Shown one piece after another: positions 1-64,000 of a stretch of DNA of 64,000 nucleotides; the first letter of the stretch is position 1, and each line of letters begins with the position of its first letter. The DNA is from Lotus japonicus. Its lineage: Eukaryota > Streptophyta > Magnoliopsida > Fabales > Fabaceae. The stretch lies in the NCBI RefSeq assembly GCF_012489685.1, contig NC_080046.1, positions 21,141,304 to 21,205,303 on the forward strand. Reading direction: 5' to 3'. Position numbers and translations under genes: made by a program. The notes beneath the pieces are model-generated. The model was not told the origin of the DNA. It was given only the letters and a program-made list of their open reading frames with translations, and searched no databases.

Positions 1-459
1 CAAGTTTAATTTTGTGCTATTAAATGATTGACAATTAGGTTTCATGCTCTGGAAATTAGTCCTGTTTTTGTAGAATAATGGACTAGACATGAACAAATAT
101 CAGATCAACCACTCTAAGTTTTGTTCTTTTGTTTATCCAAAAAATTGCAGTTTTGGACTAGATGAAGAACGTTTCATTCTAGAGGATAGTTGCAGTTGAC
201 ATTTATTCTACAACCCTATCATAAAGTGGATATCTATATTACCTAACAAATTGAAGCTAAAAAGAAAAGAATATAGATCTCAAAATGAATTGGAAGGGAA
301 GTTTCAGTACATGATATATGTTTTGTGCCTTAACTATTTAGATCTAATATGTTATGGAATTGGTAGTGATATGTGGATTGCAATTAATATTTTTACAATA
401 AGGGTAATATAGGAATAAAAAAATTATAAGTTACTTTGTTCCGTTCATTATCCAAACAC

Positions 460-1045
460 TAGAGTGCCCCCTAACCCATGGGTACCCGCCCAAACCTGAT
501 CCGATTTGACGAGCAAAACCCGAGTTGACTGGATTTGGGTTTGGGTTTTGCCTGTTACTGTAGTAGTTTATGAGTTTGGGTTTGGTATTAGTTAAATTCC
601 TGCCCATACCGGCCCGAACCCGAACCCAAAGATACCCGAAACATAATTACAAAAAAAATCCTCATACATATATATTTATAAACTTTGTTCTTAATGTTTG
701 ATGATTAACTTTACTTTTGTATGTTTGGCAAAGTAAACTATAAACTACTTGTCTCACTTTGGTGATGGATGATGATGATTAATTGTAATTGATTTTTTTC
801 TTTTATTAATTTCACTTTTTTATTTATGAAAGTATGTTCTGGATCGGGTTGCTATTTCACGTAAGTAATGGATTTGGGTTTGGGTTTCAAATTTTCCGAA
901 ATCAGATTTTCCGAAACCCAATGGGTTTGGGCATGGATTTCATTTTATCGCCTACAAGGGTTTGAGTTTGTGTTCTGGGATTTAGGTTTGGGTTTGGTAA
1001 TTGTAAAACTCGTGCCCGATCCTACCCCTAGCCATCCCTACCAAA
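460..1045. repeat. MITE-like repeat with TTTGGG-rich arms
   Basis: The segment is rich in degenerate TTTGGGTT and CCCGAACCC motifs in both orientations. Its outer parts (about 465-500 and 1010-1045) are loosely inverted, as in small non-coding terminal-inverted-repeat elements common in plants. No coding capacity is visible. A sharp TSD could not be fixed, so the family is undetermined. The motif resembles a plant telomere repeat but is too irregular to be one. Confidence 0.35.
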
Positions 1046-1383
1046 GGTTAGCTTAAGTACTATATGTCAAAAAATTAAAAGGAACAAAAAGTTAAAATAG
1101 AGAGCATAACAAAGTAAAGTGAAATCAACAAGAAGAAGGGCAAAAAGAAGAAGATCGTACTACACAATGAAGAAGGAGCAACTGCTCCGACTGGAGCAAC
1201 AAACCTCAATGAATAAATAGATGGGTATTTAGTAACAACTTGCAACAAAAATGAAGATAAAAACAGAGGGAAGTAACAGATAAAAACAGAGGAAAATAAC
1301 GGATTTATCAACAAGAACGAATTGTACACAAATTTGGGAAAAGCGTGCGATGAAAGGGGAAAAATATATATTTTTCTATCTCG

Positions 1384-2030
1384 TGTTAGGTGTATGTTCT
1401 CCAGATATGCAATTCATATATGTTTTGCTTGAATGGGAAGGTTCAGCTGCCGACTCTAGGGTCCTTAGAGATGCTATTTCTTGACCGAATGGATTAAAGG
1501 TTCCTCAAGGTATAGGAATATAGATTTATATAAAACAATCCATGAGTTACTTATTTTTGTCGTAATAACATAATTTCATTGATTATAGGGTATTGATATT
1601 TAGGTGATACTGGTTACATGAATGGGGAATGATTTCTCACTCCTTAAAGAGCTCAAAGATATCACTTGAGTGAGTGGAGGAGTGGACTACAACCGACTAC
1701 AGCAAAAGAATTTTTCAACATGAAACATTCTTCCGCTAGAAATATTATAGAAAGATGCTTTGGATTTTTGAAAGGACGTTGGGCTATACTAAGAGAGAAG
1801 TAATTTTATCCTGTTAAAACTCAAGGAAGGATAATAACTGCTTGTTGTCTTCTGCATAACCACATTCGTAAAGAAATGGATGTGGATCCCTTGGAATAAA
1901 ACTTAAATGAAGTTGAGTCTTCGAATGAAGTCTTGTTCAGTGAAAGGATAACTGTCGTCGAGCCAAGTGATACATGGAGTCAATGGAGAGATAGTTTAGC
2001 AATAGAAATGTTTGATAGATGAAGAGGTGG
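1384..2030 (+). pseudogene. PIF/Harbinger transposase (DDE nuclease) remnant
   Basis: Translation in shifting frames gives fragments typical of HARBI1/PIF nucleases: a 'VCSPDMQFIYVL' block followed by 'GSAADSRVLRDA' (about 1390-1480), then 'NIIERCFGFLKGRWAIL' (about 1738-1795) and 'CCLLHNHIRKEMD' (about 1843-1883). Stops and frameshifts break it, for example a TGA directly after the DSRVL block and a damaged stretch around 1500-1680. The N-terminal part is missing. PIF/Harbinger elements encode this nuclease together with a Myb/SANT-like protein, and a remnant of the latter follows on the same strand. It is a dead element with no expected activity. Confidence 0.75.
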
Positions 2031-2225
2031 AAATCATTAGAAGATGCCGACATTTGTTATTTTTTTTTCTTCATTTTTATGTAAATTTTAATTTCAATAT
2101 ATTGTTCACTTTTGCTTATATATTTCATTCTACCCAATAAATTAGTGATTATAAATTTTATGTATGCAATTGTGCATTTGTTATATAATAATTTATTTAT
2201 TCATACTTGATGAGTTGTTGGATAG

Positions 2226-2553
2226 ATGGAAGAGTCATCTGAAACTCAACAAACGAGAAAGCGACAATGGACTGTGGTAGAAGATGAGTTGGTGGTGGCA
2301 GGTTTGTTGCATTTGATTGATAGTGGGTGGAAGGCTGACACGAACTCGTTCAAACCCGAGTATACTAAAAGAATTGGAGAGATATCTTCAAAATAATATG
2401 CCAAATTGCACGCTGAAAGCTAACCCTCACATTGAATCAAGGGTGAAACATCTCAAAAGGCAACATTTTGCAATTAAAGACATGATGGGCCAAAGTGGTT
2501 TTTCCTGGAATGAAAAAAGGAAGATGATTGCTGTAAAGAATTGTGTAAGGTAA
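2226..2553 (+). pseudogene. Myb/SANT-like DNA-binding protein remnant (PIF/Harbinger ORF2)
   Basis: An ATG at 2226 opens a reading frame with a tryptophan-containing, acidic helix typical of Myb/SANT-like (Myb_DNA-bind_3) proteins of Harbinger elements ('RKRQWTVVEDELV'). The frame breaks around 2340-2375, and the homology continues in another frame to the stop at 2551-2553, including 'NPHIESRVKHLKRQ' and a glycine-phenylalanine-tryptophan block. It lies about 200 bp downstream of the nuclease remnant in the same orientation, the expected two-ORF layout. The C-terminal half of a normal protein is missing. Confidence 0.65.
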
Positions 2554-2599
2554 TGTGTCGCATACGTTTTATGCAAATAACATTGAATATATGTTGGGT

Positions 2600-2740
2600 A
2601 TTACTATTAAGGCTTAATTTCACTTTTGGTCCCCCAACTTTGTCCTTTATGTGAAAACTGTCCTCCAACTAAGAAATTAGTAAAAAGCATCCTTGAAGTT
2701 ACCCTCTGTTAACACATTTGGTTCCTTAAGTCAACTTCCT
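2600..2740. repeat. Transposon terminal remnant ('TTTGGTCCC' type)
   Basis: The stretch contains the phrases CACTTTTGGTCCCCCAAC and ACACATTTGGTTCC, which recur at the ends of small plant transposons. No partner terminus was found, and nothing here is coding. The remaining sequence to about 3120 shows no recognisable feature. Confidence 0.3.
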
Positions 2741-3139
2741 CACCACCTTTAGTGTTGAATATTTCATGTTTGAGATCTATCATAATTTTGCAATTTAGAA
2801 CCTGGTTTTGCATGTTATGTTTTTAACATTGGGTTGTTTGTTTATAATATGGGTGTTTGTTTATAATTATGCTAGAGACTAGCTTTAAAGTCTGTGTTGT
2901 TTCCATTTGTGGAGATTGTTGCTTTAAATAGTTTTAGCTATTAGATATCTCTCTTAATAGAAGTTTGGGTTGTATTTATTTTTGTGTGTTTGTTGGAATG
3001 GATATCTGAATTGATGTTAGCATGTGAATGGCAATTTATGCAGGTGTTAGTGTATTAATATTAGTAAGATGAATGAACTTGTGATCCTAGTTCACACTTC
3101 ATTTTGACAATTTAACTGGCAATTTGGCATTGGCCCCCT

Positions 3140-3455
3140 ATTCCGTACCAAGGCCTAATTAAGGGAAAATTGGAATATTCTAGTAAACCCTAGCAGAGCA
3201 TAAAAAGATAGATGATGTAAAATAAGAGTATTCTTTCATTAATGATAAAAAATGTGTCTAGTACAATGAGGGTCCCCCTTTTATAGTGGGGGGGGTTGTC
3301 CTTATCTAGAAGACAAAATAGGCACAGGTCCACGTATCGGGCGAGCGTCTTTTCGCTACCCTGATGGTCGTCCGGCCTTATCTGGAGCCCTACCCATCCT
3401 TCTGGTTAGTGTTTGGGTGGGCGTGGGCTTGTGTGTACCCCGCCCAGTACACCCC
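3140..3455 (-). mobile_element. Gypsy LTR fragment, related to the 50347-59864 element
   Basis: Read on the minus strand, this piece has a TATA box within 'CTATAAAAGGGGG', then 'ATCATTAATGA', then 'GCTCTGCTAGGGTTTACT'. The same order and near-identical words occur in the 376-bp LTRs of the Tat-type gypsy element at 50347 and 59489. No internal gypsy coding sequence adjoins it, so it is a solo or truncated LTR of a related, older element. Exact ends and TSD are not clear. Confidence 0.5.
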
Positions 3456-3769
3456 TGTTTTAAAAATACAAGCATCTATCCTCTTTTTGTCACACAATAC
3501 AATTGTTGTATTCCTTTATACAATTTATGCAGGTGTTAGTGTGTTAATATTATTTTTTGTTAGAAGTTTTGTGTTATCAAATTAACTTGATACATGTTCA
3601 AGAAACAGATTGCTGATTGGTATTGTTGATTTATCAGTTTATTTAAGTGCATCATTCGTTCATTTCAGAATAAGATTAGTGACAATTATTATGTTATTTG
3701 GTTATAGTTAGTGAATTGTGATGGTTGCAGTTTTGTGATTTAAAGAAAAAAATCAGTCATATATGGAAT

Positions 3770-3999
3770 AAGGGTATTTTCATAATTTCACCATTTATTC
3801 CTGGGAATATGCATTCCTTACCAAACATATGCTATAATTATTCCGAGGAATGTTGAAAAAGATTCCCAAGAATTAAATTTGTTAACCAAACACAATTTCT
3901 AAAGATATCATGGAATAGCATTCTCATCCCAATATTCATGGGAATAAGATTCCCAAGAATCTAATTTCTACCCTCCTAGTCTCCTACCAAACGATCCCT
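3770..3999. repeat. Degenerate MITE with GGAAT/ATTCC palindromes
   Basis: Several inverted copies of the word ATTCC/GGAAT, together with 'ACCAAACA' phrases near the edges, suggest a decayed inverted-repeat element. No TSD was established. There is no coding capacity. The sequence from 3456 to 3769 shows no feature I can name. Confidence 0.3.
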
Positions 4000-4000
4000 T

Positions 4001-5178
4001 AGGTAGCGTTTAGACAAGTGAGAAGGGAATGAAACATGACACATGTGTTCCGTTATGTGTTTGTCATGTTTTTAAGATGAAACGGAACGGGACAAAAGGC
4101 TCCAGGAACGGGACACTTTGGTTTCCTGGAAAAGGGTGGAACGGAAGGAACGGAACGGAACACTCTCTTAAAATTTTTGCAAGTTCAAAAATACCCTTAA
4201 TTTATATTTGAAATTTTATGTATCTAAACAGTTTGAAATCACTTCTAAAATTGAAAGCACTTATTATATTTGTAGACAAAGTTAAATGAAAAATCTATAT
4301 TTTCAAAAAAATCACTTAAAATAAAATCAATTATTTTTTCAAACGTAAAATCACTTGTTGTAAGCAATGATAAACGAGTCAATTAGAGTGCGTTTGATTC
4401 AACTTATTTTGAAAAAAATCACTTTTTAATCTAAAAATCACTTTTAAAATAAAAAAAATCACTTTTTTAATCAAAATCTCATTTTTTGTGTTTGTTTCAG
4501 GTGAAGCTGAAGACAGATTATTTGAAACAGTTACTTTAGCTTATAATGAAAATCTATGATGATAGATGAGAGGAGATAAAAAAGTGATTTTAATTAGAGT
4601 AGTCAAACACGAATCAACTTAATTAAAATATAATCAATTATTTTTTCAAAAGTAAAATCTCTTTTTTTGTAAGCAATGATAAACGAGACAGTTAGAGTGC
4701 GTTTGATTCAACTTATTTTGGAAAATCACTTTTTAATCAAAAAATCATTTTTTAATCAAAATCTCACTTTTTGTGTTTGTTTCAAGTGAAGCTGAAAACA
4801 GATTATTTGAAACAGTTACTTTAGTTTATCATAAAAATCTATGATGATAGATGAGAGGAGATAAAAAAGTGATTTCAATAACATATTGAAACAACTTAAA
4901 CAATATATGAGTGATTATTTTAAAGAAATAAGTGATTATTTCATGAAGTAAGCAATAACAAACGGTTTCTATACAAAATGTTCAATTGAGTTCAATTTAT
5001 TTTCCTCAATCAAATATTAAATATGCAGGGTTATATATGTAATTAAAATCATGGTTCTGTTCTATTGACTTAGAGTTACCAAACACAACACACAAAACAT
5101 TATTGTCCTGTTCCATCCTGTTTTGTCCCGTTCGGTTCTGTTATGTCCTGTTCTGTTCTGTCACCAAAGACTACCTTT
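4001..5178. repeat. Composite MITE with an internal tandem duplication
   Basis: The outer edges 'GGTAGCGTTT' (4003) and 'CTACCTTTAG' (about 5172) are inverted, and each is followed inward by GGAACGGAAC / GTTCTGTTCTG-type runs. Inside, a roughly 300-bp unit is present twice in tandem. It begins 'AGAGTGCGTTTGATTCAAC' at about 4385 and 4694, and each copy is followed by the shared 'GATGATAGATGAGAGGAG' at about 4557 and 4845. This looks like one small element nested in another, followed by local duplication. No coding sequence is present. Confidence 0.45.
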
Positions 5179-5640
5179 AGAGTTTTCTCTAGTGTCCCGA
5201 GTTTCAGCTTCTTACTTCTCTTGTGGGTGAGGCGTTTAGAGTTTGGCTCTTAAGATGGGCTTGTGTTTGCTTTTCTTGTTGCTCTGCTTCAGGCTGGGGC
5301 CTTTACATGTAATCCGTGTTGTATCCCGTGTTTGGGATGGGCTTTCAGCCCTTTTTTTTTGGTTACATTTTCAGCCCTTTGACTTCAATGAAATGCAAAT
5401 TATTGGAAAAAAAAAAAACCTGACAAGTTAATTTAATTTCCTTGACCAAAAAAAAGTTAATTTAATTTCCATCTTTTTGGCGATTAAATAACTCAAAAGG
5501 ATAAAAATGATAATTTACTAATTATAAAAAAAAATTTACTCGATAAAACTACTAGCAAAACAATATATATTAATTGAATTGAATTTTGAGTAAGAATCTA
5601 TGTTGATAAGAATAAGAAAACAATGCAATGAATATGAGGT
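5179..5640. other. Intergenic stretch upstream of PSBY copy 1
   Basis: AT-rich sequence with poly-A and poly-T runs. I see no credible gene, RNA gene or mobile-element terminus in it. Confidence 0.4.
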
Positions 5641-5690
5641 CGAAATTTCACCATTTGGATAAGAGAATCTAAAGATAGAGTGTTATTGGA
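5641..5690 (+). promoter_or_regulatory. Conserved I-box (GATAAG) promoter block of PSBY copy 1
   Basis: A GATAAG motif at 5658-5663 lies about 170 bp upstream of the PSBY start codon. It sits in a block ('GGATAAGAGAATCTAAAGAT') shared almost base for base with the other PSBY copy at 27170-27195. GATAAG is the I-box found in many light-regulated plant promoters, and retention in both duplicates suggests function. No TATA box is obvious. The regulatory role is inference. Confidence 0.4.
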
Positions 5691-5829
5691 CCTCAATCCT
5701 CATATTCCAAACTCCAATCAATAATAATAGCGAGGACCAAGTTTTCTTCTCTGGTTTCTGCTGCAGCCACCGCTTTGAGAATTCAATCAATTCCAGTTCT
5801 CACCTCAACCAACACACACAGCTTCACAA

Positions 5830-6444
5830 ATGGCAGCAACCATAGCAACAATGGCCATGATCAACTCCAAGTGCTTCACCACCAAGATGATCAACCCCAC
5901 CAACACCAAACTCACAGCTTCAAAGCCCACCACCCTCTTCTCTTTTCAGAACCTGCCAAAGGGTCTGTCCTCAGCTGAAAACACCAGCGTCTCCACCACT
6001 TCCATGGCTGGCACCGCCATTGCTGGTGCCATTTTCTCGTCACTCGTAAGCTGTGACGCTGCCTTCGCCGCTCAGCAGATTGCTGAAATAGCGGAAGGTG
6101 ATAACCGTGGCCTGGCTCTGTTGCTGCCTGTGATTCCAGCTATTGCTTGGGTGCTGTTCAACATTCTGCAGCCTGCACTGAACCAAATCAACCGCATGCG
6201 TAACAGCAACGGGGTGATCGTTGGGCTTGGGCTCGGGCTTGGTGGGTTGGCAGCGGGCTCGGGGATGTTGTGGGCTCCGGAGGCGTCCGCCGGTGAGTTG
6301 GGTATGATTGCTGATGCCGCCGCAGGAGGCAGTGATAACAGGGGACAGCTTCTGCTGTTTGTGGTTGCTCCGGCTATTGGTTGGGTGCTGTTTAACATCT
6401 TGCAGCCAGCTCTCAACCAGATCAACAGGATGAGATCTGAGTGA
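5830..6444 (+). CDS. PSBY: Photosystem II core complex protein PsbY precursor, chloroplastic (copy 1)
   Basis: An intronless 204-codon ORF encodes the nuclear PsbY polyprotein. Residues 1 to about 50 are Ser/Thr/Asn-rich and positively charged, as in a stromal transit peptide. A hydrophobic, signal-like segment ending in 'AFAAQ' (about residues 58-81) precedes the first mature PsbY unit, which has the transmembrane segment 'LLPVIPAIAWVLFNILQPAL'. A second signal-like glycine/leucine stretch (about 128-154) precedes the second unit, with a matching transmembrane segment followed by 'NQINRMRSE'. The known proteins are processed into two single-span thylakoid peptides associated with photosystem II. 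The ATG at 5830 starts the clear transit peptide; an overlapping ATG at 5775 is in another frame. A near-identical copy lies at 27351-27968. Confidence 0.95.
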   Translation: MAATIATMAMINSKCFTTKMINPTNTKLTASKPTTLFSFQNLPKGLSSAENTSVSTTSMAGTAIAGAIFSSLVSCDAAFAAQQIAEIAEGDNRGLALLLPVIPAIAWVLFNILQPALNQINRMRNSNGVIVGLGLGLGGLAAGSGMLWAPEASAGELGMIADAAAGGSDNRGQLLLFVVAPAIGWVLFNILQPALNQINRMRSE

Positions 6445-7192
6445 ATTTGCTCACTCTTATAAACTAGGGTATTTTGGTGCTGATTTTGTTGCATGGCTTT
6501 GCTTGTATCTAAACTCCCTATATAATGTTATGTATATCAAGGTTTCCTTCACTTAGTTCTCTGTCTTAGCCAGTAGATGTAGATGTAGATGTTGGATTAA
6601 ATAAAGCATATAATTAAGCAATGGATGAACTAAAATCATAAGATAATAAGCATTGTTAAAATTGAATAACTTGGAAGCTAGTCGACAATGTTTGTTAAAC
6701 AAATGCTATGCTCAATTGTATTGAGGTATAAGAGGATGCATGTTTGTAACGACTGCATAATCAAGATGCAACTTTCATTCTTTAGAGCTTGTATAACGTC
6801 ATTGGGTTCAGCTTCAGAGATGAAAGCTTGATTGTTAATATATAGACTTCACCTGTTGAGATGGATCCCCAAGGATTTGATTGGGTGGATGATGTACTTT
6901 ATACTTCCATTTCTTAGGTAAGGGGATGTCTCCAAACGATTCGAACTGATCAGATGATTTGGGTTTGTTAGAAAATGTTTGACAGAAAATCCTGGTTGAT
7001 CTCACCGTCTTGGTTCTTCATCAGCTTCATTTGTTTGGTTCAAGTTCAAATCTATAATCCTCATCTGTTATCATCAAATTCAACATAAGTGGTGATGGTG
7101 GAGGTTGTGGTGGTGGCGATGTTGGTTGTAGTGGCAGTCGTGATGGTAGTCACAATGACGATGGTGGTAATGGAACTGGCGACGGTGGTTGG
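6445..7192 (+). other. PSBY copy 1 3' flank and GGT-rich island (left part)
   Basis: An AATAAA signal about 160 bp after the stop codon (near 6599) could serve PSBY polyadenylation. From about 7085 to 7192 the sequence becomes a degenerate GGT/GGC-rich trinucleotide repeat. The same repeat continues at 25089-25173 and 26054-26105, which shows that the large copia element and one hAT element landed inside it. Nothing else is recognisable here. Confidence 0.6.
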
Positions 7193-7304
7193 TGTAAGAT
7201 CAAGTTTTGATCGAGTAGTACAACTCTATGTTTTGATGATTACAAGTTAACATTTTAGTATGAACAATTATGGTACTCTAACGTGTTTTTCTGAGTATGC
7301 TATT

Positions 7305-7997
7305 CAGGGACGGACCCACTCACACAATGGTGGGGGCAAATGACCCCACGTGGTTTACGGACTTTCTTTTAATACTAGTATGTATTTTTAAATTCTCTAC
7401 AAAGTTGCCCCCATAACTTTTCCATTATATTGAAAATGCCCCCAAGTTACATATCAAACCACTCTAACGGCCCAGTGCTCTAACAAGAAACTGTCCAGCT
7501 AAACCCAACCCATTTTCTTCTCTATCTTTTTTAATACATCATTAATATCACATTCTTCTTCTTAAACATCTTTATTTTTTTACGATAAAGTGATCAACAT
7601 ATCTATTAAATACAAATTCCTTTTGAAAAAATAAATATAGATTTTTAAGACTTTCTTGCTGTGCTATGAATTTTATCCCTTTTTTTTTTTCTCGGTACCA
7701 TGCATGTATGTGTTCTGTGACCTTTTCTTTTCCTGTTACTTTTATTTACTTCCATTTCACCTTTTTAAAATATAGTCACATTTTTATTAAATATAATCAC
7801 ATTACAATTAATTCATTTTATATTTTTATTCACTTATATATATACACACATTTATATTAAAATAAATGTATTCAGTATTTTATTATAACGTAAATCTTTT
7901 AAATATTTTTCCATGAGTAACCCAGGGAAGGATCCATGTAGGGCTTATAGCGCGCGGAAATTGCCCCACAAATTGTTTTAATTTTTTTTAATTAATG

Positions 7998-8043
<46 letters not shown>

Positions 8044-8223
8044 TACACTAAACATTTTATATTTTATTACTTCTTATTTTTAAGTATATGTGTTTTGCTC
8101 TCACAAAATTAAGTGGGCTGGCATAATAGTTCAACACCGCATCATAAATAAGTGGTTGAGTTTCGATTCATAAATATATTGTGAAACTGCCCCCACGACT
8201 CAAAAGTTCTAGATCCGTCACTG
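7305..8223. mobile_element. Non-autonomous hAT-type element, copy A (inside the 5' LTR)
   Basis: Termini are CAGGGACGGA on the left and TCCGTCACTG on the right, giving an imperfect terminal inverted repeat of CAG(G/T)GACGGA. It is flanked by 8-bp duplications ATGCTATT (7297-7304) and GTGCTATT (8224-8231); the uninterrupted 3' LTR reads GTGCTATT, so the left copy has one substitution. An 8-bp TSD and CAGGG-type ends fit the hAT superfamily. No transposase is encoded. A run of TA dinucleotides at about 7998-8039 explains most of its extra length over copy B (919 versus 880 bp). Confidence 0.88.
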
Positions 8224-8809
8224 GTGCTATTTACAGGCTCTGACCTCATTTCAATCTCACACAAATCAGAAGCACTGTGCATAAAGAGTGACCCAAGCAA
8301 CGCTTTCGCAACATCTATGTTCACTCTGAACAGTAGAAATGCTTCAGAAGATCTGAAGCCACACAAAACTCTGATATGGACTCAGTCACTTGAAGTTCTG
8401 AAGATCCAGACGTTCTGACAACCAAGAAACTCTGAAGGTTCAGATGTTCTGATGGTGTAGAAGACTCTGAAGATCCAGAAGCTGAAAAGTGAAAACTCGG
8501 ATGTCCAGAAGCAAGATGACTCTGAAGACCATGTACTTCCCTCTGAGTTCAGAATCAGAAGATACAACGGTCAGAGGATCTGTGCTTCCCTCTGACTCTG
8601 ATCAACTGGCTTCACAAGTTCCAACATGAAGCATTCCCCTGATCAGAAGTCTACTAGGTTTAAAGATCAAGTCACTATCCAAGTACAAAAGCAAATGTAC
8701 TATCCTGACGACCTACCTAACATTCTCAGCCATAGCAGAAGCTGGAATTTCCAGAACTGCCCTCCAACGGTAGCATTTCCATGCAGCGTTCAAACCCTAA
8801 TCCTTGGAG

Positions 8810-8817
8810 TATAAATA
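8810..8817 (+). promoter_or_regulatory. TATA box in the 5' LTR of the outer copia element
   Basis: TATAAATA in the middle of the LTR, followed within about 100 bp by transcribed-type sequence. The identical box is at 24570-24577 in the 3' LTR. It probably drives the genomic transcript. Confidence 0.7.
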
Positions 8818-9329
8818 GAGGCTGAAGATTGAAAGATGCGGTTGGAAGAATCTCACACGCGCAAGCTACATTCAAAAAACCTTCTAAGCATTCTTTCATC
8901 TGAATTCATTATGTTTACTATTAGCTTTTCAGAAGCAAACTCTTTGTAAACATTCTTTCTTAAACAAGTTGTTTAGTTACCTTTAGGAGATCAAGTTTGA
9001 TCGGATCCTAGAGAAGACTAAGAGAGTGAATCTTAGTGTGAGCTAAGTCAGTGTAATTGTTAGTCACTTGTAGGTTTCAAGTGCAGTTGTAACATTTACC
9101 TGATTAGTGGATTGCCTTCATTCTAAGAAGGAAGAAATCACCTTAACGGGTGGACTGGATTAGCTTGAGGGATTTATCAAGTGAACCAGGATAAAAATCC
9201 TTGTGTGCTTTTCTATCTCTTATCTTAAGCACTTTGTTCTCGAAAGATTTGTTAAAATCTTTAAGGTGGAAGTTTTATTCTGAAAACGTTATTCAAACCC
9301 CCCTTTCTACCGTTTTTCATACCTTCAAT

Positions 9330-9341
9330 TGGTATCAGAGC
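9330..9341 (+). other. Primer-binding site (initiator Met-tRNA type), outer element
   Basis: TGGTATCAGAGC follows the 5' LTR after two bases. This is the standard minus-strand primer site of plant copia elements, complementary to the 3' end of initiator tRNA-Met. Confidence 0.9.
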
Positions 9342-9399
9342 GCAAGTTCTGATTACCACAGATAACAGTGTTCAGTGATCCGGGCCGGTGTGAAAAACA

Positions 9400-11060
9400 A
9401 TGGCTACCACCAGTGAAACGCAAAAAGATGGTTACAATGAAAGCCTCACATGTTCGACGGTCAAAGGTTCGAATATTGGAAAGATAGACTTGAAAGTTTC
9501 TTTCTGGGTTTTGATGCAGATCTCTGGGATATTATTGTGGATGGCTATGAGCGTCCAGTTGATGAAGAAGGCAAGAAGATCCCAAGGTCAGAGATGACTG
9601 CAGATCAAAAGAAGCTTTACTCACAACATCACAAAGCTAGAACAATTCTTCTAAGTGCTATCTCTTATGAAGAGTACCAGAAGATTACAGATCATGAGTA
9701 TGCAAAAGACATCTTTGAATCTCTGAAGATGTCTCATGAAGGAAACAAGAAAGTCAAAGAATCAAAGGCATTGTCTTTGATCCAAAAGTATGAATCCTTC
9801 ATCATGGAGCCAAACGAGTCCATTGAAGAAATGTTTTCCAGATTTCAGTTGCTTGTAGCTGGAATACGACCTCTCAACAAGAGCTACACAACAAAAGATC
9901 ATGTCATAAGGGTCATCAGAAGTCTTCCTGAAAGCTGGATGGCCTTGGTGACTTCAATAGAGCTTACAAGAGATGTTGAGCGTATGAGTTTAGAAGAACT
10001 CATCAGCATACTGAAGTGTCATGAGCTGAAGCGCTCAGAGATGCAAGATCTGAGGAAGAAGTCAATAGCCTTAAAATCCAAATCTGAGAAGGCTAAAACA
10101 GAAAAGTCAAAAGCTCTTCAAGCTGAAGCAGAAGAATCTGAAGAAGCATTAGAAGATTCTGATGAAGATGAGCTAACTCTGATCTCTAAAAGACTCAACC
10201 GTATCTGGAAGCACAGGCAGAGCAAATACAAAGGCTCTGGAAAGGCCAAAGGAAAGTCTGAATCCTCAGGTCAGAAGAAGTCCTCAATTAAGGAAGTCAC
10301 ATGCTTTGAGTGCAAAGAATCAGGGCACTACAAAAGTGACTGTCCAAAATTGAAGAAGGACAAGAGGCCAAAGAAGCACTTCAAGACCAAGAAAAGTCTG
10401 ATGGTGACTTTTGATGAATCAGAGTCAGAGGATGTTGACTCTGATGGAGAAGTCCAAGGACTCATGGCCATTGTCAAAGACAAAGGAGCAGAGTCAAAGG
10501 ATGTTGTTGACTCTGACTCAGAATCAGAAGGAGATCCTAACTCAGACGTTGAAAATGAGGTATTCGCTTCTTTCTCAACCTCTGAGCTGAAACATGCTTT
10601 GTCTGATATCATGGATAAGTATAACTCTTTATTGTCTAAGCATAAGAAGCTGAAAAAGAACTCATCTGCTGTTTCTAAGACTCCTTATGAACATGAGAAA
10701 ATCATTTCTGATTTGAAAAATGATAACCATGCTTTAGTGAATACTAACTCTGTGCTTAAGAATCAAATTGCTAAGTTAGAAGAAGTTATTGCCTGCGATG
10801 CATCTGATAGTAAGCATGAATCTAAGTATGAAAAATCTTTTCAAAGATTCCTGGCTAAAAGCGTAGATAGAAGCTTAATGGCTTCAATGGTCTATGGCGT
10901 AAGCAGAAATGGAATGCATGGCATTGGCTATTCTAAACCAATTAGAAATGAGCCTTCTATGCCTAAATATCATGCAAAAATTCCTTTACATTACCATGTT
11001 GAGAAACCCAAGGTGATCAGAACCTCTGGGGTAACTAACAAGAGAGGACCCAGAAAGTAG
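9400..11060 (+). pseudogene. Outer copia gag (capsid/nucleocapsid), frameshifted near its start
   Basis: The natural start is probably the ATG at 9400 (MATTSE...), the position equivalent to the start of the inner gag. That frame is lost by about one missing base near 9440; the main gag frame is then open from 9450 to 11060 (536 codons). It contains the UBN2/copia-type gag fold region (about 9460-10060), a highly charged Glu/Lys stretch, and a CCHC zinc knuckle 'CFECKESGHYKSDC' at about 10303-10344. A Ser/Asp/Glu-rich region and a C-terminal domain follow. The frame ends in a TAG where the inner element has a tryptophan codon. Relative to the inner gag it lacks roughly 35 residues near 10965. 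Gag would form the virus-like particle that packages element RNA. Confidence 0.88.
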
Positions 11061-11082
11061 GTACCTAAGGATAAGATTATCT

Positions 11083-14000
11083 ATGTTGCAGATATCCTTG
11101 ATAGCTCCACTGAAACACCAATCATGGTATCTGGACAGTGGATGCTCGCGTCACATGACGGGAGAAAGGCGTATGTTCCAAGAGCTAAAACTTAAGCCTG
11201 GAGGCGAAGTTGGCTTTGGTGGCAACGAAAAGGGTAAAATTGTTGGTACTGGTACTATTTGTGTAGATAGTAGTCCATGCATTGACAATGTTTTATTGGT
11301 AGACGGCTTAACTCATAACTTATTGTCTATAAGTCAATTAGCTGACAAGGGTTATGATGTTATCTTTAATCAAAAGTCCTGCCGGGCTGTAAGTCAGATC
11401 GATGGCTCTGTTCTGTTTAACAGCAAGAGGAAGAACAACATTTATAAGATCAGATTATCTGAGTTGGAGGCTCAGAATGTGAAGTGTCTTCTGTCTGTTA
11501 ATGAAGAGCAATGGGTATGGCATAGACGGTTAGGGCATGCCAGTATGAGAAAGATTTCTCAGCTGAGCAAGCTAAAACTTGTCAAGGGCTTGCCCACTCT
11601 GAAGTTCTCTTCAGACGCTCTTTGTGAAGCATGTCAGAAAGGCAAATTCACAAAAGTCCCTTTCAAGGCAAAGAATGTTGTCTCAACCTCAAGGCCGTTG
11701 AAACTTCTGCATATCGACCTATTTGGACCAGTGAAAACTGATTCTATAGGTGGCAAGAGATATGAGATGGTCATTGTTGACGACTATAGCCGCTGGACAT
11801 GGGTAAAATTTCTAACCCGCAAGGATGAGTCTCATGCTGTGTTCTCTACCTTCATAGCCCAAGTGCAAAACGAGAAGGCTTGTAGGATTGTGCGTGTCAG
11901 AAGTGACCATGGTGGAGAGTTTGAGAATGACAAGTTTGAGAGTCTGTTTGATTCCTATGGAATTGCACATGATTTCTCTTGTCACAGAACTCCTCAACAA
12001 AATGGTGTTGTTGAGAGGAAGAACAGAACTCTTCAGGAGATTGTTAGAACAATGCTCCAAGAAACTGGCATGGCTAAGCACTTTTGGGCAGAGGCAGTAA
12101 ACACAGCGTGTTACATTCAGAACAGAATCTCTGTGAGACCAATTCTGAATAAGACTCCCTATGAATTGTGGAAGAATATAAAACCCAACATTTCTTACTT
12201 TCATCCTTTTGGTTGTGTTTGTTATGTTCTTAATATTAAGGATAGATTGCATAAATTTGATGCTAAGTCTTCTAAATGTCTATTACTTGGTTACTCTGAG
12301 AGATCTAAAGGTTTTAGATTCTATAATACTGATGCTAAAACAATTGAAGAATCTATTCATGTTAGATTTGACGATAAGCTTGACTCTGACCAGTCAAACC
12401 TAGTTGAGAAATTTGCAGATTTAAGTATAAGTGTTTCTGACAAAGGCAAAGCTCTAGAGGAAGCTGAGCCAGAAGAAGCTGGTCCCTCCGATTCACAAAC
12501 TCAGAAGAAGAGCAGAATCACTGCAGCTCATCCTAAGGAATTGATTCTGGGCAACAAAGACGAACCAGTCAGAACCAGATCAGCCTTCAGACCCTCTGAA
12601 GAGACCCTGCTTAGTCTGAAAGGATTGGTGTCCTTAATTGAACCCAAGTCAATTGATGAAGCTCTTCAGGACAAGGACTGGATTCTGGCCATGGAAGAAG
12701 AATTGAATTAATTTTCAAAGAATGATGTTTGGAGCCTAGTGAAGAAGCCTCAAAGTGTCCATGTAATTGGAACAAAATGGGTGTTCAGAAACAAGTTGAA
12801 TGAGAAAGGAGATATAGTCAGAAACAAGGCAAGGCTAGTTGCTCAAGGCTACAGCCAGCAGGAAGGAATAGACTACACAGAAACATTTGCTCCAGTAGCA
12901 AGACTAGAAGCAATCAGACTGTTGATCTCCTTCTCAGTGAATCACAACATAATTCTACATCAGATGGATGTTAAGAGTGTCTTCCTAAATGGATACATAT
13001 CAGAGGAAGTCTACGTTCATCAACCCCCAGGTTTTGAGGATGAAAAGAACCCAGACCATGTTTTCAAATTGAAGAAATCACTCTATGGTCTGAAACAAGC
13101 TCCCAGAGCATGGTATGAGAGACTCAGCTCATTCCTTCTGGAGAATGAGTTTGTAAGGGGTAAAGTAGATACAACTCTCTTTTGCAAAACTTACAAAGAT
13201 GATATCTTAATTGTGCAAATTTATGTTGATGATATTATATTTGGTTCTGCTAATCAATCTCTATGTAAAGAATTTTCTGAGATGATGCGGGCTGAATTTG
13301 AGATGAGTATGATGGGAGAACTCAAGTACTTTCTGGGAATACAAGTTGATCAAGCACCGGAAGGAACATATATCCATCAGAGCAAGTACACTAAAGAAAT
13401 TCTGAAGAAGTTCAATATGCCGGATTCTACAGTCGCCAAGACTCCAATGCATCCTACATGCATTTTGGAGAAAGAAGATGCAAGTGGTAAAGTTTGTCAG
13501 AAGCTCTATCGTGGTATGATAGGATCACTTCTATACTTAACTGCATCTAGGCCAGATATATTGTTTAGTGTTCATTTATGTGCTCGTTTCCAATCAGATC
13601 CAAGGGAAACCCACTTAACTGCTGTTAAGAGGATCCTAAGGTATCTGAAAGGTACCACTAACCTTGGCTTGATGTATAAGAAAACATCAGAGTATAAGCT
13701 TTCAGGTTATTGTGATGCTGATTATGCTGGAGATAGAACAGAGAGAAAAAGCACTTCTGGAAATTGTCAATTTCTGGGAAGCAACTTAGTCTCATGGGCA
13801 CGCAAGAGGCAATCAATCATTGCACTATCTACTGCAGAGGCAGAATATATCTCAGCAGCAATATGCAGCACTCAGATGCTCTGGATGAAATATCAGCTGG
13901 AGGATTATCAAATCCTTGAGAGCAATATCCCAATCTATTGTGATAACACTGCTGCAATCTCATTGAGTAAGAATCCTATCTTACATTCAAGGGCAAAGCA

Positions 14001-14169
14001 CATTGAGGTAAAGTATCACTTTATTAGAGATTATGTACAGAAGGGCGTACTTCTTCTGAAGTTTTTTGATACTAACCATCAATGGGCAGATATCTTTACA
14101 AAGCCCTTAGCAGAGGATAGATTTAATTTCATTCTGAAAAATCTGAATATGGACTTTTGTCCAGCATGA
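11083..14169 (+). pseudogene. Outer copia pol: protease, integrase, reverse transcriptase, RNase H
   Basis: One frame runs from about 11083 to the TGA at 14167-14169, broken by a single in-frame TAA at 12709-12711. In order it shows the aspartic protease motif 'DSGCSRHMTG' (from about 11134), the integrase zinc region 'HRRLGHASM...CEAC' (about 11520-11640), and an integrase core with 'HIDLFGP', 'SDHGGEFEN' and 'QQNGVVERKN' carrying the D,D,E residues. Reverse transcriptase follows with 'YVDDIIFGS' (about 13222) and RNase H with 'CDADYAGD' and 'TAEAEY'. This order defines Ty1/copia. Gag lies in another frame and ends just upstream, so the gag-pol junction is also out of register. The stop falls between integrase and RT and would prevent RT synthesis. 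Confidence 0.93.
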
Positions 14170-14175
14170 AGATGG

Positions 14176-15454
14176 TGTAAGATCAAGATTTGGTCATGTG
14201 GTACAACTCTATGTTTTGATGATAACAAGTATTTATTTGTGGATGAACAACTATGATACTCTAATGTTTGTCTTGAGTGTTTTGACAAACAGGTTCTGAT
14301 TCTGACACCAGAAGATATATTCGTCAGAAGTTCTGAAGATCAGAAGATCAGAGGATCAGAAGATCTGAAGAACAGAAGTTCTGAAGATCAGAAGATCTGA
14401 AGAACAGAAGATCAGAGGATCAGAAGCTCTGAAGATCAGAAGATCTGAAGATCAGAGGATCTGAAGATCAGAGGATCTGAGGATCAGAGGATCAGAAGAT
14501 CAGAGGATCAGAAGATCTGAGGATCAGAAGATCTGAAGACCAGAAGCTCTGAGGGACCAGAGGCTCTGAAGGTTCAGAAGCTCTGAAGGTCCAGAAGCAG
14601 AAGTTACGAAGGTCAGAGGATCCAAGCATCCCTCTGACTCTGATCACCAAGCTTCACAAGTTCCAACACGAAGCATAACTCTGATCAGAAGTAAATGGTT
14701 AAAGGCAAATGTCTCTATCGAGAAGTACAAGAGCAGTGTACTATTCTGAAATGCCTACCTACCAAGGTTCAGCCACAGCAGGTTCTGGAAGTTCCAGAAA
14801 TGCCCTCCAACGGTCATATTCTCTCAACAGAAATATCCTTTGCACCTTGGACTATAAAAGGCTGAAGAAAAGAAGAAAGACTAAGAGAGAGAAAACAAAG
14901 AGCTGCAATACAAGAAAAGATTCAAGCCTCTACTTTCTTCATCTATTCTTATTTGGTTTACACTCAGCTTATTTAGAAGCAAACCTTTGTAAACACCAAC
15001 CTCAAACAGTTGTTTGATTTTCCTTAAGGGACCGGGTAGGTCAGTATCCTTAAGAAGACTAAGAGAGTGAATCTTAGTGGTGATTCCTTTAGGAGATCAA
15101 GGTTGATCGGATCCTAGAGAAGACTAAGAGAGTGAATCTTAGTGATAGCTAAGTCAGTGTATTGTTAGTCACTTGTAGGTTTCAAGTGCAGTTGTAACAA
15201 TTATCTGATTAGTGGATTGCCTTCATTCTAAGAAGGAAGAAATCACCTTAACGGGTGGACTGGATTAGCTTGAGGGATTTATCAAGTGAACCAGGATAAA
15301 ATACTTGTGTGCTTTTCTCTTCTCTCTATCTTTATCCGCTGCACCATCTATCTTAGAGAAACCGAAAAGATTTACCTTAAATCTTAAGGGGAAAGTTTTT
15401 ATATTGAAAACGCTATTCAACCCCCCCCCCTTCTAGTCGTTTTTCACACCTTCA
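14176..15454 (+). repeat. 5' LTR of inner element, with a GATCAGAAGATCTGAAG repeat array
   Basis: A 1279-bp LTR apparently identical to 17938-19216. Between about 14310 and 14610 it carries a dense array of degenerate units of 10-18 bp built from 'AGAAGATCTGA' and 'AGAGGATCAGA'. A TATAAAAG box is at 14853-14860. Near 15020-15150 the phrase 'AGAAGACTAAGAGAGTGAAT' occurs twice, a small internal duplication relative to the outer LTR. Confidence 0.93.
14853..14860 (+). promoter_or_regulatory. TATA box in the inner element 5' LTR
   Basis: TATAAAAG, at the same relative place as the TATA box of the outer LTR. The copy in the 3' LTR is at 18615-18622. Confidence 0.65.
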
Positions 15455-15456
15455 TT

Positions 15457-15468
15457 TGGTATCAGAGC
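15457..15468 (+). other. Primer-binding site, inner element
   Basis: TGGTATCAGAGC two bases after the 5' LTR, identical to that of the outer element, so both use the initiator Met-tRNA primer. Confidence 0.9.
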
Positions 15469-15528
15469 GCAAGTTCTGATTACCACACTTAACAGTGTTC
15501 AGTAGATCCGGGCCAGTGTGAAAAACTC

Positions 15529-17118
15529 ATGGATTCCACCACTACTACAAGCAAATATCAATACAGTGCAAGACCACCTATCTTTGATGGTCAGAGATTT
15601 GATTTCTGGAAAGACAGAATCAAAAGCTTCTTTCTTGGCTTTGATCCTGATCTTTGGGATTTTGTTGTTGATGGCTACACCCCTCCTGTTGATGTACATG
15701 GTGTAAAGATCCCAAGGAAGAAGATGAGTGAAGATCAAAAGAAGGAGTTCAGAGATCATCACAGATCAAGAGCTATTCTGCAAAGTGCCATTTCATATGA
15801 AGAATATGAGAAAATTACTGATCGTGATTCCGCTAAGTGTATCCTTGATTCCTTAAAGATGACACATGAAGGAAACAAGAAGGTGAAAGAATCAAAGGCG
15901 CTGTCCTTGATCCAGAAATATGAATCCTTCATCATGGAACCTAACGAATCCATTGAGGATATGTTTTCCAGATTTCAGTCGCTCGTAGCTGGAATACGAC
16001 CTCTCAACAAGAGCTACACAACTAAAGATCATGTCATAAGGGTCATCAGATGTCTTCCTGAAAGCTGGATGCCCTTGGTGACTTCAATAGAGCTTACAAG
16101 AGATGTTGAGCATATGAGTTTAGAAGAACTCATCAGCATACTGAAATGCCATGAGCTGAAGCGCTCTGAGAAGGCTAAATCTGAGAAGTCAAAAGCTCTC
16201 CAAGCAGAAGCAGAAGAATCTGAAGAAGCCTCTGAAGATTCTGATGAAGATGAGCTGACTCTGATATCCAGAAAGCTCAACTGCATCTGGAAGCACAGGC
16301 AGAGCAAATACAAATGTTCATCAAAGGACGAAAAGTCAAAGAAGCATTTCAAACCAAAGAAAAGTCTGATGGTAACTTTTGATGAATCAGAATCAGAGGA
16401 TGTTAACTCTGATGGTGAAGTCCAAGGACTCATGGCTATTGTCAAAGACAAAGGAGCAGAGTCAAAGGAAGCTGTTGACTCTGACTCAGAATCAGAAGGA
16501 GATCCAGACTCTGACGATGAAAATGAGGTATTTGATTCTTTCTCAACTTCTGAACTTAAAGATGCTTTGTCTGAAATTATGGATAAATATAACTCTCTCT
16601 TGACTAAGCATAAAAGGTTGAAAAAGAATTTCTCTGCTGCCTCTGAAACTTCTGTTGAACATGAGAAAATTATTTCTGATTTGAAAAATGATAATCATGC
16701 TTTGATCAATTCTAACTCTGTGCTTAAGAATCAAATTGCTAAGTTAGAAGAAGTTATTGCCTGCGATGCCTCTGATAGTAAGCATGAATCTAAGTATGAA
16801 AAATCTTTTCAAAAATTCCTGGCTAAAAGCGTAGATAGAAGCTTGATGGCTTCATTGATCTATGGCGTGAGCAGAAATGGAATGCGTGGCATTGGGTATT
16901 CTAAACCAATTAGAAATGAGCCCTCTGTGCCTAAAGCTAAATCTTTGTATGAATGCTTTGTTCCCTCTGGTACCATATTGCCTGACCCTGTACCTGCTGA
17001 AGTTGCTAAAAACCCTCGTAAAAAGGGATCTTTCTCTATGACTAAATATCATGCAAATATTCCTTTAAAATATCATGTTGAGACACCCAAGGTGATCAGA
17101 ACCTTCTGGGCTAACTAA
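15529..17118 (+). CDS. Inner element Gag, lacking the zinc knuckle
   Basis: A continuous 529-codon ORF starting at the first ATG after the primer site. Residues 1 to about 230 match the outer Gag closely (UBN2/copia-type region with 'FDGQRFDFWKDR' near the N-terminus). The segment that carries the CCHC knuckle in the outer element is missing: the reading goes from 'WKHRQSKYK' almost directly to 'KKHFKPKKSLMVTFDE'. A further short piece before it ('SEMQDLRKKS' in the outer protein) is also gone. The Asp/Glu/Ser-rich region and coiled C-terminal domain are kept, with about 35 residues that the outer copy has lost. Near 17108 one extra base relative to the outer copy ends the frame slightly early. 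It could supply capsid function; RNA binding through the knuckle is not possible. Confidence 0.85.
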   Translation: MDSTTTTSKYQYSARPPIFDGQRFDFWKDRIKSFFLGFDPDLWDFVVDGYTPPVDVHGVKIPRKKMSEDQKKEFRDHHRSRAILQSAISYEEYEKITDRDSAKCILDSLKMTHEGNKKVKESKALSLIQKYESFIMEPNESIEDMFSRFQSLVAGIRPLNKSYTTKDHVIRVIRCLPESWMPLVTSIELTRDVEHMSLEELISILKCHELKRSEKAKSEKSKALQAEAEESEEASEDSDEDELTLISRKLNCIWKHRQSKYKCSSKDEKSKKHFKPKKSLMVTFDESESEDVNSDGEVQGLMAIVKDKGAESKEAVDSDSESEGDPDSDDENEVFDSFSTSELKDALSEIMDKYNSLLTKHKRLKKNFSAASETSVEHEKIISDLKNDNHALINSNSVLKNQIAKLEEVIACDASDSKHESKYEKSFQKFLAKSVDRSLMASLIYGVSRNGMRGIGYSKPIRNEPSVPKAKSLYECFVPSGTILPDPVPAEVAKNPRKKGSFSMTKYHANIPLKYHVETPKVIRTFWAN

Positions 17119-17937
17119 CAAGAAAGGACCCAGAAAGTGGGTACCTAGGGATAAGATTATATATGTTGCAGATATCTTCAATAGGTCCATCGAAACTCCA
17201 ACCATGGAACCTGGACAGTGGATGCAAGCAACACATGACGGGAGAAAGGCATATGTCCCAAGATCCAAAACTTGAACCTGAAGGTGAAGTTGATCTTGGA
17301 GGCATCAGTAGAGTAAGATTTGGTCAAGTCAAAGCTAGCTGAAAAAGCTTGTAGAGATGAGCATGACCGGTTCAGAAAGTAACAAAGACTCAGAACTTGA
17401 CGAACCAGAAGCAACAACATCAGAAGATGCTTCTACAACTTCTGACTTGCGTCATCAGAAGAAGAGTAGGCTCCTAGCTTCTCATTCTGAAGTATCTAAA
17501 GATGAAATTTTGTCCAGAACGGAGATGTCACCAGAACCACACTTCTGCTCTCATCAGAAGATATGCTAATCAGAAGCCAAGTATCCCTTGGTATTCCTTC
17601 TGAGGGGGAGTATTTCGTCTTATGCTCTTACTATTTTTTTTCCCACCTTCATTCTTTTTGCTTATGACAAAAAGGGGGAGAACTTATAGTATCTTGACAA
17701 CTCCTATATTATTTAGCTCAGAATCTAGATATTACTAACGTTGATATTAAGTATTAGATTCAGGGGGAGCTTAGCTCAGAATCAAGCACGAGTCTTGGAT
17801 TCAGAAGGAGCAAGATAAACTATACACATCAGGATAAGTTTTAACTCTGATACCTTATACTCTGAGTGTATTCAGTTTATTTGTTTAGAGTTGTTCATCA
17901 AAATACATGGTTTTGTCATCATCAAAAAGGGGGAGAT
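17119..17937 (+). pseudogene. Inner element pol scraps and polypurine tracts
   Basis: Up to about 17310 the sequence still aligns with the start of the outer pol, including the codons around the protease DSG motif. It then jumps to sequence resembling the acidic integrase-RT linker (about 17357-17569, with the shared 'QKKSR'), and then directly to the 3' non-coding region. The integrase core, RT, RNase H and envelope-like ORF are absent. AAAAAGGGGGAG tracts occur near 17669 and, next to the 3' LTR, at about 17924; a GAGGGGGAG tract is near 17601. Multiple tracts of this kind are typical of Sireviruses. Confidence 0.8.
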
Positions 17938-19216
17938 TGTAAGATCAAGATTTGGTCATGTGGTACAACTCTATGTTTTGATGATAACAAGTATTTATTT
18001 GTGGATGAACAACTATGATACTCTAATGTTTGTCTTGAGTGTTTTGACAAACAGGTTCTGATTCTGACACCAGAAGATATATTCGTCAGAAGTTCTGAAG
18101 ATCAGAAGATCAGAGGATCAGAAGATCTGAAGAACAGAAGTTCTGAAGATCAGAAGATCTGAAGAACAGAAGATCAGAGGATCAGAAGCTCTGAAGATCA
18201 GAAGATCTGAAGATCAGAGGATCTGAAGATCAGAGGATCTGAGGATCAGAGGATCAGAAGATCAGAGGATCAGAAGATCTGAGGATCAGAAGATCTGAAG
18301 ACCAGAAGCTCTGAGGGACCAGAGGCTCTGAAGGTTCAGAAGCTCTGAAGGTCCAGAAGCAGAAGTTACGAAGGTCAGAGGATCCAAGCATCCCTCTGAC
18401 TCTGATCACCAAGCTTCACAAGTTCCAACACGAAGCATAACTCTGATCAGAAGTAAATGGTTAAAGGCAAATGTCTCTATCGAGAAGTACAAGAGCAGTG
18501 TACTATTCTGAAATGCCTACCTACCAAGGTTCAGCCACAGCAGGTTCTGGAAGTTCCAGAAATGCCCTCCAACGGTCATATTCTCTCAACAGAAATATCC
18601 TTTGCACCTTGGACTATAAAAGGCTGAAGAAAAGAAGAAAGACTAAGAGAGAGAAAACAAAGAGCTGCAATACAAGAAAAGATTCAAGCCTCTACTTTCT
18701 TCATCTATTCTTATTTGGTTTACACTCAGCTTATTTAGAAGCAAACCTTTGTAAACACCAACCTCAAACAGTTGTTTGATTTTCCTTAAGGGACCGGGTA
18801 GGTCAGTATCCTTAAGAAGACTAAGAGAGTGAATCTTAGTGGTGATTCCTTTAGGAGATCAAGGTTGATCGGATCCTAGAGAAGACTAAGAGAGTGAATC
18901 TTAGTGATAGCTAAGTCAGTGTATTGTTAGTCACTTGTAGGTTTCAAGTGCAGTTGTAACAATTATCTGATTAGTGGATTGCCTTCATTCTAAGAAGGAA
19001 GAAATCACCTTAACGGGTGGACTGGATTAGCTTGAGGGATTTATCAAGTGAACCAGGATAAAATACTTGTGTGCTTTTCTCTTCTCTCTATCTTTATCCG
19101 CTGCACCATCTATCTTAGAGAAACCGAAAAGATTTACCTTAAATCTTAAGGGGAAAGTTTTTATATTGAAAACGCTATTCAACCCCCCCCCCTTCTAGTC
19201 GTTTTTCACACCTTCA
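17938..19216 (+). repeat. 3' LTR of inner element
   Basis: 1279 bp, TGTAAGATC to CCTTCA, apparently identical to the 5' LTR including its GATC-rich array and the C-run near 19182. It is directly preceded by the polypurine tract AAAAAGGGGGAGAT. Confidence 0.93.
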
Positions 19217-19221
19217 GATGG

Positions 19222-19646
19222 ATCAGAACCTCTGACTATGATGCTTCTTTATCAGAAGATGTCTAGTCCAGAAGGTAACTCTATCAGAGTTTATGTACCC
19301 ATTGGTGCTAACTCTAAAGCTGAGATAGTAAACGTGTGTCAGTATCTCTGATACATAGTTCCTTGTGCCCGTGCTGACAATCTGTTGTAATGAGTGTTGA
19401 TGTGCTTATCTCCTGCGTGTGATAGGTGTATTTACTGTTACTATCATGTCTTTAATTTCTAACCGTTGATTTTAAATTGCTTTTTGATCAACAACGGTTA
19501 TTTGTCAAAACCCACTATACACACACGTTCTCCTACACTTACGGTTTTACCTTCTCTCTCTTCAGTTTTTCAAAAACTTATCCCCACGATCTCTCTCTCT
19601 CTATTCATCCTTCTCCTTCAACCCAAAACCTTCAACCGACGTCACG
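19222..19646 (+). other. Outer element spacer before the envelope-like ORF
   Basis: Outer-element sequence resumes after the inner insertion. No ORF is evident. A pyrimidine-rich stretch with CTCTTCAG near 19560 could be a splice acceptor or the 5' leader of a subgenomic message for the downstream ORF, but this is inference. Confidence 0.4.
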
Positions 19647-22529
19647 ATGGTGAGACAAACCAGAAATGAAGCTGCAGGTGCAACCAGGTTCCCTCATATG
19701 GTAGTAGGCCAAGCTACAGGTCAATTGGGTCCTGAAGCTCCAAATCAAGGTCAGGCTTCAGAGAAGATGATTCCAATTGCATAACAGGGTTGTGCCGTTC
19801 ACTGCGTTTATGCTCCGGAAGAACTCCAAGTGCTTGCTGAATGGAGATTCGACCTGGATAATATAGCTGCAAATGGGTATGATCTTCAACCTGAAGTTCA
19901 AGTTCAGGGATGGGAAGAGTATTTCAACAGGCTTAGAGGTCCAATTTATGACAAATTGGTCAAGGAATTCTGGAAACACGCGGACTGTGATGATACACAA
20001 GTTGTCTCCTACATTGCTGGAAGGAGGATAATCATCACTGAGAAGTCCATTGTGAATTTGCTGGGTGCACACACTGGAACTGGGTATAGATTCCAACTGA
20101 CAGAATCGAAGTTGAAACCCAGAACAAAGGAAGAAACCAACAAGGCTCTTTACACCAACTACAAACCTGGCAAGAGTGACTACAAAGTGATGGATCTTCA
20201 TCCCAAGCTAAGGATCTGGCACAAGATTCTGCTTCACTGCATCAACCAGAGGCCAAAGGGAAGCTCTCCTGATTACATCAACTTCTGCCAGAAGGCAATG
20301 CTGTTCTTCATTCAGGATAAGAGGAAGATCTGCCTTCCTTTCTTCTTGTTCTCTTACCTGAAAGAATGCATCAGGAAGTCCAGAACCACTGCCTCCATCA
20401 AGTCTGCCATCAAGTACATCCCCTTTGGGAGACTGCTTTCAGATCTCTTCATTGAGAGTAAATTCGTAGAAGATCTGATCAAGGCAGGATGCACAGAGGA
20501 TCTGTCTACAATTGTCAGTGATGTCTTCACATCCACATCTTTGAAGAAGATGGGATTGGTCAAGAAGAAGATAGCCCCTGCTCATGAAGATACTTCTGAT
20601 GAAGTAAGACAAAGAAGGGTGCCTCTGAATGATTTCCCTCTGTGGACCCAAGCAGACAACCCAGAAGCTATTTTGTGCTACATTGATGATCTGAAGCAAC
20701 AAGGGTTTGAGATTGATGTAGACGAGTTCTTCAGGCGATTGCCACCAGCTCCAGAGTTTGACTCTCCTCCCAAGAGAAAAGTTCAGAGAAAAATGGTCTT
20801 GGAGGAATCTTCTGAGGAGTCTGATGTTCCTCTGAAGAAGAAGAAGAAGGCTGACAAGCCTAAGAGGAAGCACGATGAAACCACCAAGCCCGATGATGGT
20901 GATGATGGTGATAATGATGATGGTCCTTCCCCTCCAAAGAAGAAGAAGAAGCAAGTCAGAATTGTGGAGAAGTCTACCCGTGTGGAACCTGCTGCTGCAG
21001 TCATCAGAATGGAGACTTCTGCCAGAGTGACTCGGTCTGCCGTGCGTTCATCAAGTAAGTCTGCTGTCACTGAATCTGATGATGATTTAAATTCAATTGA
21101 TGCACTCCCCATCTCTACACTTCTTAACCGCACAGCCACCCAACTCACTCCAATCCCAGAGTCTCAGCCAGCTGCCCAAACCACATCTCCACCTAATTCC
21201 CCAAGGTCTTCATTTTTCCAACCTTCCCAAGAAGAAGCACCTCTGTGGAATATGCTTCAGACTCCACGTCCCTCTGAACCAACCTCTCCAATTACCATCC
21301 AATACAACCCATTAACCTCTGAACCCATCATTCCTGAACAACCAGAACTTGAACAACCAGAACCTGAACCCAGAACGTCTGATCACTCTGTCCCCAGAGC
21401 ATCAGAACGTCCTGATCATAGAACTGCTGATACAGATTCTTCCACTCCCTATACTTCTGTATCCTTTCCTACCAACGTTGCTGACTCCTCACCTTCCAAC
21501 AACTCTGAGTCACTTCGTAAATTTATGGACGTCAGGAAAGAAAAAGTGTCTGCCATTCCAGAGTACTACCTCACAGTACCAAGCCCTAGGAGATACCATG
21601 GACCTAGAACAGAACGTCTAGTTGACCCAGATGATCCTATCCAGGCTGACCCCTTGCATGAAGCAGGCCCTTTAGCCCAACAAGTCCAACCTGACAAAGT
21701 TCATCAAGAGCCTATTCAACCAGAACCAGAAAACTCTGTGTCTAACCACTCTTCGGTTAGATCACCACATCCTCAGGTTGAAACCTCTGCACCAAACCTT
21801 GGAGCCTCTGAACCAAATGTCCAAACTTTTGATATTGGCTCTCCTCAAGGTGCCTCTGAGGCAAACAGCAGCAACCACCCAACCTCTCCTGAAACCAACC
21901 TCTCCATTGTTCCCTACACATATCTCAGGCCAACCTCTCTCTCTGAGTGCATCAGTGTTTTTAATCATGAAGCTTCACTGATGTTACGCAATGTGCAAGG
22001 TCACACTGACCTGAGTGAGAACGCTGACTCTGTTGCTGAAGAATGGAATCGTCTGAGTACTTGGTTAGTTGCTCAGGTTCCTGTTATGATGAGTCATCTC
22101 ACTGCATAAAGGGATCAGAGGATTGAGGCTGCTAGGCAGCGGTTTACAAGAAGAGTGGCTCTGCATGAACAACAACAAAGAACTAAGTTACTTGAAGCTG
22201 TTGAAGAGGCCAGAAGAAAGAAAGAGCAAGCAGAAGAAGCTGCACGTCAAGCGGTTGTACAAGCTGAAAATGCAAGATTAGAAGCTGAGAGACTTGAAGC
22301 TGAAGCTGAAGCTCTTAGATGTCAAGCTCTTGCACCAGTGGTCTTCACTCCTGCTGCTTCTGATTCCACTCAAGCTCATCAATTTGCTCAGAATGTTCCT
22401 TCTAGCTCTACACAGCCAAGTTCTTCCAGACTTGATATCATGGAACAACGTCTCAATTCTCATGAGACTCTGCTGATGGACATGAAGCAAATTCTTCAAG
22501 AACTCCTGCGTCGCTCTGATAAACCTTAG
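19647..22529 (+). pseudogene. Sirevirus envelope-like / plant transposon protein ORF, with two in-frame stops
   Basis: One frame runs from an ATG at 19647 to a TAG at 22527-22529 (about 960 codons), interrupted by TAA at 19782-19784 and 22107-22109. Its N-terminal third (about 19830-20700) resembles the 'putative plant transposon protein' domain found in the third ORF of SIRE1-like elements. Two lysine-rich clusters (about 20836-20870 and 20935-20955), each resembling a nuclear localisation signal, flank an acidic stretch. A long Pro/Ser/Glu-rich region follows, then a coiled coil rich in Ala, Glu and Arg (about 22155-22320). I see no transmembrane segment or signal peptide, so 'envelope-like' reflects position and family rather than visible membrane features. 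Confidence 0.75.
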
Positions 22530-22715
22530 TTTTAGGATTTCTTTCGTTTTTCTTAACTTAATTTCTCTTTATTTCTATTTTCTTTGCATTACTTGCTATG
22601 TTTTGCTTACTAGTAGTTTATCATTGCATATATATAAATGACCTTGTGTTTGCAAAATCTTTTTCTTTATTCATAATAATTTATGTTTATTACATCATAC
22701 ATTTTGTCCCTAAAT

Positions 22716-23108
22716 CTAGAATGGAGGATACTTCCTCATTCTTCTGCATTCTTGGCGCTGCTCTACCCTCTCTTTCTCCAGACGATCCAATGAATACTGG
22801 ATGTTGTTGAGTTTGTTGTTCAGCTCATCTCTCTCCAGACTATCTTCTCTCGTCTTGAGTCTCTTTTCCATAGCTTCCTTCTCTTCCAGCAAATTCAGCT
22901 CAAGCTGGCTGAGTTCCTGAATTTCCTCAACGAAGGCAAGGAATTCTTTCAAATCCTTCTCCAGCTCTGGACAAAGGTCTTCGTCAAGCAGTGTCTTCGT
23001 CAGCTCGTGTATCGTTCGTGTACCATCAGGGTGCCGGATGTTAAGGAGCATGTCTTCCTCGAAGGCTTTCCTTCTGAGCTCTTCCAGTGCGACCATGTAT
23101 GAAGCCAT
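22716..23108 (-). CDS. Antisense coiled-coil ORF in the outer copia element
   Basis: A 130-codon ORF on the strand opposite to gag-pol, lying between the envelope-like ORF and the 3' LTR, where no sense ORF overlaps it. The start codon is in good context (AAGAAATGGCT). The first 45 residues are mixed; from about residue 48 onward the protein is strongly heptad-like and rich in Glu, Leu, Lys and Arg ('ELNLLEEKEAMEKRLK', 'LDRLEKERVEQRQE'), a predicted coiled coil. A TATA box lies about 50 bp upstream on the same strand. Antisense ORFs at this position are known in some plant LTR elements, with unknown function. The ORF is intact although every sense ORF of the element is broken. I do not recognise a named family. 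Confidence 0.6.
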   Translation of the reverse strand: MASYMVALEELRRKAFEEDMLLNIRHPDGTRTIHELTKTLLDEDLCPELEKDLKEFLAFVEEIQELSQLELNLLEEKEAMEKRLKTREDSLERDELNNKLNNIQYSLDRLEKERVEQRQECRRMRKYPPF

Positions 23109-23158
23109 TTCTTTTTATGGTATTGATCGAGTTGTGAAGCTTACCCTCTTCTAAATCG

Positions 23159-23169
23159 CTTTATATAAG
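23159..23169 (-). promoter_or_regulatory. TATA box for the antisense ORF
   Basis: On the minus strand the sequence reads CTTATATAAAG, ending about 50 bases before the antisense ATG at 23108. This is the spacing expected for a plant core promoter with a short 5' leader. It faces away from the element's own LTR promoter. Confidence 0.5.
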
Positions 23170-23199
23170 CTTCATTCTCTCCTTGGAAGTTATTGCTCC

Positions 23200-23879
23200 T
23201 ACAGTTTCTCGAGGTTAAGTCCTTGGTAACTGAAGCTTCTCTTTACTCCCGTGGCCGGTGGTAAACATTCTTCTTTTGCATTAACTCCCTTCCTTAATAC
23301 GCGTAACTCTCATTCCTACAACGTTTATTTCTCAATCTTTTCACTCAGACCTTCTCTGAGGGGGAGTACCTTGTACTTCAAGCTGAGTTTTTCACACCCC
23401 ATACTTTTTGCTTATGACAAAAAGGGGGAGTACACCTAGTTTTTGATGTGTAAGTGTGATTTATTTTGAAGAATTTAAGAGTTCCAATTTTATGACCATA
23501 GATGTGTCACTGGGCAAATACAAGGAATACATTTCACTTCCTCTGAAGTGATTCTATTTGACTCTGATACCACTTATTGTTGACTCTGAATACTTATGCG
23601 CTCTGATTATTTTATTTCATCTATGTCATGCGCCTTCACTCTGAAATCTTACATTATTTAGCTCAGAATCTAGACATTTCTAATGTTTTCATTAAGTCTT
23701 AGATTCAGGGAGAGCTATGCTTAGAATCAAGCTGTGACTTGGATTCAGAATGAGTAAAATAAACTATTCACATCAGGATAAGTCTTATTCTATATATCTA
23801 ACTCTGAGTGAATTCAGTTTATTGTTTAAGAATTGTTCATCAAAATACTTGGTTTTGTCATCATCAAAAAGGGGGAGAT
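23200..23879 (+). other. 3' non-coding region of outer element with repeated polypurine tracts
   Basis: GAGGGGGAG near 23358, AAAAAGGGGGAG near 23409 and AAAAAGGGGGAGAT at about 23865-23879 repeat the Sirevirus polypurine signature. The last one abuts the 3' LTR and is the probable plus-strand primer. The rest of the segment is non-coding and aligns with the corresponding part of the inner element (17600-17937). Confidence 0.7.
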
Positions 23880-25088
23880 TATAAGATCAAGTTTTGATCG
23901 AGTAGTACAACTCTATGTTTTGATGATTACAAGTTAACATTTTAGTATGAACAATTATGGTACTCTAACGTGTTTTTCTGAGTGTGCTATTTACAGGCTC
24001 TGACCTCATTTCAATCTCACACAAATCAGAAGCGCTGTGCATAAAGAGTGACCCAAGCAACGCTTTCGCAACATCTATGTTCACTCTGAACAGTAGAAAT
24101 GCTTCAGAAGATCTGAAGCCACACAAAGCTCTGATATGGACTCAGTCACTTGAAGTTCTGAAGATCCAGACGTTCTGACAACCAAGAAACTCTGAAGGTT
24201 CAGATGTTCTGATGGTGTAGAAGACTCTGAAGATCCAGAAGCTGAAAAGTGAAAACTCTGATGTCCAGAAGCAAGATGACTCTGAAGACCATGTACTTCC
24301 CTCTGAGTTCAGAATCAGAAGATACAACGGTCAGAGGATCTGTGCTTCCCTCTGACTCTGATCAACTGGCTTCACAAGTTCCAACATGAAGCATTCCCCT
24401 GATCAGAAGTCTACTAGGTTTAAAGGTCAAGTCACTATCCAAGTACAAAAGCAAATGTACTATCCTGACGACCTACCTAACATTCTCAGCCATAGCAGAA
24501 GCTGGAATTTCTAGAACTGCCCTCCAACGGTAGCATTTCCATGCAGCGTTCAAACCCTAATCCTTGGAGTATAAATAGAGGCTAAAAATTGAAAGATGCG
24601 GTTGGAAGAATCTCACACGCGCAAGCTATATTCAAAAAACCTTCTAAGCATTCTTTCATCTGAATTCATTGTGTTTACTATTAGCTTTTCAGAAGCAAAC
24701 TCTTTGTAAACATTCTTTCTTAAACAAGTTGTTTAGTTACCTTTAGGAGATCAAGTTTGATCGGATCCTAGAGAAGACTAAGAGAGTGAATCTTAGTGTG
24801 AGCTAAGTCAGTGTAATTGTTAGTCACTTGTAGGTTTCAAGTGCAGTTGTAACATTTACCTGATTAGTGGATTGCCTTCATTCTAAGAAGGAAGAAATCA
24901 CCTTAACGGGTGGACTGGATTAGCTTGAGGGATTTATCAAGTGAACCAGGATAAAAATCCTTGTGTGCTTTTCTATCTCTTATCTTAAGCACTTTGTTCT
25001 CGAAAGATTTGTTAAAATCTTTAAGGTGGAAGTTTTATTCTGAAAACGTTATTCAAACCCCCCCTTTCTACCGTTTTTCATACCTTCA
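23880..25088 (+). repeat. 3' LTR of outer copia element
   Basis: 1209 bp. Its first two bases are TA instead of TG, a point change at the terminus. About ten substitutions distinguish it from the 5' LTR, most of them A/G or C/T transitions. The TATA box is at 24570-24577. Confidence 0.93.
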
Positions 25089-25173
25089 GTTGGGGGTGGA
25101 GACGGTGGTGGTGGAAAAGATGGTGGCAATGAAGGCGGAGGAGGTGGTGGGTGGGGGCGGAGATGGTTGTGGC

Positions 25174-26053
25174 CAGTGACGGATCCAGAACTTTTGAGTC
25201 GTGGGGGCAGTTTCACAATATATTTATGAATCGAAACTCAACCACTTATTTATGATGCGGTGTTGAACTATTACGCCAGCCCACTTAATTTTGTGAGAGC
25301 AAAACACAATAAGAAGTAATAAAATATAAAATGTTTAGTGTAAACAATATATATATATAACATTAATTAAAAAAAATTAAAACAATTTGTGGGGCAATTT
25401 CCGCGCGCTATAAGCCCTACATGGATCCGTCCCTGGGTTACTCATGGAAAAATATTTAAAAGATTTACGTTATAATAAAATACTGAATACATTTATTTTA
25501 ATATAAATGTGTGTATATATATAAGTGAATAAAAATATAAAATGAATTAATTGTAATGTGATTATATTTAATAAAAATGTGACTATATTTTAAAAAGGTG
25601 AAATGGAAGTAAATAAAAGTAACAGGAAAAGAAAAGGTCACAGAACACATACATGCATGGTACCGAGAAAAAAAAAAAGGGATAAAATTCATAGCACAGC
25701 AAGAAAGTCTTAAAAATCTATATTTATTTTTTCAAAAGGAATTTGTATTTAATAGATATGTTGATCACTTTATCGTAAAAAAATAAAGATGTTTAAGAAG
25801 AAGAATGTGATATTAATGATGTATCAAAAAAGATAGAGAAGAAAATGGGTTGGGCTTAGTTGGACAGTTTCTTGTTAGAGCACTGGGCCGTTAGAGTGGT
25901 TTGATATGTAACTTGGGGGCATTTTCAATATAATGGAAAAGTTATGGGGGCAACTTTGTAGAGAATTTAAAAATACATACTAGTATTAAAAGAAAGTCCG
26001 TAAACCACGTGGGGTCATTTGCCCCCACCATTGTGTGAGTGGGTCCGTCCCTG
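25174..26053. mobile_element. Non-autonomous hAT-type element, copy B
   Basis: Ends CAGTGACGGA and TCCGTCCCTG, in inverted orientation relative to copy A at 7305-8223. A perfect 8-bp TSD GTTGTGGC flanks it (25166-25173 and 26054-26061). The body is nearly identical to copy A apart from a shorter TA run and a few substitutions. It has no transposase. It sits in the GGT-rich island just outside the outer copia element. Confidence 0.9.
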
Positions 26054-27160
26054 GTTGTGGCGGTGGTAGCGGCGATGGTTGTGACGACGACAACGATGAA
26101 TTTGGTGGCGGCAGCAATGACGAAAATGAAAATGAAAACAAAAAGTCAAAATAAACATATATTCTAAATTTTAAAAATTTGAAAATGAAAAATATTTTCA
26201 GAAAATGAAAACAGGAAATGTTTTCCCAACCCAGACCCTTAATTTTTTATTTTTAGTCTCTTAGACCTTTGCAATAAAATAAGTTGAATTTTGAGTTATA
26301 GTGGTCCAAATGGGATAAATATTAATGGGTAAATTGTCAATTTGGTCCTTGAAAGTGACACTCGCCGATAAGTGGTTCCTAGATGATCTTTGTCCCTGAA
26401 AGTGATAGGAAACTTGGAAAGATAAGCTCAAAGTTGTAAACTTGGAAATTAACCACAAAAGTATAAACATTTACATAATTGATTGATGAGGTAGTTATGT
26501 GCAAACTTAAATGGAGAATTGGAATCCCCGAACTTACATCAAGAACTATAAGTTCCATAAATAATCAGAACCTAATGCAAAATTGATTCACGAACCTTCT
26601 AATTTCAGAGATCAAGAATAGTAGAAAACCAAATTCGTAGAAAGCATTTTTTTCTCCCCCAAACGATGGTGGAACACATGTGAACGACAAGGTTAAGAAA
26701 CGAAATTACTTTGTTTGGGAAGCTTTATACGGGGCGGATCTGTCAGTTGAGGAAGAGAATTGAGGTACGGAGAGGTCCAAGACAAGCGCCTCAACGTCAT
26801 CGCTTCAGAATATGCATCTTCTAGTCGCCCATGTTATTGTCTCTGAATGAATGATCATAAACTCTTTTTTTATAAGCTATTTAGAAAATAAATTATATAT
26901 AAGCATAAACTCTTTTTCATAAGCTATTCAGAGTAACTTATGAAAATAAGTTCAAAACAACTTATAATAGATCATAAATTGTGTGCATAAACTTTCCTAA
27001 ACACTTACTGAAACGCTTATGCTATAAAATAAGTTCAAATCTCTAACCGTCATTGTCTTTGGAAAGGACAAGCTGCCTAGCTAAATAAATATGTATTTGC
27101 TTATTGAATTTGAGTAAAAATGTATGGTGATAAGAACGCAATGAATGTGAGGTCCAAATT
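26054..27160. other. Intergenic region between the transposon cluster and PSBY copy 2
   Basis: It begins with the end of the GGT-rich island (to about 26105). About 26320-26480 contains 'TTTGGTCCTTGAAAGTG' repeat-type phrases of a decayed transposon. From about 26860 to 27040 inverted 'ATAAGCTATT...AGTAACTTATG' motifs suggest a small MITE. No gene is visible. Confidence 0.4.
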
Positions 27161-27200
27161 ACACCATTCGGATAAGAGAAGAATCTAAAGATGAGAGTCT
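27155..27200 (+). promoter_or_regulatory. Conserved I-box promoter block of PSBY copy 2
   Basis: GATAAG at 27171-27176 sits in the same block as in copy 1, with similar flanks ('ACCATTCGGATAAGAG', then 'AATCTAAAGATGAGAG'), about 180 bp upstream of the ATG. The 5' leader with 'TTTCTGCTGCAGC' is also shared. The role in light regulation is inferred from the motif. Confidence 0.4.
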
Positions 27201-27350
27201 TATTGGGCCTCCTTTGCTTTCCCATCCACACTCCAAACACTACATTCAATTTTCCTCTCTAGTTTCTGCTGCAGCTAGCACCTACAGAATTGAATCTGTT
27301 ATTATTATTCTAGTTCTCATCTCAACCGAGACGATCGAATAGGTTCACAA

Positions 27351-27968
27351 ATGGCAGCAACCATAGCAACAACAATGGCCATGATCAACTCCAAGTGCCT
27401 CAACACCAAGTTGATGATCAACCCCACCAACACCAAACTCACAACTTCAAAACCCACCATTTCCTTTCAAAACCTGCCAAAGGGTCTGTCCTCCGCTGAA
27501 AACACCAGCATCTCCACCACTTCCATGGCCGGCACCGCCATTGCCGGGGCCATTTTCTCGTCACTAGTAAGCTGCGACGCTGCCTTCGCCGCTCAGCAGA
27601 TTGCCGAAATAGCAGAAGGCGATAACCGTGGCCTGGCTCTGCTGCTGCCATTGATTCCAGCAATTGCTTGGGTGCTGTTCAACATTCTGCAGCCGGCACT
27701 GAACCAGATCAACAGGATGCGTAACACCAAAGGGGTCATCGTTGGGCTTGGGCTCGGGCTTGGTGGGTTGGCGGCGGGCTCGGGGATGTTGTGGGCTCCG
27801 GAGGCGTCTGCCGGTGAGTTGGGTATGATTGCTGATGCCGCCGCCGCCGGAGGCAGTGATAACAGGGGGCAGCTTCTGCTGTTTGTGGTTGCTCCGGCTA
27901 TTGGTTGGGTGCTGTTTAACATCTTGCAGCCAGCTCTCAACCAGATCAACAGGATGAGATCTGAGTGA
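27351..27968 (+). CDS. PSBY: Photosystem II core complex protein PsbY precursor, chloroplastic (copy 2)
   Basis: A 205-codon intronless ORF, co-linear with copy 1 at 5830-6444. The two PsbY units and both signal-like hydrophobic segments are almost unchanged. Differences concentrate in the transit peptide (about residues 8-45) and at a few sites such as an extra alanine in the 'ADAAAAGG' linker. Both copies are intact and both keep the promoter block, so both may be expressed. The pair is a tandem duplication in direct orientation, later separated by transposon insertions. The product would be imported into chloroplasts and cleaved into two single-span thylakoid peptides at photosystem II. 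Confidence 0.95.
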   Translation: MAATIATTMAMINSKCLNTKLMINPTNTKLTTSKPTISFQNLPKGLSSAENTSISTTSMAGTAIAGAIFSSLVSCDAAFAAQQIAEIAEGDNRGLALLLPLIPAIAWVLFNILQPALNQINRMRNTKGVIVGLGLGLGGLAAGSGMLWAPEASAGELGMIADAAAAGGSDNRGQLLLFVVAPAIGWVLFNILQPALNQINRMRSE

Positions 27969-29390
27969 AGTTTCACATTCTTATAAATTAAGGGATTTTT
28001 GTGATGGTTTTGTTGTATGACTTTGCTTCAAGCTTAAGCTCCCTATATAAATGTAAAATATTTCCTCTGCATTGCATTTTTAGTGAAATTTTTAATCCTC
28101 TGTTTCCCTTGATGTCTCATTTTTAGTAAAATTTGACTCCTCAAATAGAAATAACACCTTATATTACCCATCATCTTCCATACCCCTAAGTCCCTAACAA
28201 CTCTTGAGCATGCTTCTCTTCAATGAAGCTCAATAATATCTTTGCAATGAAATTTCATTTCTGCATTACTGCATTTGTTGTTGTGATCGCAGCAAAATTT
28301 GATCTATAGGTTCTTACAAAAATAATGAAATGGAATCTATAGATTAAAGCTATTTGGGCCAACGAATTTGAGTATTATTATTGACACATTTAAAATATGG
28401 TTTTAGACTTTTAGTACCTCACGATGAAATTCTACTGATTTAAAGCTTTGCTCCACCATGCAATTGATATTCTGCATATTATATTGCCCTCAACTATGTT
28501 TTGTTGATGTAGCAATGATATGTATATTAAAAACGAAAGATGTATCAAATGCAAGATAAATGTGTTATTGGGGGATCTTCGAGAGATCGGCTTCTCGAAA
28601 GAAGTTTTTGTACACTTGCAGATTCGTTATCACCATTCCTCAATTAGATCAAAATTTTCTAGAAGAGAAAGAGGGGGCGTGAACGGATTGCCTAAGATAT
28701 AACTATAGAGAAAAGGCTTCATGAACTCAATAGAGTAGAAGGTAGAGAACTTACTCTAGTTTTTTGGGAAGAAAGAAAGAAAGAAAATTGATAGAGGGAA
28801 GGGAGGTTTCGCCAAAGGGAGAAAAAGGGAGCTTGATGTTTAATAATCCCTCAAGTGTATTTTTAGTCAGGGTTAGAAGCAGTTCTAGGTGAATGATTTT
28901 TCCCATGATGTAAAGGGACAAGTTTTTATGCACAAGGACTTTCTTGTGCAAGGTGACACAATCTACTTTTGACCTATTATTGTGGGTTAAGCGGTTTTTT
29001 TTTAAATAATTCAAAAAGCATATTTAACAATAACAACATTTAGTGCTAATATGCCCTTAATCTTATTCATCATCATCATCTATGTACCAAAGAAAGATCA
29101 AGAACCCTTGACCCATCATCATCTACCCTAACTTCCATGCCAAACCACCCAACCCCAAGCCAAAATCCAGTAATGCCCTTTTCTTGAATCCTTGTACAGA
29201 AAGCACCAAAACCCACAGATTGGAGGCGCGAGTTAGGAGAGGGCGGTGGTCATAGCAGATGTGGGTCGTTGCAGCGAAACAAGAATACAAAATAAAATTG
29301 TTACACCTTTGCATACCAAAACCCAAAAAAAAATTCTCGTATTTCCTTCAAAGAGAGTCTCCAGAACCCTCAAGCTCTCTCTTCGTGGCA
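27969..29390. other. PSBY copy 2 3' flank and intergenic DNA
   Basis: The first 60 bp of the 3' UTR resembles that of copy 1 and then diverges. No gene is recognised. GAAAGAAAGAAAG-type purine runs lie near 28770-28790, and a small decayed repeat is possible at 28740-28830. The last 350 bp is the left flank of the solo LTR that follows. Confidence 0.4.
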
Positions 29391-31619
29391 CCCTATGTAA
29401 GGCCCAAGTTTTAACGCTTTGGATAAGTGAATAAAATAAAAGAGTTATTTGATTAAGATAAATTTGGGAAGGAAAAAGGTTCAGGAAAAGTCCAAGAATT
29501 TATCGAAAAAAAACCGAAAGAGTTATAGCACGACTAACATACGCTTAATCCTAGGTCAAAGGTATTAGTGAATAGTTAATTTACGCTTTAGGACACGATG
29601 GAAACTAATTCCAAAAATCCTCAGAGAAATGTTAGAACTTCTCTTTTCCGTCCTTAAACAATCATTTCGATGCGAAATCCTGGAAAGTACGAACGTCAAA
29701 TTCCAATTCTCGGAAGTTTGCCGAAACGGAATCCCTGATAGTTCGAGAAAACCTAAGATCGACAGACGATGAAGACTTTTTCTATTCGGAGCTGCAAAAG
29801 AAGATTCCACCCGCGTTCTCCTATTTCTCTCATCATTCCTAATCTTTCTTCAGAAGGAAGTTTTCTCATCCGACGATCACTGCAAAAAGTAGTTTTTCGG
29901 GATAATCCGACTTACACCGACTTATGCCGATTTTGGATCTTTTGGTTTAATTCCAAGAATCCTGTTTTGAGTTATGGAATTCTGTCGCCAGAACCTATCT
30001 TAGAATGCGCAGAGGAACGCGCAGGAAAAATCGGAATCGCAAAAAAAATCTTTTTTCCGCTTTTTCCAAAACCTATAAATAGCTTGAAAATTAGATTTTT
30101 GCAAAAAAATACCCATTTCCCCTCCCCAAACCCGCGAGCACCTAGAGAGAGAGAGAGATCCGGATCTTCGTCGTTTCTTGCCCGTTTGCTTCACCGATCG
30201 TCACTAATCGAAGACCTCGAGGTAGGTAAACTATACTCTCCTTCGAATCGTCGTTTCTGTCCACTTCTCCTACGACTTTCTGAGTTCAAAATTTTGAGGT
30301 TTTTGAAAAACTGTTCAAATACGCTGATTTCAGTGTCTAAACTTCTTCCCTGCATGCTCCTGAGCGTGTTCTGCGGATTAGATTTTGTCGAATGTCGACG
30401 AAATGCCGCCGGGATCAATTTCTACCTTAAATACCCATTTTTCGGCAAAGTCGCAACCTTTACGCTCTAATCTATCGACTTGGCTTAGTGCTAGTAGGAT
30501 TTGTCGTCATAAACATCGTTGTGGACGTCCCCATCCAATTTGTTTTTCAAAAATCCAATTTTGAAATTTTGAGCTAAAAATAATGACCAAACTACCCCTA
30601 TATCAGTTTTCGATCCGAAAATTTTTCCGAGCCTAGAACCGTCTTAGTTATGGCTTATGTTAACCTAGGAACCAAGTTTGATCGAAGAAAAATCGACCCT
30701 CCCAATTAAAGGAAGTGGCCGAGAGCTATATCAAGGGGGGGGGGGGGAGAATCCGATTTTTCGAAAACTTGTCTTAACGCGTTAGATTGTCGTACCACGG
30801 AGGTAGTAGTGTACCGTGTAACCCTAGGACTCTTTGATTGCTGAGTTTCTGACTCTTGGTGTTGATTTCTGTGATTTTTGCTTAAGGTTCGTTTGAGGAG
30901 ATTCCCAGAGATCAAGGAGAAGAGCTTGAAGAACATTTTGAGGAAGAAGCTGGAAGACCCACCGGTGAGGGCTACTCTCTGAATTACTAGATAATGCTTT
31001 AGGTGTCGACAAGTTCGACTTGATTTATGTGTTATGCACTTAATTGCTAAATGTCTGAATTGTTCTCTGAGGCTTCGGCCGACCTTGTTGAGTAATTGAT
31101 GCCATGATATTGTGTGCTAAATGATTCACATGCTATGTGCTACATGGTTAACTTAGGATGTGTTGGAATATGCTGTTTATGCTTTTGACTGAGCTGTTTT
31201 ATTTATGCTATTCCACTTGTACCTGAGATTCTGAAGAGTGAGGTTTACGGGCAGGTCATGCCAAATTTTTATGAGATTTTGAGAGAGTTTTAAAAGGACG
31301 AACGGAGTTCGGACCTTGTCATGCTCCAATGGATCGAGACCTTCTCAGGGAATTACTTGGGATTATGGGAACTTTGAAACTCATAGGGAATACGATAAGA
31401 CTAAAAAGGAGCTATTTTTACAAAGAAAATTCATAAGATATTAAACAACCTCTAAACCTTTAAATAAAGATAACAATCTCGGATGCAAGCTTTGGATTGA
31501 AGTTTAGTTTTGGAGAACGAGAAGTGTCGTCGGATCCAAGTGTTGAGAAGATTGCGAGTTCTGGGTATGTTGATACTCATTCGCTCTGGGAGCAGTTTGT
31601 TTAGCCAAAGGGATGAGCC

Positions 31620-31882
31620 GAGAAGCTTCACGGAGGTGTGAGACCTTGTGAATGCGTGATACTCCACTGAGGCGTGAGACCTTTTGGAAAGCATGGATCT
31701 TCACTGAGGCGTGAGACCTCGTGAACAGCATGAAACTTCATTGAAGCGTGAGACTTCGTGCAAGTGTGTAAATTCACTGAGGCGTGAGACCTTGTGAAAG
31801 CATAAAACTTCACTGAAGCGTGAGACTTTGTGAAAGTGTGAGACTCCACAGAAGCGTGAGACTTCGTGAGAGCATTGATGAC
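31620..31882 (+). repeat. Tandem repeat array inside the solo LTR (about 7 units of about 36 bp)
   Basis: Units built on 'CACTGAGGCGTGAGACC' followed by 'TTGTGAAAGCAT' repeat about seven times with divergence. Several short minus-strand ORFs here (with repeated 'SHASVKF'-like residues) are products of the repeat and are not called as genes. Confidence 0.75.
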
Positions 31883-32641
31883 TCGAAGAGTTGTCGTGAG
31901 TGGTTGCACTCTTTTGTTTATGATTAATTGTATTTTGTCGCAGAATCGACATTTACCTTAGGGTATTCTTTTAGAGACTTTAAGTTATCTAGAACACGTG
32001 GCGACGTGTCGGGTGAGGTCGGAGACGTTGTTTGGCTAATCACTTGCATTCATGCACTCATTTTGAGGTTAATACACGGCGTGATACCGGACCTCGGTGG
32101 ATTCCAAAATGGTCATAAGACCCGGATTTCCATATTTAGGACACTACGGTGGTCCTCAGTAGCAGACGGAATGGCAGACCTACGGGTTCACTGCTGATCT
32201 GACTACTTTTGTGTGGTGTAAGAGACGCCCGAGCGGAATGGTCCCCCTTTGGCCGGTGTTAGGGCTGACTCGATGGTGTCCATCCTTCTTCCGGAATGCA
32301 TTTTGTTACCCAGCATTGCATTTCATGCAACATACATGCTGACTTAGTTGCTGAGTGTGATTGGTAACTGTTTATCCTATTTTTGAGGCATGCTACTTGT
32401 TTTTATGGTTCTTTATATTCATTGTGATACATGCAACCCTAGGAAGCTATCCCAAAACTTATAAGCCTGAGAGGCGAGTAATTATTATCCTATAATTATA
32501 TCTGGTTTTATTAATTATATAATTCTTTGGAGTTGACCCTCGCGTCTGCTGTGTGTGTTTGGGCGGACTACGCCATTTGTCAGATGAGTATGGAGGATTG
32601 GTTTACCATGGTCAGCCCCTCGGGGGGGGACCAGGTACGAG

Positions 32642-33067
32642 ATGCTTGATCAAGACGACCCAGGTGCATGGGTGGTCGATCCCGAGGGCCACCGTGCGAC
32701 CTACACCGGTCGGGTCATGGAGGACCGTGTCGACCGATTCGGACGCTTGACGGAGGGGGTGATGAGGAGGCACATAGTGAGCTTCAACCTGCCTCCAGGT
32801 GTACACTGTGGACCCGGCTTGGGAGGACCTCCACCGCCACCATCCCCTTCGGATGATGAGGACCCCTCTGAGGAGGTGCCAGTAGGTGGGGCTTCGACGG
32901 AGTCTAGTCCGTCTACTGCTGCTGCTGTCGTCGCGGATCTCGTTCCGGGCCCCGAGCCCGAGAGGCCAGTGCAGGAGCGCATTAGGGTGGACAGAGAGGG
33001 CAGTGTTGAGTATGTCGACTTAGTCGTCCTGGATGTAGATTCGGATGACGACCGCGCTAGCATGTAG
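32642..33067 (+). other. GC-rich 141-codon ORF inside the solo LTR
   Basis: An open frame in a conspicuously GC-rich island (about 32540-33070). The encoded sequence begins with Asp/Arg-rich residues, has 'PPPPPSPSDDEDPSEEV' in the middle and ends in an acidic 'VDLVVLDVDSDDD' stretch. There is no signal peptide or known domain that I recognise. It may be an LTR-encoded or captured peptide, or a chance ORF favoured by high GC. An antisense frame (32701-33063) is also open, which argues for caution. Confidence 0.3.
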
Positions 33068-33548
33068 GATCGAGTGCTAGTGTGGGCTCCTCGGGTAGGG
33101 ATTAGTGTAGGAGTAGTGTCGATGCTCTGACCGTCATGCTTCAGTTTTGGGGACAGGGTAGTTTCCTACCGGTAGCTTTTTGTGTGGTTTCCTATGGAGA
33201 TCACAGAGAGTTGGTTGGATTTAGGGGGTCTTTTCTTAGGCCGCTGGGCCAACTTGTTCTCAGATTTTGAGGTTTAGTGTTGCGGACACAGTATTTTTAC
33301 CTTGGACTGTACATATTGCCTTCGGGCGTTACTCTCTTTCTGTCACCCGTCACTGGAGGTTACTCGTGACGTGGTTGTATTTAGCGAGGCATGTATATAT
33401 AGTTGTATAGTAGTTCCTTTTATCTTTTGTTGGGAAGTTTATTGCTTTCTGTCTTTAGTTATATTGTCGAAAAAAAATAATTCACGTTTTTCCGCTTAAG
33501 TACTTCTTTTGGTTACTAAAGTGGCGCCACCGAAATCGGGGTGTTACA

Positions 33549-33651
33549 CCCTACACTGCAACTAGGTTGGCGTTACTTCTCGACTCGGTCGAGACAACTC
33601 ACCCCTCGCTCTCTCTTCCCTCTTGCAACCTCAGAGGCACCCTTTCTCCTT

Positions 33652-33713
<62 letters not shown>

Positions 33714-34045
33714 GTCCTCAACCTTGAGGAGAATCAGTTTCAGGCGAACTTTCTCCGTTGTCGCGCCTGGGCACATCATTCTCTTCAACCTCCTTCCCGC
33801 CTCAAAGGACGTCTCTCTTCAACCTTCTTTCCAACCCCTTCTTCCTTCTTTTGAAGATTTTAGAAACCCTACCACGTTCACATTGAAGACCTTCATTTCA
33901 CCATATCATCCAGATCGGAAGTTCCCATAGTCAGATCAGAGTGAATCTGACCACCGCCGCTTCATCTGAAGTAATCTGAGTGCGGGGAAGCTGCAACGAT
34001 GGAAGGAAGGCTTGAAGGTGGATGTGAAATTTTGAAGGAGTAGAC
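33549..34045. other. Right flank of the solo LTR with a (CT)n microsatellite
   Basis: About 27 CT repeats at 33656-33710. Joined across the solo LTR, the flanks (29040-29395 and 33549-34045) look like pyrimidine-rich plant 5'-leader sequence, but no supported coding exon is seen. A 129-codon ORF spanning the CT run is explained by the microsatellite. Confidence 0.45.
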
Positions 34046-34048
34046 TTA

Positions 34049-34662
34049 GGCTATGTTTGGCACGCATAGCTGAAAAGCTAGCTGAAAGCTGAAAAGCTAC
34101 ATAATTGGAATAAAAGTGTTTGGTAAAACTAGTTGTTGAACAAGCTGAAATTGTAAAATGACATAAAAGAACATACTTGTATAAATATTAAAATTATTAT
34201 AAATATTTTAATTTCACTCAAGTTATTAATCATCTTAAAAATATAATATTAATTTTTACTTATTCAATTTTCTGTGTTTTTATTAAATAAAATAAAATAA
34301 ATCAATTAATTTGTAATTTGTAATATAAAATTATTTTTATTCCAAAGTAGTAATTATTTGTGTGCGGGAACGGTGTGCATATGAGACAAGTGTGATAACT
34401 GATAAGTAATTAGGTTTAGCAAAAACATATAAGGCTAAAGGTGAAATTTTAATAAAATAATAAGGATAAAAATGAGAATATATTTAATAAGCTATAAGCT
34501 TTGAGCTTTAAGCTACCTGAGATAGCTTATAGCTTAAAGCTTAAAGCTACTGAAATATGCTCCTTCACCAAACACTTTTATAGAGCTTTTAAGCTGGTCA
34601 AATAAGCTTTAAGCTAGTCAAATAAGCTATAAGCTAGCTGAAATGACATGTCAAACATAACC
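34049..34662. mobile_element. Tourist-like (PIF/Harbinger) MITE
   Basis: Terminal inverted repeats GGCTATGTTTGGCA and TGTCAAACATAACC, with the 3-bp TSD TTA (34046-34048 and 34663-34665). The interior is AT-rich and packed with AAGCT/AGCTT palindromes. A TTA TSD is characteristic of the PIF/Harbinger superfamily. Length 614 bp, no coding sequence. Confidence 0.75.
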
Positions 34663-34665
34663 TTA

Positions 34666-35511
34666 AAGGATTAGTTATGAAATTCAAGTTTGAGCTATTT
34701 CCATTTAATGCTAGTAATGTTGATCAATAGCGTAGCTGATCCATTAGGCTAGTAGGAATAATGTTATGTTTACCAACAATTTCCACCTACACCTTACCTA
34801 AAGAAGAAGAGAAAAGAGAGAAATGAGTGATATGATTTGTGATGTGACAGGAAATGCAGAGAGAGAAAGGAAGAAAAATGTGTGAAAATGAGATGGAAGA
34901 GAAAGTGATGTGTGTATATATCATTACTCGGCTTGTAATGATTGTATCCTTTCTTCCTTTTATATTTGCTGACCAAATCAATGCTAATAAAGATTGTTGT
35001 TTTAAGCACTTTTGAAAGATTAATTTCATGTACAGACAGGCGGTGTAAATAAGTTTTACACAATTATTCAATCACATTCTACCATTTTGCTAGCTCATAA
35101 TTAATTTTAAATTTGATATTTTTTTAAATATGAAATGGAAGATTATGATTGAATGATGGTGTAAAACTTTCTATACTACCAGTGCATATAAATTAATCTT
35201 ATATTCCAAAATGTTTATTGTTTTAGAAAACCAATGCATTTATGACTAATTTTTACCACCTATACCCTAATTTAATAAAAAAAAATCTTTAATCACCTTT
35301 CATATTAAACAACCACAACTCTCTTCTATCAACTTTATTTTTCTCACGTTCAAAATAACTATATTTTTCTCTATCCAAATAAAATTTAATACCAGCACGT
35401 GGAACTAGTAAAAATAAATAAGGGTATTTTAGTAAAATTATACTATCAATAATTATCATTTTACTGTTTGTGGGGCGACCTAAACCAGCAATTTTTTTGA
35501 AATGGAGTAAA
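34666..35511. other. AT-rich intergenic DNA with a small MITE near 35040-35190
   Basis: At about 35045-35075 'GGTGTAAATAAGTTTTACAC' and 'TTATTCAATCAC' are mirrored at about 35145-35175 by 'GATTGAATGATGGTGTAAAA', a short inverted-repeat element. The remainder is AT-rich with no recognisable gene. Confidence 0.4.
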
Positions 35512-35525
35512 CTAGTCATTTTCAC

Positions 35526-35540
35526 CCGTGCGTTGCACGG
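35526..35540 (-). terminator. Helitron 3' hairpin
   Basis: CCGTGC-AAC-GCACGG on the minus strand, a perfect 6-bp stem with a 3-nt loop, 10 nt from the CTAG terminus. In Helitrons such a hairpin is thought to mark the end of rolling-circle transfer. Confidence 0.75.
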
Positions 35541-35679
35541 CGATTAAGTTTATTTTGTAGATATATTTGTAGAATACCAAATAACAGAGAGTAGGTTTAA
35601 TCATGTATGTGAATAGACCAACGTAAAAAATTTAATTAGACTTCGTTGTATGACCTACCGATCTCAACACATGAACAAT

Positions 35680-36260
35680 ATTTTTTTTTGAAAACGAAAT
35701 GAATATTAGTAAGAAAATGCTTGAGGCAAAATAACTTAAGGCAAGAGTAACGTACAATCTGAAACAGAATGATTCCTGACAAAACCAAGTGCTTAACAGT
35801 GCACCAAACCCACCACCAACCCGCATGATGGCTTCTAACATGTTCCTAAGAAGGAGCCTCGTTAAAACCTTACTGAGAAAAACCCATTGGGAAAAAAACT
35901 CAGCAAGGAAAAAGAGTACCACCAACTTGGGAAAGCCACCATGCAACTATAAAACATGAGAAATAGCCCAAAAAGCAACTGGAAATTCGTGTACAGTAAA
36001 AACAGCAATATTCCAATCTGTGTAGCATCAAAACAACTAATAGAAACAGCAATCAGACGAAACAGCAGCAACAACAATCAGCAAAACAGCATCCCGCAAA
36101 CCCAAACAGCAACCAACAGACAGCAAAACAGCAAACCGGACCAGAGGATTAGCAACAGCAGCTTCAGCAACAACAAAGCAGAAATCTGTAACAGCAACAG
36201 CAATCGCAAAAAACAGCAAACGGCTAACAGGAAAACAACAATATTATAAATCCAGGTTTT
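35680..36260. repeat. Repeat-derived segment and CAG/CAA-rich low-complexity DNA within the Helitron
   Basis: About 35800-35925 contains 'TTAAAACCTTACTGAG' and 'AAACCCATTGGG' phrases that I associate with dispersed plant repeats; the family is uncertain. From about 36030 to 36240 the plus strand is an irregular run of CAGCAA, CAGCAG and AACAGCA. It yields long open frames of biased composition on both strands and is not called as coding. Confidence 0.4.
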
Positions 36261-36654
36261 TACAGAATGCGTTGCAAAATCAAACAAATTAACAAATGAC
36301 AAAAATGTCAACAACATGATCAGTTAATAGAACTTGCTGACCATGTTCAGTGATAATGACTTCAAGCTTGAAGTTGAATTTTGCTACCAATTCAATATTT
36401 GAACAACATAACCTACAATGGAAAAAGTAGATATAACAATAATAATTAGTAAGCAATACAAAGATGAACTTAATATATCATTTGAAAATTAAAAACAAAC
36501 CTTATAGCAAATGAATTATCCTTCAAGTTAGATGGTCAATAAGCTGCTTTACTTTTATTTTTACTGTCAACAATTAAAACAAAGACACTATGAGATTTGG
36601 TATTTAAAAAAATATAAACCCAACAAAATTATAGTAAAAAACAACACTTACATA

Positions 36655-38331
36655 TCAAATATTTTCAAAGACTTCTTGGTAGACAACGTTGCGGGTAGTG
36701 TTAGAAACTACTCCTTGGTCATCTAGGATTAGTATCTTCACACCTTTTCTAGATTTAACCCTTGATAGTGCAACATATAATTGTCCATGAGTAAAGACAG
36801 GCCTTGGCAAATACAGTCCAACATGAGATAAAGACTGTCCTTGACTTTTATTTATAGTCATTGCAAAACATAAAGTAACAGGGAATTGTCTGCGCTGGAA
36901 TTTGAATGGAATATCAGAATTAGATGGAGTTAAGCTCATCCTTGGAATAAAGGCTGTTTCTCCCATCGTGTTTCCGTTTAGAACAGTAGCAACAATTATA
37001 TATTTAGTCAAAGCGTTGATTATCATTCGAGTGCCATTACACAACCCTGCAGCTTGGTCAATGTTTCGAATGAGCATGATAGGAACACCGACCTTTAGTT
37101 TAATCTGATGGTTTGGGATTCCAGAGCATTTGTAATCATTTAAGAATTCAGATGTAAACCATTCTGCATTGACACCCGAATCTTAATCGGACTTGCATGG
37201 AGTATCACAACTCAAGTACTCTGTTTCCTCCCCAGGAATCATAGCTAACATAAAGTTGTTTATTTCCTCTACACTTTCAAGTGTTGGTGCAAGGATTGCT
37301 CTTTCTTGGAAGAATGAATTTTTTTCCAAATTCATCAAAAGTTTCGGATATGAAAAATTTACTATTTCAAGTAATGGATCCTTACACGGTTCAATAAGAA
37401 GATTTGGAGGAATCTCAATGAGTGATTCGGCTTCATCAATGGTTGTAACTGTTCCGTCTCCCACTTGAAGCAACCAATCAGCAAACTCTTTAATTTCTGC
37501 TGTTGAAGAAGATGAGTTAGCATTCTGCAATCTCATATTAACAGTCAACTTCATTACCTTGCAATGCTTCCATAGATATGAAGAATTGATAGCAGAACCC
37601 ACAATCTCCGAACGGCTTCCTTTGGAAATAACTGGGCGTATTTGTCTAAAGTCGCCTCCTAGTACCACAACTTTCCCTCCGAATGGAATGTCATGACCAT
37701 AAGTAGATCTAGTCTTCATAATGTCATTTAGAGATCTGTCCAAAGCTTCAAAGCAATGTTTGTTCAACATAGGTGCCTCATCCCAAAAAATTAGGCTTAC
37801 TTTTTTCAATAATTCAGCTTTTGGGGAACCTTGACCGAGATTACATGTTGATATCTCATTTATTGAAATAGGAATAGAGAACCTGGAATGAGCAGTTCTA
37901 CCTCCGGATAACAACAGCGATGCAATTCCGCTGGATGCGACATTTAACACAATAAGGCCCCTTGAACGCAAAGCAGCAGATAAGGTGTTCCAAACATATG
38001 TTTTCCCAGTTCCTCCAAAACCATATAGAAAAAAGAATCCCCCATTATCAGATAATACAGCATTCAAAACATTTTTATAAACTCCTTCTTGCTCTGAAGT
38101 AAGGCAACAAACCAATTCTTCATGAATCTTAAGCATTTCATCTTTATTGTAATTCAACTCATCTGCAACGAATCTATTTTCAAAATTATGTGCTTCATTA
38201 AATTTAGGATATGGCAAACATGGAAATTCCTTCAGTGACCTTCCATTTCCTTGAAGAATTTTTTCAATCTCTATCAAACATAGGTTCTTTAATTCTTCAT
38301 CATCTATATGCAGATCTGAATGAAAGCACAA
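36655..38331 (-). pseudogene. Helitron PIF1-like helicase, C-terminal exon
   Basis: A single frame of about 558 codons, broken by one in-frame TAA at 37183-37185. It contains Walker A 'GFGGTGKT', Walker B 'FWDEAPM', the 'GGDFRQIRPV' motif, an arginine-containing 'LTVNMRLQ' motif and, past the stop, the C-terminal 'TINKSQGQSL' and 'YVALSRV' motifs of SF1B PIF1-family helicases. On the minus strand a pyrimidine-rich tract ending in CAG at 38316-38318 suggests that this exon really begins at 38315, with upstream exons carrying the Rep domain. I cannot find those exons in the next kilobases. In Helitrons the helicase unwinds DNA for rolling-circle transposition. Confidence 0.85.
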
Positions 38332-39936
38332 ATATAATAGTTAATTTCAATTTCATTACCAAGACAAATTGGTAAAGTTTATTAAGTCGTTTCATTACCA
38401 AGACATATTGATAAATTTAATTATGGAATATTTACTATTCGTGTAGTAGTATTAATTTACCGACGGATAATTTTCAGTCTTAGACACCAGTTCACCTTGG
38501 CCGGTGTGATGCTGGAAATTGAGTCTATGTGCATGGCCATTTACTCTCAAAGTTTTAGGCTAGAGAAGAGAAAGATGGAAAATTTAGGACATTTAAAAAA
38601 ATGCGATCAGCTAAGAGGAGAGGTTGGTGTTGTGCTATGGGTAAGGAGGTATCTATATGTAGATAGGTGTTGCTCTGAAATCATGGACTACAATCAACTT
38701 TCCACCAAGATTTTCTACACACTAAAATAATGTTTAATTAGTTTTGACTTTTCCGAAAATCAATAGATGTAATTAGGGAAATAATACTGAAATGAAGTAA
38801 TGATTTTGGAATCAATTTTACCTTTATTATTGATTTAATCAAGAAAAACCATTAAGTATAAATGAATGGAAAGTGTCAAAATTTTGGGCCAGATATAATT
38901 GCATTTACATTTCGTTATTTTGGCCTAGGGTTGGTGTTAAATAAAATACTTTTAATTCAAATCTTATTTTATTTTATGGAATCAATGTTAAATAAGGAAA
39001 AAAAAAAACTGTTTTTTTGGAATTTAATTAGTAATTCCATTAAATGTTGCGTGGCCACGTGGGAGAAAAACTTCAAGGGTAGGCCAAAGCCATACCTTTT
39101 TCGTACAATGAGTTAATTTATGTCTTGGTGACAAAGTTTAGAACCTCAATATCTTCCATTCATTTATAATCTTTTGAATCATGCCACGAATTATGCGCAT
39201 AAATTAGCTCAGGAGATCATCTAATATTACAGTTTCAGTTTTGGTCATTGAATTGATAGCCATGCCTAGTTTATCTGACCACCAAAGACTACATATGGCA
39301 TGTTTGGCGGTGGAAATATTAAGATTTTCCAGGCTCAAATCTTCCCTTTTTTTTTTTGGTGCTTTAAATCTTACCTTATGCATCTCCCTTTTTCTTCCTA
39401 CATGACTCTTGACAATAAATAAAGAATAAATAAAAATTCGTAAGACTTCTTTTTGTGTATGCAATTCTAGGTGGCATATTAAAGTTGATTTTTTTATTCT
39501 TTATTTCTTATGCCTCAAGTTTTATTTTAAATTCCCACAAACATAAATATGGACTCCTCATTTATTTTATAAATGGAGAAAGGTATAGCACTACTTTGGG
39601 GCCATATATAAGTGTTAGAATTATGAGTTTAGTCTCTCAAAAATATAAAAAAAAAAACTTCAATCATTGATTAAAAAATCATACGTCAATAATGCAAATA
39701 CATATACATAACAAATAAATTTGTTAAAAAATATTTTCTTTTTCAAATATTTTATTTTTAAAAATTCCAACTTAATCCCTTGTTTGTATATAAAATTACA
39801 CAACATCCAAATATATCTTGCACAAAAAAATATTGCAAGTTCATGATAGGGAAATATTTTAAACACATCTAGAATGAAAGATCACTACTCATCGAAAATA
39901 ATAACATATATTAATAAAAGATGCAATTATATATAG
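38332..39936 (-). other. Helitron interior without recognisable coding sequence
   Basis: AT-rich. The phrase 'TTTCATTACCAAGACA' occurs twice around 38350-38405. No exon for the missing N-terminal helicase or Rep domain could be identified. Confidence 0.4.
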
Positions 39937-40017
39937 TCCGGTTATGACTTTGGCAACAATTGTCCAGGTTTCTTTGGAGGCATCCACCTTTGCCAAATCG
40001 TCGATCATTGAAGTCAT
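39937..40017 (-). pseudogene. RPA70-like (replication protein A) first-exon fragment
   Basis: A short minus-strand translation starting at an ATG at 40017 reads as the N-terminal edge of an RPA large-subunit OB fold ('DDLAKVDASKETWTIVAKV'), a protein commonly encoded by plant Helitrons. Only this fragment is recognisable; the frame runs on without further similarity. It lies in the 5' part of the Helitron and supports the element call. Confidence 0.55.
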
Positions 40018-40394
40018 CAAAAAGGAGGTTAAGTTGAAATATGCAAGGAATGATGAAAAATGCTGGGAATGATGGAGGAGAAATGTCACATGAGGGGTGT
40101 ATATATAGTCTGAATGAAGGGTTTGTGAAATTGAATTATTTCCCTATGATTGATCAGTATTAAACGTACGGGTCAACAAATTTCCTATTATGACATGGTA
40201 TGTGTTTGTAATGCGTACATAAAATCAGCGTTTTTTTTTCTCCTATGATTGATCCTGTTCTAATTTATAATATTTGAATTTTTGTTTATATGATGAAATA
40301 GGTCCAATGAATATTCGTGTGTGTCCATAGAATCTGGCCATGATTTCCACGTTTATTCGTTCTTAATTTCATGATTGAAAAAATTATGTTAAGC

Positions 40395-40600
40395 AATTGA
40401 ATGGGCCGAATGGAATTGTCATAGCCTCGTCATCACTCTAAAAAATTATAGCCTCGTGAATGGTATTATATGAGTGAATGAAATTGTAGCCTCGTCATCA
40501 CTCATAATTTCCCAATTGAATGGGCCGAATGGAATTGTCCATTGAATGTTAAGCAAAAATTATGTCAATCAATTGAATGGGCCGAATGGAATTGTGAAAT
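40395..40600. repeat. Short dispersed direct repeats in the Helitron
   Basis: The word AATTGAATGGGCCGAATGGA occurs three times (about 40396, 40513 and 40573), and 'TAGCCTCGTCATCACTC' occurs twice between them. This looks like local duplication. No function is inferred. Confidence 0.6.
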
Positions 40601-40849
40601 TATGATTGAAAAAATGTCAAGCAGCAAAACAATAGTAACGTATTTTTTGTAAAGTCAAATGTGCGAAATGGATGCAAACATATATAGTAACGTATTAAAT
40701 GGGTGTATTAATGTGTGAATTAAATGTGCGAAATGCTCTCTGTCTGTGACACTTGTCAGCCAGAGAGATGAGTTTGAGGAGAGTAATTTTTAGAGTGACA
40801 TGTGTTATAAAAATAGTGGATAACGATTTTGTTTTATAAAGTATATAGA

Positions 40850-41459
40850 TAATGTTTATTAATAGCAGCTGGTCCATTACTACTCATAATACTCTCTATG
40901 TGCAAGTTTGAGATTCGTGTGGATGGATTAATTCCTCTTCCATCTCCATTTAAAAAAAAATCTCTTCCATCTCAATTATACTCACTTTTTATTTATATCT
41001 CTTCCTTTTCTACCGAATCAGTTATCATATCCTTCATTTCTGTTTCATCTATCACTATATCTCTCTCATTATTTGTACGTGGGATTGGGGTAAATGGATT
41101 ATTATTCCTTGACAAAAGCATAATTCAAGTGAATAGTTAAACATTTCTCCAAGATAAATTTCCTCCTCAAAATATTCGCTGTTGGCTTGAACCACAAAGG
41201 CCTCCTAGAGCTCATGACGAGAGAAAAGTTGCTTAAGTGATATGCCAAAATATCAGTTCAAACATCTAAGAACAGTGTTACAGAAACATCCAAAGACAGG
41301 GAAGGAAAAAGAATAGGCCATACAACTGATACAATGAATATTCATAAAAGCTAGCAACATTGAAGATTAGAAACAGCAAGCACATGAAATGGATTGAACT
41401 ACTAGTATCCGAATATATCAGTAACATCTATGAGTGCACCAGCAGAAACAAGCGTCCTT
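40850..41459. other. Intergenic / KCR1 3' UTR side
   Basis: The part near 41250-41459 is probably the 3' UTR of the minus-strand KCR1 gene. The rest is AT-rich DNA flanking the Helitron insertion (A|T site at 40850). Nothing else is seen. Confidence 0.4.
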
Positions 41460-43569
41460 CTATTCCTTCTTCCTTGATTCCTTGAGCTGTCCCCTCTTTC
41501 GGATAGCCAAACAAAACCTGAGGCGCCAAGCATCAATAACAAACTCAGGCAGCGACGCTGCCAAGGCCCAAAGAAGGGTATGAGGCCAATACGGTGTGCA
41601 ACGAGGGTCATGTCCGATCCATCGTACACCTGCTCTCGCATACCCATCTGTTGATGGAACGAAGAATGAAGATTTCTTAATTGATGCCATCTTTGTTGCC
41701 ACATACAACGGAACCTGCATTCAGAAAAATCTCCATCAGAAATGCCAAAAATCATAGCAAAATCTGCATACATGAGTTAGTCTGCAAAAGCAAATCAGTC
41801 CATTTCAACATGGTCCACTCTCTATAGTAAACAAAACAAGTAAGTTAGGTGGGCGGTTTTGCAACTACTAGAAGAAAAGGTTAAGATATTCATGAATAAG
41901 GCTTTCAAATTTCCAAACCTAGTCAATAATTGAAGCTACAGGTACTTATTACTCATGAAATCAGATATCAATTTAATACTCGCAAATAATGAGAACCAAA
42001 CAATTGACTGAACATGCTCTTGTCAATTTTGGAGGAGTGTCCTCCTCAGAACAAGACAAAATAAACCAATACTCAAGAAAAACAAAAATTGGACACAAAC
42101 CACCCACTGAATAGTGAATACTAAAGTAAAATTTCAAAATAGAATAAGTAAGAAAAGAGTATCAATAGTTCTCAAAATGCTTTAAGGATTTGTTCCATAC
42201 CATGGATGAAGGAAAAAATTGGAGACAAACACAGGGGATAGAAATCTTGTCATTAACAAAAGATCAATGTCAAACAGAATCACACAGTGTCAAGTCTTCA
42301 ACTTTCAGCAAAATTTTATAGCCATCTATGACACAAAAAAGTTAAAAGGAACCAAGAGGACTCTTTTGTCAAATTTTGTCCATGGTTTATACAGGTCAAA
42401 GTTGATAACCGTAAAGGTTTTGTTTTCGCTATACCAAATTAATCAAAAGTTGCAGATCATGACAATAGTTTAGAAGTCCATAAGAAAGAGAGAGGTTATT
42501 CTTCCAAAGCTTTTACCTTTGTACTACACAACAATGCTACCAAACACCACAAAAATTCAATTTTTAGATGAGACTAGAGAAAAGAGTAGCAAGCAAGCAA
42601 GCAATAAGACACAAGTGAATCCAAACATAAGTAGCAAGCAAGCAAGCAACAAGACACAAGTGAATCCAAAAAACAATAGCACAGTAGTACCTGACACTGC
42701 ACGTCAATCCCACTCTTCTTGTATTCAACATAGAGACATCTGGAAAATTGATCGATGTACCTGAAGCAACAAACAAACACTATTAGAATTAGCGAGACCT
42801 AACTCAACCCAAAAGCTAGCTTAAGAGTCGAGGGTTGCTCAATTCTTTATAAGCACTTGATCGACCATATCTCTAGCCAATGTGAAACTCTAACAAACAC
42901 AAAGACACAAGAGAAATGAAGCACTCACGCTTTGGTGGCTGCATAAACAGCATAGAGCGGATCGGAAGGAATCACAATCGCAGCCCCAGAACCAATGTTA
43001 ACAACCGCACCTTTCTTCCTCTTAATCATCCCGGGAAGAACAGCTTGCGTGACCTTGGTAGTTCCAACGATATTCACCTTAATCAGATTATTCAGAAGCT
43101 CCTCATCCACTTCATGGAAGAATCTCGCATAAGGGTACGAGATTCCCACGTTGTTAATCAGAACCCCAACATCAAGCCCTTGAATCGCTTCCTCAATCTT
43201 CCTCACACCCTCATCGAGATCGCCGGCGAAATCAACAACGACAGTCCTAACCTCGGTTTTCCCGAACTTTGTCGCAATGGAATCCGACACGTCTTTGAGC
43301 TTGTCAGGGCTCCGACCGACAAGGACGAGGTTGAGGCCCTTGCGAGCGAGCTCGAAGGCGAAGCTCTTACCAATGCCGTCGGTGGGTCCCGTGACGAGTG
43401 CCCAAGATCCATAGCTTTTGAGGTTTTTGGGTGCTCTGAGGAAATTGACGTAAACCCATCTGAGGAAAATGGAAGTGAATCTGAGAATGGTGAAAAGGCC
43501 CAAGGCGAAGAACGCGATGAACCATGAGGGTTGGGTTTTGAGCTTGCTGATTATGCAGCAATCCATCAT
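41460..43569 (-). CDS. KCR1: Very-long-chain 3-oxoacyl-CoA reductase (beta-ketoacyl reductase)
   Basis: Three exons on the minus strand: 43569-42929, 42760-42691 and 41714-41460. All introns are GT-AG (168 and 976 bp), and the spliced frame is 321 codons, close to the usual length of plant KCR1. It shows an N-terminal membrane segment (about residues 15-38), the NADPH-binding motif TGPTDGIG (60-67), NNVG (139-142), the catalytic serine (about 194) and YAATK with Tyr209 and Lys213, the short-chain dehydrogenase signature. The C-terminus ends in lysines (RKKE), compatible with ER retention. The enzyme carries out the first reduction in the ER fatty-acid elongation cycle that feeds waxes, suberin, sphingolipids and seed oils. 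Two adjacent ATGs (43569 and 43566) are both plausible starts. No TATA box is obvious upstream. Confidence 0.94.
42591..42668. repeat. Tandem duplication in KCR1 intron 2
   Basis: A unit of about 40-45 bp containing 'AGCAAGCAAGCAA' and 'AGACACAAGTGAATCC' is present twice in a row, 22 bp inside the 5' end of the 976-bp intron. It is non-coding. Confidence 0.7.
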
Positions 43570-44116
43570 GTTGAGACTTGAAGAGTGTGGTTGGTTTTGT
43601 GAAGATGAAGATGAAGATGAATTGAGCGGTTTATGAGGGAAACGTGAAGAGCATTGAATTTATTGAAAGAGGGAAGAGAGGGTAAGTAAGGTAGATGAGC
43701 GGAAACCCGCTACAATTAAGTAGGGGGGTTGGGCGGATAGCAGAATCAAATGGGAGCAGATTCAAAGCAATAGGGATTGGAAATCGTAGCCGGTTACTGC
43801 CAATTTAGGGATCATTGTGAATCAGAGGTGAAATTTGCGAGTTGGATTTGCCACCTCACTCATTAGAAATGTCACCTCACTTAAAACACTTTCAGCCCGA
43901 AATATTTTGGAAATTGGGTTCTCGAAGCATTTTCCCACTTAAAAGTGGGGTGTTATATTGTATTTTGCACTACCGCGAATTTAAATCCCGAATTAATTTA
44001 GAATATAAAATCCCGAAATAATTCAGAAATTAAAGTTAACTCTTTCGATGAGAGTTTTATTCACAAGACATAATTTAAGGGGTAACAAAACATGTACTGC
44101 TTAAACTAACCACCTA
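43570..44116. other. KCR1 5' leader/promoter region and intergenic DNA
   Basis: Just upstream of the KCR1 start the minus strand has short TCATCT repeats (near 43600-43620). No strong TATA box was found. About 43900-43960 reads like a decayed LTR end ('GGGGTGTTATA'), but this is weak. Confidence 0.35.
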
Positions 44117-44266
44117 TTAGGGCTTGTTGGTACGATGTATAGTATAAGGTCTGATAGTATAAGGTCTGATTGTATTAGGCGTGATAGGATAAGGTCTGAT
44201 AAAATTTAAATAATATACAACGTTTGGTCATACACTGTATAATTTGGTGGCGACACTGGTGGTGTG

Positions 44267-45626
44267 TGTTGGTAAATCCGCAAGTGTACGAATCCACCCG
44301 GTTTTAATTATCGAACCACAAGAATTGTGAGTGAATAAATTCAGTTCAAATATTGAGTTCAAAGGTTTGTTTTATTGAATAAAAGATATGTCGAAGTAGC
44401 AAAGATAAAATAAACAAAAACTCATAAAAGAACATGCTTTGGGTTCTTGTTCAACTAGTCAATTTAAGCACATCATTCTAAGCACATGAACTCATGAATC
44501 TCTCCTTGATGATATAGCCTAGTTACTCACTTATTGATTCCTCACATAAGCAATTCTCTCATACTAAAAGCTAAGCTCAATTCCTTGTGTACTTAGTCAT
44601 TTATATGAGGTTTTAGATCATGCAAATTCAGGCCATCAAACCTCAACCCTTCCTCTATTCCTAGTAGCAAGCATAGAAGGGGTAATCCCAAATCGGTTCC
44701 CTAATCTATAACAAACTTCCATTCTGATTATAGAAAAGCAAAAAGCAAGCATGTATACAAGCTTAGATTGATATTCAGAAGTTGAGATTCAAGGGTAGAA
44801 GAAGAACATGTGGGAAAGAACTTAAGATTATAACTTAAAGATGAAAAGTCTTACATGAAAACCAAAGCAATAGAAGAGAGATTAGCCAATCATGACAAGA
44901 GCCATGCTTGGCTAAGAACTTGAATTACAAGCTTGGAAGCCTTCTCTCCCTCTCCTAGATGTTCCTCTCCTTCTAAACTAATCTAAAAATGGAATAGATA
45001 TCAAAGATTACCAAAGAAAATGACTAAAATCCTATTTATAGGCAAAAATCACGAGTTTGGGCTGTTCCGGCCGCTCAGGCGCCAATTCAGAGCGCCTGAG
45101 CGCCAATTCCATGCTGAAAAAATGCCTCTGGAAGGTAATTGGCGCTCAGGCGCTCAACATGAGCGCTCAGGCGCCAATTCGCTTCTAGCATGACATAAAC
45201 AACGACCTAATTGGCGCTCATGCGCTCAACACGAGCGCCTGAGCGCTCTCTACATGCTAGAAAGCTTGTTGGACTTCTTCTTAACTCCTCTTTATGCCTC
45301 TTTAAGTCTCCCTTCAATTCATCAAGCTTCTTGACCTTCATTCTTCTTCAGTTTCAGACCTGATTAATCTCATCAAAACTCAAGGAAAAATATCAAGAAT
45401 ACCAACCATTTAATTGCACAAGGGACTCAAAACTAATGACAATTAACAAAAGACTCAAAACTATACTAAAATGCAACTAAAGTCCTTATAAAACTACATA
45501 ATTACTGAACTAATGCAAATGCACAAATAAAAGTAAAAATGCATGAAACACTACATGAGACACAAGAAAAAGACTCAAAATAAACTACAAAATGACCCTA
45601 AAAACACTACTAAATCCGGGTCATCA
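44267..45626 (-). mobile_element. Solo LTR (1360 bp), probable gypsy/Athila-type
   Basis: Plus-strand ends TGTTGGTAAATCC and GGGTCATCA, with a perfect TSD GTGTG (44262-44266 and 45627-45631). On the minus strand it starts TGATGACCCGG and ends TTACCAACA, with 'CGTACACTTGCGGATTTACC' at the 3' end as in Athila-like LTRs, so minus is the likely orientation. No internal domain is present. Around 45075-45250 it carries stacked GGCGC/GCGCC palindromic words. Confidence 0.75.
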
Positions 45627-45930
45627 GTGTGGAAGTGGTGGTGTTGGAAGGTGATGATGGTGGCAGTGATGGTGGATGGTGGAGGCGGCGGCACTGGCGG
45701 TAGTGGCGATGGTGGAGGGTGGTGGTGACAGTGGTGGTGTTGGTGGCGGCGGTGGCGGTGGAGGGTGGGGTGGTGATAGTGGTGGTATGAAGGTATCAAC
45801 GATGGCGGCTGCGGTTGAGTATGGTGGTGACGGCGATGATGGTAAAGGGTGGTGGTGGCGATGGTGGTAGTGGTAGTAGTGGCGATAACGATGACTAGAG
45901 CGTGGTGGTGGTGGCAGCGGCGGTGTTGGT
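45627..45930. repeat. GGT/GGC-rich degenerate trinucleotide minisatellite
   Basis: Irregular GGTGGT, GGTGGC and GATGGT units fill the interval. Long ORFs occur on both strands (poly-Gly in one direction, His/Pro-rich in the other), which is expected of such a repeat and not evidence of genes. The array resumes at 48624-48705 after the inserted solo LTR. Confidence 0.85.
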
Positions 45931-46607
45931 TGTAACACCCCAATTTCTCAACTGAGGAATCACATTGGGAACCTATCAAGTCTAAGGACTATTTTGTTAA
46001 TCTTAAGACACAAGGTTTTTTTTTTTTTTTTAAACAACTAAATACAACATCATCGCTAAGCGAGTGCCCCCGTCACTGGTTTGATAAAACACCTCAACCA
46101 TAGGGTTGGAACATAATATAGCCTTAATTAAACAACCTGTTCCCGACATATAGTAATAGTAATTTACAATATCATAAGCAGAGTTTAAAATAAGTACGCA
46201 CACTTAGACAGTGGCGAAAGCAAGGTTTTAATGACAGTTTTCAGATGGCGAAGAAGACTTAAACATAGTCTACAAAAAGAAAGTTAAACTGCTTCTTCAT
46301 CGCTACTCCGACGCCTACGATCCCTATCTTCAACTCAAACATAGCTAAGCTTCGGCAGAAGGACCTCCATCGCCTAATAGCGTTAAGCGCCCAAACAACA
46401 AGTAGCAAACAGAAAGGGTTAACTCCATGCAATTACCTCACATAAAAAGAGAAAAACATGCTATTGAAATTTAATTACAAGGCATGGTAATCAAACTAAC
46501 AACTTATATCAAGTTAAATGACGAATCATCGAACAACATAGCATCAGATGTTAACGCCTTAAATGCGGCTATATGCTGCTACCAAAATGGATCGATCAAT
46601 AATGTCT

Positions 46608-46826
46608 TGCAAGACGGGACAGACGAGGAACGAAACCCCTGAACTGCCACTTAATAACGCCCCTGAAAGACGGGACAGACGAAGAACGATAACTCCTGAA
46701 TGCCACTTAATAACGCCTCGAAAGACGGGATAGTCATGTGGAACGACAACCACTGTACTGGCACTTGGCGTCTCGAAAGACGGGACAACCACGTGGAACG
46801 AAAACCACTGGACTGCCACTTTAGTT
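46608..46826. repeat. Four tandem units of 54-60 bp in the 2.69-kb solo LTR
   Basis: Each unit begins near 'AAGACGGGACAGACG', continues with 'GGAACGA.AACC.CTG' and ends with 'TGCCACTTAATAACGCC'. Four diverged copies start at about 46608, 46667, 46721 and 46777. Confidence 0.75.
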
Positions 46827-47995
46827 TCAATCCTATATGCCAAAGTCAGTCAACAACATCTCGTGACTTCATTAGTCACTCGATCAACAACTTCCGATCC
46901 AATAATCAAGTCAAAGTTATCACATGTTACTCATAATTTCAACAAGCATACGCCTTATAGAACATGCATACTAAATCATCAATATTCTAATATCACGAAC
47001 ATCAGAGCATCAACAATAACCAATGACCGAAGCCCTAGAAAATGTTTGGCAAAAGTCTCAGAAACAGTCAACATAAGCTGATATATAACGCAGTAAAACA
47101 TGTCAATTCTTCAATCAAATGTCAATCAAATTAAACACCTTCATCTCAAACGCAAGCAGTGCGATTAAAGCATGCAAGACTCAAAGACACTCTATACTGA
47201 CTTACCCTAACCTTCGTGAGTAGTGCATAGAAGTTGCGAACCTCGTGACCCTTCAGATCTTATAAAATTATTTGCTTTCGTAAAGCTAAGCTTCAAGATC
47301 CGAGCTCCTGCTTCCAAGACTCAAGATTCTCAAAAACTAATTTACTCCAAGACTCAAGATTCTCAAAAACTAATTTACTCTAAAGTAGTGTTATTGTAAG
47401 AGATGTATGAGAATATATCTTTTTTTCTTCCCTAAAGCCACTCACAATGCTGTCTATTTATAGACATAAAGAGGTATTCATTGGTGGTGGATCAAGAAAC
47501 AATCAGATCATATAGAAAGCTTGACGTGAATTAACATGCAACAAGTAGGAGTGTTAACATGCAAGAAGAAGGTGCTGTCAAGATATAATTCATGGTAGGG
47601 TGTGTGTCATGCTTGAATAGGCAAATGACTCATCATAGGAATTGAAGAGTCATGCTCTAGGACACTTGGGAAACGTGGTTCTCTGCCACACAAGGGAAAT
47701 GAAAAAGCTGAAGTTATATAACATATTTGTGGTATGAGATGATTTTGGTAGTGTGAGATTTAACTCATAGAGCTATAGAAAAATATTAGGAAGATGAATC
47801 ATTATGCTAAAAAATTATGATGAACTCTATGATATAATTTAAGATTACTTTGAGAAAGTTTAAGTGATCAAGTGTAGAAGTGTTAATAAGTTATATAAAC
47901 ATATATGTATTAAATCCTTTGGCAGCATTCTTCTTCTTCTTTCTTTTTTTCTTTTTCTTTGTAAGTCACTTACCTTTTTTTTTTCTTTTCTATTA

Positions 47996-48400
47996 GAACA
48001 TCTCCAATGCAAGGTTCTTAGTTCTTATTTTTGAGTTAAGAACTAAGAACTAAGAACTTTACCATTAGAGGTGCTGACATGGAGCTCTTAGTTCTTAAAA
48101 AAAAGAACTCAGTTCTTATATAAATAGTTTTACTTTTTGAGTTCTTAGCTTAAAATATTAATTATTTCTCTCTCATCCAAATTACTTTAGTACTTTATGA
48201 GTTTTGTTTTATTACTTTATGAAAAAAAAAAGTATAAATAATGTGGTTGGTGGGACCAAATGAATGGTGGTAAGAACTAAGAACTAAGAACTCATGGTTG
48301 GAGCAAAATTTCTTGAGAGTTGCTTAAACACATGTGGCAATACAAACCCACATGAATAGTGCTAAGAACTAAGAAATAAGAACTAGCATTGAAGATGCTC
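47996..48400. mobile_element. Tourist-like MITE inserted in the solo LTR
   Basis: Ends GAACATCTCCAATGC and GCATTGAAGATGCTC are inverted, with a TTA TSD (47993-47995 and 48401-48403). Multiple 'AAGAACTAAGAACT' runs lie inside. 405 bp, non-coding. Confidence 0.75.
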
Positions 48401-48924
48401 TTAACTTCGTCACTTACGTGACTATTTTTTTTTCCTTCTAAACTTTCAATTTTTCTTTGCTTTTCTTTATTTGTTTAGAAAATAATAATAATATTAATAA
48501 TACACTCATTTATATAAACACACAAGGCACAATTAACACATCAACTTAAGCTTCATAGCGCTTATCATCCTTAAGCCGATAAATAACTAGTTAATTAAAC
48601 GCTTAATCTACCTGGGTCTTACATTGGTGGAGGTAGTCGTGGTAGTGACAGTGGTGGTGGTGGTGGTAGTGGTGGAAGCAGTGGTGGTGGAGGGTGATTG
48701 TGGCGGTTGATTAAATATATTCAAGTAGTTTATACATTGCACTCTTATTATGCCTTATCCATCATCTATAGCGTGAATTAAATAATCTATCTTTTTAATG
48801 TATAAGAGAAGATTGACGTATAAGCTTATACAATACAATGTGAGCACCAAACAATGGATAAATCCATAATGTATTGTATAAGCTTATACTATCATAAATA
48901 ATACGGTGTACCAAACAACCCTTA

Positions 48925-49600
48925 GTTTTTTTTTCTTATAAGAGGAAAAGTCTATTAGTTCTTTTTATATACATTTAAATCAATTCTTTATTTTTTCTCC
49001 TATAAGAACCTCGATGCTTCCCATGTATGAACTTTGGATTAGATGATCGTTTGCTATTGATTGTGATTTTTCCATTGTCTAAACACGGTGGGATCATTGT
49101 GCATTTACCATCATCAAATTTTATTGGGTTAAATATGTTTAGTATTCGAGTTAGTGTGTATTTGTGCTTGGATAAGCGTTAGCAGAATTGAATCTGAAAT
49201 CAAAATTGGATCTGCTAAATATGAGTTTGAGTATGTGATTTTGGTTTGATTACATTTATGAGGAATTAAATGCGAGTTTGAGTATGTGATTTTTGTTTGA
49301 ATACATTTATGAGGAATTAATTTCAGTAACAAAATTTTGTTTGGATAACTTTGGTTAGTGGATATAACTACTATAATGATAATAAATGAATAACTATTAT
49401 AATTTACAATTCAAATGTAGTTTAGTTGGGCCAGAATAGTGGGCTTAGCAATAGCATTGGAAAGTTGCCACTGGTAGTGGCAGGTTTAGTTTGTATAAGG
49501 GCTCATCCTTCACAAGTCCGCTCATCCTTCAGTATTTGGGAGATCATCCAGATGGAGAAGTACTCATCCTTCAGAAGTCTCCTTAGTTCCCCTTAGTTTA
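48925..49600. other. Intergenic DNA with a 51-bp tandem duplication
   Basis: Two adjacent 51-bp units at 49223-49273 and 49274-49324 share 'GAGTTTGAGTATGTGATTTT' and 'ACATTTATGAGGAATTAA'. About 49490-49590 contains repeated 'CTCATCCTTCA' words. No gene is seen. Confidence 0.5.
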
Positions 49601-50181
49601 TATGAAATAAGGTTTTCTTCTATGAGTTCATGTTCTCTGTTTTAATATTAGCTTGAATGCATGCAAGTTGTTTTACTTATTCTTTGCACAAATGAAAGTT
49701 TAGTTTAGAATAAGGGACCTAGGATGAGATTGTTCGTTGTCGCACCTTAGGAATAAGGGTGGGGGGCTGGTAGTTTATGGCATAAAAATAAGAACTTCAT
49801 CTTCAATTGAATTATTCATAGGTACCTGAGAAATCAAACTAATGAGATTTACGTGAAAGCTTTATTTGTCTTGAAGAACCAACATCTAAAGACTTAAACT
49901 AGATCAACCATAAAATGAATTCCATGAGTTTCATACACTCTTAGTACTTTGGACATAACCTGAATTGGTGAAACCAACCCAAGTGCTATCTTTATCATAA
50001 TCGTTTCTTTGTTTCATAATCAAGATCATCTCCTAACTAAGTATACATTTCTTTTACTTTTTTATAGTCGAAACAACTATTTCTTCTTGCAATTTGGTTT
50101 AACACACAATCTCTGTGGTTTGACAATCTTTTATATTACTTCGATCAATCCGTACACTTGCGGAATTCGGATCACCTAACA
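49600..50181 (+). mobile_element. Decayed LTR end (Athila-like)
   Basis: The segment ends in 'CTCTGTGGTTTGACAATC' followed by 'ATCAATCCGTACACTTGCGG' and CTAACA, the style of the 3' end of Athila-type LTRs and related to the end of the solo LTR at 44267-45626 read on its minus strand. The left boundary is not visible. It abuts an unrelated gypsy integrase fragment. Confidence 0.4.
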
Positions 50182-50341
50182 TTTCTATTTTCAAGCATAA
50201 GGAAGGACATGCTAAAGCTGAATATGTGAAAAAGTTGCATGAACGTGTGAATACTAAAGTTAAAAAGAAAAATGAGAACTATGCTAAGCAAGCAAACAAA
50301 GGGAGGAAGAAAGTTGTATTCCAACCCGGAAATTGGGTTTG
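50182..50341 (+). pseudogene. Old gypsy element, integrase C-terminal region (left part)
   Basis: Translation gives 'KAEYVKKLHERVNTKVKKK' and 'NKGRKKVVFQPGNWVWV', the segment just after the integrase core in Ty3/gypsy Pol. The text stops at the TSD of the young gypsy element and continues at 59870 with the following part of the same region. The rest of pol upstream is missing. Confidence 0.65.
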
Positions 50342-50346
50342 GGTGT

Positions 50347-50722
50347 TGGACTGGGCGGGACATAAAGAAGATTATGTCCCGCCCAAAATGAACAAATAAT
50401 CATTGAAGATAGCCATGGCGGGAAAGGCAACATGACGAGCTTCATTGCCCTCCCTTAGGTGATGGACCCACAAGCCAGCTGGAAGATTCCTTTGGATTTG
50501 TCTTATATGTACGGGGATTTGGGCCCTGATTGTCAGGCCCAAATATAGGAAAGATCCATATCATGACCACCCCCTCTATAAAAGGGGAGGTCATCCACTT
50601 GTACGAAACCAACTTTTTCAGCATTAATGAGAATATTCCTTTTATGGTAGTTTTGCTATTTTAGTGCTCTGCTAGGGTTTACTTTTTGTCTCTCTTACAT
50701 AAGCTTGCCCTAGTACAGAACA
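50347..50722 (+). repeat. 5' LTR of the young gypsy element
   Basis: TGGACTGGGC to CAGAACA, 376 bp. Near the 5' edge GGGCGGGACATA (50353-50364) and TATGTCCCGCCC (50373-50384) form a perfect 12-bp inverted repeat with an 8-nt loop. The TATA box TATAAAAG is at 50577-50584. Confidence 0.95.
50577..50584 (+). promoter_or_regulatory. TATA box of the gypsy 5' LTR
   Basis: TATAAAAG within CCCTCTATAAAAGGGGAGG, a strong plant-type TATA context. The identical box in the 3' LTR is at 59719-59726. Confidence 0.75.
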
Positions 50723-50723
50723 T

Positions 50724-50740
50724 TGGCGCCGTCTGCGGGG
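50724..50740 (+). other. Primer-binding site of the gypsy element
   Basis: TGGCGCCGTCTGCGGGG starts one base after the 5' LTR, the usual place for the minus-strand primer site. It resembles primer sites of Tat/Ogre elements; the exact tRNA is not assigned here. Confidence 0.75.
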
Positions 50741-50782
50741 AGGACTTACCTCTTCCGGTGACAGAAGGAGGAATCGCGAGCC

Positions 50783-53700
50783 ATGGAGACTCGTTCATAC
50801 GGCGTAGGTCGGCGCGATCATCGCCGGCGCGGTGGTGGTCGACACGGCGGTCGCGCCGGCGGACGAAACAACAACCGTCCCGTACTGGACGACCAAGAGC
50901 AGGAAGCTTCCTCGGAGGGGGTCCACTCAGTGGCGCCGTCGCCGGCGTCATTGGTGAATGCAGCTCCGGGAAGACCTTCAGATCTGATCGCTAAATCAGA
51001 TCCAGGTGTTCGGCGGCGTTCAACGCCGCCTGACTACGTGAACTTGGAAGATCTTAAAACAACTGCTCCACGGAGAGCGCAAGAGGCAGTGACAGGTATC
51101 ACGCCTGCGGCTTTGCAACAAATGTTAGATACCTTGCAGAAGGTGCAGTCCCAAAACGAGCAGTTGCAAGCCCAAGTTGAGTATCTTACTCAGCGGCAGA
51201 ATTTTAAGCAAGAACAACGCCTGGAGGCGGAGGATGTAGTTGAATTCCAACCTTTTGTTCCAGCCATCACTAGGGTGGACATTCCAAAGCACCTGCAAAC
51301 CATGGCATTAGACGCCTTTTCGGGCGAATCTGATCCTATGGAGCATCTTAGATACTTCAATACTAAAATGGTGATCGGCGGGGCGTCGGATGCGGTAAAA
51401 TGTCGATTATTGCCTTCCACGTTCAAGGGCATGGCGATGCAGTGGTTCATTCGACAACCGCCCTTCTCCATTGATAATTTCACTGATCTGTCCACTAAGT
51501 TTCTGACTCAATTTTCCGCCAATAAAACCACAAAAGCAACAATGTTTGATCTCATCAGCATACATCAGCAACCAGGCGAGAAATTAAAAACCTACATGGC
51601 ACGCTTCAGCAAGATGGCGGTGCAGTTGGAGGATGAAAATCCAGATGTCTGTTTGGCGTCATTCAAAAATGGCCTTCGGGCGGGAGATTTGAATAGAGAC
51701 TTAACAAGGCGACCGGCGAAGGATATGATGGATCTTCGCGCTCGTGTTCAAGAGTTCATATTGATTGAGCAAGATGACCAGAAGAAACAAGAAAGAGAGG
51801 AAGGACGTAAGCAGTCTCAATCTGGCGGTGTTTCACAAGACAAATCTAAGGCGGGGAAGGAAACCAGGATAGCGCAAACCCCCCGTGTACCAAGACCGGG
51901 ACCATACCACAACTCTAAACCTGGCTTTCAAAATACATGGCACAGAAACTCACAAGGTCCCGCTGCTGCCACAGCTGGTCAGCCTGGTGCTTCGCCAACG
52001 CCAATCCCACTTACTAAGTTGAATGCACCCTTAAGTACCATTTTAAGGGCGGTTGGACAGACCAACGTTGTGCAGTACCCACCACCCCCACGGCGGCCGC
52101 CAGCTAACGTGGACACCAATAGGTGGTGCGAGTACCACAGAGCGTTGGGGCATACGACAGATAATTGCTGGAATTTAAGACGGGAAATTGATCGCTTGAT
52201 TAAAGCTGGCCATTTGGCAAACTTTGTCAAAGACACAGCAGCGCCGGAGGTAGCTAAAATCACTCAAGGGGACAAAGGTAAAGGTAAAGAGATAGTTGAA
52301 GAGTTGGGCGATCCTGCTGGGGAATGCTTATCTATTGCAGGAGGATTTGGCGGGGGTGCAATTTCAAGTAAGGCTAGAAAACGCTACGTGGCGGCAGTAC
52401 ACTCAGTACAGGAGTCGAACGAAGGCGAGTGTTGGGTGAATCATTCCCCTATTATATTCACCCCTCAGGATTTTGCGCATGTAATTCCCCATGACAACGA
52501 TCCAATTGTGGTAACAATTAGGGTTAACAATTATGTGACAAAGAAGGTATTCTTAGACCAGGGATCTTCGGCAGATATCATCTATGGAGATGCCTTTGAT
52601 CGCTTGGGACTAAAGGAATCAGATTTGAAACCATACAGGGGAACTTTGGTGGGATTTACAGGAGACCGTGTCAGTGTGCGGGGATACGTCGAAATTCCGA
52701 CTGCCTTTGGAGAAGGAGAGTTTGTCAAGAAGTTTCAAGTAAAGTACTTAGTATTGGCGTGTAGAGCCAATTACAACGTACTCTTGGGGCGAGACACCCT
52801 CAACAAGGTCTGCGCGGTCATCTCAACTGCTCATTTAACTGTTAAATATCCCGCCTGCAACGGGAAGGTCGGGATATTGCGTGTAGACCAGAATGCAGCA
52901 AGGGAATGCTATTTGAGGAGCGTGGCGCTCTATGGGCGGAAGGCCGCCAAGGAGAGCCACCGAATTACAGAAATCTTCCCACAAGAAGGATTTAGCTTGG
53001 ACCCAAGAGATGATGCTGATGATTTTCGCCCACAACCGCTGGAGGAAACCAAGCAGGTGCAAGTCAAGGACAAGTTTCTAAAGATTGGCAGTGGTTTGAC
53101 AACAGAACAAGAGGACAGACTAATCACCCTTCTGGGTGATAATCTAGATCTCTTCGCATGGACCATCAATGATGTACCAGGGATTGATCCCAAGGTGATC
53201 ACTCATAAACTAGCCATACGACCAGGGGCGACCCCGGTCATCCAACCAAGGCGAAGAATGAGTGAAGAAAAGAACAAGGCTGTACAAGTAGAGACTGAAA
53301 AATTGATCAAGGCCCGCTTCATCCGTGAGGTACAGTACCCAACGTGGCTCGCCAATGTGGTAATGGTCAAGAAGGCCAATGGGAAATGGCGAATGTGCAC
53401 GGACTACACGAGCCTGAACAAAGTGTGTCCCAAAGATTCGTACCCACTTCCCAATGTTGACAAGCTTGTGGATGGAGCTTCAGGGAATGAACTTTTAAGT
53501 CTCATGGACGCTTATTCGGGCTATAATCAGATTATGATGCATCCCTCGGATGAGGAAAGTACAGCATTCATGACCAATCAGGCGAACTATTGTTACAAGA
53601 CAATGCCTTTTGGTTTGAAAAATGCAGGAGCTACGTACCAACGGCTCATGGACAAAATTTTTTCAAAGCAAGTAGGCAGGAATATGGAGGTGTATGTGGA

Positions 53701-56233
53701 TGACATGATTGTAAAATCCGCCAGGGCTAGTGATCATGGTGGCGACCTTAAAGAAGCGTTTGATCAGTTAAGAACATATCAAATGAAGTTAAACCCTGAG
53801 AAGTGTTCTTTTGGGATCCAGGGAGGAAAATTCTTGGGATTTATGTTAACATCAAGAGGAATAGAAGTAAACCCAGATAAGGGAAGGGCGATCTTGGAAA
53901 TGAAAAGCCCAACAAGTGTAAAGGAGGTTCAGCGTTTGACAGGGCGAATGGCCGCCTTGTCACGTTTCTTGCCAATGGCGGGTGACAAAGCAGCCCCGTT
54001 CTTCACATGTTTAAAAAAGAATTCAAAGTTTCAGTGGACAGAGGAATGCGAACAAGCTTTTACCAAATTGAAAGAAACATTGGCCACATTACCGGTACTC
54101 TCCAAGCCAACACCAGGCGTTCCATTAGTGCTCTATTTGGCGGTTACTGACAAGGCGGTAAGTACGGTTTTGCTCCAGGAAGAAGGAAAAAAGCAGAAAG
54201 TTATATATTTCGTGAGCCATACTTTACAGGGGGCAGAATTGCGGTACCAAAAAATTGAAAAGGCGGCTTTGGCGATTCTGAAAACTGCAAGGCGCCTCAG
54301 ACCTTACTTCCAAAGTTTCCAAGTCAAAATTAAAACTGATGTTCCCTTAAGGCAAGTACTTCAGAAGCCTGATTTATCAGGGCGATTGGTTAGCTGGTCA
54401 GTTGAGCTGTCAGAGTATGACTTGCAATATGAGCCAAGGGGCCAAGTCACAATCCAGAGTTTAATTGACTTCGTGGCGGAATTAACACCCACTGAAGGAG
54501 AGAAGACTCAAGGAGAATGGGTCCTGTCTGTGGATGGATCCTCTAATAACACTGGAAGTGGGGCGGGAATAACAATCGAAAGTCCAGATAAAATGATCAT
54601 TGAACAGTCTCTCAAGTTCGAGTTCAAGGCGAGCAATAATCAATCTGAGTACGAGGCTCTGATTGCCGGCTTAAGGTTGGCCATTGAATTGGGAGTCCAG
54701 AAGTTATTTATCAAAGGAGATTCGCAGTTAGTGGTTAAACAAGTGAAAGGTGAGTACCAGGTGAAGGATCCGCAACTGTCCAAATATTTGGAAGTGGTGC
54801 GCAGATTGATGATGGAGGTCAAAGAAATCAAAATAGAACATGTCCCGAGGGGACAAAATGAGAGGGCTGATGTATTGGCGAAGTTGGCAAGCACAGGGAA
54901 ATTGGGCAACTACCAGACAGTCATTCAAGAAACCCTGCCTCGCCCGAGCATTGATTTGGTAGAAATAAAGTTGAAAGCTGTAAAGTCAGTCAATGAGGGC
55001 GAGCTATCTTGGATGGAATCGATTAAAACCTTCTTAGAGAACCCACCAAAGGAGGATGATTTGAACACTAGAACAAAACGCAGGGAAGCCAGTTTCTACA
55101 CACTGGTGGATGGTGAGTTGTATCGGCGAGGAATCATGTCTCCCATGCTCAAATGTGTCGATACCAAGGACGCCCTCGGAATAATGGCGGAAGTCCACGA
55201 AGGCGTGTGTTCTAGTCATATTGGCGGGCGATCCTTGGCAGTTAAGGTGATAAGAGCAGGATTCTATTGGCCAACCATGAAGAAGGATTGTTTGGAGTAT
55301 GTTAAGAAATGTGAAAAATGTCAAGTCTTTTCTGACCTGCACAAGGCTCCACCAGAAGAATTAACAACCATGATGGCGCCTTGGCCGTTCGCCATGTGGG
55401 GGACCGATATCTTAGGACCATTCCCTGTGGCGAAAGCACAAATGAAGTACATCATCGTGGCGGTTGATTACTTCACTAAATGGATAGAAGCCGAGGCGGT
55501 GGCGACTATCACAGCTGCCAAGGTCAGGAACTTCCTGTGGCGAAGGATCGTTTGTAGATTTGGGGTCCCCATGGCGTTAGTAATGGATAATGGGACCCAA
55601 TTCACAAGTAGTGTTACCCGGGAATTCTGTGCAGAAATGGGAATCGAGATGCGATTTGCCTCTGTAGAACATCCACAGACCAATGGGCAGGCTGAATCGG
55701 CTAACAAAGTTATCCTGAAGGGTTTAAAGAAGAAACTGGATGAAGCAAAAGGGCTTTGGGCGGAGGAACTACCAGGCGTTCTTTGGGCATACAACACCAC
55801 GGAGCAGTCAAGCACAAAGGAAACCCCGTATCGTCTAACTTATGGAACTGACGCCATGCTCCCAGTGGAAATTGAAAACCAAAATTGGCGAGTGGCTCGG
55901 TTTAATGAAAATGACAACGGAGAAAACTTAATAGCAAATCTAATTATGCTGCCCGAGGAACAACGAGAGGCCCACATAAGAAATGAGGCGGGAAAAGTGA
56001 AGGTGGCAAGAAAGTTCTCAACAAAAGTGGTGCCAAGAAAAATGAGGGTAGGAGACTTAGTGCTCCGAAAAAATACAATACCCGATAAACACAACAAACT
56101 CTCACCCAACTGGGGCGGGCCTTACAGGATTATTGGCGATGTTGGAGGAGGAGCTTATAAGTTGGAACAACTAAGCGGTCAAAAGGTTCCACGAACATGG
56201 AACGCCTCTCATCTAAAGCAGTATTTTAGTTAG
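50783..56233 (+). CDS. Gypsy (Tat lineage) Gag-Pol polyprotein, intact
   Basis: An unbroken 1816-codon ORF whose ATG is 43 bp past the primer site. Domains in order: retrotransposon gag (about residues 172-340), a variant zinc motif CEYHRALGHTTDNC (about 449-462), aspartic protease with 'FLDQGSSADI' (about 590; DQGSS replaces the usual DTG/DSG, as in other Tat elements), reverse transcriptase with YVDDMIVK (about 971-978), a first RNase H (about 1103-1190), a second archaeal-type RNase H starting 'SVDGSSNNTG' (about 1246-1375), and integrase. Integrase has an HHCC zinc region (about 1472-1516) and a core with 'GTDILGPF', 'MDNGTQF' and 'NGQAESANK'. Dual RNase H marks Tat/Ogre/Retand elements. 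No stops or shifts interrupt it. Confidence 0.95.
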   Translation: METRSYGVGRRDHRRRGGGRHGGRAGGRNNNRPVLDDQEQEASSEGVHSVAPSPASLVNAAPGRPSDLIAKSDPGVRRRSTPPDYVNLEDLKTTAPRRAQEAVTGITPAALQQMLDTLQKVQSQNEQLQAQVEYLTQRQNFKQEQRLEAEDVVEFQPFVPAITRVDIPKHLQTMALDAFSGESDPMEHLRYFNTKMVIGGASDAVKCRLLPSTFKGMAMQWFIRQPPFSIDNFTDLSTKFLTQFSANKTTKATMFDLISIHQQPGEKLKTYMARFSKMAVQLEDENPDVCLASFKNGLRAGDLNRDLTRRPAKDMMDLRARVQEFILIEQDDQKKQEREEGRKQSQSGGVSQDKSKAGKETRIAQTPRVPRPGPYHNSKPGFQNTWHRNSQGPAAATAGQPGASPTPIPLTKLNAPLSTILRAVGQTNVVQYPPPPRRPPANVDTNRWCEYHRALGHTTDNCWNLRREIDRLIKAGHLANFVKDTAAPEVAKITQGDKGKGKEIVEELGDPAGECLSIAGGFGGGAISSKARKRYVAAVHSVQESNEGECWVNHSPIIFTPQDFAHVIPHDNDPIVVTIRVNNYVTKKVFLDQGSSADIIYGDAFDRLGLKESDLKPYRGTLVGFTGDRVSVRGYVEIPTAFGEGEFVKKFQVKYLVLACRANYNVLLGRDTLNKVCAVISTAHLTVKYPACNGKVGILRVDQNAARECYLRSVALYGRKAAKESHRITEIFPQEGFSLDPRDDADDFRPQPLEETKQVQVKDKFLKIGSGLTTEQEDRLITLLGDNLDLFAWTINDVPGIDPKVITHKLAIRPGATPVIQPRRRMSEEKNKAVQVETEKLIKARFIREVQYPTWLANVVMVKKANGKWRMCTDYTSLNKVCPKDSYPLPNVDKLVDGASGNELLSLMDAYSGYNQIMMHPSDEESTAFMTNQANYCYKTMPFGLKNAGATYQRLMDKIFSKQVGRNMEVYVDDMIVKSARASDHGGDLKEAFDQLRTYQMKLNPEKCSFGIQGGKFLGFMLTSRGIEVNPDKGRAILEMKSPTSVKEVQRLTGRMAALSRFLPMAGDKAAPFFTCLKKNSKFQWTEECEQAFTKLKETLATLPVLSKPTPGVPLVLYLAVTDKAVSTVLLQEEGKKQKVIYFVSHTLQGAELRYQKIEKAALAILKTARRLRPYFQSFQVKIKTDVPLRQVLQKPDLSGRLVSWSVELSEYDLQYEPRGQVTIQSLIDFVAELTPTEGEKTQGEWVLSVDGSSNNTGSGAGITIESPDKMIIEQSLKFEFKASNNQSEYEALIAGLRLAIELGVQKLFIKGDSQLVVKQVKGEYQVKDPQLSKYLEVVRRLMMEVKEIKIEHVPRGQNERADVLAKLASTGKLGNYQTVIQETLPRPSIDLVEIKLKAVKSVNEGELSWMESIKTFLENPPKEDDLNTRTKRREASFYTLVDGELYRRGIMSPMLKCVDTKDALGIMAEVHEGVCSSHIGGRSLAVKVIRAGFYWPTMKKDCLEYVKKCEKCQVFSDLHKAPPEELTTMMAPWPFAMWGTDILGPFPVAKAQMKYIIVAVDYFTKWIEAEAVATITAAKVRNFLWRRIVCRFGVPMALVMDNGTQFTSSVTREFCAEMGIEMRFASVEHPQTNGQAESANKVILKGLKKKLDEAKGLWAEELPGVLWAYNTTEQSSTKETPYRLTYGTDAMLPVEIENQNWRVARFNENDNGENLIANLIMLPEEQREAHIRNEAGKVKVARKFSTKVVPRKMRVGDLVLRKNTIPDKHNKLSPNWGGPYRIIGDVGGGAYKLEQLSGQKVPRTWNASHLKQYFS

Positions 56234-56705
56234 TAGAAACAACAAATGTGAATGAAGTCGCACTCTTTTTCCCTTTCTTTGGAAAGGTTTTTAATGAGGC
56301 GACAATTGTAATGAAGGGACAATTGTTCCCATACGAAGGAAAATTAATGAAAAGATCATTTCAACAGAATCGTATGTTTTTTGAATTTTTATTACGAGTT
56401 CATGCAATGCAAATCGTATCAAGGTATGCAAATACCGCGAGTAAACCTTTCGGAATAAGAAAGTATCGCCTTCAAAAGTTAAAAGCCTTGGCAATTCTAG
56501 TGGCCACTAGAAACCAAGCCTCGTCGAAAAATCGGCTAAGGTATATAACAACGAAAGTTGGGAACAACTAAAAACAACGAATGAACTTAAGATGATATCC
56601 ATTTAAAGTAGAGAAAAGGGGGCGATGCCCATACATGATTTGGAATGAAAATAAAACGGGGCAATGCCCAAAGAAAAATTTCAACTTCATAAAATAAAAA
56701 CAAAT
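56234..56705 (+). other. Spacer between gag-pol and the antisense gene
   Basis: A 107-codon plus-strand ORF (56248-56571) has no recognisable domain and is not called. The segment lies between the convergent ends of gag-pol and the antisense gene and probably holds both 3' UTRs. Confidence 0.4.
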
Positions 56706-58840
56706 TCAAGCCAGGTTCTCGTTGTTGGCGTTGTTGCCCTGGCTTGTCCCAGCTTGAGGATCTTCCTTCCCTTGATCCTCATTCCTGTGCTGCTCATTCC
56801 CATCCTCACCATCTTCTTCAGGCTCACTCTCATCATTGAATTGGGGAAGGAGATCGAGGCTAATGTCATCATCACCAACTACTTGACCATCCTTGATCTC
56901 CTTCAGCCACCCAATGCGGGAAAGATCAAAGCCCGGCTCAACTACACTGATCTGCTCTTTGGCCGCCAGAAAGCCTTGAGCATATTGGAGAGAAGCACGC
57001 CCTAGGATGGAAGCATTCAGGCGATCATGTTTCTTCTCCAACTTTTGATATTTGGCTTGAATGGCAGTGTGCTTGTCATTTATGGCTTCTTTAAGAGACT
57101 TGGTCTTTTGAAGAAGCAGGTCCGAAGCAGCCAAGTCTTCAGTTAATTTCGCACACTTCTCCTCAGCAGATTTCAGCTTGTTGTTGGCGGTCTCAGCATC
57201 AGTTTTAGCCTGTTCATAGGCTGCCTTGTAATCAGCTACCTTCTTCTCAAAACGGTTTTTGGCTGAGATCAACTCTTTCACACACTGAGCCATTCCCGCT
57301 ACAGTACTGGCGGCAGAAAGCGCGTGATGGATCGCCATGGAAGCAATGTTGGGGGGACCTTGACCGGAAATGTCCTTGTGAATCCGGTTGTCAAAAGTAC
57401 GGGTCATGAATTCCAGCCCATTGAAGTGAGGATCCGACAAGCTCAGCAAGGGGGGAGGAGCTTCGCCACCAATGGCTGAACTAGGGCCAGCCTGGCCAAA
57501 TGGAGTTGATGGGCGGTTGATCAGCGTGCTTGGATCTTGTTGAGGGGGCGGGACATTGTCATGTCCCTTCTTTTTCTCAGCTGGACGAGTTTTTGAATCA
57601 AGAGTTGATTGGTGGAGAGGCTTACCACCAGCAGCACTTGAAGTTTTTTGACGTTTAGGGTCCCTGACGTTGTCAGAACCCGAGGTACCTTCATTCTTCT
57701 TCTTCTGCTCAGTTTCGGCGGCCCTCTTTTTCGCCGCCGCAGCAGACTGGGCGAGGTACTCCTTCATCTTGAGTGGGTTCGCGTCAACCTTGCCTTTTCC
57801 CATCGTAGCTGTACGGAAAACATCAATTAGACGAGATACATGAACAAAAAGAAAAAGAAGTTACGTACAAAGATTATAAACTTACTAAAAAATTGATTTA
57901 AAGTGCCGGACTTCGACGCCTCAATCAAGTCATGACCGGAAATTACTGGTAGTGTGCGGAGGTAATCGGCGACGCCTTGTTCAGATTCATCCAAGGCGTC
58001 GTATGAAACAGATATTTTTCGGCGAGGGTTCTTTGTCCAGTAAAAAGGGAAGAGGGGGTTATTGTCAGAATCTCGGAACAAGTTCTTTATTTCGGGCGAC
58101 TCCACAACTTTAAAGTATTTCTTCTGCCATACTTTGTAATGGCTTTTAAGGGCGGTAAACCGACTCATGTTCTTACGGGCTAATAGTGGAACCCATTTCA
58201 CAGAAGTAGGTTTAGTGGTGACTGATTTATAGAAAAGGAAGAACAAGGGATAGGTTGGAGTGAAACTCAAGTGTTCACAAAGAATTTCAAAGCAGCGGAG
58301 GAAACCCCAGGCGTTGGGCTGGAGTTGGCAAGGCGCCACATTCAGAAAAGAAAGAACGTGACATATAAACGGCGAGAAAGGAAGTTTAATGTTTAAATCT
58401 AAGAAGAAATAGCCATAAACAAAGAAAAAATCGGGCGATCCATCGTCTGGTTCTTTACGCAACAGAACACAGTCATCTTCGCCACATGGGAGGACATTCA
58501 ACAGATGATCTTCATTATTCGAGGTGGCGGGATCTATCTTCGTGAACCCTTGAGCAGAAATTCGAAGCGAACTAATGCTCCCAACGCTGCTCCAGATAGA
58601 ATGCAACAGACATTTATCTTCAACTAAATGCACGTCAGAGCGCCATTCAGGTGAAGACAAATCTCCATTAGAGGAGAGAATTGAGTCTACAGAGCCGGCG
58701 GGACCGGAATCATCATGGGTAGAAGGCGAGGAATGAATTTCAATTATAGAGGGGGCGACAACTTCCTCCTCCGTGGAGGGTGAAGAAAGTTCTAGGGAAG
58801 AAAGGCTAGCGTTTGGTAAAGACATGCGAGGCAGTTTCAT
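56706..58840 (-). CDS. Antisense two-exon gene of the gypsy element ('putative gypsy type transposon' domain plus coiled coil)
   Basis: On the strand opposite gag-pol, exon 1 runs 58840-57886 and exon 2 runs 57808-56706. The 77-bp intron has a consensus donor (GTAAG, 57885-57881) and acceptor (CAG, ending at 57809), and splicing keeps one frame of about 685 codons. Exon 1 has an acidic Ser-rich N-terminus and a region resembling the PF04195-type domain ('WGFLRCFEILCEHLSFTPTY', 'FKVVESPEIKNLF'). Exon 2 has a Lys-rich segment ('KKRAAETEQKKKNE', 'DPKRQK') that could be nuclear-targeting, a long coiled coil of Ala/Lys/Glu, and an acidic Asn/Glu-rich tail. A TATA box lies about 280 bp upstream. 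Antisense genes at this place are known in Grande/Retand-type elements; their role is unknown. Confidence 0.72.
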
Positions 58841-59116
58841 AAAAAGAAGATGAACAGAGTTAAAAGAAGAAAGAAGATGAACAGAGTCAGAGAAAAAAGA
58901 AGTAAACGAAGAGTCTCAAGAAAGAGAAAAACTAACCAGAGGGAGAACCGTGAATTTGAGAAAGGAGAACGTCGGCGATAGGGGAGCACCGCGCAATGAC
59001 GACGGCCGGAGGAAGAAAAGGTTCACCGGAGTTCAAAGAAGAGAATGAAAGCTGCGGTGAAAAGGGTTTTCAGAGCAAAAGTTTTAAGAAAGTGAAAAAT
59101 GAAAAGTGAAAAGGGG

Positions 59117-59125
59117 ATTTTATAG
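59117..59125 (-). promoter_or_regulatory. TATA box for the antisense gypsy gene
   Basis: CTATAAAAT on the minus strand, within CTCTCTATAAAATCCCC, about 280 bp upstream of the ATG at 58840. It would give a 5' leader of roughly 250 nt. It lies outside the LTR, so the antisense gene would have its own promoter. Confidence 0.55.
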
Positions 59126-59477
59126 AGAGAAAGGAAGAGAGAGAATGAGTGGGGGAAGATCGTGGGATCGTGGGATTTGAAATTCGAAAAGTTAGGAAGC
59201 GAAAAGACATTACTCCTCGAGACGCGCAACTGAAGATTGCATTTATAACAAATGATGACGAAATCCCGGAAAATAAGGATACGTGCGTCAGTTGAAAAGA
59301 CGTGGTTGGCGGTTATGATTAATGGCGACATATCTTTGAAACGGCAACAAAGGTGGCGAAGCGTGAAAATGGCGATGTAACAACGAAGGTAAAATGGCGA
59401 TGAACGAATAAACAATAGCGGCGAACTACTAGGTAACATGATGAAGACATTTCAACTCTCTACTCGAGTCTCATGTC

Positions 59478-59488
59478 TTGGGGGCATG
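59478..59488 (+). other. Polypurine tract of the gypsy element
   Basis: TTGGGGGCATG immediately precedes the 3' LTR, at the position expected for plus-strand priming. The tract is short and ends in CATG. Confidence 0.55.
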
Positions 59489-59864
59489 TGGACTGGGCGG
59501 GACATAAAGAAGATTATGTCCCGCCCAAAATGAACAAATAATCATTGAAGATAGCCATGGCGGGAAAGGCAACATGACGAGCTTCATTGCCCTCCCTTAG
59601 GTGATGGACCCACAAGCCAGCTGGAAGATTCCTTTGGATTTGTCTTATATGTACGGGGATTTGGGCCCTGATTGTCAGGCCCAAATATAGGAAAGATCCA
59701 TATCATGACCACCCCCTCTATAAAAGGGGAGGTCATCCACTTGTACGAAACCAACTTTTTCAGCATTAATGAGAATATTCCTTTTATGGTAGTTTTGCTA
59801 TTTTAGTGCTCTGCTAGGGTTTACTTTTTGTCTCTCTTACATAAGCTTGCCCTAGTACAGAACA
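59489..59864 (+). repeat. 3' LTR of the young gypsy element
   Basis: 376 bp, with no difference seen from the 5' LTR, including the 12-bp palindrome near its 5' edge. It is followed by the TSD GGTGT. Confidence 0.95.
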
Positions 59865-60210
59865 GGTGTACATAAGAAAGGAAAGGTTCTAGAACAAAGG
59901 AAATTCAAACTCCAACCTAGAGGGGATGATCCATTTCAAGTGCTGAGAAGATCAATGACAATGCCTACAAGATAGAACTTCCCGGTGAGTATAACATAAA
60001 CTCAACTTTTAATGTGGCTGATTTGTCTCTCTTTGATGCAGATGGTGGAGACTTTGATGTGAGGTCAAATCCTCTTCAAGAGAGAGAGGAAATGATGAGG
60101 AAAAGATCAAGGGCAAGGACCAAGGGGAACTTAAGGGACTTGGAGGAACAATGACGAGGTCCAGAACCAAAAAGACCAAAAAGAGGCTCTTCAGCAAGTT
60201 TTGGCAACAA
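59865..60210 (+). pseudogene. Old gypsy element, integrase C-terminal region (right part)
   Basis: It continues the coding text broken at 50341. In mixed frames one reads a 'VHIRKERF'-type piece and, further on, the end of Pol leading into Lys/Arg-rich sequence ('TRSRTKKTKK' near 60150). Frameshifts and stops are frequent, so the host element was dead before or soon after the young element entered. Confidence 0.6.
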
Positions 60211-61130
60211 TTCTTGAAGTTGGAGTCAATTTGGAAGATGTGAAGCTCAAATTAGTTAATTGTCTCATGGCAAATGAAAAGAAGGGGCGAACCATGGAGG
60301 CTGAGTTATGTTGAATAAAGGCCCAAATGAGAGTAAGAGTGGCAGCCAAATTCCTTGTGAATTGCTCCGCTGAGACTGTTTGTTTTAATTTGAAGTTGTT
60401 AAGTCCAATAAAGCCTAAACCATCAAGGGTTGATTTCGGCCTATGCAACTGATGGGGAGGGCGACATGGCGTGAATGAGACTTCTTAAGGCTTAGAATTT
60501 CAGTTTCCATTGGGGTTATTCAGCACCATGAATTTCCATCATTGGAGTTAATGCTTTGTCTTGTTTTTTAATGTAATAATGGTCCAACCATTAAGGCTTT
60601 CATTCAGCCTTTGTAGCTGATGATGAGGAGCCAATTAGTGTCTTAAAGAGTTAGTTTTCCAGTTACAAGTAGGAATAATTGGCTCCATGAATTAGTCTTT
60701 CCAGGAATAATAGTGTCTTATTGTCTTGTGTCAAGTTTGTAACCAAGAAAGCACAATGGCAGGCACCTTATAAGCTGCGCCCTCTTTCCTTGTTGAACAC
60801 ATCATGAATTTTTTTTTGAGTTTTCAAATTCAATTCTTGAGAGTGATTCTCTTGTTTCTTGAGTGATTCAAGAAAATTGACTCGGCAAAGGATTGTCATC
60901 TCTTTTGTGTGACGTCTTCACCTTCCATTTCATGAAGACGTACTCCTTCCTTACCACTTTCAGCCCTAGCACGTTACAAGACCATCACCTTCCTTTATTT
61001 TCTGTGCTTTTTCTGGCAAAGACCAATTCCTAGGCAATCCCTTTCAGCCCTTGAATCTTCTTAGGGCATATCAAAGGTCGAAAATTCATGATATTTAAGT
61101 CTAGCCAATTAAACTTGCCCTTTAGCCTCT
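60211..61130 (+). mobile_element. 3' region and probable LTR of the old gypsy element
   Basis: Downstream of the pol remnant the sequence is non-coding. A TATA-like CCTTATAAGCTGC near 60768 followed by CT-rich leader-like sequence suggests an LTR. 'AATTAGTCTTTCCAGGAATA' and 'GTCTTATTGTCTTGTGTC' lie upstream of it. Precise LTR ends were not found. Confidence 0.4.
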
Positions 61131-62990
61131 ACACAATAAGGTAGAGGTGCTCCACTTATCTTTTGCAACTCATCGTTTATTTCTTCCCAAATTGTTGTCT
61201 TAAATGTTGAACTTTGCAACTGCCCCTTTTACACCAGATTATAAATTATTTCAACGAATGCCTTTGTGTTTTGGTTTGTCCATTCGATGGTCTCTCCCTT
61301 CTTACTTTTTCCTCCCTATCTTATGCAAATAATTTCATATTAAACCAATACACTAATGATTTTTTAATGATTTTTTTCATCCAATAGACAACAAAGCATA
61401 CTAATATATCAAATCATACCGACGCCGCAATGAAAATATTTCAGTTAACAATAGCAAAGCAAGGAAAAAATGAGACAATAATACCAAACCATCAGATCTA
61501 TAGCATGTTCAGTACATGACCTCTGGTATTTACATCGGCCTAAAAATCAACTTCTTAAATTTCAAGTCTGTATTATACCCATGATTAATGTTTCACAGCT
61601 ATTGGCAATAATCCACTGGAAATATTTGAGTGACTAATGAATTTCAAAACATTGCTCAATGACAACATGACTCTTTTAGAAACACAATTTTCCTCTCAAA
61701 ATAGATGGGAAGGCACAGCACCCAAATAAACGTGCGTGAAATCGAGCAGTACTGCAGAGGTCACACCATCAAATATACACATTCCAGGTAACACTTGAGC
61801 AGATTCAAAATTATAATGTGCAGACTTCTACTGCAACTCTCAATAGAACAGTACTGCAGAGGTCACACCATCATAATTCTTTTTTCAGACAACACAACAT
61901 TATTCAATCAGACATAACATAACACACTAAGCCTATAGGAGAGTTTCTGCTCACTTCATAAATGGGTTTGATGGATTACATACAAAGGTGGTGAGAAACT
62001 TTTAATTCAGTTTTGAGATGAATAATTTGACAGTGAGACATAGACTAACAATACCTAAACTAAATAGCCCACAGATATAAAGATATTGATTGCATAAAAA
62101 AATGAAAGGCATGTGATTTGAAATTGATTGCATAAGAAAAGAAAAACATGTGTTAAGACTGCCTTAAAATATTTTCCTGGCCAAGAAAATAGAAACCCCC
62201 AGGATAAACATTAACTGTCGACTAAAGCTATGGAAAACATCTTTGTGGAATGGTTTATGAAATATGGAAAATAGTCAAAGAGAATGATCTCATATTAGTC
62301 CAGTGTCTGATATGTTCATCAAACTCCAACCTTCCAGTCCACCACTAGATCTGTAACAAAACAAACAAGCTCCCTAACCCAAAGAAACATTAGAAGAAAA
62401 AGGGGAACACAAACAGGAAAATAAATTGTGGCCACAGGTTTAGTAGGGAGAACGTATATGCGATCACATATTTGAAGAGAAGGTCCATTCGTTATAACAG
62501 TGAGACAGTTAAATAGTTCAAATAAAATCACACTATGGCCTTCAAAATGCTAAATTAATCTCATAAATGGCATTAATTTGAGGTGAAGTAGTTAAGATTC
62601 TCGACCAGATAACAAAGTTTACTATCATGTAAAAAGTTCACAACCTCTTAACTTACATGCACCCTTTAGGCTGTGCCAACTACTCAATTTCTCTTAATGA
62701 TCTAAATATGAGAACAGGAGAACCCAAAGACGTTCAGATTTCTCAACCCAAAAATATTGGCAGCAGATTGGAGAGACTGCTAGGACATGGACAAAGCTGC
62801 AACTAGTTGTCATCATCATAGTCCAATATGTGGTGCAGAGGCAAAGCTTGAAGGACGTATCTAAAATAGTGAATATTGTAACATGCTTCCAGAAAATATT
62901 TGTCTAAACTATCATGAGAAGGACCCTGCTAAATGTGACCCCATATTTTCCAAACAGGTAGCACAAACTCAACTGAGAAGTTTCTCAGGA
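61131..62990. other. Intergenic DNA, 3' side of the PPR gene
   Basis: AT-rich sequence. The word CAGTACTGCAGAGGTCACAC with the following ATCA occurs at about 61748 and 61851, a short direct repeat. Some of 62500-62990 may be 3' UTR or downstream intron of the PPR gene. No other gene is visible. Confidence 0.4.
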
Positions 62991-64000
62991 TTACCTCTCT
63001 CTCAAACTTATGCTCTTACGCTTCTGACTTATAGCATAACGTCTTGCCATGGCAGGATTATAGAATTTCCTCATATGATCTGAGAGCTTATGAATGGCAT
63101 GAAGATCACCAAGATCTGAAAGTTGGATCAAAAAGGAATCAAACTTTTTATAAGGCAATTTTATTCCCTTGTTTATCACTTCTTCTAAAAGAGAACAAGC
63201 TTCTTCTGTTTTATTGCAGTTAAATAGCCCCTCGATCATCACGCAATATGTGTCAGTGTCCAGATTGCAGCCCCTCTTTTCCATTTCCTGCCAAGTCTCA
63301 AATGCCCCATCAGGATCATCCATCTCAAAAAACATTGAGATCAGCATATTGTAAGTCTGGACACTAGGGATACATCTCAATTCAATCATTCTTCCATATA
63401 GTTTAAGGGCTTCCTCAGACTTTTTATTGTCACAAAGGACCCTGAGGAAACAATTATAAGTAACAATATCAGGTGGGTAACCTTTGTTTCCCATCTCTTC
63501 CAAGAACTTGTAAGCTTCATCTATCTTTCCACACAAACACACTCCTTCAATTATATCCTTGTATGTTGTGACATCAGGAAGACAACCACTGCTGATCATA
63601 TACCCCATAAGTTTAAAACATTCCTCCATTCTATCATTTTGAGCAAGAGTGACAATCATAATTGCATAAGTCTTGGCAGTGGGAGATGATATGGTTGAAC
63701 CTTTTGTCCTCATGAACTCAAAAAGATCCACTGCCTCTGTAATCATTCCTGCTTTGCAGTAGGTATCAAGGGCTGTGTTATATGTGAAATTGTCAGGCCT
63801 ATGACCCAGTTGAATCATTTCTTCCAGCAATTTCATTCCTCTAGTTGGGCTTCTAACTCTACACCACCCGAAAACCAATATATTATATGTTTCTGCATTA
63901 GTGTTGATTATCTTTCTCATTTTCTTATATAGCCCTTCAGCATACTCAACCAAGCAACACTTGCAAAGTGCATCCAACAGCAAGTTAAATGCATTTATTT
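62991..64000 (-). CDS. P-class pentatricopeptide-repeat protein, C-terminal part (gene continues beyond the window)
   Basis: A continuous minus-strand frame from the window edge to a stop at 62991-62993, about 336 codons. It is open through the edge; no start codon is evident in the window. It contains about eight to nine 35-residue PPR motifs with the usual 'TYNILVFGWCR', 'TYNTALDTYCKAG', 'TYNCFLRVLCD' and 'TYNMLISMFFEM' helix starts. There is no E or DYW extension; it ends in a Lys/Arg/Ser-rich tail, so it is P-class. Such proteins bind organellar RNA in mitochondria or plastids. Which organelle cannot be judged without the N-terminus. Confidence 0.92.
   Translation of the reverse strand, partial: INAFNLLLDALCKCCLVEYAEGLYKKMRKIINTNAETYNILVFGWCRVRSPTRGMKLLEEMIQLGHRPDNFTYNTALDTYCKAGMITEAVDLFEFMRTKGSTISSPTAKTYAIMIVTLAQNDRMEECFKLMGYMISSGCLPDVTTYKDIIEGVCLCGKIDEAYKFLEEMGNKGYPPDIVTYNCFLRVLCDNKKSEEALKLYGRMIELRCIPSVQTYNMLISMFFEMDDPDGAFETWQEMEKRGCNLDTDTYCVMIEGLFNCNKTEEACSLLEEVINKGIKLPYKKFDSFLIQLSDLGDLHAIHKLSDHMRKFYNPAMARRYAISQKRKSISLRER

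What the first reader, a model, noticed from the sequence alone, without database searches (positions are those of the whole stretch)
14176..19216. A recently moved Sirevirus derivative that has lost pol and the Gag zinc knuckle
The inner element has clean termini, a TSD (GATGG), a primer site and 1279-bp LTRs in which I see no difference, so it inserted very recently. Yet it has only a long gag ORF, and that gag lacks the CCHC knuckle present in its relative. Pol is reduced to two scraps by at least two separate deletions. It must have been mobilised in trans. Retention of a 529-codon gag without pol or knuckle suggests either that Gag capsid function still matters in cis or that the deletions are recent.
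Basis: partly seen in the sequence, partly recalled or inferred. Interest (0 to 1): 0.75.

Follow-up and report, generated by a model that had tools for sequence, protein, structure and literature searches.

The report
Gag-only retrotransposon family in a legume
A plant jumping gene that has lost its copying enzymes and part of its coat protein is one of several hundred similar copies that appear to spread by borrowing machinery from complete relatives, while its surviving coat-protein gene still looks selected for use.

Summary
In detail: 1279-bp LTRs with 0 differences, TSD GATGG, gag without CCHC, no pol. The deletions are therefore shared and predate amplification of a TR-GAG (gag-only) family. 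Gag is kept: 39 of 39 other fetched gag-only copies have gag open for at least 500 codons, and non-synonymous excess falls with allele frequency (omega about 0.88 singletons, 0.43 shared, 0.29 fixed). This copy is atypical: one extra base cuts Gag from 581 to 529 codons. It is unique in the genome and sits at the end of a tract with alleles of a young autonomous family, like a template-switch scar. Recombinants L009 (pol-bearing, knuckle-less gag, hybrid LTR) and L042 (gag-only, knuckle-bearing gag) also tie the family to that partner. New: a knuckle-less, helper-dependent Sirevirus family whose Gag appears selected in cis.

The parts
14171..14175 (.). 5' target-site duplication GATGG
14176..15454 (+). 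5' LTR, 1279 bp, TG...CA, TATA box at 14853, poly-C run at 15421
15457..15468 (+). primer binding site TGGTATCAGAGC (initiator Met tRNA; identification recalled)
15529..17118 (+). gag ORF, 529 codons, PF14223, no CCHC; truncated by a private 1-bp insertion
15748..16501 (+). mosaic tract 1: identical to L009 over the 741 bases searched; 11 other places 98% alike over the whole tract and one over part; rare in the 38 fetched copies
16164..16165 (+). 16-codon in-frame deletion point relative to knuckle-bearing gag
16317..16336 (+). zinc-knuckle deletion junction (38 codons absent, in frame); pattern found 439 times in the genome
17041..17102 (+). mosaic tract 2: alleles of the autonomous family at 11 of 11 diagnostic sites
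17102..17106 (+). extra base / frameshift at the 3' breakpoint of tract 2; scar pattern found once in the genome
17119..17317 (+). continuation of gag in relatives (to 17275) overlapping the start of pol, then the pol deletion
17482..17527 (+). remnant of the end of RNase H (80% to outer 14129-14174)
17603..17935 (+). linker with four Sirevirus PPT octamers AGGGGGAG at 17603, 17673, 17762, 17928
17938..19216 (+). 3' LTR, identical to the 5' LTR
19217..19221 (.). 3' target-site duplication GATGG
7193..25088 (+). outer Sirevirus into which the element inserted, just after its pol stop; gag with CCHC 9450-11060, pol 11083-14169; TSD GTTGG

Best explanation
The element is a recent member of a large gag-only (TR-GAG type) Sirevirus family. 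The family lost pol and, by in-frame deletion, the Gag zinc knuckle before it amplified. Its RNA is packaged into particles together with RNA and Pol of autonomous Sireviruses, at least those of one very young family ('AUTO', L009 pol type), and is reverse-transcribed and integrated by their enzymes. Its own knuckle-less Gag still contributes, because copies encoding damaged Gag leave fewer descendants. During copying, template switching between the two RNAs makes mosaics. This copy carries a short AUTO tract, and the switch added one base that truncated its Gag. Shown: shared junctions, distinct TSDs, open gags, the frequency-dependent N:S pattern, mosaics, hybrid LTRs. Inferred: co-packaging, the identity of the helper, template switching, and cis action of Gag.
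For: Amplified after the deletions: 439 exact knuckle-deletion junctions, 0 for the reversed control; 39 other places match the whole gag query (40 scored of 3909 candidates); the tail matches at 39 other places (40 scored of 1917); 18 of 19 gag-only loci have perfect, all different TSDs (17 by scan; L025 with its start set by eye); LTR substitutions 0-8 per copy, 0 in 7 of 19 including this one. Gag kept: 19 of 19 gag-only loci found by gag are open for 579-581 codons (a set biased to good matches). In the sample found by tail, 20 of 20 are open for at least 500 codons and 18 of 20 reach the native end. Derived alleles in 38 copies: singletons 24 syn:64 non, shared 57:75 (p 2.6e-6 against neutral; Fisher against singletons p 0.022), fixed 47:41. 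Trans partner: L009 has AUTO pol and U3 but gag-only R/U5 and gag; the near-identical element on contig C60 has a 3' LTR with the same hybrid switch, 1299 of 1300. L042 is the converse, AUTO gag with CCHC on a gag-only tail. The window copy has AUTO alleles at 11 of 11 sites in 17041-17102, and 6 of 6 sites after the extra base are family-type.
Against: No RNA, particle or transposition data. Singletons alone are near neutral (omega 0.88, p 0.33), so the selection signal rests on shared alleles, some of which could have come by recombination from autonomous families not sampled here. The 38 copies are not independent; many are close relatives. Pairwise pN/pS rises to 0.65-0.82 in codons 401-581, and single pairs range from 0 to 1.04. 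Two stop singletons exist, both near the C-terminus (L055, L011). AUTO is a supported partner, not proven to be the only helper or the helper. For L009, the visible first 350 bp of its own 3' LTR, next to an assembly gap, is only 97% like its 5' LTR with 8 gaps.
Confidence: 0.8

Rival explanations
1. Pure passenger: the gag-only RNA uses Gag and Pol entirely from autonomous elements. Its own gag is not selected and only looks conserved because the copies are young and because recombination keeps importing good gag sequence.
For: Recombination with the AUTO family is seen; LTR ages are low; singletons are near neutral; the window copy itself has a truncated Gag and still inserted.
Against: Alleles absent from AUTO, OUTER and L009 still show omega 0.43 when shared; 39 of 39 fetched gag-only copies have gag open for at least 500 codons; the pol deletion begins about 40 bp after the native gag stop. 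The truncated copy may have been copied in particles made from other copies' Gag, so it says nothing either way.
Confidence: 0.27
2. The knuckle-less Gag is an interfering or restricting protein: it co-assembles with helper Gag and diverts particles to gag-only RNA, similar in logic to truncated Gag forms that limit Ty1 (recalled).
For: 38 of 39 fetched gag-only copies have the knuckle-less gag, L042 being the exception, and it is maintained; the outer element and the three AUTO copies sampled keep the knuckle.
Against: No functional data; L009, a pol-bearing element with a knuckle-less gag, is present as an insertion.
Confidence: 0.2
3. The mosaics arose by gene conversion between integrated DNA copies, not by co-packaging and template switching.
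For: Gene conversion among repeats occurs (recalled); tract 2 is short (about 60-80 bp).
Against: The L009/C60 recombinant is hybrid at a 5' LTR and at a 3' LTR with the same switch point downstream of the TATA box, which one DNA conversion would not give; the window scar is unique and carries an out-of-register base. If L009 and C60 are separate insertions, this still holds for their lineage.
Confidence: 0.12
4. A dying single copy: an autonomous element that lost pol recently at this locus.
For: None after the genome search.
Against: 439 shared junctions and 19 distinct TSDs including this one.
Confidence: 0.01

Closest known systems
TR-GAG elements (terminal-repeat retrotransposons with GAG domain); Arabidopsis AT5TE33540 (Kirov et al. 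2021, PMC8704663, passages seen; the founding Chaparro 2015 paper is recalled, not seen)
   Same: Two LTRs around a single gag ORF; non-autonomous; mobile; a related autonomous element proposed as helper.
   Different: Here the Gag has lost its CCHC knuckle in 38 of 39 fetched gag-only copies, hundreds of places share the junction, and recombinants with a partner family and a frequency-dependent selection signal on gag are seen. Whether published TR-GAGs keep the knuckle was not checked.
Autonomous Sireviruses (Bousios et al. 2010, PMC2829016, passages seen)
   Same: PPT octamer AGGGGGAG followed by AT/TG, four PPT copies near the 3' LTR, imperfect inverted repeat at the PPT, poly-C near the LTR end.
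   Different: No pol, no long ORF after gag, no CGG-CCG boxes found in the LTR.
vN/vS decline in maize Sireviruses (Dazeniere et al. 2022, PMC9073684, abstract and Discussion read)
   Same: Same kind of test and same direction of result.
   Different: Theirs are elements with intact gag/pol; here gag alone is tested while pol must come from elsewhere.
Soybean autonomous-nonautonomous LTR swapping (Du et al. 2010; title seen in a reference list, paper not held) and Onsen recombinants (PMC5668417, passages seen)
   Same: Recombination in R during the first strand transfer (Onsen); exchange between autonomous and non-autonomous partners (soybean, title only).
   Different: Here the exchange is between a gag-only family and an autonomous family and moves a knuckle-less gag.

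Membership tests
TR-GAG | two LTRs, PBS and PPT around the coding part | tested here: met
TR-GAG | single ORF, encoding Gag, no pol domains | tested here: met
TR-GAG | multicopy and mobilised | tested here: met
   (past insertions; present activity not testable)
Sirevirus | terminal PPT AGGGGGAG, AT/TG attachment site | tested here: met
   against passages of PMC2829016
Sirevirus | multiple identical PPTs near the 3' LTR, inverted repeat at the PPT, poly-C signal | tested here: met
   four octamers, ten C, inverted repeat imperfect
Sirevirus | CGG-CCG repeated-motif boxes in the LTR | tested here: not met
   none in the inner LTR nor in the outer 5' LTR part searched, by a simple pattern; membership is therefore claimed only as a derivative, by junction motifs and gag homology
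Sirevirus | RT phylogeny | not tested
   the element has no RT; the outer RT was only matched to RVT_2
Sirevirus Gag | CCHC zinc knuckle | tested here: not met
   the three AUTO copies sampled (L030-L032) and the outer element have it

The most novel reading that the evidence does not exclude
Gag alone, even without its zinc knuckle, confers cis preference in an LTR retrotransposon. In this family Pol must come in trans, so the fall in non-synonymous alleles with frequency would come from Gag acting on the RNA that encodes it. That would separate Gag from Pol in the unsolved problem of how LTR retrotransposons avoid being parasitised.
Probability: 0.45. Interest if true: 0.8.

Novelty: new variant of a known kind. 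Interest (0 to 1): 0.62.

Why it matters
How LTR retrotransposons keep their proteins for their own RNA is an open problem (stated in the Discussion of PMC9073684). A family of several hundred places with gag but no pol, in what appears to be a model legume, lets the Gag part be measured separately. It also shows a knuckle-less Gag persisting in a successful lineage, and exchange in both directions between a gag-only family and an autonomous one, including one exchange whose scar truncated the gag of the window copy.

Tried and rejected
Rejected: a single-locus recent deletion; segmental duplication of one copy (TSDs differ); L009 as donor of tract 2 (at 17058 the window matches AUTO, not L009); an L009-only origin of tract 1 (11 other places are 98% alike over the whole tract, and the three whose tails were fetched have the gag-only tail). 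Lotus gene models P0003 and P0013, which also lack CCHC, align with gaps elsewhere and look like annotation artefacts (a judgement). Not achieved: a genome count of the pol-deletion junction (tool busy); RT phylogeny; search for an autonomous element with the gag-only U3.

Bias notes: the 20 loci are the 20 best of 39 other gag hits, so they favour intact gags. The 20 are 20 of the 40 rows. L042 and L009 were left out of the 38-copy counts as recombinants. The scan for junctions beside pol used only the first 100 listed junctions (C1 below 70.9 Mb): 0 of 5 AUTO-type and 0 of 12 outer-type pol copies had one within 6 kb upstream.

Full report
Observation. The inner element at 14171-19221 is as described: identical 1279-bp LTRs, TSD GATGG, PBS, PPT, a gag ORF without CCHC and no pol. 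It sits just after the pol stop of an outer Sirevirus (7193-25088, TSD GTTGG) whose gag has a zinc knuckle. With 0 of 1279 LTR substitutions and a rate of 1.3e-8 per site per year (recalled), the insertion is younger than roughly 90,000 years at 95% (hand calculation).

Source. The window lies in a 553.7-Mb assembly of 65 contigs, in which contigs C1-C6 are chromosome-sized. Two contig lengths come within about 4.2 kb of lengths listed for Lotus japonicus proteins (67,907,570 against 67,910,847; 95,624,312 against 95,628,465). Lotus japonicus is therefore inferred, not named by the tool.

An amplified family. Searching with gag gave 40 scored places of 3909 candidates. The 39 others match the whole query, 38 over 1589 bases and one over 1588, which implies the same knuckle deletion. 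Of 20 of these fetched with flanks, 19 are gag-only with the same LTR type, and one, L009, has pol. The knuckle deletion is the same in all 20, with base variants around it. The pol-deletion junction is shared by 17 of the 19; L011 and L016 carry a variant, and L057 and L058, tails of two further copies, keep another short pol piece. TSDs are perfect in 18 of the 19 and all different, 17 by scan and L025 with its start set by eye; L010 is a tandem array without one. LTR substitutions per copy range from 0 to 8 (19 copies including the window). A search with the non-coding tail gave 40 scored places of 1917 candidates. The knuckle junction pattern occurs 439 times, reversed control 0. On the listed part of C1, 0 of 5 AUTO-type and 0 of 12 outer-type pol copies lie next to such a junction, while 10 of 11 tail places do.

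Gag is kept. Gag is 581 codons in 18 of 19 gag-only copies found by gag and 579 in L011. The pol deletion starts about 40 bp after this native stop, so much of the apparent 5' pol scrap is gag. In the tail-based sample, chosen without regard to gag, 20 of 20 gags are open for at least 500 codons: 15 are 585-592, L036 and L040 are 552 and 556, L037 and L055 are cut to 517 and 500 near the C-terminus, and L042 is open through the fetched piece but is a different gag. 18 of 20 reach the native end, L039 running two codons past it. Pooled pairwise dN/dS among 18 copies is 0.31, lowest in codons 1-300. Because recombination can import synonymous differences, I then counted only derived alleles absent from AUTO, OUTER and L009 in 38 copies: singletons 24 syn to 64 non plus 2 stops (omega 0.88, not different from neutral), counts 2-3 21:31, counts 4-12 12:17, above 12 24:27, all shared 57:75 (omega 0.43, p 2.6e-6; p 1e-4 with a stronger transition bias). 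Fixed differences against AUTO and OUTER are 47:41 (omega 0.29), but these include time before pol was lost. Shared against singletons, Fisher p = 0.022. This is the pattern that Dazeniere et al. 2022 (PMC9073684; abstract and Discussion read) describe in intact Sireviruses and attribute to cis-targeting.

The knuckle. The family lacks 38 codons around CCHC and a further 16 upstream, both in frame. The segment stays basic (net charge +11 against +16). The three sampled AUTO copies have a 636-codon gag with CCHC.

The autonomous partner. L009's pol matches 40 scored places (of 2847 candidates, itself included) at about 100% identity, so this family is very young. L009 has AUTO pol and U3 but R/U5 and gag of gag-only type. 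The switch lies between LTR positions 821 and 832, roughly 100 nt after the expected transcription start (start inferred from the TATA box). Its 3' LTR runs into a gap of 100 N; the 350 bp visible before the gap is 97% like its 5' LTR with 8 gaps. Contig C60 carries an identically scoring pol and a 3' LTR matching L009's 5' LTR at 1299 of 1300 positions, the hybrid switch included. C60's 3' flank begins TTATC, the five bases before L009's 5' LTR. Against simple identity, the C60 gag region is 99.5% like L009's with 11 gaps and is not open, a gap of 100 N lies in its 5' LTR, and the flanks beyond the gaps do not match between C3 and C60 on either side. They are either two unmerged halves of one insertion, which I favour from the TSD, or two insertions of one recombinant lineage. 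In both cases a hybrid LTR is seen at a 5' end and at a 3' end, which is what minus-strand strong-stop transfer between two packaged RNAs gives; recombination in R at the first switch is reported for Onsen (PMC5668417, passages). L042 is the converse recombinant: AUTO gag with CCHC, 98.2% over 1810 bp, switching to family sequence between gag positions 1632 and 1648.

The window copy as a mosaic. Tract 1 (15748-16501) is identical to L009 over the 741 bases searched and rare in the sample, but 11 further places are 98% alike over the whole tract and one over part, and the three whose tails were fetched are gag-only, so it is a subfamily haplotype. Tract 2 (17041-17102) carries AUTO alleles at 11 of 11 diagnostic sites, shared by 0-1 of 38 copies at ten of them and by 5 of 38 at one; six of six sites after it are family-type. 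The extra base that truncates Gag lies at that boundary, is consistent with a one-base out-of-register switch in a CTT stretch (inference), and its scar pattern is found once in the genome. The truncation is thus probably a by-product of the last copying cycle and says nothing about whether the truncated protein works.

Comparison. Gag-only plant elements are known as TR-GAG, and one was seen to move in Arabidopsis (PMC8704663, passages); sunflower has expressed ones (PMC9784723, passages). LTR swapping between autonomous and non-autonomous partners is known from soybean (title in a reference list). In eight searches of the held papers no listed title or abstract beginning was about a knuckle-less TR-GAG family or a selection test on gag in a pol-less family; most subscription papers are not held, and I looked only into the papers named. 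What appears new is the combination.

Limits. All evidence is from one assembly. Copies are related, the fetched set is a fraction of 439, and no expression data were available.

Noticed in passing
7305-8223 and 25173-26053: A 0.9-kb insert with hAT-like ends (likeness recalled) and an 8-bp flanking repeat with one mismatch splits the 5' LTR of the outer Sirevirus; a second, inverted copy (95%) lies just outside its 3' LTR.
   Followed up: partly
11058-11060: The outer gag has an in-frame TAG where the 19 gag-only copies, L009 and the three AUTO copies read TGG and continue to the native gag stop.
   Followed up: partly
19830-22109: 759-codon ORF in the linker of the outer element, weak match to PF20167 below its cut-off; L009 has a related region, about 79% alike.
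   Followed up: no
5616-6528 and 27129-28054: Direct repeats 86.5% alike flank the whole nest, possibly the LTRs of an older outermost element.
   Followed up: no
50347-50722 and 59489-59864: Exact 376-bp direct repeat 9.1 kb apart, possibly LTRs of another young element.
   Followed up: no
L010; G000 C1:43061310-43069425: Tandem LTR-gag-LTR repeats of the gag-only family in L010, and three tail hits at even spacing on C1, as from unequal crossing-over.
   Followed up: no
L033 around the 100-N run; contig C60 (L029, L034, L035): The assembly breaks inside the 3' LTR of L009 and inside the 5' LTR of its near-identical copy on C60; they may be one unmerged locus.
   Followed up: partly
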